From a virus: a stretch of DNA of 40,784 nucleotides. Below, piece after piece: positions 1 through 40,784 of the stretch (position 1 is the first letter of the stretch; the number at the start of each line of letters is the position of its first letter). The stretch spans positions 1 through 40,784 of the IMG/VR virus record IMGVR_UViG_3300042298_003217; one strand, 5' to 3'. The translations under genes and the position numbers were made by a program. The notes beneath the pieces are model-generated. The model worked only from the letters and a program-made list of their open reading frames with translations. It did not search any database and had not been told where the DNA came from.

Positions 1-127
1 GATATTATATTTGAACTAATCGTACCTGTAGAGGTAAGACCTGTTACAGTATCGAATAATACATTAAATGACCCACCAGTATTGTTTGTATATGTAAATG
101 TGTTATTTGAATATGTTGCACCTGTTA
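1..127. repeat. Fibre-module repeat, copy A (127 bases)
   Basis: It is identical over 127 bases to 1257-1383, and encodes the C-terminal fibre module of the partial gene at the window edge. The repeat may continue past base 1. Confidence 0.95.
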
Positions 128-332
128 CTCTGATATCTGTAGGCAATGATGTCCAAGTAACAACTCCATCCACATTTGCGACCAAATATCTTGTATTTGC
201 TGATTGTTGTAATCCTTCAAATCTAACAGGATTAGTTGATGCCGCAACAACTTCTTCTTCGTAATATTCAATACTTATTAATATTGTATTACCATTTTCA
301 TCTAATCCGTATTTGTAATGTGCTATTATCAT
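1..332 (-). CDS. Tail-fibre-like protein, partial (C-terminus beyond window)
   Basis: The reading frame opens with an ATG at 332-330 and stays open to the window edge, giving about 110 visible residues that begin MIIAHYKYGLDENGN. The start overlaps the TGA of the upstream fibre gene in an ATGA junction, which supports it. The N-terminal part (DENGNTILISIEYYEEE, then a TRYLVANVDG stretch) is specific to this gene. From about residue 69 the protein carries the same beta-rich fibre module (TYSNNTFTYTNNTGGSF onward) as the neighbouring gene, and the DNA there is identical over 127 bases. It is probably a distal fibre or adhesin subunit. The function is inferred from this shared module and from position only. 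Confidence 0.7.
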   Translation of the reverse strand, partial: MIIAHYKYGLDENGNTILISIEYYEEEVVAASTNPVRFEGLQQSANTRYLVANVDGVVTWTSLPTDIRVTGATYSNNTFTYTNNTGGSFNVLFDTVTGLTSTGTISSNII

Positions 333-1654
333 GGTACAAAAAAATAAATTGCTGGAATATTTGAATTATTTTGTGTTAATGTGCCTGTCCAAGGATTAGG
401 AGGGTCTGAAGATGTACTATTTGTTGTATTATCATATTTACCATTTTTACCTGATGATGATGTTCCTTGTGGCGTACCTGTTGTGAGTTGTGCTGGCAAT
501 CCAATTATTGAGGCGGTTGCGACATTTCGATAAGAACAACCTGTTCCTGTAAATCCCATGCAAAAAAATACCCATCCACTAACGGTTAATATACTTGGGA
601 ATGTAAATGAGTAAAATCCTAATCCTGTTACACTTATTGCGCCTGAATTGCCAATTCTATTATTAGGGATAAATCTACAATTAGTTGAATCGTAGGTTGA
701 ATCATAAATTGCTAAACGCAATGTAACATTTGTTGTAAATGCGTCTACTCTAAGTCCAATTTGAGATATTGCACTATTTGGAGCAAAATATCTTGCAACT
801 AAAGCCCAAGAATTTGCTGAACCTGTACTTCCGCCACCAGTTGTATTCCCAATAATAGTAGGTGCAATATTCCATCCGTTTGTATATAATTGACCTGTTT
901 CTACTGGTGGTACTCCTGACAAAACTCCACCACTTAATGATAAAAAATTACCAATTTGTATTTCTTCCATTACTCCAGTACCTGTTGTTGTTCTACCAAT
1001 AATTCTATTGGTATTCATAGAAGTTGATATTGTAGGTGTTGCACCACTACTTGATGTTATAGGTGCTATTGCTTGAACTGAAGTAACAGTTTCTCCACCC
1101 GTACCCGCACTTAAAACTAATGTGTTTGTTGCTGCGGATGTTATGGTAAGGTTTATTCCGCTAAAATTTATAAAGTTATTGTTAACTCCTGAAAATTGAG
1201 TGGTATTGTTAATTCTTACAGAATTAAAAGATGGTAAATTCTGATAAGTTGTTGCCGATATTATATTTGAACTAATCGTACCTGTAGAGGTAAGACCTGT
1301 TACAGTATCGAATAATACATTAAATGACCCACCAGTATTGTTTGTATATGTAAATGTGTTATTTGAATATGTTGCACCTGTTATTGTTGTATCAAAGTAT
1401 GGTGATGCGCTAAAGGTTAATTTATCATTATTATCTAATATTGTTAAATTAATACCACTAAAACTTTTAAGAACAATATTTCCATTTGTAACACCTGAGA
1501 TATCTGAAACTCCATTACCAACAGTATAAGCACTGGTAATATAACCTGTCAAGGCAGAATATACTTCCCAATATGTACCATTCCATTCCCACGTTTTATT
1601 ATCGTAGGTATATTGTTGATTTGGTGACGGACTATTTGGAAAATTAATTGGCAT
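329..1654 (-). CDS. Modular tail-fibre protein (441 aa)
   Basis: This probable tail-fibre or receptor-binding protein starts at ATG 1654. The N-terminus (MPINFPNSPSPNQQYTYDN, then WEWNGTYWEVYS) resembles the short attachment segment common in phage fibres. The middle is low-complexity, rich in Thr, Ser, Gly and Asn, with recurring phrases such as ISATTYQNLPSFNSV and NFINFSGINLTIT that also occur in the 2869-4305 gene. The C-terminal 170 residues (from about VETGQLYTNGWNIAP) are distinct and look like a globular tip. The gene sits four bases after the 1658-2872 gene and overlaps the next gene by ATGA. There is no enzymatic motif. The fibre role rests on composition, shared modules and context. 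Confidence 0.7.
   Translation of the reverse strand: MPINFPNSPSPNQQYTYDNKTWEWNGTYWEVYSALTGYITSAYTVGNGVSDISGVTNGNIVLKSFSGINLTILDNNDKLTFSASPYFDTTITGATYSNNTFTYTNNTGGSFNVLFDTVTGLTSTGTISSNIISATTYQNLPSFNSVRINNTTQFSGVNNNFINFSGINLTITSAATNTLVLSAGTGGETVTSVQAIAPITSSSGATPTISTSMNTNRIIGRTTTGTGVMEEIQIGNFLSLSGGVLSGVPPVETGQLYTNGWNIAPTIIGNTTGGGSTGSANSWALVARYFAPNSAISQIGLRVDAFTTNVTLRLAIYDSTYDSTNCRFIPNNRIGNSGAISVTGLGFYSFTFPSILTVSGWVFFCMGFTGTGCSYRNVATASIIGLPAQLTTGTPQGTSSSGKNGKYDNTTNSTSSDPPNPWTGTLTQNNSNIPAIYFFVP
1257..1383. repeat. Fibre-module repeat, copy B (127 bases)
   Basis: It is identical to 1-127 at an offset of 1256 bases, and lies in the N-terminal half of the 441-residue fibre gene. The first mismatch follows base 1383. 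Confidence 0.95.
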
Positions 1655-1657
1655 ATC

Positions 1658-2872
1658 TTATAAATAATATAATATTTCGGCGGTACCTAAAAATGTGGCG
1701 TTAGCACCTAAAGGTTTTAAACAAACCCACATTTCATCTAATGTTCCGTTAATGTTTGAACCTACCCTTATTTGATTATCATCTAATTTTAAAGTAGTAA
1801 GTGCCGAAGTTCCCGCTTCACCAATTAAAGATGACATAATGTGCCCCGCTGTGGTTATCGTTGTTGCTCCAGTACCTAATGAATATTGGAATGGTGAATT
1901 TGGAATATCAGTCCAAACAGGTGTTGATGATAACGTTGGGTTAAATTCAATGGTTAATAAATAATTATCATTTGATGTGTTTAAGACACTTAAACTACTA
2001 TATTGGGACGTGATACTTTTATAATCCGGTTTTAATCTATATCCTATGTAAGGATATTTTGTCCCTGATGAACTTAACGTTGCCGTGTCACTATGGATAA
2101 TACCTACGGTACTATACAATCCATTTAACGCACCTTCGGTCGACACTTGTGAACATATCATATCAAAATTTCCGGACCCCGCCCCAACCTGTCTTATCTC
2201 ATATCTAATTGGTTGGTTGGGTGATGACATATAAACATAAGGTTCATTGTTTGCACAATTATGTTCAGAATAATAAATTGTTTGACCAGATAAGTTCAAG
2301 CCAAATCTCACTCTGCCAACACCTAACCATTGATAATCAACCATTAGTAATTGGGTGTTTGTCCAATTTAAATTGGTAGGGTCAAATTCAGAAGTTTCCC
2401 AAGTTGTTGTCGCAGCACTATATATTGTTGTACCTGATCTCCAAATTTGAAAACTTATCTCATTTGTAACTCCATTACTTTCCAAGAAAAACCCATCAAA
2501 TACAGAATTATATGTTGATGCGGTTGTTGAAACAAAACATCCTACTCTTTTAATTACGTTAGTTTCTATTTGGAAGTTTGAAAAACTACCCTCAAATAAT
2601 TGACTCTTACCTGGTTGATATATTGGATGTGTTTTTGTTTGTCTGATTACTAAACTATTATTTGCTGAAGTTGACATTCTAACTCTAGCATATTCTTGAC
2701 TAAAAATTGAAGTGGCCGTTCCTGCTGTCAACTCATTAACCTGAAGTGGATTCTTATCATAAACGTGTTTGATATCCAAAAGATTTGTGATTGCGGCTAT
2801 TCTTAATCTACCGAAGGCATCTAAATTTGGACTATCAGAATATTTTACCGCATTATTATATATAAAACTCAT
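1658..2872 (-). CDS. Conserved virion structural protein, DAFGRLR family (404 aa)
   Basis: The N-terminus contains SPNLDAFGRLRIA, followed by a YQPGKSQ motif and later WLGVGRVRFGL. I recognise this combination from a family of beta-rich proteins common in uncultured marine phages and some large viruses. Members are usually called virion or tail-associated proteins of unknown function. The start is taken at the ATG at 2872-2870, where it forms an ATGA overlap with the upstream gene. A longer reading to 2884 would need a TTG codon and is not favoured. The protein has no signal peptide, membrane segment or catalytic motif. Its place among fibre genes suggests a fibre, collar or baseplate-peripheral component. 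The family recognition is from memory and not from a search. Confidence 0.65.
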   Translation of the reverse strand: MSFIYNNAVKYSDSPNLDAFGRLRIAAITNLLDIKHVYDKNPLQVNELTAGTATSIFSQEYARVRMSTSANNSLVIRQTKTHPIYQPGKSQLFEGSFSNFQIETNVIKRVGCFVSTTASTYNSVFDGFFLESNGVTNEISFQIWRSGTTIYSAATTTWETSEFDPTNLNWTNTQLLMVDYQWLGVGRVRFGLNLSGQTIYYSEHNCANNEPYVYMSSPNQPIRYEIRQVGAGSGNFDMICSQVSTEGALNGLYSTVGIIHSDTATLSSSGTKYPYIGYRLKPDYKSITSQYSSLSVLNTSNDNYLLTIEFNPTLSSTPVWTDIPNSPFQYSLGTGATTITTAGHIMSSLIGEAGTSALTTLKLDDNQIRVGSNINGTLDEMWVCLKPLGANATFLGTAEILYYL

Positions 2873-4305
2873 ATTAAATACCAATTACCATTTCTAACCA
2901 TGCAAGTTAGAGACATATAGTTTATGTTCATATCAACGTAATTATTTCCATCTATTTTTCCTGAAGCGGGAGTTAATCTTATTCTATAAGTACCACAGAT
3001 TCCGGCTTCATCTTTTATAAATATATAGTGGCCATCTTTTAATGTAGTTGTAGGCAAAATTAAATCAATATTTGTTGTTCCGCTTATACCCCAATATGTT
3101 TTATCCCATGTTAAAGTTTGTGAAGTTGTGATTCCTGTTGTTGTATAATAACCGGAATCAGGTATTATTGGTCCTGGTACTGAAAAAGGTTGAACCCATT
3201 GTTGTGAATCACCATCATTAATCCAAACAAGTTCAATACCTGTGTCCGTATTAAACCACCGGTCTCCACTTATTAAAGTTGCCGATGGTGTTGATGCCGA
3301 TACAAAATATTGTAATCCAGTTCCCGCAGAAAAAACTAAAGTATTTGTAGATCCTGAAGTTATTGTTAAATTTGCCCCACTGAAATTTATAAAATTACCA
3401 GTATTAGCGGAGAATTGTGTTATTCCATTTATTTTTACTGATTGAAAACTATCTGGTAAATTCTGATATGTTGTTGCTGATATTGTGTTTGCGGAAATAC
3501 CATTTGTGAATATAGTTCCGCCTGTTACAGTTCCACCTGATAATGGAAGATAATCACCACTTGTACCTGTAGTTCCTGTAAAATTAATACCAAAATTTGG
3601 ATAATTACTTATAACTTGAATGTTTGTTCCTCCAGTTATGGTAACAGTTTGATCAGGTGCAGTATTAATAATTGTAGTTTGATTATCTATGGTATTTGAT
3701 GATAACCCACCAGTTGCGGTTATCCCTGTTATACCTTGAACAACTGATGTTGAAGCGGTAAGACCTGTTAAATTGACAGTTAAAGAAGAAAATGTGTCAG
3801 TTCTGTTTTGGTTTATTGTTAAAACATTCAAATTAAATGTGACACCTGTAACATAACTGTCGGGATAATTAATATATGTCGTTGCTGATATTGTGTTTGC
3901 GGAAATACCATTTGTGAATATAGTTCCGCCTGTTACAGTTCCACCTGATAATGGAAGATAATCACCACTTAATCCTGTTTGTCCTGTAAAAACTATTGTT
4001 ACTGCTCCGGTAGATGAATTTGCCGATAAACCATTTCCTACTGTGATTGAAGTAACCCCAGATGATGGAGTTGCTGAAGACATAGGTCCCCAATAAGCAT
4101 AGCCCGTTCCATCAGTTAATAAAACATATCCAGGTGATTCTGATCCGTTATTATATGTAAATGCAGAATTAACCTTTAACCCTTCATAAAATATTGGATT
4201 AGCGGGAATAGTACCACCAATCCTATAAACAATTCCTGTAATGAAATCACACTGTAGTACATAGTCATATGAATTCTTTACTAATAATCCTGATATATCG
4301 GCCAT
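2869..4305 (-). CDS. Modular tail-fibre protein with duplicated module (478 aa)
   Basis: This is a probable tail-fibre protein starting at ATG 4305. The N-terminus (MADISGLLVKNSYDYVLQ) is followed by a TDGTGYAYWGPM segment typical of fibre attachment regions. Two copies of a module containing GDYLPLSGGTVTGGTIF lie at about residues 112-142 and 248-278, encoded by identical 90-base direct repeats. A YQNLPDSFQSVKING block matches the 329-1654 fibre. The last 130 residues (from FVSASTPSATLISGDRWFN) read like the bacteriophage fibre domain in which a GDRWFNTDTG phrase precedes a C-terminal beta domain ending in NWYLI. It overlaps the next gene by ATGA, so the fibre genes are probably translated together. 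Confidence 0.75.
   Translation of the reverse strand: MADISGLLVKNSYDYVLQCDFITGIVYRIGGTIPANPIFYEGLKVNSAFTYNNGSESPGYVLLTDGTGYAYWGPMSSATPSSGVTSITVGNGLSANSSTGAVTIVFTGQTGLSGDYLPLSGGTVTGGTIFTNGISANTISATTYINYPDSYVTGVTFNLNVLTINQNRTDTFSSLTVNLTGLTASTSVVQGITGITATGGLSSNTIDNQTTIINTAPDQTVTITGGTNIQVISNYPNFGINFTGTTGTSGDYLPLSGGTVTGGTIFTNGISANTISATTYQNLPDSFQSVKINGITQFSANTGNFINFSGANLTITSGSTNTLVFSAGTGLQYFVSASTPSATLISGDRWFNTDTGIELVWINDGDSQQWVQPFSVPGPIIPDSGYYTTTGITTSQTLTWDKTYWGISGTTNIDLILPTTTLKDGHYIFIKDEAGICGTYRIRLTPASGKIDGNNYVDMNINYMSLTCMVRNGNWYLI
3473..3562. repeat. Direct repeat in fibre gene, copy 1 (90 bases)
   Basis: It is identical to 3881-3970 and encodes the duplicated LPLSGGTVTGGTIF-containing module of the 478-residue fibre. 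Confidence 0.95.
3881..3970. repeat. Direct repeat in fibre gene, copy 2 (90 bases)
   Basis: It is identical to 3473-3562, spaced 408 bases (136 codons) away, so recombination between the copies would keep the frame. Confidence 0.95.
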
Positions 4306-4338
4306 TAGTAATAAATACTACAATATTTTGTTTTAAAA

Positions 4339-4713
4339 TCAATTGATTTTAACTAATTTACGAGGATCTTTACCCATCCTCTTCAATATTTCAATTCTTT
4401 CAAACTCATCTTGTTTTATTATGTTCTTAACAACTCTTAACAACTCCATTTGTGACAAACTACCATACTCTTTATAGACTTGCTCTTGTAAAGAAGAAAA
4501 ATCAGATAGTGAATTTTTTCTATCCCCCAATAAAGTACGAATATTAGCGCATTGCATCTTGAGTGATCCAACTGATGTTCCAATGAACTTGGCAATTTCT
4601 ACCTCATTTTTAAGGTACATTCCTTTGTTACCAAATTTTGTAACATATAAACTAATAATAGTGTCATCTTTTGACCACTCATGAAGATTTAAAGTTTTTG
4701 AACGTGTTGACAT
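4339..4713 (-). CDS. Small possible helix-turn-helix protein (124 aa)
   Basis: I do not recognise the family. The product begins MSTRSKTLNLHEWSKDD. It contains a helical segment EVEIAKFIGTSVGSLKMQC at about residues 46-64 that reads like a helix-turn-helix with the turn near GTS. The C-terminus is basic (KRMGKDPRKLVKIN). The ATG at 4713 is preferred because a longer version to 4743 needs a TTG codon and would run into the promoter described here. The preceding gap holds a Bacteroidota-type promoter, so the gene may be expressed separately from the late structural genes. A role in DNA binding or transcription is a guess from the HTH-like segment. Confidence 0.6.
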   Translation of the reverse strand: MSTRSKTLNLHEWSKDDTIISLYVTKFGNKGMYLKNEVEIAKFIGTSVGSLKMQCANIRTLLGDRKNSLSDFSSLQEQVYKEYGSLSQMELLRVVKNIIKQDEFERIEILKRMGKDPRKLVKIN

Positions 4714-4731
4714 ATCCTTGATTGTTGAATA

Positions 4732-4759
4732 CAAATATACCAATTATTCTGAAATCCAA
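4732..4759 (-). promoter_or_regulatory. Bacteroidota-type promoter upstream of the small HTH-like gene
   Basis: Reading the minus strand, TTG (4759-4757) is followed by a 17-base spacer and TATATTTG (4739-4732). This matches the known Bacteroidota/Flavobacterium primary-sigma pattern of TTG near -33 and TAnnTTTG near -7. The start codon at 4713 lies 18 bases downstream of the -7 box, leaving a short leader. It lies in a 62-base gap between two genes. None of the other gaps checked had a full TAnnTTTG match. Promoter activity is inferred from sequence only. Confidence 0.55.
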
Positions 4760-4775
4760 AAACTTTTTTTTCAAA

Positions 4776-5399
4776 TCACCATAATTTTTCTTTTTTCATA
4801 TAACCTAGCACACAACAATAGGCATCGGATTGGTCAAAATTTTCTTTTTTAAGGGTATTATTTTTTGTATAAGACCATATAATTTGTGGTTCTTTTTTGG
4901 CAATTAACTCCCATATTATCATTTTTTTATCACAATCCTTCGGAAAACCTCCAAAAAGGACAAATTTTCCATTTTGATTTTCTTTAACTAAATGAGGAAA
5001 AGCAAATTTTCTAGAATTATATGTTGATATAAATTCGGGCATTATACCCAAGGTTCTATATATCTTTTCAAAAATAAGAGTATTATACCTAAGTAATGTT
5101 TGTACAGTATATATATTATTACTATTTAATAAAGGTTCTTCAATAATAACTTTTGTTATTCCAAAGTTTTTATATTGGGCAATTTTAGTTTCAAAAATAT
5201 TACTTTTCAAAAGTAATTCTTCAATTTTATTTTCTACCTTGGGTTTAACTATTGGAGATATATGTGTTAATTCTAATAGTTGTTTTGTTTCAATATCAAA
5301 TAGAGCAAAACCTATAGTTTTACTTGATACATCTAATCCAAGTATTTTTGGTGAATTAATGTCAATTTGTTTTTGGAATTTTTTTTTCTTATTATTCAT
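4776..5399 (-). CDS. RuvC-like Holliday junction resolvase / RNase H-fold nuclease (207 aa)
   Basis: The fold is that of RuvC-type resolvases, which cut four-way DNA junctions before phage genome packaging. The first strand PKILGLDVSSKTIGFALFD carries the first catalytic acid, D23. VIIEEPLL supplies the second, E87. The C-terminal DQSDAYCCVLGY supplies D189 and D192. This matches the RuvC arrangement of acid in strand 1, acid in strand 4 and a DxxD-type pair in the last helix. The N-terminus is highly basic (KKKKFQK). The start is ATG 5399. The gene lies among fibre genes and not with replication genes, and is followed by the small HTH-like gene. It could process other branched DNA. No gene symbol is assigned because the phage homologue names vary. 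Confidence 0.75.
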   Translation of the reverse strand: MNNKKKKFQKQIDINSPKILGLDVSSKTIGFALFDIETKQLLELTHISPIVKPKVENKIEELLLKSNIFETKIAQYKNFGITKVIIEEPLLNSNNIYTVQTLLRYNTLIFEKIYRTLGIMPEFISTYNSRKFAFPHLVKENQNGKFVLFGGFPKDCDKKMIIWELIAKKEPQIIWSYTKNNTLKKENFDQSDAYCCVLGYMKKEKLW

Positions 5400-5441
5400 T
5401 AATTGAAAATTAATATTTTTTTAAAAAAAATAAATATTTTT

Positions 5442-7895
5442 TTAAAAATCGAACTTAACTAAGAATTGTTGTACAAATTGTCTTTGTACGGGTGATTGTA
5501 ATTTTGATATAACCATTAAATCCTTATCCGAATCATAAAGAGCAATTTCTGTTATATAAGAAGGGGTTCCGGGCGTCCAACTTGGGTTTGATGAATATGT
5601 AAATTCAGATTGACTCAGATTGATTTTATATTTCATTTCATATATAGTTGATTCAATGTCTGTTTCTACATCTCCATAAAAATAATATTCATCTCCAAAA
5701 TTAAGAGTTTGTCCACTACTTCCAATTGTTACGGCAGATACATAGTTAGATAAATCATAAATCGGCGCTGAATTGTAATCTTCTAAAGTAATTACAAAAG
5801 TAGAACCTGTTAATCCGCTTTGTGTTATATATCCGTTAATAGTTGATGCCGATATTTGTTCTGTAAAATCTATTATTCTCCATTCATCAGATTGTGGTCT
5901 TTCACCATTTTCTACTAATTGACAAATTATTTCAAATTTACTAGCGTAGTATCCTTCATCTATACCACAAACAGCTGGGCATGGTTTATTTAAACAAGAA
6001 AACTCCGAACCAAATCTAACCGCAACATTTTGAGGATCAACTTGATTACAATTTAAATTAGGACCTACTATGTAGGGATAATAATTACAATGTAAATTAT
6101 TAATACAGAAATTAGGATCTGATAATAAATAACTAACGTATAGGGTTTGATTTGTGCCTGACAACATTCCCACAGTTGAGTTATTATCTGTTCCACAAGT
6201 ATTAGGAGTGATTAAAGAAACTCTTGGGGCTGGTAATGTCCAATTTCTATTGGACTTATAGGACATAGCGGCTATTATTTCTTCATCATCTATAATTATT
6301 ATTTTATAATCAGGGAAAACTTTTCCTACTCTACTCGGATAACCATCTATATTTGCATGTGTGTCCCACAAATTATAATATCTAATACCCGGACTATTCA
6401 TATCCAAGTTTTTATTTGATTGTATATAATTTATTTCAAATAAATTTAAATTTTCAAAATTTGGTGGATCAACATAAAAAGTTTCTCCATTACAACAATT
6501 TGGATTTTTATGCCACATTAACCAAGGAATGTGAATTCTAAAATTTCTAGCTTGACCTGTTGTATCGTTTGCCGTGTCATCATATGGTTCTAGAGCAAAT
6601 TTTTCACCATAGAATAAATCAATTGTATTATTTGTATAATGAATTATAGCTATTGCTTTTTGTTCTTCAGGTTGAACATAAATTATATCACCTAAAGAAT
6701 TATAATAATATGTATCTGTTGTTGCAGTTGTTGCGGTGCTAGATATACCATTAACAAAAGTTTGTCCTTTTTTACTAGAATAACCAAAATATTCTTTACT
6801 TCCCAAATAAGTTCTGGATCCAAAACTATCATATCCTAAATAAGTTCCAGTATCTAAACCGGCCGGATTTTCTGACCAAGGAATATTCATATTCCATATC
6901 TTAACCTCAAACTGATCTAAACCACATACGGATTCAAAATTTATAACATTATCATTCCAATGTCTTCTTGGTGTAAATGAATCATAAATTTCATTCATAG
7001 AACCAGGATAAATTATAACTCTAGCATAACCTGAAAATCCTGAAAAATCGGGTGTTTGTCTATCTAAATTTATTCTAGAACCACAAACACTAGTTATTCT
7101 ATATGTTAAAATTTGATAACAACTTTCTATTGAAATAGTACAAACTGCAGGATCTGGTAGAGGACATGGTGGAGACAATGATGGTGTTAAACAAGGTGTT
7201 GAAGATGGCGTCTGAGATGGTGATGGTGTTGCACATGGATTACTACCTATTGTAGGTGTAGGTGATGGAGTAGGTGTAGGAGTATTGTCAGGTGTTGCGG
7301 TAGGACTTGGTGTTGGACTTGGTGTTGGGTAAACACACGTACAATTATTTAAACCATTACTATCATAATATATTGTAATAAAATCACCTGCTCTTGGTTC
7401 TCTAACAGGATCGGTATAACAAGTTGATAAAGAAATATCAATATAATCCTTACAACTTAAACTATTCATACTTACAACATAATTTGCATTTATTGCATAT
7501 TGACTATTTGTAAGAGCGCTCCAAGAAATTGTGGATGATGTAAAATCTCCTGTAAAAAATCCTCTTATTGCCGCTCTATTATATACTGGTGAAGCTACCG
7601 AAGCCATAAAAGGAACTCCATAAGTGTTTAAACTACCGGCATCAACATAATAAGGATATTTTACATTTTGTTTATTAGATTCGGGAACACCTGTATTGTT
7701 TTGAGCATTAAACTGAGGATAAAGTACATTTGTTGTTGTTTGGTCATAAGTATTTGGTAATGTATTGTAAGAAACCTCACTATCACCTATTTGAAAATAA
7801 GAAATGTTAAATTTACCTTGTGAAATCTTTTTTCTTGCGGTATCGGTTAATAATGTGTTTATTAACCCAGATGTGTTTTTTAATATATAACTCAT
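5442..7895 (-). CDS. Large tail-fibre / baseplate-associated protein with Thr/Ser/Pro linker (817 aa)
   Basis: The N-terminus (MSYILKNTSGLINTLLTDTA, then QGKFNISYFQIGDSEV) resembles the attachment region of large phage tail proteins. A mucin-like linker of alternating Thr, Ser and Pro, with several Cys, runs from about residue 188 to 248. The C-terminal part contains LPAPRVSLI and ends with a beta domain carrying ITEIALYDSDKDLMVIS, a phrase typical of phage fibre or baseplate domains. Cysteines are frequent, which fits disulfides in an extracellular particle. There is no catalytic motif. It follows the 2,105-residue fibre by 75 bases, so the two may act in one adhesion apparatus. The exact position in the virion is unknown. 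Confidence 0.65.
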   Translation of the reverse strand: MSYILKNTSGLINTLLTDTARKKISQGKFNISYFQIGDSEVSYNTLPNTYDQTTTNVLYPQFNAQNNTGVPESNKQNVKYPYYVDAGSLNTYGVPFMASVASPVYNRAAIRGFFTGDFTSSTISWSALTNSQYAINANYVVSMNSLSCKDYIDISLSTCYTDPVREPRAGDFITIYYDSNGLNNCTCVYPTPSPTPSPTATPDNTPTPTPSPTPTIGSNPCATPSPSQTPSSTPCLTPSLSPPCPLPDPAVCTISIESCYQILTYRITSVCGSRINLDRQTPDFSGFSGYARVIIYPGSMNEIYDSFTPRRHWNDNVINFESVCGLDQFEVKIWNMNIPWSENPAGLDTGTYLGYDSFGSRTYLGSKEYFGYSSKKGQTFVNGISSTATTATTDTYYYNSLGDIIYVQPEEQKAIAIIHYTNNTIDLFYGEKFALEPYDDTANDTTGQARNFRIHIPWLMWHKNPNCCNGETFYVDPPNFENLNLFEINYIQSNKNLDMNSPGIRYYNLWDTHANIDGYPSRVGKVFPDYKIIIIDDEEIIAAMSYKSNRNWTLPAPRVSLITPNTCGTDNNSTVGMLSGTNQTLYVSYLLSDPNFCINNLHCNYYPYIVGPNLNCNQVDPQNVAVRFGSEFSCLNKPCPAVCGIDEGYYASKFEIICQLVENGERPQSDEWRIIDFTEQISASTINGYITQSGLTGSTFVITLEDYNSAPIYDLSNYVSAVTIGSSGQTLNFGDEYYFYGDVETDIESTIYEMKYKINLSQSEFTYSSNPSWTPGTPSYITEIALYDSDKDLMVISKLQSPVQRQFVQQFLVKFDF
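7150..7330. repeat. Low-complexity Thr/Ser/Pro linker-coding tract
   Basis: An imperfect short-period repeat, seen on the plus strand as variations on ggtgttgg/ggtgtag, encodes a Pro-Thr/Ser alternating linker in the 817-residue protein. It resembles the three longer tracts in the 2,105-residue gene. Confidence 0.75.
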
Positions 7896-7970
7896 GACAA
7901 CTTCTTATGTAAATATTAGTCTAATCAATTTTTAACAAAATAATATTTTTTTCACCAAAATCAATTTTTT

Positions 7971-10900
7971 TTAACATTGTCCTAAGTCATTTATAGTCCA
8001 ATTATAATTTGTTATTATTTGTGTTCTTGACGTTTGTGAACTTCCTGATAAATAACACTGTTGTACATCTAATGTCACGCCACTTTGGAGTACTAACCCG
8101 TCCCAACCTACAAGTAATTCTCTATAGTTAGATGAACTAAAATTCATAGATGTTGTAGATGATAATATTAAAGCCATGTTTGAAACATTTGAAACATCCC
8201 AAACACCGATGTCTTGATTGAATAGTGTTGCATCAAAAAACATTCTTTCCATATCCGTTACATTTGACACATCCCAATTTCCAATATTTCTGTTAAATTT
8301 AGTTCCATTAAACATTCCAAACATATTAGTACAAGCAGATGTTGTCCAACCACTAATTGAATTATTACCGCCATTGTCGTAATTAGTGGCACCTCTAAAC
8401 ATATATTGCATGTTTGTAACATTTAAAACATTCCAATTTCCGATATTTTGATTGAATAATGTTATCCCTTCAAACATGCTACCCATATCTGTTACATTTG
8501 ACACATCCCAATTTCCGATATTTTGATTGAATGATGTTAAATAAAACATACTATTCATATCCGTAACATTTGACACATCCCAACCACTTAAAGGTTGATT
8601 GAATAGTGTTGCCTCAATAAACATACTATTCATATTTGTTACATTTGAAACATTCCATCCACTTAATGGTTGATTAAATGATGATGCGTAACCAAACATA
8701 TTACTCATATTTGTAACACCTGAAACATTCCAATTTCCAATAGGTTGATCAAATGATGTTGCCCCATAAAACATATTACTCATATTTGTAACACCTGAAA
8801 CATTCCAACCACCGATGTTTTGGTTGAATGATGATGCTAAATCAAACATATTACTCATATTTGTTACACTTGAAACGTCCCAACTATTCATATTGTTAAC
8901 TGTTGTTATTGACGAACAACCGGCAAACATACTTTGAGTTGAAGTAATCCCACTTAAATTAAGTGTGTCTGTAACTCCAGTTAATACAAGATTTGTACAA
9001 TTAGCGAACATAGTCGCGTTTGAATTTCCTTCACCTATTAATGACCCGAAACTTAATATTTCTTTAATTGATGCGGCATATCCTGAGGCGTAATTACCGA
9101 AATCCCAACCCTCAATTTGTCCTGTTATTGTAACAGTGTATTCACCATTTGAGCCATAAATGTGAGATCCATCAGAATAATCATCTAATGTTGTTATATT
9201 ACCGTCACCCCAATTTATTGTTCCTGAATAAATACCAGTTGGAGATAATGGTAATACCAATAAACTAAATGGATTTGATACATCCCAAATAGAGACAAAT
9301 GAAGGTGTTGCAGATTGAGTTTCAGTAGGTGTTGGCGTAGGTGTTGTAGTTTCAGTAGGAGTAGGTGTTGTAGATATAGAACCAGTTGGAGTTACTGTTG
9401 GCGTAGGTGTTGTAGGTGTTGTAGATATAGAACCAGTTGGAGTTGCTGTTGGCGTAGGTGTTGTAGATATAGAACCAGTTGGAGTTGCTGTTGGCGTAGG
9501 TGTTGTAGATATAGAACCAGTTGGAGTTGCTGTTGGCGTAGGTATTGTAGTTTCAGTAGGAGTAGGTGTTGTAGGTGTTGTAGATATAGAACCAGTTGGA
9601 GTTGCTGTTGGCGTAGGTGTTGTAGATATAGAACCAGTTGGAGTTGCTGTTGGCGTAGGTATTGTAGTTTCAGTAGGAGTAGGTGTAATAGGGCACCCGG
9701 TCCAAGAATTAATATTAGAAACCATTGTTATAAAAGCAATTGGTCTTGTATTAATTATCGAATAAGGTGGAGTTCCATTTGTATCAAAGAACAGATCTCT
9801 ATTCGTTAAATTTAATTGGGTGATATTATTTGAATAAGATAAAGATAAATATGAAGGTACGTTTTCAACATTCTGAGGTGATTTTCTTATGAAATATTTT
9901 TTAGAATTTGAAACACTGTTTTGGAAACTTATACTATTAGTGATCGCGGTATATGTACCTCCTGTTATATCTCCTGTTGTTTGTAAAACATTAACTGTAT
10001 AATTACCTAAAGCCCCAGATCTTGAACCTCTCATAGCAAAACCAAGTAAGTAATTATTTGCCCCCAGTCCTGCTTGTGTGGTATCACCAACAATAAATGG
10101 TGAACCAAATTGTCCCAAAGTTGATCCTGTAAATTGGTTGAATGTTGTAGGTCCATATGTTGTGGCGCCCGATACTCCATTCATAACATTTAAATAATCT
10201 TCTTCACTTACTTCTAAATAACCATTTACAATTGCCCCTAAATAAGCTGTCTTACCAGTAGAAGATAAAGAGTTGTATATTGAATCATTTTCAAAACATA
10301 ATGGTGTTTGAGTTGGTGTTGGAGTTTTTGTATTTGTAGGTGTATTTGTAGGTGTTTTTGTAATTGTAGGTGTATTTGTTGGAGTTACCGTTGGTGTTAC
10401 TGTTCTAGTTGGTGTTACTGTTCTAGTTGGTGTGGGTGTTTTTGTTTTTGTAGGTGTATTTGTTGGAGTTTTTGTAGGAGTTGGCGTTATAGGTGTAGCT
10501 GTAGGAGTTGGCGTTATAGGTGTAGCCGTATTTGTAGGCGTATTTGTTGGAGTTTTTGTAGGAGTTGGAGTTGGTCTTGGTGAAGGACAAGGATTACAAC
10601 CATAATTAGTTGAACAATTTTTTATTTCTGGTCCCCAAACTTCTCCATAGTAACCAGTTCCACCTGACATATAAGGAACAAAACATGTACCATTATCATT
10701 AATACCAAATCCTGAATAAACCCATCCATTAGGTGAGCTTAAAGCGCTTAAAGGTACTTTAGCGGATATTCTTCTTATTGGTTGACAACAAGATTCAAAT
10801 TTATAATTAATAAGTTGCGGTTTTGGTTGACCTTGAAACTCCACATTTGAATAATTCACATATGTAAGTCCTGTTGATGATCCAGAAACACCTGTAAATG

Positions 10901-13900
10901 AAATTTGATTATAGTTTAATCCGCTAAATTCTAAATCATTTATAGTAACCACTGTTTCACCTGTGATACTACCCGCACTTATCGTTAAACCTGTTGGTAC
11001 CAAATATTCTGTTCCATCATTTTTGTATAAAATATTGGTGAATGTTATTGTTAAATCTTCCGCTAATACAGACGTTGCAGAAAAACTATAATTTGCTATG
11101 GTTGACCCTGATTCGTAATATACTCCAAATAAAATTTCAATTGGATTTGAGCAAAGACCCACAAAATCATCAATGAATAACCAATTATATGTATTATATA
11201 TATAATCTCTTGCCTGATAAGCAGGACAAGGAGAATCTGAGAATATCAAACCATTTGCACCAAAATTAACATTGTCTTTTAAAGTTAATCCTGACCAAGC
11301 AATTAAAGTATTATCATAGTTTTCTTGTGATAAACCAGTGTTATTTAACATCAATGTCGCTATTGTGACTTCAGACATATTCCAACCGCTAAATGAATGA
11401 TTATAACTAATTGCATTGTTAAATGTTCCAGTCATATCAAAAACATTTGAAACATCCCAATTTCCAATATTCTGAGTGAAAGCGGTTGCCCCATTAAATA
11501 CATATCTTAATTGGAATAGATTAGTGGTATTCCATCCACCAATTGATGGATCTCCACCATTATTAAATGAACCGGCCTCTGAAAACATTTGATCGATATA
11601 TTCTACAGAGGATAAATCCCAATTACCAATATTTTGATTAAATGCTAAAGCATAATTGAACATATTGGTCATGTCAATAACATTAGAAACTACCCAAGAA
11701 TTTAATGGTTGATTAAATACTAAAGCACTTTCAAACATAGAATTCATATTAACGACACTAGACACATTCCAATTATTAATTGACGAACTACCATTATTAT
11801 TGAATGATGCCGCATCTTTAAATACAAAAGTCATTCCTGTTACATTTGATACATCCCATCCTCCAATATTTTGGTTGAATGTGGATTGTCTAAACATCTC
11901 ACTTATATCTTTGAAATTTGAAGTGTTCCAATTATCCAAAGGTTGATCGTAATTTGTGAATGCAAACATTCCATTTACCATTTCAAATGATGATGTGTTA
12001 CTTCCCCATCCATTTAAATTTTGAGTAAATGCACTATCCCCATAAAACATTCCACTAACATCTGTTACATTAGATACATTCCATCCACTTATTGAAGAAT
12101 CTCCATTATTATTAAATGAAATGGCTCCGTTAAACATGTCTTTTAATGAAGTTACTTGAGAAACATCCCAAGAACCGATATTTTGATTAAATAAATCCGC
12201 ATCATGGAATAATCCTTCCATAGTTTGAACATTAGATGTTTTACCACTCCAATTTTCAAGATTTATATTAAATAAAATTGCGCCATTAAACATGTTTTTC
12301 AAACTAATGGAATTTGAAATATCCCAACTTGATATATCTTGTGTAAATGATGCCGCGTTTCTAAATGTTGATTCAAAATTTGTTACTTGCGATACATCCC
12401 AATTATTAATAGAAGAATTTCCACCATTATTAAATGAGCTTGCTCCATCAAACATATAAGATAAATCAGTAACACCTGAAACAACCCAACTACCTATATT
12501 TTGGTTAAATCCTGATGCTCCTTGGAAACATCCCGCAATTGATGTTACATTTTTTGTATCCCAACTACTAATATCTTGATTGAATGGTGTATTTGCAAAA
12601 GTGTAACTTAAATCAACCACATTTGTTATATCCCAATTTCCAATAGAAGAATTTCCACCATTGTTAAATGAGATTGCCCCATTAAACATGTTATTTAAAC
12701 TTATAACCGAAGAAATATCCCAACTACTAATATCTTGATTGAATGATTCGTTAGCAAAGAATACCCCTTCCATATTAATAATATTTGACGTGTTCCAAGA
12801 ATTTAAAGGTTGGTTAAATGCCGAATCACTGAAAACATAACTAATATCAGTTACATTTGAAATGTCCCAATTATTAATAGAAGAATTTCCACCATTGTTA
12901 AATGAGATTGCCCCGTTAAACATGTATTGTAAATTATTAACAGATGAGATATCCCAACTTCCAATATTTTGATTAAATTCGGTAGCTTCTATAAACATAC
13001 CTCCCATATCTGTAACATTTGATACAACCCAACTACTAATATCTTGATTAAATGATGAAGCATATGCAAACATATTTGTCATAACTTGACAATTTGAAAC
13101 ATCCCAATTATTAATAGAAGAATTTCCACCATTATTAAAGTTAGATGAAGATTCAAATAATCCCAACATATCAGTAACACCTGATACATTCCAATTTCCA
13201 ATATCTTGGTTAAATTGACTTGCACCATTAAACATATAACTCATATTTTGTACATCAGATAAGTCCCAATTTTCACCATTGAATATAACACCTATTGAAG
13301 AACAATCTTTAAACATTCCTTCGAGACTCGTTATACCTGTCAATATTAATGTATCTGTGGTCGCTGATAAACTAAGATTTGTACAACCTTCAAACATGTA
13401 TTCATTTGAATTGTTTAATCCTCTTAATTTACCCCAACTTTTAATTTCTAATAAATTGTCTTTATAATCAGGATTTTCACTAAAACTAAATCCTTCAATG
13501 TCACCAAGTATATAAATTTGATATACCCCAGATACCGCATAATCATGCGTTCTATTTTCATATGTATTGGCCGATATAGAACCATCACCCCAATAAATTG
13601 TTCCGGTGTAAGTACCACCTGAAACATATGGTAATGTTATTGGGGATTCCGCCAACCATAAACCTAATAACCCACCAGGTTCTAAAGCCAATGTTGGTGT
13701 TGGTGTAACAGTTGGTGTTTGAGTAGGTGTTTCGGTATTAGTAGGTGTTGGTGTTTGAGTAGGTGTTTCGGTAGGTGTTACTGTTTCAGTTGGAGTATTG
13801 GTTGTTGTTACGGTAGGTGTTGGTGTAACAGTAGGCGTAACAGTAGGTGTTGGAGGTATTTTAGGTGGAGGATTAACACAACATGGGAATCCTGAAACAT

Positions 13901-14288
13901 AACATGTTTCATATTCAAGTTCATCTGCAATAAATGATTCTTGAACATTTATATAAAGTTTTTCTCTTATAGGTATGATTAAATTACCTTCATCACTCTT
14001 AATTAAAAATTGGCCTTCATATCTACCTACCTTACTGGTATCTCTATTTGTAAATTGATAATAAATATAATATTCAGGTTCCGCATTTGGATCATCAAAT
14101 GTTTTTTCAACAAAACCCGCAGGACGAGAAGTTATCTTTGGGATTCCTGTTTCGATATCTACCATTGAAAAAAATAGAGCTGAAACTTCAATCAAGTCCA
14201 TTAATTTGTTATAATCACTTCTCCCATCACGTACCACCTGAATTTTAAGGAGTGGTAACGTGGCGTTTTTCTTGATATCAAAATTCAT
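7971..14288 (-). CDS. Giant tail-fibre/adhesin: BppU-like N-terminus, PKD-like caps, two BspA/DUF285 arrays, Thr/Pro linkers (2,105 aa)
   Basis: Residues 1-135 ([18 protein letters not shown], then [14 protein letters not shown]) resemble the BppU-type baseplate-anchoring domain, so a virion location is likely. Three Thr/Pro linkers lie at about 144-201, 1232-1330 and 1533-1661. A PKD-like unit with the motif YWGDGS (about 206-263) leads into about 25 BspA-like DUF285 repeats (about 296-980; consensus [20 protein letters not shown]). A second PKD-like unit (INWGDGN, about 1669-1732) leads into about 10 more repeats (about 1759-2046). Both arrays end in the usual cap with YNW. Other regions are unrecognised beta domains with paired Cys. 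It probably binds host surface polymers. A glycosyltransferase cassette lies immediately upstream. The start is ATG 14288. Confidence 0.75.
9305..9690. repeat. Thr/Pro linker-coding tract with 42-base units and a 117-base tandem duplication
   Basis: This tract codes for Thr/Pro linker 3 of the 2,105-residue fibre. The 14-residue unit [14 protein letters not shown] (42 bases) recurs, and GSISTTP appears six times. At higher order, 9454-9569 and 9571-9686 are identical over 116 bases with a period of 117 (39 codons), so expansion keeps the frame. Confidence 0.9.
10298..10590. repeat. Thr/Pro/Lys linker-coding tract
   Basis: This imperfect tandem tract encodes linker 2 of the 2,105-residue fibre, built from [17 protein letters not shown] and TRTVTP variants. 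It is less homogenised than linker 3 but has the same alternating Thr-Pro character, with added Lys and Arg. Confidence 0.85.
13685..13857. repeat. Thr/Pro linker-coding tract
   Basis: This imperfect tandem tract encodes linker 1 of the 2,105-residue fibre ([20 protein letters not shown] variants). It separates the BppU-like anchor from the first PKD-like unit. Confidence 0.85.
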
Positions 14289-14348
14289 TAAATATTTTTA
14301 CATATAAATACTTGATTTTGATAAAATAAAAACTAATAAAATATTATA

Positions 14349-16283
14349 TTAATTTTCTCTTCTTAATTCCGCTGAATAGTGTTCAAAGCGATTGTGTTCT
14401 ATTGGTGTTAATAATAAAATACTTGGTTTAATTCTACCTTTTATTGTTTCTTGGAAACAATAACTCATTAAAGTTTGTTCGAATGGTCTAGCCCATTTTG
14501 TTTCTAAATAACATTTGTAATTACCTTCTTTGCTTAATACTATAGGCCAGTTTGATAAATAGACCTCACCAGTTATATATGGTAATCCTTTATGTATATG
14601 AATCTCATCAAACTTTGTTCTAGGTGAATTTGGATCTAAACCTTGTACAGGTAATTTAGATTTTTCAGGCCAATGTTTTTGCCGAAATTCTTGCGGCACA
14701 TTATACCAAGAGAATTGCACATCATTAGATCCATAAAATTCTGTAAAACAAATTTTTAAAAAATCAAAATTTTCTTTTTTAATAATCTCCATAGATTTTT
14801 GATATAAACTATCAACGTATCTGTTAAATCCGTTTTTACAAACTTCATCTTTTTTTGGATATAGAGCCATATCATCTTCCCAAAACCAATAATAATCTAA
14901 ATCAGTTTCATTGAAATGTTCAGCAACAAATACTCTACCACCCGTAATCCCAATGTTATCTTTTTTAATGTGTTCAAAGTTATACTCATTACATAACTCA
15001 ATATATCTCGGAGTTGTTGATAAATCGGTTGAATTATCTAATAAAAATTTTCTTGGTTTATTAATAAAATCAGAATCGTACTCTAACATACTTTTAATTA
15101 AAGTTTCAAACTGATTTGGTGAATTAAATGTTATAACATATAAACCAACTTTTGAGGTATTAAGTGATTTTAATTTTTTTAATTCCTCAAAAAAATTAGT
15201 AACAGTTTCATTATCTTTATATGTCGAATATTTGATTTTATTTACATTACATACTTTTTTATAATCTTCATCGTTTTGATTTTCTACCGAATTGTTAATA
15301 AGATATGTTTCAGTACTTTTTAAGAAATCTGGATTATTCTCAGATAGTGTTTTTACCAAATTCTCAAACTGTTGGGAATCTTTAACTTTTATCAAGTATA
15401 ACGATTCGTTTTCATTTTGAATTTCATTCTTGATAACTTTAATTTCTTCGGTTAACACTTTTACATCATCATTTTTTAAATCTTCAAAAAACTTCCATAT
15501 TAAACCATTGTCATCAATTAAAGAATAAGTTATTAATTCAGGATTTCGGTAAGTCATGATTGTAAATAAACTTTCCTCAGTACCCATTAACCCATTATTT
15601 AATGTGTCCATCATTAACGAATAATAAATTGTATTTATCTCACCTAATGAACCTTTTTTTCCTCCAAAAAAACCTGCTCTTGAAACTTTATTAACTTTAT
15701 CTGAATTACAATATTTTTTTATTTCATCATATTTGAAACCATGTATTTCACTTGTTGTTTCATATGGGAAACTTATGAAATGAAAATTTTTAACATATTT
15801 AGGTAATTTATCTAAAACTTTATCATGTGTAAAATAACCAGGATGCACTGTATTTGTTATACCGGCATCAATCCAAAACATATATTCTGAATCAAATTTA
15901 TCCAAAATCATTGCATCGTGTAACAAAAACATTTTGGACATAACAAGCGGATTATACATCTCAAGTTTTGCTTGTGTTGATTCAGATAACCATCCGACTT
16001 GGTTAAACCAATCAGGGTTGGTTCTGATTTTCTGTATTAATTGATAATAATCATTATTTTTAAACCAAGATGAATCTCTTGTTATAAATTGCGTGTTATT
16101 AACAGACCTTCTTTCAAACACAAAGTTTTTAAGTGTTTCATCACCAAAAATTATTAGATTATTATCTAACTTCAAAAGGTCTTCTAATTTATTTAAATAG
16201 TGTTGGAAGTTTCTTGACCATCCGTCTTGTAATTGGTCTCTACCAATATCCCAAAGTCCTGTTACTAATGTTGTTTTATTCAT
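14349..16283 (-). CDS. Two-domain glycosyltransferase: HtrL/YibB-like N-terminus plus GT-A C-terminus (644 aa)
   Basis: The N-terminal domain starts MNKTTLVTGLWDIGRDQ and carries FWIDAGI (D139) and an AGFFGGKKGS segment. This fits the HtrL_YibB family, which is found in surface-polysaccharide loci and has a GT-A-like fold. The C-terminal domain begins around KVGLYVITFNSPNQFETLI and has YYWFWEDDMALYP, an EDD triad in the place of the DxD metal-binding motif of family-2-like glycosyltransferases. I place the start at the ATG at 16283, eight bases after the upstream stop. A longer version to 16316 would need a TTG codon. The gene is the last of three consecutive glycosyltransferase genes and precedes the Thr/Pro-rich fibre. 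The donor sugar and acceptor cannot be told from the sequence. Confidence 0.75.
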   Translation of the reverse strand: MNKTTLVTGLWDIGRDQLQDGWSRNFQHYLNKLEDLLKLDNNLIIFGDETLKNFVFERRSVNNTQFITRDSSWFKNNDYYQLIQKIRTNPDWFNQVGWLSESTQAKLEMYNPLVMSKMFLLHDAMILDKFDSEYMFWIDAGITNTVHPGYFTHDKVLDKLPKYVKNFHFISFPYETTSEIHGFKYDEIKKYCNSDKVNKVSRAGFFGGKKGSLGEINTIYYSLMMDTLNNGLMGTEESLFTIMTYRNPELITYSLIDDNGLIWKFFEDLKNDDVKVLTEEIKVIKNEIQNENESLYLIKVKDSQQFENLVKTLSENNPDFLKSTETYLINNSVENQNDEDYKKVCNVNKIKYSTYKDNETVTNFFEELKKLKSLNTSKVGLYVITFNSPNQFETLIKSMLEYDSDFINKPRKFLLDNSTDLSTTPRYIELCNEYNFEHIKKDNIGITGGRVFVAEHFNETDLDYYWFWEDDMALYPKKDEVCKNGFNRYVDSLYQKSMEIIKKENFDFLKICFTEFYGSNDVQFSWYNVPQEFRQKHWPEKSKLPVQGLDPNSPRTKFDEIHIHKGLPYITGEVYLSNWPIVLSKEGNYKCYLETKWARPFEQTLMSYCFQETIKGRIKPSILLLTPIEHNRFEHYSAELRREN

Positions 16284-16291
16284 TTGTTTAA

Positions 16292-18553
16292 TTATTTTTT
16301 TATAAAACAACCCCAAACTACTTCACACATATTATCATATTCAAATTTTTCAAAATCCAAATATTCAATAATGTCTTGAATGTCTTTGAGTTGTATTTCA
16401 TTCCAATTCCATTTTTTATTTTTGAATTCTTTTTCAAAAATGTCTGAATTTTCTATATAATCGTGAACCATTATTATGTCCCCCTTTTTACAAATCGGAG
16501 CTAATGATTTGAATTCTTTTACTTGATTACCGCCGTCACACATAAAAATATTAACACCTTCAGTATTTAAAAAATCATTTAGGGTTTCTTTAGATTTTTC
16601 AGTTAATTTAAATTTATCGCTCTCGAAAATATTTTCACAAAAGAATTCTATATTATCAGGTAAGTTAGAATTTTTGTTCAAATTTTGACAGTCTTTTATA
16701 TCATAACTCCTAACTTTACTTTCAGTTAAATTTAATTCGTTTAATATATCGGATATAATTAACGTCAATCCCCCGTATTCAGTCCCAATCTCAACAATCC
16801 TTATTGGTTTAACCTTTTCGAATAATGTTTTAAGATTTTCTTTAACATTTGACATTTGTAAAACATACAAATCATTGTAAACAAAACTACCAATAACCTC
16901 TTCGATTATTTCATCTTCACTTGGTTCCAAAATTTTAAAATCTGTTATTATTTCTTGGGTCACTGTATTTCCAAAATAATCCAAAACTCTGTCTTCGTGA
17001 CTAATTTTACAATATTTTGTAAAATTTTCGTTAGGTGTGATACCAATCATTTTCATTTTAGCGTAAATCGATGATGTTCCAAAATAAAGACCATCGTGAT
17101 ACGTGAAAAAGTTTTTGTTTTGTTCGGAAATTTTATCCCAAAAAGAAATAAAATTTTGTAATTTTTCATTATTTTTAAAAAGTACCCTTGTTTCGGCAGG
17201 ATTTGGGGCTAAGTCCATTTCTTCAGTATAAAGACCAACGAATTCTAAATTGATTTTGTCTTGGAAATGTTTATATGTAGTTCTCAATCCTCCGAGTTGT
17301 GGGTTGGCGTGAGAAACAAATGCAACGTCAAAATCTTCTCTACATTTTTTTTCATAACTCAACCTGTCCCACCCATCTATAAAACAGTCACAGTCGTGAA
17401 AATACACATAATCGTATTTCATATATGAAGCAAGTTTTATAGGATATCTTTTCAAGTGCATGTTGAATTTGTTTGCGGATATTATCGGTTCATCGAAGTT
17501 TTTTTCGTAATCAAAAATTTTAACTCTATTAGATGTAAATTGACTGAACCTATCAACTTTGTTTGTGATTAACAAAATATCAAAATCTGTAAAGTTCAAA
17601 TAAGTTTCAATCAAATTTTTAGCGTTGTCAGTATATCTTGTACTATTTTCATTTATTTCTATACTGATAGTAGAAACACAAGTTTTTGGTTTTTTTTCTA
17701 TCTCAAATATATTATAAAAGAAAATTGTTTTTTCACCCAAATTTGACGAATTATCTCTGTCATACCAATCGTCAAATTCTAATGTTATAAAATCTTCTAA
17801 ATTGTTCTGATATAAACAAGACATTATTAACTCTTCATAATATAAATATTTTTCATTTTCCAACAAAGTTGTAAGTAAATCATCAAATTTATTTTTTATT
17901 TTGATAAATGAATTTAAATCACCACCAAAAAAACCACCTATAATATGTTTGGTGTTATTATATTCGTTATAATATTTTGGAGGTACTGTTTGACTCCAAT
18001 AAAATCTTCCAGTATTATTCTTAGAAACAATTAAAAATTTACCGTCGTCTGTGAGTTTATTTATATGTTCCAAATATTTTTTGTTGAATAAGTTGAAGTT
18101 GTAGTGTTTTATGTAAGAATCTCCGAATGAATATTCTTCGGGAAATAAACCTCCGTGTGATAGTCCGGCATCAAACCAATAAACTTTTTCGTAGTCTGAT
18201 AAGTTATCTATATTTTCTAACCAAAAAAATTTGTTATATTGAATTTCATGACATCTATCAATAGTTTTAATCCACTCATAATCTTTTATTAAATCAATTT
18301 TATCATAGTATTTAGAATCTTCTAAATTGAATGGTATCAATTCTAATATATCTCTAGAGATATTATGCTCCTCATAATAAAAATTTTCAAGGTTTGATAA
18401 TTCTTCAGGTGAAGTGAAACATATAAATTTATATGCTTCTAAATTTAATATATTTAATAAACTTAATTTATAATGAGCCTCCCTACTAGGTCTACCTCCG
18501 AATTTAGTCCCCCATAAATTATTATATATTGAGGTTATTATTAAAGTTTTCAT
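16292..18553 (-). CDS. Glycosyltransferase-glycosyltransferase-methyltransferase fusion (753 aa)
   Basis: Three domains can be read. Residues 1-300 form an HtrL/YibB-like domain (MKTLIITSIYNNLWGTKFGG; YWFDAGLSHGGLFP with D128; an IGGFFGGDLNS segment) related to the N-terminus of the 644-residue neighbour. Residues about 305-550 form a second GT-A-like domain with the DxD motif in YFHDCDCFIDGWD near residue 388. Residues about 565-753 resemble a class I SAM-dependent methyltransferase of the cephalosporin-hydroxylase/Methyltransf_24 type (RIVEIGTEYGGLTLIIS as the glycine-rich loop, INIFMCDGG-like acidic strand, DIIMVHDYIE). Together they could add sugar and then cap it by methylation. The start is ATG 18553, 13 bases after the upstream stop. 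Acceptor unknown. Confidence 0.75.
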   Translation of the reverse strand: MKTLIITSIYNNLWGTKFGGRPSREAHYKLSLLNILNLEAYKFICFTSPEELSNLENFYYEEHNISRDILELIPFNLEDSKYYDKIDLIKDYEWIKTIDRCHEIQYNKFFWLENIDNLSDYEKVYWFDAGLSHGGLFPEEYSFGDSYIKHYNFNLFNKKYLEHINKLTDDGKFLIVSKNNTGRFYWSQTVPPKYYNEYNNTKHIIGGFFGGDLNSFIKIKNKFDDLLTTLLENEKYLYYEELIMSCLYQNNLEDFITLEFDDWYDRDNSSNLGEKTIFFYNIFEIEKKPKTCVSTISIEINENSTRYTDNAKNLIETYLNFTDFDILLITNKVDRFSQFTSNRVKIFDYEKNFDEPIISANKFNMHLKRYPIKLASYMKYDYVYFHDCDCFIDGWDRLSYEKKCREDFDVAFVSHANPQLGGLRTTYKHFQDKINLEFVGLYTEEMDLAPNPAETRVLFKNNEKLQNFISFWDKISEQNKNFFTYHDGLYFGTSSIYAKMKMIGITPNENFTKYCKISHEDRVLDYFGNTVTQEIITDFKILEPSEDEIIEEVIGSFVYNDLYVLQMSNVKENLKTLFEKVKPIRIVEIGTEYGGLTLIISDILNELNLTESKVRSYDIKDCQNLNKNSNLPDNIEFFCENIFESDKFKLTEKSKETLNDFLNTEGVNIFMCDGGNQVKEFKSLAPICKKGDIIMVHDYIENSDIFEKEFKNKKWNWNEIQLKDIQDIIEYLDFEKFEYDNMCEVVWGCFIKK

Positions 18554-18566
18554 ATTGAATCAATAA

Positions 18567-19814
18567 TTATAGATTTCCGGTTATTCTCTCACACCATCCC
18601 TTAGATTCAGAATATGGCCATACAACCCAATACTTTGGTTTTTCAACAGTTTGGAATTCTCTCCAAACCTTACAATATCCGTCAGGATCTCTCATCATAC
18701 TTGCAATTTCATTTTTATCCGCATCTTTTCTATATAACGTTTCATCATTTTTATCGTGAAATGCAACAACCCAAAAATCATAATCTTGCTCAGGTACTTG
18801 TTGTTTGTATATGTCAATACAATGTTTAAATATTGATGTAAAACTATTTAACCATTCTTCTTCATCTTCAATAACAGGATTTGGTGGATATTGTTTATCT
18901 AAAGTATGTTTTTGTATTGCTCTTTTTGAAAAAAGAAGACCGGCATATTTTTCATAATCTCTCAAAGTTCTTTCAGTACCAAATCCATAAGGACCATCAT
19001 GACCTTTTTGTTCTTCACCATCCATACCAAATAATTGTCTATTTAAAAGATGTGATTTATTATTTTTCTCAACCCATTGTTTGTCATCGTCCCACTGTTT
19101 TGTTCTTCCTTTTCTTGTATATTCATGCCAAATAAGAACTTTATGTGGATGGAACAAATCATATCCGTGGGTATAAGCCCTAACCGCAATTGAAATTTCC
19201 TCACCATGAAAATAATATTCAGGATTATGTTGTACTTCTTTGGCAAATTCTCCCAATGTAAAACAATAATGAGCTGAATAGAATCTTGCGGGTATTGGTT
19301 CTTTTAACTTATTCCAATTTGGAATTGTTTCAGGTAAAAAGAAAACGGGTGATTCAGGAATAAATCTATCAAAAACCATTCTCCAAGGTTCTTTAACCCT
19401 TCCAGCAGGATCGTTATCAGGATCAAATGAAGAAACATATCCAGTTAATAAAGGTTTTTTATAACCTTTTTTCTGTAGTTGTTTTACCATCTTAATCATC
19501 TCTTCATCCCAATTTTTTTCAAACCTCATGTGAGAGTCAATTTGGAGTGTGTATTCTTCACCTTCATATAACTGTTGAACTTGATTTCTAGCCCAACAAA
19601 CTCCTTTTGAATCTGTATAGATTATATCTAAAATTCTAAATCTTTTATCTCCTTTATATTCATCTAAATTATCAAAACCATCTTCTGGATGATATTGTCT
19701 TGCAATACCAAAGATTAAATTTTTTGGTCTTTTAGCGTTATCTATTGCGCTTTTTATTGTTTTAATTAATTCTGGATCTCTATAAGATGCTATTTGTATG
19801 AAGATTTTACTCAT
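18567..19814 (-). CDS. GlcNAc-transferase family (PF11397-like, GT60-type) glycosyltransferase (415 aa)
   Basis: The product begins MSKIFIQIASYRDPELIKTI and contains GVCWARNQVQQLYEGEEYTL followed by QIDSHMRFEKNWD. These are the signatures of the GlcNAc glycosyltransferase family, whose eukaryotic members attach GlcNAc to hydroxyproline of Skp1. D93-S94-H95 takes the place of the DxD metal-binding motif. Downstream are GYVSSFDP, FHGEEISIAVRAYTHGYDLF (the second acceptor/catalytic region) and a WHEY segment, all in the usual order. Length fits a complete family member. The gene starts at ATG 19814, 65 bases after the 1,395-residue adhesin. It is first of the three-gene glycosylation block. Bacterial and viral members exist, so the hydroxyproline substrate should not be assumed here. 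Confidence 0.85.
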   Translation of the reverse strand: MSKIFIQIASYRDPELIKTIKSAIDNAKRPKNLIFGIARQYHPEDGFDNLDEYKGDKRFRILDIIYTDSKGVCWARNQVQQLYEGEEYTLQIDSHMRFEKNWDEEMIKMVKQLQKKGYKKPLLTGYVSSFDPDNDPAGRVKEPWRMVFDRFIPESPVFFLPETIPNWNKLKEPIPARFYSAHYCFTLGEFAKEVQHNPEYYFHGEEISIAVRAYTHGYDLFHPHKVLIWHEYTRKGRTKQWDDDKQWVEKNNKSHLLNRQLFGMDGEEQKGHDGPYGFGTERTLRDYEKYAGLLFSKRAIQKHTLDKQYPPNPVIEDEEEWLNSFTSIFKHCIDIYKQQVPEQDYDFWVVAFHDKNDETLYRKDADKNEIASMMRDPDGYCKVWREFQTVEKPKYWVVWPYSESKGWCERITGNL

Positions 19815-19879
19815 TATTTAATAGTTATTTTTTTATATTATAAATGTTTTTTTTTAAAAGTAATTATTTCAAAAAAAAA

Positions 19880-22800
19880 TTAACAAGGATTACCCCATTG
19901 TGGTCTAGTCGATGTTCCACCAGCCCAATTATTCGTACCTGTGTCAAATCCGATAGGTTTAGTTGGAATATTTACAACACACCAATTACTTAAATCTTGA
20001 TTGAATTGTGTTGATGCTGAGAACATATAACTCATATTTGGCGATGTTATTGCTGAGACTGACCAACCACTTATTGATGGACTACCTCCATTATTAAATG
20101 TTGCTGCGGATATAAACATACCATAAAAACTTGTCGATGCAATATTATTTATAATCCAAGAACCTATATCTTGATCAAAATCCTCAGCATTTCTGAACAT
20201 TTCTTCAAATGAAGTAACACTAGACACATCCCAACTATTTAATGGTTGATTAAATAATTTAGCACTTTCAAACATATAACTCATATCCGTAACATTTGAA
20301 ACATCCCAACTATTTAATGGTTGATTAAATGTTCCAGCACTTACAAACATATAACTCATATCCGTAACCGCCGAAGTAGACCACGAATTAATATTTTGAT
20401 CAAATAACTGAGCACTATAGAACATATAACTCATATCGGTGACGTTCGAAACATCCCAATTATTTAATGGTTGATTAAATGGAGTATTTCTAAACATACC
20501 GTCCATATCTGTAACCGCAGATGTTATCCATAAATTAAGATTTTGATCAAAATCCTCCGCACTAAAGAACATTTGACTCATACCTGTTACATTTGACGTA
20601 TTCCAAAATCCTATTGCTTGGTTAAATACCTTTGCCCCTGTAAACATTTCATTCATGTTTGTTACACCAGAGGTTTTATTGTGCCATGAATTTAATGGTT
20701 GATTAAATGATGTTGCCGCTCTGAACATTCTGTACATTGTGGTAACATTTGACACGTTCCAATTGTTAATTGATTGATCAAAGTCTTCTGCACCAAAGAA
20801 TGTTCTACTCATATCAGTTACATTTGAAACATTCCAACCACTTAAAGGTTGATTAAAGTCTATAGCCGATTGGAATGTTCCTACCATAGTTGTAACTCCT
20901 GAAATATTCCAAGAATTTATATTTTTATTAAAAGAACTGGCATCTCTAAATGTTTCATCTAAATTAATTACATTAAATGTGTCCCAACTATTCAAAGGTT
21001 GGTTAAACGAAGTTGCGGATCTGAATGTGCCAGACATTCCTGTAACTCCTGAAATATTCCAAGAATTTATATTTTGATTAAAGGATGTTGCTCCTCTAAA
21101 CATATCATTCATACTAGTTACATTACTTAAATCCCATAAACTTGGGTTATTTATTGTGACTAAACTAGTACAATTCATAAACATTTCATCAAGATTGGTT
21201 GTTCCTGATAATGAAGGATAATCAACAGTACCTGATAATGTTAGGTTATTAGCCCCCTTGAAATAAGCCCCATCATTACCCAATAAAACTTGACCCCATC
21301 TGTTAACATGTAATAATTTAACTTTATCATTATTTGAACTACCTGAGAATTTGAAACCTTCTATCTGACCAACAATTTTAACTATATAATCATCAGGAGA
21401 GGCATATGTGTGTAATGTTAATGGATCGTTCCACGTTGTAATAGTATCACTATTTCCATCACCCCAATAAACAGTAAAGTTATACGTACCAGTACTTATC
21501 AAAGGTAATTGTAAATCACCACTTACTGTTGATGTTCCATCAGTATTAGATGTTCTCCACAAAGTAATAAATGAAATACAACCTATTACATTATCTGATA
21601 TTACATTTGACTCATAACCATATACAGTATCAATAATTTTAAAATTATATGTGTCATTTAAATTAGTTCCATTTAGTATATTTGGAATTGTTGTGGTTGT
21701 TGTTCCGTTTGGTGATAATCCCGCAAATGGATATAAATTAAACCATCCTGAAGCGCCTGAATACATTAACATGTAAGATCCACTTCCTCCTGTTACTGAA
21801 TAATTGGTAATAGCACTATATTCAAAATTTCCTCTTATACAACCACCGTCATCACAATCACACTCGATATCAAAACTATTTAAAATAATTCCACCAATAA
21901 ATCCACAACTTTCACAAGATATGTCATAATCTATTGATAAATCTACTTCAACACCAACATCAGAAAGAGGAAAATTAGGATTACAATCTGTTTTAATATT
22001 TATTGTGTTATTTATAAGATCAATTTTTACTTCATCAATATAATCGTATGATTCTATTAAACTCGTAACTTCATTTATTAATTGAAATTCTGTAGGGTAT
22101 TCTGACAATGTATTTGCCGTAAAAAATTCAGAAGTTTTACTTTCACCACTTACAATAGTTTCTAATGTAAAAATTGCAAAATTTAAAATACAGTTTGTGT
22201 CACCGCTAGTTAAATCTTTATATCCCTCCAATAACATTTGTTGAGGCCCTTTTTGTATAACCCCACTTTCAGTAAATGTATTTTCACAACTTATAAAATA
22301 ATTTGTGCTGGTATACCTGTTTTTTCCACCTATTATAACAGTACCTGTTTGGCTACAACCAGAAATGTCTGTTACAGTTAATGAATATGTTCCGGCGGTT
22401 AATCCTGTAACATGACTAGATGTTTGTCCATTAACATTAGATGACCAATTATAAGTAAATGTTGGAGTACCTGCGGTAACAAATACCCATATTTCGCCAT
22501 CACTACCTAATACTGTATCAATAGGGTATAATTCAAAACCTACTGTTGTTGATGACGCAACCAAAACATTTTCACTAACATTACATCTATTACCTGATGA
22601 TAATTCAGTAACACTAGCGGTATATGTACCATAACTTAATCCGGTATACGTATAAGAACTAAAAGAACCTGTAATGATATTTTCGCCTGTTAGTTGATAT
22701 TGAAAAGGCCCTGATGTACCTGAAACTTCTAATTTTACCGCCCCATTTTCTTGACCACATGTTGTCCCAGTGGTATATAATTCAAGATTAAAAAGTGGTG

Positions 22801-24067
22801 TATTATTAATTACGTAAGTGTTTGTATAATCACATCCTCCAGCATCGGATATCGTAAGTGTATAAATTCCACTTGTAAGATTATTGAATTGAACGGATGG
22901 ACTGTTTGTAACTTGAGTTTGAGTATCTCCTAAACTGTCTGTTAATTCATATGTAAATACCGGTGTTCCGCCATTTATTATTACATCTATTCTACCTCCA
23001 AAGTCATTACAATTTGAATTAGTAGTTCTTATTGATACAATGTTGAAACTACGTGGTGAAAATAATGTAACATTAGATATAAATTTACACAATCCGGCGT
23101 CGGTAACCATGAAATAAAATATTCCTGCCGGAACATTTGTAAATGTATAATTATTAGTTAAAATAGTGTCAGATTCTCCTGTAGACCCTGAAATATAATA
23201 TGGTGAAGTTCCACCAGTTATTATAACTTTAACTTGACCATCTGAATTAAAACAACTTGGTTGTTGTAAAACTTGAACACTACCAACTCCAGGTGGCGAA
23301 ACAAGTCCAACTTGAGCGGTTTTTGTTACTGCGCAACCTGTACTATCTGTTACAGTAACTGAATAACTACCATTTGTTAAATCTATTAAAGAACTGGTTG
23401 TTTCACCATTATTCCACAAATAAGTGTATGGTGCCGATCCTGTAAGTCCTGTTATATAAACTTTACCAAATCCAGTTCCAGGTGGATCACTATTACATGG
23501 TGTTTGATCGATTATGTAGAAACCGTAATCAAATGTGGTAGAACTTTTAATAACACAAGATTCTGTTTTTCCTGTACAACCACCCCCATCATTTGCTATC
23601 ACATAATAAGTTCCAGCACTCAGTGAATTAAAAATAAATTGGTTATTTAATATATTCACCGCAGAACTAACTAAACCATTTAAATTATATAGGTAAAAAG
23701 AGGCGTTACTATAAAAATTCTGAGTTTGCGCTGTTATAGATCCGTTATTTAAACCACAAATTGTATTTTGTTTTGTAAAACTAACGCAAGTTCCGCTAGA
23801 TATATAAAAAGTTACTAATACCCCGTTGTTATATGGACTTGAGTCTTTAACAAAAAAACTATATGTTCCTGCCGATAATGATCCTAAACCGTAGACAGGT
23901 GAATTATTCCCGACACCAAAATCCTCGAAGGTACCCGCCAATGAACTTGGAGTCTCCCAAATTAATGTGTAGGCCGGACTACCCCCAAACATATTTATAT
24001 TAAAAGCGCCAGAACTATTATTTGTACAATCCCCGGTAGTATTTAAAATATAATCAATTGTTGGCAT
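19880..24067 (-). CDS. Giant adhesin: seven SprB-like units, PKD-like cap, BspA/DUF285 array (1,395 aa)
   Basis: Residues 1-565 contain about seven SprB-like units. Each has a Cys-containing start, a G(G/S)xxPYxYxW-type core and an SAGTYxxxVxDxxGC end (for example LTAGTYSLTVTDISGC). SprB repeats are characteristic of Flavobacterium gliding adhesins. A middle domain (about 590-730) ends in DLSIDYDISC. A PKD-like unit with VYWGDGN (about 842-919) precedes about 16 BspA/DUF285 repeats (about 962-1372; [20 protein letters not shown] type). There is no signal peptide, so it is not exported as a cell-surface adhesin would be and more likely sits in the virion. The start overlaps the wedge gene stop in TAATG. 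The role is probably host surface binding. Confidence 0.8.
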   Translation of the reverse strand: MPTIDYILNTTGDCTNNSSGAFNINMFGGSPAYTLIWETPSSLAGTFEDFGVGNNSPVYGLGSLSAGTYSFFVKDSSPYNNGVLVTFYISSGTCVSFTKQNTICGLNNGSITAQTQNFYSNASFYLYNLNGLVSSAVNILNNQFIFNSLSAGTYYVIANDGGGCTGKTESCVIKSSTTFDYGFYIIDQTPCNSDPPGTGFGKVYITGLTGSAPYTYLWNNGETTSSLIDLTNGSYSVTVTDSTGCAVTKTAQVGLVSPPGVGSVQVLQQPSCFNSDGQVKVIITGGTSPYYISGSTGESDTILTNNYTFTNVPAGIFYFMVTDAGLCKFISNVTLFSPRSFNIVSIRTTNSNCNDFGGRIDVIINGGTPVFTYELTDSLGDTQTQVTNSPSVQFNNLTSGIYTLTISDAGGCDYTNTYVINNTPLFNLELYTTGTTCGQENGAVKLEVSGTSGPFQYQLTGENIITGSFSSYTYTGLSYGTYTASVTELSSGNRCNVSENVLVASSTTVGFELYPIDTVLGSDGEIWVFVTAGTPTFTYNWSSNVNGQTSSHVTGLTAGTYSLTVTDISGCSQTGTVIIGGKNRYTSTNYFISCENTFTESGVIQKGPQQMLLEGYKDLTSGDTNCILNFAIFTLETIVSGESKTSEFFTANTLSEYPTEFQLINEVTSLIESYDYIDEVKIDLINNTINIKTDCNPNFPLSDVGVEVDLSIDYDISCESCGFIGGIILNSFDIECDCDDGGCIRGNFEYSAITNYSVTGGSGSYMLMYSGASGWFNLYPFAGLSPNGTTTTTIPNILNGTNLNDTYNFKIIDTVYGYESNVISDNVIGCISFITLWRTSNTDGTSTVSGDLQLPLISTGTYNFTVYWGDGNSDTITTWNDPLTLHTYASPDDYIVKIVGQIEGFKFSGSSNNDKVKLLHVNRWGQVLLGNDGAYFKGANNLTLSGTVDYPSLSGTTNLDEMFMNCTSLVTINNPSLWDLSNVTSMNDMFRGATSFNQNINSWNISGVTGMSGTFRSATSFNQPLNSWDTFNVINLDETFRDASSFNKNINSWNISGVTTMVGTFQSAIDFNQPLSGWNVSNVTDMSRTFFGAEDFDQSINNWNVSNVTTMYRMFRAATSFNQPLNSWHNKTSGVTNMNEMFTGAKVFNQAIGFWNTSNVTGMSQMFFSAEDFDQNLNLWITSAVTDMDGMFRNTPFNQPLNNWDVSNVTDMSYMFYSAQLFDQNINSWSTSAVTDMSYMFVSAGTFNQPLNSWDVSNVTDMSYMFESAKLFNQPLNSWDVSSVTSFEEMFRNAEDFDQDIGSWIINNIASTSFYGMFISAATFNNGGSPSISGWSVSAITSPNMSYMFSASTQFNQDLSNWCVVNIPTKPIGFDTGTNNWAGGTSTRPQWGNPC

Positions 24068-27000
24068 TATTTATTACAATATATATCAAAATTTATTTTT
24101 AATCTTATTAAAAAATTTAAACCTCTTTTAGATTCTGAACATAGTAAGTTATATATTACAACTTTATTGTCGATAGTGTAATAGTAAGATAAACCAAGAG
24201 AATTTAAAGATTGTAAAGCGTTTGATAGTCCGTAATCCCAGTCTGACTGATTTGGATAACTTACATCAGGTGTATTAAATCCAACCCCATTAAAGAAAAC
24301 AAAAGAACTAACTAAAGAATTATCAAAAACAATTTCAACAACCCATTGACTTGTCATGGTGTCTAACTCACAATTTGTTAATTCTGTTGGCACTTCATCA
24401 GTAACAAAATCTGATAAAATTGTACCAAAATTTAAAATATCGGGATCACCAGTACCAGGATATCTTTCACATTCAACAGATTGGGTAGGACATATATCAG
24501 GAAAAAAATCTCCATTGGCTTCACAAGGTGTGCAAGGTATTGGTTCTAATTGGCACCCTTGTTGTCTTCTCCAAACAAATTTTTGTCTATGAAAAGCGGA
24601 ATTTTCATATTTTACACCAGTATTCCAAATTGTACTAGCGGGAATCATTTGTTCAACTAATCTAACCCAATAATCACCTAAACCTTTAACATACTGAATC
24701 ATTGTATTGTAGTTAAAGTTATCGTTTTGGACTCCAGCTAAATTTTGTGATTCTAAATATTTCCAGTAAATTGATTCTAAAGTTGGATACCCCATTGTTT
24801 TTCCATTGCCGGCAAATTGTCTATTCCTAACATTAATCATGTTAACCCAAAAAGTTTGAGCAAATTCAAAAAAAGTTGTTTGAGCGGGTTTTGGATCTAT
24901 TTCAGTCCAATCTACCCCACCTTTTTTTGGATATTCAGAATATGGATTAGGTACACAATTTGTTGGTGCCACATAATTCAAACCTTGATTAGGTATAGGG
25001 AAATTAAATTCTTTAGACATATACCAAACATCGTACACTAAACCTTGTGCAGGATTCATAAATAAATCCACGTTTTTCACATTTAAAACTAATCTATCAT
25101 CAGAAGTTTCATATCTTGCATAAAAATTACCATCATAATTTTCTCTCAAACCATTATCTCTATTTGTCCAACTTTTTTTGTTATCAACAATTGGCGTTAG
25201 TTCAAAACCCAAATTAGTATATGGCAACTTTCTAAATCTATCTAAATAAACCTGTCCATATGTATATGGTATTAGAGTAGTTTGATAATTTGGATTTGCC
25301 CCTGTAAAAACACTATTAGTCAAATCAGGTTGTTCTGGCGCTCTATGATCTGGTGTTTGTTCAAACCAACCACTACCTATTTGAAAAAAATAATTTTCAG
25401 TATCAGGTGGAGTTTGCGGATAACCTTGACTATCAATTGGGTATTCATCTATCGTTATACTAACATCAGTATAGGTAATTTGGGTTGTATACCCTGTAAA
25501 TTCATCACCATAGATTGTAAAAGTGTCGGTAGGATCTAATACAGGTGTTTCTTTGGCATATGTACCTCCAGATATTTTTGCAAACTGTTGGTTAAAATCG
25601 GCCATATTAATTTTTTGATCCGCCACATAAACATACTCATTAAATTCAACCAAAGATTCTGGCGCACCAATTAATCTCATTAAAGTTTCAATTGATTTTC
25701 TTGTACCTTTTGATTTAAAAAGCCAAGAAGCATTTAAAACAACATTTTTATAAAATTGTATATTTAATTCATCTGGTGTCGGAGCATTACCAACACCCGT
25801 AAAATTTGATTTTGTATAGTTTCCGCTACCAAAAATTGAATTTAAAAAATCATCATTTGTAATTGGAGATATATTTGTATTCCAACCCAATGTCTGAGCC
25901 AAATTTTTTAATAATTGTGATGGGATATCATTTCCGGTATTATAGTTTACGGAATTCATATATGCCAAAGCATTTATATATTTTCTAGTCTCATCAAAAC
26001 TACGACCATAAATCTGTAAAACTTTTTCCATTTTACGATCTTCCGTATCAAAATCTTTAAAAGCGCCTGTTGTTAAAAACCTTGAAACTAAATTTGTTCT
26101 ATATGAATCAAAATTTTCAGATATATCATTTATCTTTGTGAGATAATTTTCAAAACTATCGGTCAATATATCTAAATTCCACACATCATAAAGTGGCCAC
26201 GTAACAAGATCTTTTCCAACATAATATGTTCCATCCTCATTCTGTCTAGGCACATTAAAAGATGCGGTATAAATAGGTGTTTGACTTCTATTTAATAAAA
26301 AATCTTCAACCTCATCAAAGTTTTCGTTAAAGGATACATTTACTTCAGCGTCGTTTGGTCTAATAACCAAATCACTATAAAATATAGATAAACCTGAAAA
26401 AGGATTACCTGAAACATATATTTTTAAAGTTCCACTACTCAATGATTGAGTAGGAATTAAATAAGTTAAAACATATTCTTGATTATTTAGATAGAGAGAA
26501 TATTTTGCAAAATTTACCGTTAAATTTCTTAATTCAGATACCTCAATTTCTTTTAAACTTAAATTTCTTGTAGAATTTATTGTAAAATCAATTTCAAAAG
26601 GATTTCTAAGTCTTGAGACATTTAATTCAAAACTTGTTTCATCCATAATTGGATTATAAACAATGTTATTAGCGGTAGGTCCTTTTTTGTAATTTGAACC
26701 TAAATATGTTGAAACAATTGCGGCTGGAAAATAATTAATTATTTTTTGAATGGATGTTTCCATTCTTTTTACCATAGAACCAAATAAGGTGAAATTTGTT
26801 ACTTCGGATAAATCAAAGTTAGGATAAACTTTAAAATTATTTTCAACAATAGTTTTCGATTCATTTATTGTTAATATTCCCAATGAATCTAAATTTATTG
26901 GGTCTGAAAATATTCCAGTTATAAAATTTCTATTACTTTTTTCAGTAATACTTTCTGTAAATTCAAAATTACCTTGTGTTAACCCGCCTCCTTGGGTTAA

Positions 27001-27081
27001 CTGTAACCCAACTAAATTATCTGAGAATGTGCGTTCTCCAGATGGTTTTTGTGGTGGGCAGGTATATTTTTTTATCGCCAT
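24067..27081 (-). CDS. Baseplate wedge protein, P2 gpI / T4 gp7-like (1,004 aa)
   Basis: A segment at about residues 327-474 has the order seen in Tail_P2_I proteins: a helical region, then IPSQLLKNLAQTLGWN, then NASWLFKSKGTRKSIETLM and RLIGAP. In P2 this family (gpI) pairs with the gp6-like gpJ, and it corresponds to T4 gp7 in the wedge. The remaining 500 residues and the N-terminal 300 are beta-rich and unrecognised. The last 110 residues (ending LIRLKINFDIYCNK) look similar to the middle domain of the downstream adhesin, possibly an attachment domain for it. Starts and stops overlap both neighbours by TAATG. The T4 size is 1,032 residues, close to this one. Confidence 0.65.
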   Translation of the reverse strand: MAIKKYTCPPQKPSGERTFSDNLVGLQLTQGGGLTQGNFEFTESITEKSNRNFITGIFSDPINLDSLGILTINESKTIVENNFKVYPNFDLSEVTNFTLFGSMVKRMETSIQKIINYFPAAIVSTYLGSNYKKGPTANNIVYNPIMDETSFELNVSRLRNPFEIDFTINSTRNLSLKEIEVSELRNLTVNFAKYSLYLNNQEYVLTYLIPTQSLSSGTLKIYVSGNPFSGLSIFYSDLVIRPNDAEVNVSFNENFDEVEDFLLNRSQTPIYTASFNVPRQNEDGTYYVGKDLVTWPLYDVWNLDILTDSFENYLTKINDISENFDSYRTNLVSRFLTTGAFKDFDTEDRKMEKVLQIYGRSFDETRKYINALAYMNSVNYNTGNDIPSQLLKNLAQTLGWNTNISPITNDDFLNSIFGSGNYTKSNFTGVGNAPTPDELNIQFYKNVVLNASWLFKSKGTRKSIETLMRLIGAPESLVEFNEYVYVADQKINMADFNQQFAKISGGTYAKETPVLDPTDTFTIYGDEFTGYTTQITYTDVSITIDEYPIDSQGYPQTPPDTENYFFQIGSGWFEQTPDHRAPEQPDLTNSVFTGANPNYQTTLIPYTYGQVYLDRFRKLPYTNLGFELTPIVDNKKSWTNRDNGLRENYDGNFYARYETSDDRLVLNVKNVDLFMNPAQGLVYDVWYMSKEFNFPIPNQGLNYVAPTNCVPNPYSEYPKKGGVDWTEIDPKPAQTTFFEFAQTFWVNMINVRNRQFAGNGKTMGYPTLESIYWKYLESQNLAGVQNDNFNYNTMIQYVKGLGDYWVRLVEQMIPASTIWNTGVKYENSAFHRQKFVWRRQQGCQLEPIPCTPCEANGDFFPDICPTQSVECERYPGTGDPDILNFGTILSDFVTDEVPTELTNCELDTMTSQWVVEIVFDNSLVSSFVFFNGVGFNTPDVSYPNQSDWDYGLSNALQSLNSLGLSYYYTIDNKVVIYNLLCSESKRGLNFLIRLKINFDIYCNK

Positions 27082-27989
27082 TATTCAGTTATATTCGTAA
27101 AGTTTTTACTGAAGTCTATGTTATTGTTTCTATCTTCCCTAACCTCAAATAATAATTTATTAAACCCATCTCTGACTTCATATAAGTTATACTGTTTGAA
27201 TATATTATTATTACTATCATACATTGTATATATTCCATCCTCCATAGATTTGGTTTGATTTCCAAATAACGCTATCGCTAATGTTGAAATATCATTATCG
27301 ACTATTTCAATGTCTATTGATATTGGATTAAAAAACGTATTTGTTACTATGATATTTTGGTTTGGTTGCCCAATATATGGTATTGCGTTTGGTTTATTAG
27401 ACGGTGCGGATGAGGGTGTTAAAGTACAAAAAATAAGATTGGTATTTGTATCCGTATATCTATATCTTATTGCTTTAGATGAAGTATTAGTTAAATTTTG
27501 TACTACGGGTTCACAAAAAAAAGATGAAGTTATTAATCTATAAAAATTTGGTATTTTTGTACCATCAGAATTAAGATATTCAATCCTAAAACCAACTAAA
27601 CCTTGGTTAACAAATTTATTTCTGTAGTTACTTGGAACAGAATTTAGATCTATAACTAAACCCCTAACATTTGGTAGGGCAGATAAAACTCCGCAATCCA
27701 AAATCGTTGTTCTTATTTGTACGGGTCTAATATAAACAGTATAGATACCCAACCTATTAAACTGTTCTGTCGGTAATCTTAAATTATAAAGACCACCCAA
27801 TATTTCAACATTTGGAAATCCTCCTGTTTCATTATTATTAAAATAAGGTTTAATAACCGATAAAGAATTTAATCTTGTTAGAACAAAATTATCAGTTTCG
27901 TCTCTTGATGGGGTATAATTTAATATCACCTCCATATCTTCGGGAGAACAATCCGCAGGTCTTATATTACCGTATGTACCAACCGCCAT
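27081..27989 (-). CDS. Probable virion structural protein, unrecognised (302 aa)
   Basis: I do not recognise this family. The protein begins MAVGTYGNIRPADCSPEDME. It appears mostly beta, with polar Asn- and Thr-rich stretches and no signal peptide, membrane segment or catalytic motif. It lies between a PKD-containing structural protein and the gp7/gpI-like wedge gene and shares the TAATG junction with the latter, so it is probably co-translated with it. A baseplate or tail-peripheral role is inferred from position only. The 30-base gap upstream contains an ATATTTAT element. Confidence 0.5.
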   Translation of the reverse strand: MAVGTYGNIRPADCSPEDMEVILNYTPSRDETDNFVLTRLNSLSVIKPYFNNNETGGFPNVEILGGLYNLRLPTEQFNRLGIYTVYIRPVQIRTTILDCGVLSALPNVRGLVIDLNSVPSNYRNKFVNQGLVGFRIEYLNSDGTKIPNFYRLITSSFFCEPVVQNLTNTSSKAIRYRYTDTNTNLIFCTLTPSSAPSNKPNAIPYIGQPNQNIIVTNTFFNPISIDIEIVDNDISTLAIALFGNQTKSMEDGIYTMYDSNNNIFKQYNLYEVRDGFNKLLFEVREDRNNNIDFSKNFTNITE

Positions 27990-28019
27990 AGAACTAAGTT
28001 TTTTTAATAAATATTTATT

Positions 28020-29198
28020 TTAAAGTTTTTTTATAGTAAAAAATTTATAACCGTATTTTTCCAAGTCACCAATATTATCAATCTCACCTAATCTTTGTGT
28101 TGATTCTAATCCAGAATTTTTACCTCGTTCTACATAAACATTTGAATATACTTGAGGTTGATCAATTACATTTAATAAAACTTCATCTTTAGTAATTGCC
28201 GAGCAAACTATTTCTTGAGATGTTAATCCTGATGTTTCTAAAACAAACAGAGTAGTTCCATCGGGGTAATCATAATACATTATATCGTTTATAGTATAAA
28301 CATTTACATTGTCGTCAATTACACCTAAAAATTTACCTTTTATATTGTTTTCAATATTAATCTCCACATTTGGCTTGAACTTACCTTGAGTTAATGTTGA
28401 GGTTTTACCGTAAACTTGAAGATCATTTATTGATGATTTTGTAAAACCCGTTATTATAAAAGGTATTGATTGGTATTCATCAAAATAAGGGTCAGGAAGT
28501 ACGCATTCTGAGTCCCCAGAAAAAATATAATCATAAGAAATTGGTGTTGCAGACCAATTACCTCCCATAGGATAAAAAAAGGCCTCACCATTAGGATTAT
28601 CAATTGTTATACCTGTAAAAGGAACATAAACATTTTTCTTAACTATATTCCATCCCCAAGGACTCATACCCGAAACACTTATTGTCCTGACAATTTGTCC
28701 CGAGCTTGGCTGAATATAGGTGTGTTGGTAATAATTTGGAGCCCTATTATCAAAAGATTGTAGTGGGCTACCGTCCCCCCAATCTATCATGTAATTAGAA
28801 AATTCCAAATATTTTTTAAATTCTTGATCTGAGGTATTATAAAAATAATATGTTGTTGGTGTTTTGGCAGAAAAAATGAAGTTGTTCATAACTTCTTTTT
28901 GTAAAATAAACCCATCAAATACAGAATAATAACCTATATCTACATAATTTTCAGATAGTACAAATGGAATAGTTAAGCCAGTAAGTAAGGATGTTCCATT
29001 TGTTCCACCACTCAATAATTGAGTCATGGAAGAATATACATATGCTGTTCCAGTTAAATTAACAGTGGTTGATGTGGTTGTATCACAACACTCATCTTTA
29101 ATTACTGTGGTTTCTTCACCAGCATTATAAGTTACTTTAAAAATTTTATTTTTTATAAACTCCGGTGAAATTTTTATATGTCTAATTCTTTCGTTCAT
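28020..29198 (-). CDS. Probable structural protein with PKD-like domain (392 aa)
   Basis: The N-terminus (MNERIRHIKISPEFIKNKIF) leads to beta domains. A PKD-like segment at about residues 138-195 has MIDWGDGSPLQSFD, followed by NYYQHTYIQPSSG, which is the WGDG...H.Y pattern also seen in the two giant adhesins. Two adjacent Cys lie in DECCDTTTS. There is no signal peptide or catalytic motif. The gene abuts its upstream neighbour directly (TAAATG). PKD-like folds are common in phage tail and adhesion proteins, so a tail or baseplate decoration role is likely, but the specific function is not known. Confidence 0.55.
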   Translation of the reverse strand: MNERIRHIKISPEFIKNKIFKVTYNAGEETTVIKDECCDTTTSTTVNLTGTAYVYSSMTQLLSGGTNGTSLLTGLTIPFVLSENYVDIGYYSVFDGFILQKEVMNNFIFSAKTPTTYYFYNTSDQEFKKYLEFSNYMIDWGDGSPLQSFDNRAPNYYQHTYIQPSSGQIVRTISVSGMSPWGWNIVKKNVYVPFTGITIDNPNGEAFFYPMGGNWSATPISYDYIFSGDSECVLPDPYFDEYQSIPFIITGFTKSSINDLQVYGKTSTLTQGKFKPNVEINIENNIKGKFLGVIDDNVNVYTINDIMYYDYPDGTTLFVLETSGLTSQEIVCSAITKDEVLLNVIDQPQVYSNVYVERGKNSGLESTQRLGEIDNIGDLEKYGYKFFTIKKL

Positions 29199-30056
29199 TT
29201 AACTTGGATTAACATATTCATACCAATATATGGGTGTTCCATCACCTAATCTATTAGTGTTATTTGTATCGGTTGCGGAATAATATCTATATGTTTTTTT
29301 ATCATAATCAAAAACAACTTTATAATAAAAAAAATTGCTTTCATTAAAAGAGAATTTTTTGTTTGTTGGTAAAATAGATTGTGGCACAACCATCATTCTT
29401 ATGAATTCCCCAACTCTTGCATCAAAAAACTTTGCAGACACATAAAAAGTATCTATGTTGATAAAATTTTTTTTTCTTAACCAATAAATAAAAAATCCTT
29501 CTTTATTTGCCCCAACAAAATCTAATAAAAATGTTGGTTTTTTAACATCTATGTTGTTTAAATATTGACTTATTGATGTTTTTTCAACACCACCCTGTTG
29601 TACAGGTAAAATTACCGTTATGTAATTTGTTTGTGTTGCACCTGTATTAGTATCATAAAAATCTAATTTAAAAAAAGATTTAGTGAATTGTTTATTATAG
29701 TAGTAAAGTTGAGTTGGTAAAAAACCAGAATAACTATTATCTAAATAACTGGTTACCCAATTGTTCGAGGTCGCTGCTGTAACACTATTTGGATTTCCAC
29801 TAAAAAAATAAAAGTTATAATCTATTTGGGTTTTAAAAATAGTGTCCCCATTTGTTTGTTGTAATCCTGAATCCCATTTTTCATGACTAAATCTAAGTAT
29901 CTCAAAATCTTTTGGAACTCCAATAATTTCTTCTACTACTTTTTCTTGATATTGATCGATACTATCGTCCCTACCGTAAAAATCCCATTTTATTTCAAAT
30001 GGAATATTAATGTATTTGTCATTAGCTAATGGTAGTGTAGTTTTAAAACTATTCAC
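29199..30056 (-). CDS. Probable structural protein, unrecognised, GTG start (285 aa)
   Basis: I do not recognise the family. The protein reads MNSFKTTLPLANDKYINIPF at its start and is rich in aromatic residues (Phe, Tyr, Trp), ending DGTPIYWYEYVNPS. The start codon is GTG at 30056-30054 and overlaps the stop of the upstream gene in GTGAATAG. No in-frame ATG occurs nearby, so the GTG is favoured and translation is probably coupled. There are no signal or membrane segments. It sits between two other structural-looking genes, suggesting a baseplate component of unknown role. Confidence 0.5.
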   Translation of the reverse strand: MNSFKTTLPLANDKYINIPFEIKWDFYGRDDSIDQYQEKVVEEIIGVPKDFEILRFSHEKWDSGLQQTNGDTIFKTQIDYNFYFFSGNPNSVTAATSNNWVTSYLDNSYSGFLPTQLYYYNKQFTKSFFKLDFYDTNTGATQTNYITVILPVQQGGVEKTSISQYLNNIDVKKPTFLLDFVGANKEGFFIYWLRKKNFINIDTFYVSAKFFDARVGEFIRMMVVPQSILPTNKKFSFNESNFFYYKVVFDYDKKTYRYYSATDTNNTNRLGDGTPIYWYEYVNPS

Positions 30057-31770
30057 AAAAATCTATTATTGGTTCGAATATTACATTTATTTCTGTATAA
30101 TTACTACCTTCAGGTATAATTCTAAATGTAATATCTTTATATGGATAATGTTGACCGTTTAAAAAGGGATAATTTACCCCCCGATTTGATTCGTCAAAAT
30201 AACCATATTCATAAATATCTCTCCATAAAAATTCATTATTAAGTTTTGAAAACTGCGCATAATCTGGAATACCCTCAACTTCTGCTCGAGTTCCTGTTTC
30301 TATATAATTTGAAAAAACTCTTATAGTTAATGGATAATGTGTTTGATAATAATAACCAAAATCAGTATTACTATTATTAAAAACTAAAGGATTAAATGTA
30401 AATTTATAAAAAAGATTTGATATTACTCTTTCATTTTGAGAAACACTATTCCATTCGCAATAATCGCCATCAATAACATCTCCTTTTTTTAAGGATTCAA
30501 CATATTTAAATGTTTCTGTGTTTGGTGGATTATTCCAAGTATTAATAGTAAAATTTGTATTTGAATTAGGGTTTGCCCACCAAGAATTGGGCAAATTGGT
30601 TGTGGGATTAAGGGGTAAATTAAAATTCCATCCTTTTTTTAATCCATTTGTCCAACCAAAATAACCTTTCCATAAAACAGTGTAAAATATTTCGGTTAAT
30701 GGTCTTTTTTGATTATCTAACAACCCGTTGATATCCAAGTCGGTGTTAAAAGTTAGAGTATATGATTTTGAATCCTCTTTTGTTGAAATTCTTGAAATTT
30801 TATTTGGTGTGTATGCCGAACTTTCATATTTACTTTTTTTACCAAAAATATTTAATTCAAATCCTGCTTTAACAAGAACCGCATCATTTACATCTGTTAA
30901 TATTTTATGTTTTTTTACATAATAATTAGATTTTGTCGCCTCAATATTTTGATCATCAATAACCCTTTTAAAAGTCCCCTTTGTTAAATCGTCAAATGTA
31001 TTACCGGTATATCCAACATCATATAAATTAAAAACAAATTCTTCATTTCCATATTCCTCTAATCCAAATGAATATATTTTAAATATATTTTTAGAATCAT
31101 ATGAAATGCTTAACTCAACAAAATCATTCAAATACAATCCATGTTTTACAGGACATTTAAATGAAATTAATTTGTTACCCCCAATTACAGTTCTTTTAAT
31201 TATGAATGGTAATCCGTCAGAACAATTCCATGTAAAAACTGTAGACGGGTCATCTTTAAAAAAGACTTGCATAGTTTGTGCCGTAGTAGAACTATAAGGA
31301 TAACTTAAGAAAAAATTCCAATTATATGTTGAAGCGCTTTCTGATTCAAAAATTAAATGTTGATTTGGTTGTTGGGTATATCCGGGCAAGTTATTATCCG
31401 TCCTGATAAAATCAAACTCATTATATTGTGGTAAACCCACCCAATTAACGTTATCAACACCATTTTCACAAGAAAGTTTAGCATTATTTTGTGAATCTAA
31501 ATAATATAAATTATTTCTAAATGGTTTATAATCTGTATAACCTGAATATGAATTCTTAAAAATAATCTGAAATTTACTTGTTGGTCTAAATTTTGTGGAT
31601 TTTTGTCTTTCATCAAAATATACTTGTTCTAAATTAACATCAATATTTCGTTCAAACTCAATAATTTCTTTATTGTTTTGATAAAAAGGGACTTTTAAAG
31701 AAAAATCAACATTTGGTGCCGATTTATATCGTAAAGAACCCAATAATATTGATATGTTTTCGTAACTCAT
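30049..31770 (-). CDS. Probable structural protein, unrecognised (573 aa)
   Basis: I do not recognise the family. It begins MSYENISILLGSLRYKSAP. The sequence looks mostly beta with many aromatic residues and repeated short Asn-rich turns. It has no signal peptide, membrane segment or catalytic motif. The start is directly after the stop of the 1,679-residue gene (TAAATG), and its stop overlaps the GTG of the next gene. In T4 gene order this position, after the wedge proteins, is held by gp8-gp10-like proteins, but I see no sequence evidence for equating them. Confidence 0.5.
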   Translation of the reverse strand: MSYENISILLGSLRYKSAPNVDFSLKVPFYQNNKEIIEFERNIDVNLEQVYFDERQKSTKFRPTSKFQIIFKNSYSGYTDYKPFRNNLYYLDSQNNAKLSCENGVDNVNWVGLPQYNEFDFIRTDNNLPGYTQQPNQHLIFESESASTYNWNFFLSYPYSSTTAQTMQVFFKDDPSTVFTWNCSDGLPFIIKRTVIGGNKLISFKCPVKHGLYLNDFVELSISYDSKNIFKIYSFGLEEYGNEEFVFNLYDVGYTGNTFDDLTKGTFKRVIDDQNIEATKSNYYVKKHKILTDVNDAVLVKAGFELNIFGKKSKYESSAYTPNKISRISTKEDSKSYTLTFNTDLDINGLLDNQKRPLTEIFYTVLWKGYFGWTNGLKKGWNFNLPLNPTTNLPNSWWANPNSNTNFTINTWNNPPNTETFKYVESLKKGDVIDGDYCEWNSVSQNERVISNLFYKFTFNPLVFNNSNTDFGYYYQTHYPLTIRVFSNYIETGTRAEVEGIPDYAQFSKLNNEFLWRDIYEYGYFDESNRGVNYPFLNGQHYPYKDITFRIIPEGSNYTEINVIFEPIIDFCE

Positions 31771-34700
31771 TTAATCAATTATGTTTTCAAAATCAAGGTA
31801 TTTTTTTGCAAATCTATCAAATGCCGATTTTCCAGACCTCAAACCAAAATAAAAATGGAAAGGAGCCCCAACTGTTATAACTCGCCCAAGAGGAGAACTA
31901 TTTTGAGCAATTGTTCCAACCTCTGCGGATAAAGTCCCGTCTGGATTAACTGAATATATATAACCTTTAAAATATTTTGTTATATTTGATGTATCAGTTC
32001 TAAAATATCTTGAACTTTGTAATAGTCTATCCAAAGATTGATATCTTTCGCTAAAGAAAATTGGACTTGTAATATACTCCGTATACCACTCATTTTTTTG
32101 TGATCCAAAAATACTATCACTATCGGGGTCTTCCTCTTTTATTTCCCATTGATAAAATGGTACTTCTTGAGAAAAAACATTAAAATTGCTGAAAGCACAA
32201 TCATCGGTTATCTCAACATTTGGGCTAATTATTGTTCTTTTTGGTGTTACAAAATCTCTTAATTGAGTGTCCGATGAGAAAAATATTCCCATAACACCTT
32301 TTTGAGCATTTGCGCCATTATAATAAATTGGATCTTGTTCACAACCAGGATTATCAGGATAATCTTCGGCTTCAAAAGACTGTATTCCTAACTCAGAACT
32401 TATTGATATCATTTGCGCATAATCAGCATCAACTCTTTTAATCCCCCTACTAAAAAACTGTCCAACATTACCACCACCAATTAGTAAACCAATAAAACTT
32501 TTACTAGATAGTCTTGAAATTATTAAAAGATTTAAAATTTCACTTACGTCATTAAATGTGGTTGATTTTAATTTATTCATTATATAACCATCATATTCAT
32601 CAGAAAAAATAATTTCTTGTAAATAATCTACTTTTGGCCCCATGTCCAAAATGGTTGTTGGTGTTTTTAAATTCAATTTATTACCACCATAATCAATACT
32701 CAAAGAATTAAAAAAGTCCTTTATTCTTTCAGCTCCAATGAAACCAACACCATCTTTATATGGGCTGCTTCTATAATAAAAATTATTAGTTGGTGGGTGT
32801 AATATTACTGTTTTAGTACAGTAATTTGAAGAAGCTTGATTTGGGTTTTGACTTGTCGGTGAAGTAAATAAAACTTTATTTTTTATTGCGTAAGCAAACA
32901 AAGTACCATTAATCCAATTATTGGTGAATATATGTGACCATATATTCCTGCAAGCCGCAAAAGTTATTTGTACTCTAGATGTCCATTCGGTTAATAATAC
33001 TAAATCTTTAGGTAAAGATAATAATAAATTTGTAACAAAAACATAACATCCGTTTACCATTATTTTTTCATCATCTCCAGTCCCATTACCCCAACATTTA
33101 TCATCTTCAGGCAAAATAATTAATTCAGAAGTTCCTGGACAAGTAGTACTATCTGAGGTATCATAACACCCTAATGGCACCATATTTCCACATTCAAATG
33201 ATTGTAATATAGTACTTCCAACCAAAGGTGTTTCTCCTGTTAGTGCGTCACTAGGTCCGTTAAAATTGGGTGTATCTAATGTTGTACCTAAATTTTGACT
33301 ACAACCATTATCATCTACAATAAAAAAACTTAATTTTTGGTTATTTTGTAAGGCATAACTATTTCGTCCAAATAATGTTTCTTCAGTTGAAGTTGGTAAA
33401 CTGTCTGACCTCATTATAATTCTTTTACTAGTTGCCGCAAAACTAAAATCTATTTCGGGTAAAGGAATAATTGTATTTGATATACTTTTGTAAGAAGGGG
33501 CGTAATAGATGGATGTGATTTTTGGTATACCAAGTATTACTGGATTTATTTCCATATACATAAAAGACCCCCCATCAACTATTTCATTTTGTAAATAATT
33601 CCTATAAGGATTCGGTGAAATATTAAAAGTTATTGTACTATTAATATCTATTTCATATAGAAATCTATTTTTCGGTGCGTTAGGTTGTTCAATTGCGGTA
33701 ATAACTACCCCATTAAAACCACCAGCTACATCTTCCAAATCATATTGTGAGTCATTTAAAAGTGGTTGAAAAGTATTTAAATCATTACGTAAACAAGAAT
33801 AATAATATGGTAAATCTGAAGTGAATCCACTAAATTGTTGTGGTGAAAGTTCAAAATGAAAAGATGGATAATAAAGATATTTTCCAGTAGAATCTGGAAA
33901 ATTATTCTGGATCAAGTCATGTTCTACGGCTTTATAAGAATCAAAAGGTTGTGTCTGTGTCACTCCTCCTTGTATTGGTATGTTTAATTTGTAATCGCCA
34001 GTTACTACAACACTACCAGAATCTTCATTATAACCAAATAATAAACTAAGATCATATGAAACTTTAGTTCTTGTTGAGTATGGATCAACTCCTCTAACCA
34101 AAAAAACAACCACTTGATCATCTCCAGTTTTTTTATCTATCGGATCTTCAAAGTTGTCTAAAGGTATAGGATATACATTAGATTCCAAATATAGTCCAAC
34201 ATTTGTTACAGCATAAAATTCAATATCATTATTTAAAAATCTTTTATATAATGTATATGGTAATGGATTTGTATTACCTTGTAAACTTTTATAATTATTA
34301 TAAGTCATTGCGGTGACTACTTGAAAATACTCTATATCAATAGGGTATTTTGCATACAAAGCGTCTTCGGTAGATCCTGTAATATAATATACAACACTTG
34401 TATTACCTAATCCACTTGGATTAGCATATTGTATAGTTACATTATTAGCTAAATTTATAGGAGTACCTGTTATTGAGTTAGTCCCATAAACATTTGTTGT
34501 AGCACTCTTAATATTCAAATCTTTTGATTTACTACATTCTTGGAATGTTACAATAGTGCCGGGTGTGAGTTTATCTAAAACCCAATTTCTGCATAAAACC
34601 ACAACAGTGTTATCATAGTGATGTTTACCAGGATTTTGATCAACATTAAATTGTACTCTAATTCTGTTCACTGCACCTCCAGGATTGAAACTGAAAGTAT

Positions 34701-36810
34701 CATCGAAATATTTTGCCTTTGTGTTAAATAGATTTATTCTTTCCGCTAATGTTAAACTGGTTGAAAAAAATTGAGTAATACCACTACCAACATCTCCATT
34801 TTGGCCGTAAATTTGTGGAGCTCTGTCGGGTTCTCCCGCCATTATAAAACCAATAGGATCATCATACGTATAAGAACTTGGCTCTGTTAATAAACTTAAA
34901 TAACTATATGCACCATATTCTTCTATAGCCGCGTCTGTTTCTTCATTCAATGGGTTAGAATCTCCACCATCACCAACTTGTTGTCCTTCTTTACAAGAAC
35001 AAAATTCACAATCAGGATAGGATAAATTAGGAACTTGTATATTTGTAAATTTTTTCCAAAGATTAAGCGCCTGCAAAGCCACTCCTGGATTAAATGTGGT
35101 TGCACAATCTTTTGCGGTTATTTTTTTACTAAAAACACTTACTATAAGACAAATAGTGAATAATAAAGGTAGTAATGAAAAAATTAATAGAGCAATTATT
35201 GGGCCTAAAATAAATTTTAAAAGAAAACCTAAAATATGAACTAAAGTTATTACAAGATATAAAATCGGTTTAAATATGAAAATAAAAAAAGAAAATATAA
35301 AATATAAAAAATCAAACCTTTGAAACGAGTCATTAGTTGGAAATTTATTTGTTTCGCTTTCACATTCTGAGTCTAAAATATTTTTAATTATAGTACCTTT
35401 TTGTGGATTATAACCATATCTAAAAAAATCTATCATTTGTGAAACAGTATAAACCTTATTATAGGTCATAGGATAAAATCTATCTTCACAACTAATAGCT
35501 TCTTGAATCATTTTTTGGCCTAAAGTAGTTCCCGTGTTTCCATAATCAGCCCAATCCAAACTAAACGCATAAGACTTTGTAACCGCCTCTTCGTTTGCTC
35601 CGCCATCATTAAAAGGGTCGTCGTCTGTATCCACCCATCCCCACTCTTTAACATTTGGAACTAAAAAATAACCTCTTTTTGTTGATTCACTCAATGATGG
35701 TGATTGATTATACTTTATTTTAAATCTATATTTTGCCCTTGTTGGGACTCCTACTTTTGGATCATTAGATAGTACTCTTTCTCCAAATTCATTCGTAACC
35801 ACATAGTCCAAATTCATAGGAAGGTCAACAACCCAAGTGCCATTTTCATCAATAACTTGACCTGATTCATCCAAAACATATTGTTCTAATATTGGTCTAC
35901 CTTCACTATCTAAATTAATTGTTTGTCTGATCGCCAATATTTCACCAGGACCAACATTTAATTGACACAAATCTCCAAGTTTATTTCTTGGTTTACAATT
36001 TTTTTTGAGAAAATAATCATCATTTGAGGTAATCAATGAACCCATAAATGTTGCTGTAGGTTCGATTGTAATATTCAATTCTGAAGATAGATCAAAATCA
36101 ACCCTTGTAATACCCAAATTACAAATATCTTCTTCACCCCAAAAAGGATCTACTTCAACTATTTTATTAATAGTTACAATTTGTGGTAGTGAGTTTAAGT
36201 TACTTGATGTTTTAAATTTTGTCCCTGAAACTTGAATTTCCGTAGCCAATCCTGTCCTTATCAAATCTTGCGGAGTTAAAGAAAATTCACCAATATCGGA
36301 TAAATCTAAATCTAAATGAATAGTTTGAGGTCCTAAAGGAACTCCAAAAATCATAAAATCACCACTTTCATTAGTAACAGCATTTAATTTATAGTATTTT
36401 TCATATACCTCAATTAATGTTTGATCCAATAAAATATCTTCTCTACTAAAAAAAGTGCCTGTAGGACTATGAGAACTATATGATTTTTCATAGGGTAAAA
36501 GATTATATCTATAACCATCTTCATTTATATCGTCCAATCTTTTATAAGGATATAGATCCGATATTAATGGATTTAATTCATCCTCATTAGTTAGTGGTAC
36601 AAAAATTGAAACTTTACAATTAGGTAATCCAAAACCATTATTTATTGATACTCTACCAACTACAACGCCATAATCTGAACATTGTCTGGTATATACTTGA
36701 CTTTGTAATAATTTAAGGGATAAAATTTCTAAAAATTCAAAATCTTGATCTATTTGTACTTTAATAGATTTATCTATACCTACATTTGTTTTTATCCTAT
36801 AAGAATTCAT
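31771..36810 (-). CDS. Giant structural protein with carboxypeptidase-regulatory-like domain and internal membrane cluster (1,679 aa)
   Basis: The N-terminus (MNSYRIKTNVGIDKSIKVQI) is followed at residues 48-165 by segments (VVVGRVSINNGFGLPNCKVS and NESGDFMIFGVPLGPQTIHL) resembling a carboxypeptidase-regulatory-like beta-sandwich interrupted by an insertion. Residues about 495-565 are a dense run of hydrophobic residues (FLYFIFSFFIFIFKPILYLV onward, ending in FSKK) long enough for three or four membrane spans. A Cys-rich CEFCSCKEG follows near 602. The rest is beta-rich and unrecognised. It lies directly after the gp25/gp6-like genes. Possible roles include baseplate hub extension or a membrane-inserting part of the injection machinery. 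These are inferences. Confidence 0.6.
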   Translation of the reverse strand: MNSYRIKTNVGIDKSIKVQIDQDFEFLEILSLKLLQSQVYTRQCSDYGVVVGRVSINNGFGLPNCKVSIFVPLTNEDELNPLISDLYPYKRLDDINEDGYRYNLLPYEKSYSSHSPTGTFFSREDILLDQTLIEVYEKYYKLNAVTNESGDFMIFGVPLGPQTIHLDLDLSDIGEFSLTPQDLIRTGLATEIQVSGTKFKTSSNLNSLPQIVTINKIVEVDPFWGEEDICNLGITRVDFDLSSELNITIEPTATFMGSLITSNDDYFLKKNCKPRNKLGDLCQLNVGPGEILAIRQTINLDSEGRPILEQYVLDESGQVIDENGTWVVDLPMNLDYVVTNEFGERVLSNDPKVGVPTRAKYRFKIKYNQSPSLSESTKRGYFLVPNVKEWGWVDTDDDPFNDGGANEEAVTKSYAFSLDWADYGNTGTTLGQKMIQEAISCEDRFYPMTYNKVYTVSQMIDFFRYGYNPQKGTIIKNILDSECESETNKFPTNDSFQRFDFLYFIFSFFIFIFKPILYLVITLVHILGFLLKFILGPIIALLIFSLLPLLFTICLIVSVFSKKITAKDCATTFNPGVALQALNLWKKFTNIQVPNLSYPDCEFCSCKEGQQVGDGGDSNPLNEETDAAIEEYGAYSYLSLLTEPSSYTYDDPIGFIMAGEPDRAPQIYGQNGDVGSGITQFFSTSLTLAERINLFNTKAKYFDDTFSFNPGGAVNRIRVQFNVDQNPGKHHYDNTVVVLCRNWVLDKLTPGTIVTFQECSKSKDLNIKSATTNVYGTNSITGTPINLANNVTIQYANPSGLGNTSVVYYITGSTEDALYAKYPIDIEYFQVVTAMTYNNYKSLQGNTNPLPYTLYKRFLNNDIEFYAVTNVGLYLESNVYPIPLDNFEDPIDKKTGDDQVVVFLVRGVDPYSTRTKVSYDLSLLFGYNEDSGSVVVTGDYKLNIPIQGGVTQTQPFDSYKAVEHDLIQNNFPDSTGKYLYYPSFHFELSPQQFSGFTSDLPYYYSCLRNDLNTFQPLLNDSQYDLEDVAGGFNGVVITAIEQPNAPKNRFLYEIDINSTITFNISPNPYRNYLQNEIVDGGSFMYMEINPVILGIPKITSIYYAPSYKSISNTIIPLPEIDFSFAATSKRIIMRSDSLPTSTEETLFGRNSYALQNNQKLSFFIVDDNGCSQNLGTTLDTPNFNGPSDALTGETPLVGSTILQSFECGNMVPLGCYDTSDSTTCPGTSELIILPEDDKCWGNGTGDDEKIMVNGCYVFVTNLLLSLPKDLVLLTEWTSRVQITFAACRNIWSHIFTNNWINGTLFAYAIKNKVLFTSPTSQNPNQASSNYCTKTVILHPPTNNFYYRSSPYKDGVGFIGAERIKDFFNSLSIDYGGNKLNLKTPTTILDMGPKVDYLQEIIFSDEYDGYIMNKLKSTTFNDVSEILNLLIISRLSSKSFIGLLIGGGNVGQFFSRGIKRVDADYAQMISISSELGIQSFEAEDYPDNPGCEQDPIYYNGANAQKGVMGIFFSSDTQLRDFVTPKRTIISPNVEITDDCAFSNFNVFSQEVPFYQWEIKEEDPDSDSIFGSQKNEWYTEYITSPIFFSERYQSLDRLLQSSRYFRTDTSNITKYFKGYIYSVNPDGTLSAEVGTIAQNSSPLGRVITVGAPFHFYFGLRSGKSAFDRFAKKYLDFENIID

Positions 36811-36827
36811 AATTTATATTTAATAGA

Positions 36828-37256
36828 TTATTGTGAGAAATCAATATCAAAATAAAATACATCTCTATCTAACCATTTCTCTAAAACATCTATTATATCA
36901 ACTGATATATCACGTAAATCCGAATCTCTATCAAAAAGAGAGTCGTTTAGACTTAAATGTACAAATTTTCCATTTTCATCGACATATTTTATTTCTACTA
37001 TTTTTAAATAAATTGTACCATAGTATTTAGTTCCATATGGTATTCTGTTTGATAAACCAAAAATTTTATTATTTATTTCAATAAATTCATCATCAATTTC
37101 ATCAATATTGGTTTTTTTATCAAATTTCAATTTAACTTTAACCAAACGATTGCGGCCCCGTCCAACCGGTTCAAAATATTCATATTCGTTGTTAGCATTA
37201 ATAATTTTCTCAATTAATTTTTCTACCTTAACTGAAGATTCTGTTTTTTTATTCAT
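36828..37256 (-). CDS. Conserved-looking hypothetical protein (142 aa)
   Basis: I do not recognise this small charged protein. It begins MNKKTESSVKVEKLIEKI and has mixed alpha/beta character, with a basic phrase GRGRNRLVKVKLKF at about residues 33-46 and an acidic C-terminus (ISVDIIDVLEKWLDRDVFYF). There is no signal peptide or membrane segment. It is placed six bases after the gp6-like gene and 17 before the giant structural gene, so it may be a baseplate component or an assembly factor. In T4 no equivalent small gene lies at this position. Confidence 0.45.
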   Translation of the reverse strand: MNKKTESSVKVEKLIEKIINANNEYEYFEPVGRGRNRLVKVKLKFDKKTNIDEIDDEFIEINNKIFGLSNRIPYGTKYYGTIYLKIVEIKYVDENGKFVHLSLNDSLFDRDSDLRDISVDIIDVLEKWLDRDVFYFDIDFSQ

Positions 37257-37262
37257 TAAATA

Positions 37263-39101
37263 CTATGAAAAATTAACCGTTTTAAGATTTTTAACTCTTA
37301 CGTTTATGTCTTTATTTGGAAATCTTATTTGATATATTTGACTTGGTTCTGAAAAAATTGTATCATCAATTAATTCAATTTCTTTTGTTTCAGAATTAGA
37401 ATATCTTTGTGATGTTTGTGATGATGAGTACTGTCCACCTATTTTATTAAAAACTGAAATATTTGACAAAGATATTACACCATTTTCACTCTGTATTAAC
37501 CTTCTTATTTCTGATATATTCACATTTTCTCCCATTTGTAAATTTAATGGATCAAAATAATCTGAAACTATATTAATTATTTGTGAAATAACCGATCCTT
37601 GATTTTGTGTTGAATCTAAAACTACGTCAATTATAAAACCTAAATCAATAACACTTCCATTTTCTATAGAAATATAGTCATTTATCATTCTATAATTCGA
37701 TAAATAATTTGCAACATTACTTTTTAAAGTATTAGAAACAACCTCTGTTAAATCGCCGTTTTCATCATAAGATAACATTTTTATTTTTATTTTATTATTT
37801 TCTTCGGTAATTGTTACTTTTGCCGGAGCCCCAAATTGAGATGGCATTGTCCTAATTAATGAATTATAATCGTTGACTGTAACCGCTCTATTTTGTGCTG
37901 CGAAATTAAATGCTACTAAGTTTCTAACTTCTTCAATTGTAGGAAAGTTTGCCCCACCTATAGCCGCGGTTACATTATTACATCTTAAAGAATTAATTAC
38001 TGTAGTATTTGTGGCAGTTGAAGGACCATTTACAAAGAAAAATATTGTACCTAGTTGATTTATTACACCAACTCCAACATTACTACTTATACCACCTCCT
38101 GTTCGATATTGTATAAAAAGTGTTGAGTTTGCTTTAAGACTACTTCCTAAAGCTAAATTATTTGAATACTTGTATAGGTCAAGTTTAAATCCATTTTTAG
38201 CAAACTCTCTTAATTGTTCTTCTGAAGATTGGTTACCCCCACCAAAAGTCATTTTTAAAAATCCTTCGGGTGTAAACTCTGTAATAAATTTATTAGTAAC
38301 TAATACATATTTTCCAACTTTTATTGATGGTGTGTCTGATGGTTTGGTAGGATCCTCTATAAAAACTCTATCCTCAATCAAAGCTTTAACTTCATACCAA
38401 CGATTTTCTAAACCTAAAAATTCTTGTACTGTTGGAACATTTGCATATTGCGTTCCATCTTTTAATATAACACTAGTAACCCCTAATACATTTTTTTCGG
38501 GTAAAAATAACTCATAAAAAGGTCTTACATCGTTAGCGGTTATAACTTTTTTAAATACTTTAGTAGTTCCATTAACTACAGTTTCCCTTTTAATAATAGT
38601 GTAACTTAATAATTTGTCGTTTGTATCAAAATTAGGTATTTTAACCCGATTTGGGAAACCTTCCGAATTTGTTGGTGAAGCAAAGTCAATATCATTAACA
38701 GTTTCAAATATTTGTCCTCCACCATTTACTTGGGAACCTCTCCTCAATATACCACAATATCTTAAATCTTCTTTATCACCAAAAACAGGAACCACTATTG
38801 AAAAATCACATAAAGCCACAGATGGTCTTTGTCCGGGTATTTTAAGACCATAAGTTCTCGCTATATTGTATATTGAAGATCTTTGTTGTGCATATTGTAA
38901 AACAGTTTCTTGAATACTTCTATCAATATTGAATTGTAAATTATCGGTTACCGCAGCGTTTAAATCAATTAATGCGGAAAATATTGACGCATCATTAAAA
39001 TTTTGTATTATATCAGGATAATAAGTCTTTGTAAAATTAATTAACTCAGTCCTAACCTGTTGAAAATCTCTTGTTGTATATGATATTTTTTTATTTGCCA
39101 T
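37263..39101 (-). CDS. Baseplate wedge protein, T4 gp6 / baseplate J-like (612 aa)
   Basis: T4 gp6 and the related J-like proteins form the ring of the baseplate wedge with gp7 and gp25. The N-terminus shows the family signature: YTTRDFQQVRTELINFTKTY, FNDASIFSALIDLNAAVTDN and a YNIARTYGLKIPGQRPS segment in the expected order. The middle contains AAQNRAVTVNDYNSLIRTMP, the conserved NDY region of J-like proteins. A later beta region and a C-terminal FPNKDINVRVKNL end the protein. Length is near that of T4 gp6 (660). It directly follows the gp25-like gene with two bases between, the same order as in T4 (25 then 6). Confidence 0.85.
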   Translation of the reverse strand: MANKKISYTTRDFQQVRTELINFTKTYYPDIIQNFNDASIFSALIDLNAAVTDNLQFNIDRSIQETVLQYAQQRSSIYNIARTYGLKIPGQRPSVALCDFSIVVPVFGDKEDLRYCGILRRGSQVNGGGQIFETVNDIDFASPTNSEGFPNRVKIPNFDTNDKLLSYTIIKRETVVNGTTKVFKKVITANDVRPFYELFLPEKNVLGVTSVILKDGTQYANVPTVQEFLGLENRWYEVKALIEDRVFIEDPTKPSDTPSIKVGKYVLVTNKFITEFTPEGFLKMTFGGGNQSSEEQLREFAKNGFKLDLYKYSNNLALGSSLKANSTLFIQYRTGGGISSNVGVGVINQLGTIFFFVNGPSTATNTTVINSLRCNNVTAAIGGANFPTIEEVRNLVAFNFAAQNRAVTVNDYNSLIRTMPSQFGAPAKVTITEENNKIKIKMLSYDENGDLTEVVSNTLKSNVANYLSNYRMINDYISIENGSVIDLGFIIDVVLDSTQNQGSVISQIINIVSDYFDPLNLQMGENVNISEIRRLIQSENGVISLSNISVFNKIGGQYSSSQTSQRYSNSETKEIELIDDTIFSEPSQIYQIRFPNKDINVRVKNLKTVNFS

Positions 39102-39103
39102 GA

Positions 39104-39562
39104 TTATATATTAATTATTACAAAATCACTTTGATCAAATACATCATCTGAAATTGTATAGTCTATTCTAATTTTTGCGGTATGTTCCAATTGAGAAATG
39201 TTTGATACTCTAAATACCTTGGTGTCATCTTCTGTAATAAAACTCCCCTTATTTTCTTCCCCTGACGAAGCGTCAGTTACAGAAATGTTTGTTATCGTTA
39301 AATTTGGTATAAATTCTTGTACAGATTCCCTTATTTCTCCCTGTATTTCAGAAAATGTTGGACCATCCATAGGTTCAAATATATATTCATATAATCTAGT
39401 CCCAAAATTTGGTAAAAAATATCTTGTTCCTTTTCTAGTCAATAATAAATGAATTAGATTACTTCTAACTTCTTCATTGTTTGTTTCTGAAAGATCAAAA
39501 TAATCACCAAATACTGAATCTCTAAATGGAAAATTTATTCCGTAAGTAGTTCCGTTCGCCAT
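39104..39562 (-). CDS. Baseplate wedge / sheath-initiator protein, T4 gp25-like (152 aa)
   Basis: GPW_gp25-family proteins join the wedge to the first ring of sheath. This product has YGINFPFRDSVFGDYFDLS at the N-terminus, the core NEEVRSNLIHLLLTRKGTRY, then FLPNFGTRLYEYIFEPMD, all matching the family layout (RxNLxxLLxTxxGxRxxxPxFG). The length of 152 fits T4 gp25 (132) and relatives. The C-terminal tail is longer and acidic (TISDDVFDQSDFVII). It lies directly before the gp6-like gene. It starts at ATG 39562, preceded by a TATTTATTTA element and no Shine-Dalgarno sequence. Confidence 0.85.
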   Translation of the reverse strand: MANGTTYGINFPFRDSVFGDYFDLSETNNEEVRSNLIHLLLTRKGTRYFLPNFGTRLYEYIFEPMDGPTFSEIQGEIRESVQEFIPNLTITNISVTDASSGEENKGSFITEDDTKVFRVSNISQLEHTAKIRIDYTISDDVFDQSDFVIINI

Positions 39563-39584
39563 TATGTAAATAAATATACATAAA

Positions 39585-40208
39585 CTAGAAAGTTTTTTTT
39601 ATTTCGTAATAAAAACTATCTGTGTTCTCAGAAATCCATTTATCTGACAATGTTTCAACGGAATGTAATTCGGTATCAACCATAATTTGTTTTGGTTCTA
39701 TTGGAAATTTATTTGTAACCCAATTGGAATCTTTCCAATATATTCTATTGTTTGGTTGACATAATAAATAACCATCATCGGCAATTAAAATATGACCACA
39801 TTTATAATCTGAAGGTTCGTCAGAATAAGGATTTCTATACCAGTCAACAGTAGTTAAATAAGCGGCCCAAATTTTATTACCATCTTTTAAAATAACTTGA
39901 CATTTTTTTTCATAAAGAAAGTTATAAGTAGTTACAGAAACATTTTCGGAAAAACAATCCCATAGTTGTTTGAAATGATAGGGTATATCTTTTTTTGGTT
40001 CGTTCATGAATATTTCAGAAATCGGAACTCTTGATCTTAACATACCATAATCAGTCATTACGTGAAACGTTAATATTTTTCCCGAAACTGATTGTATCGC
40101 AAAAGCATAAGCTTTATGAAACTTATTAACGTCTTCAGGTTTTTTTGTAAAATGAGAAACTCTGACCAAACATTTAAAATTTTCAATATTATGATTTAAT
40201 ACAGGCAT
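39585..40208 (-). CDS. Conserved hypothetical protein (207 aa)
   Basis: The family has no function I can name. The protein begins MPVLNHNIENFKCLVRVSHF, and similar proteins of about 200 residues occur, as I recall, in marine T4-like phages. The core includes TFHVMTDYGMLRSRVPISEI and a C-terminal FPIEPKQIMVDTE. It has no membrane segment, signal peptide or clear catalytic residues. It sits between nrdA and the gp25-like gene, nine bases after nrdA, so it may belong either to nucleotide metabolism or to the structural block. The memory-based family link is not verified. Confidence 0.5.
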   Translation of the reverse strand: MPVLNHNIENFKCLVRVSHFTKKPEDVNKFHKAYAFAIQSVSGKILTFHVMTDYGMLRSRVPISEIFMNEPKKDIPYHFKQLWDCFSENVSVTTYNFLYEKKCQVILKDGNKIWAAYLTTVDWYRNPYSDEPSDYKCGHILIADDGYLLCQPNNRIYWKDSNWVTNKFPIEPKQIMVDTELHSVETLSDKWISENTDSFYYEIKKTF

Positions 40209-40217
40209 ATATTATTT

Positions 40218-40784
40218 TTAAGAAGAACATCCAAAACATTCAAATGGTGAATCTGTTGGTTTATCTAAAATTAAATCTACTTTTGGTGGTTCAGGTGTTA
40301 TCCTTGGTTTCTCTATTTTAGATATGTCAACAGCTAAATGTTTAGCACCTGTTGAAATGGCCTTTGTTCTAACATAATAACAGAGTGTTTTTAAACCTTT
40401 TTCCCAAGAATAAAAATGTGAAGACGTTATTCTTGATAAGGTTGGATTTGACATATAAATATTCATTGATTGTGACTGATCAATAAATGGTGCTCTTTCT
40501 GCGGCCATTTCTATTAATTCTTTTTGTGATATTTCCCAAATTGTTTTATATTTTGTAATTAAAAATTCAACTCGTTTTACCTTTTTTTGATAATTTTTTT
40601 CTTCGGGGTCTAAATAATTGTTGAAATTTATATTTTGTATTGAACCTTCGTTCATAATAATTTCATTTTTTAAATCTTCGCACCAAATACCAAGTTTTTC
40701 AAAATCATTGATTAAATATTTGTTTACAATCATAATTTCACCACCAACAACTCTACGATTAAAAATAGCTGAATGAGCTGGTTC
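40218..40784 (-). CDS. nrdA: Class I ribonucleoside-diphosphate reductase large subunit, 3' part (188 visible aa)
   Basis: The enzyme makes deoxyribonucleotides from ribonucleotides for phage DNA synthesis. The frame is open through the window edge, so the gene is cut and its real start lies beyond 40784. The visible C-terminal part shows IFNRRVVGGE, then WEISQKELIEMAAERAPFID and QSQSMNIYM, the strongly conserved end of the barrel in class Ia NrdA, followed by SHFYSWEKGLKTLCYYVRT. The last residues ECFGCSS hold the CxxC pair that re-reduces the active site in class I enzymes. The sequence resembles eukaryotic-type RRM1 (RNRRVLSGEF, ending CLMCGS) more than E. coli NrdA. The R2 subunit is not in the window. 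Confidence 0.9.
   Translation of the reverse strand, partial: EPAHSAIFNRRVVGGEIMIVNKYLINDFEKLGIWCEDLKNEIIMNEGSIQNINFNNYLDPEEKNYQKKVKRVEFLITKYKTIWEISQKELIEMAAERAPFIDQSQSMNIYMSNPTLSRITSSHFYSWEKGLKTLCYYVRTKAISTGAKHLAVDISKIEKPRITPEPPKVDLILDKPTDSPFECFGCSS

Follow-up and report, generated by a model that had tools for sequence, protein, structure and literature searches.

Among described phage proteins, two kinds stand closest to the locus analysed here. Tape measures with membrane-active segments (those of lambda, T5 pb2 and siphophage TMPs) bring to the tail module hydrophobic helices that are believed to work on the inner membrane. Baseplate wedge proteins of the T4/P2 type (gp25, gp6/J and gp7/I) are, to our knowledge, without a hydrophobic rod. 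The nearest described genomes are those of bS21 phages of freshwater Bacteroidetes, for which Chen et al. 2022 (PMC9723584) give lengths of 293-331 kb and GC contents of 31.0-33.7%, and report structural-gene transcription.

The window, a stretch of 40,784 nucleotides of viral DNA, encodes a large protein, P0001, that lies in a baseplate gene neighbourhood and carries a conserved hydrophobic segment (Table 1). Tentatively, and with a little less than even confidence, we propose from its sequence and predicted structure that P0001 is a virion baseplate protein that would deliver a bundle of hydrophobic helices into the host membrane; a DNA-channel role is possible. The first-pass annotation of this DNA had given an open reading frame at these coordinates, with a product of this length, and had named no strand. 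The frame lies on the minus strand, the plus strand of the same interval being crowded with stops.

Table 1. Features of P0001 and its neighbouring genes, with positions in the window and the basis of each.
Feature	Position	Strand	Basis
P0001, baseplate-region protein, 1,679 residues	31771..36810	minus	ORF and translation
P0001 residues 1-490, beta-rich conserved N-terminal region	35341..36810	minus	AF2 pLDDT mostly >90
P0001 Cys483, ahead of helix, invariant	35362..35364	minus	90/90 nonredundant window-clade sequences
P0001 residues 499-562, hydrophobic segment; predicted single continuous helix 501-560	35125..35316	minus	Hydropathy, conservation, AF2
P0001 His525, near-invariant, inside hydrophobic helix	35236..35238	minus	88/90 window-clade sequences
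P0001 CxxCxC motif (Cys601, 604, 606), after helix	34993..35010	minus	90, 90 and 88 of 90 sequences
P0001 residues 607-1679, mostly beta, less conserved	31774..34992	minus	Conservation; first AF2 model (to residue 1150)
573-residue downstream neighbour of P0001 gene	30049..31770	minus	No Pfam/PHROG family match
gp6/Baseplate J-like wedge protein, upstream neighbour	37263..39101	minus	Baseplate_J Pfam 1.1e-4; PHROG baseplate wedge 5.1e-18
gp25-like baseplate protein	39104..39562	minus	GPW_gp25 Pfam 5.8e-13

Gene neighbourhood, family and host

Gene context places P0001 in the baseplate module of a contractile phage, with gp25 and gp6 neighbours in the window and sheath and tube genes on its relatives' contigs. 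The first of these had been recognised in the first-pass annotation, and the Pfam and PHROG matches bear it out. A single 142-residue ORF lies between the P0001 gene and the gp6-like gene in the window, and the order gp25, gp6, P0001 gene, 573-residue neighbour recurs in distant clades. Sheath and tube genes are present in 24 of 26 relatives' records, indicating that these are contractile phages. One record (L167:6283-10077) encodes a very large tail sheath protein of 1,264 aa to which relatives' sheaths align in the N- and C-terminal parts only, so that its middle is a variable insertion.

Downstream on the minus strand, a 1,004-residue protein (24067-27081) contains the motif FKSKGTRKSIETLMRLIGAP and has no Pfam or PHROG match; on our own reading of that motif, it is reminiscent of a gpI/gp7-type wedge protein. 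An assignment of P0001 itself as gp7 is unsupported, since the gpI/gp7-like motif, as we read it, sits in this downstream protein. Two very large proteins on the same strand (7971-14288 and 19880-24067) carry many DUF285 (BspA-like) repeats, the former with Thr-Pro-rich linkers and the latter with SprB repeats, and are likely fibre or adhesin proteins. Three genes among these structural genes (14349-19814, minus strand), with HtrL_YibB, sugar/methyltransferase-like and GlcNAc glycosyltransferase domains, may possibly serve glycosylation of the virion or of the host surface.

A first scan of viral contigs recovered 110 relatives of P0001, and profile searching brought at least 596; scans with distant relatives widened the family to contigs of up to 412 kb, and the use of a helix-less 728-residue relative as query added none. 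A tblastn search of 50,697 phage records gave no match to P0001 or to either of two distant relatives, and no entry of Pfam, PHROGs or the PDB sequences matches the family significantly, a PDB profile search included. A structure search of BFVD returned one significant match, an uncharacterised protein of Myoviridae sp. ctPuP5. The family is common to hundreds of uncultured giant phages, probably of Bacteroidota; these phages are abundant in metagenomes and absent from the isolate collection searched.

We infer a Bacteroidota host for the window's phage. The window has a GC content of 30.4%, and the SprB repeat is a Bacteroidota adhesin repeat. A relative, the 322-kb record of L131, has 31.5% GC, SD-like motifs ahead of just 6 of 206 genes, and a gene for ribosomal protein S21 (bS21; positions 243337-243495 of that record, G001) on the strand opposite to the surrounding genes. 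In size, GC range and bS21 arrangement it agrees with the freshwater Bacteroidetes phages of Chen et al. 2022 (PMC9723584), the consulted passages of which describe no P0001-like protein. This match supports the first-pass attribution to phages of Bacteroidota.

Domains flanking the hydrophobic segment

The AF2 models are in keeping with the earlier description of P0001 as soluble and beta-rich outside the cluster. Part of the N-terminal region resembles, in fold only, a carboxypeptidase-regulatory/CNA-B-like sandwich: a weak Pfam score in relatives and Foldseek matches to pilins and PA1324 point to this likeness. P0001 differs from such domains in that the best CarboxypepD_reg score in relatives is 17.7 bits, below the Pfam gathering cut-off of 32.3, and the TM-scores are low. 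Low-ranking Foldseek matches to cytolysins were dismissed as meaningless; the remaining matches are weak sandwich domains. The less conserved C-terminal region is largely absent from short relatives.

The invariant Cys483 and the CxxCxC motif flank the hydrophobic segment, and their conservation may reflect disulfides or a metal site where the helix begins and ends at its base. About a dozen cysteines in P0001 are invariant or nearly so (positions 44, 230, 272, 282, 441, 483, 601, 604, 606, 1207, 1215, 1255, 1287 and 1331), a pattern that suggests several metal sites or disulfides.

A conserved segment of transmembrane-grade hydrophobicity

Within residues 499-562 the only charged residues are D500, K514, K532 and K562. 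The maximum 60-residue Kyte-Doolittle (KD) mean of P0001 is 2.38, above every one of 5,000 shuffles of the protein (mean 0.83, sd 0.17, top 1.72), and the claim of about 70 nearly uncharged residues (about 495-565) thus holds. Over 21 residues P0001 reaches 2.82, against at most 1.36 in all others of the window's 22 minus-strand genes, and the segment is the sole strongly hydrophobic stretch in the tail module from the sheath to the fibre genes. On the Hessa scale the best insertion energy in P0001 is -3.9, and most window-clade members contain a 19-residue stretch at or below 0. Hydropathy and energy together mark a conserved segment of transmembrane grade.

Hydrophobicity has been retained while the sequence diverged. 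Among 90 nonredundant window-clade sequences the core (residues 499-537) has a mean KD of 1.97 (sd 0.26), whereas 39-residue windows elsewhere in these homologues average -0.37; pairwise identity is 0.28 inside the cluster and 0.57 immediately before it. All 150 nonredundant homologues, drawn from several clades, have Pro491, and a hydrophobic stretch follows it in 148 of them, which answers the question of conservation that the first-pass annotation had raised. The stretch itself varies in length from 44 to 115 residues, and in the gut/rumen clade the helices are amphipathic and more charged (mean 2.4 charges per 36 residues).

Homologues lacking the cluster, which the first-pass annotation had named as evidence against its proposal, do exist, but only as rare shortened forms. 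The two exceptions among the 150 (L081 and L285) are shortened, and a contig from a Bacteroidota bin (C209) has, in the same gene position, a 728-residue relative without the helix; a second contig of that bin (C55) encodes an 809-residue form with one short hydrophobic stretch. As judged from these sequences, such relatives weaken the view that the cluster is universally required and leave standing the view that it is functional. They also offer natural comparisons for the role of the helix.

A predicted single long helix

An AF2 model built with 33 sequences (mean pLDDT 60) and one built with 150 (mean pLDDT 88, pTM 0.75, with pLDDT 87-93 in the helix) both predict a single helix over residues 501-560; both are models of the monomer, and AF2 is capable of fusing hairpins into one helix. 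Hydropathy in the window clade is most strongly periodic at 3.60 residues (permutation P <1/2000), coherent over about 70 columns with phases of 91, 122 and 95 degrees from one third to the next; two sister clades give periods of 3.64 and 3.58. Hydropathy alone is significantly periodic in the segment, the entropy-based conservation measure giving P 0.35. The models, this phase-coherent periodicity and the occupancy of residues 495-531 in all 90 window-clade sequences favour a single unbroken helix, some 60 residues long and bearing a narrow, weakly polar stripe that includes His525, over the three or four probable spans suggested in the first-pass annotation. In the two other main clades the stripe has, without exception, an Asn at P+30 (47/47 and 21/21 sequences), and the consensus of one sister clade has GxxxGxxxG-like spacing.

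Tape-measure candidates

As the tape measure candidate we took a protein of 579-1,069 residues that follows the tube and a hub-like gene, an assignment made by position and composition, without a family match. P0001 itself was rejected for that role because it is mostly beta, lies beside gp6, and coexists with this separate candidate after the tube. Best 21-residue hydropathy in the candidates from eight window-clade records is 0.64-1.25, below transmembrane grade; in the gut/rumen clade it is 1.49-1.94. One gut/rumen-clade candidate has a sub-threshold glycine-zipper Pfam match (5.4e-5), and that of L378 (13301-16315) and others of the clade have glycine-zipper-like hydrophobic segments that are absent from the window clade's. 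The candidate of C209, whose P0001 relative lacks the helix, reaches 1.89.

Across 21 records, uncorrected for kinship, the more hydrophobic the helix, the less hydrophobic the tape measure tends to be (Spearman -0.46, P 0.036); on the energy scale the trend is not significant (P 0.25), and it follows clade boundaries. As the records are non-independent, we treat this relation as a lead only. Since P0001 has a conserved transmembrane-grade segment and the window clade's tape-measure candidate has none, P0001 is the tail module's foremost candidate for contact with lipid.

Possible roles of the helix

In the mechanism that we envisage, P0001 would belong to the virion baseplate of a large phage with a contractile tail and probably a Bacteroidota host, and would be docked beside the gp6-like wedge by its beta-rich N-terminal and C-terminal regions, as gene order suggests. 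Each copy would contribute one long hydrophobic helix, its base clamped by the conserved cysteines, and several copies may associate into a bundle along the narrow polar face, which has His525 or, in the sister clades, Asn, so that the helices are shielded in the virion. Sheath contraction would then expose the bundle and insert it into the host membrane, where it might anchor or line the end of the DNA conduit, the tape measure's job in many other phages. Virion location, oligomerisation, exposure, membrane insertion and a conduit role are all properties that we infer for P0001.

Against membrane delivery stand the length of the helix, which at about 90 A exceeds what one membrane requires and is variable, and the rare helix-less relatives in the same gene position; the clade-bound nature of the inverse trend, and its failure on the energy scale, weaken the reading further. 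It is tempting to go further and speculate, with considerable doubt, that within a large, uncultured group of giant contractile phages a baseplate protein has taken over from the tape measure as the bearer of the membrane-penetrating element, that a ring of long hydrophobic helices with the conserved His/Asn stripe forms the membrane end of the conduit, and that the division of work with the tape measure varies by clade. For DNA passage across the inner membrane in contractile phages, especially those of Bacteroidota, the family provides a specific, conserved and mutable candidate, with one helix and one His/Asn stripe.

The main rival, somewhat unlikely in our estimate, is that the helices pack together, or into a groove of other baseplate proteins, as a rigid rod or glue of the baseplate and never meet lipid. 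A single helix far longer than a membrane is thick would suit such packing, as would phase-coherent weak amphipathicity, conserved polar residues and the amphipathic, more charged helices of the gut/rumen clade, and a virion protein must in any case shield so hydrophobic a surface. Yet in the window clade even the most polar face is on average hydrophobic (Eisenberg +0.24; +0.42 in P0001), which exceeds the need of a soluble bundle, and the inverse trend with tape-measure hydrophobicity would be left unexplained.

We give little weight to a role in assembly rather than entry, in which the helix would enter the inner membrane of the infected cell after synthesis and baseplates would be built on a membrane-held scaffold. 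The strongly negative predicted energy means that the translocon could insert the helix during synthesis, and gp6 and the P0001 gene, which are adjacent in G001, have no conserved gene for a dedicated chaperone between them; however, the large flanking regions and the unvarying position in the baseplate operon are what one would sooner expect of a structural component, and short relatives manage without the helix. A hairpin or small polytopic domain of two to four crossings is unlikely: breakers do occur in P0001 at Pro515 (shared by 53 of 90 relatives) and Gly536-Pro537, and the hydrophobic stretch of some members extends to 90-115 residues, but neither AF2 run breaks the helix, the hydropathy phase continues across the putative turns, no window-clade sequence lacks residues 495-531, and clear turn residues are missing from between the would-be spans of the shortest members.

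Comparison with known systems

With the T4/P2-type wedge proteins P0001 shares a gene cluster, homologues of gp25 and gp6 lying near the P0001 gene; in sequence, nevertheless, the family matches none of the wedge proteins of Pfam, PHROGs or PDB. The tape measures of lambda, T5 (pb2) and siphophages differ from P0001, which is mostly beta, is encoded beside gp6 rather than after the tube, and is accompanied by a separate tape-measure candidate. What P0001 has in common with them is a predicted hydrophobic helix in the tail module.
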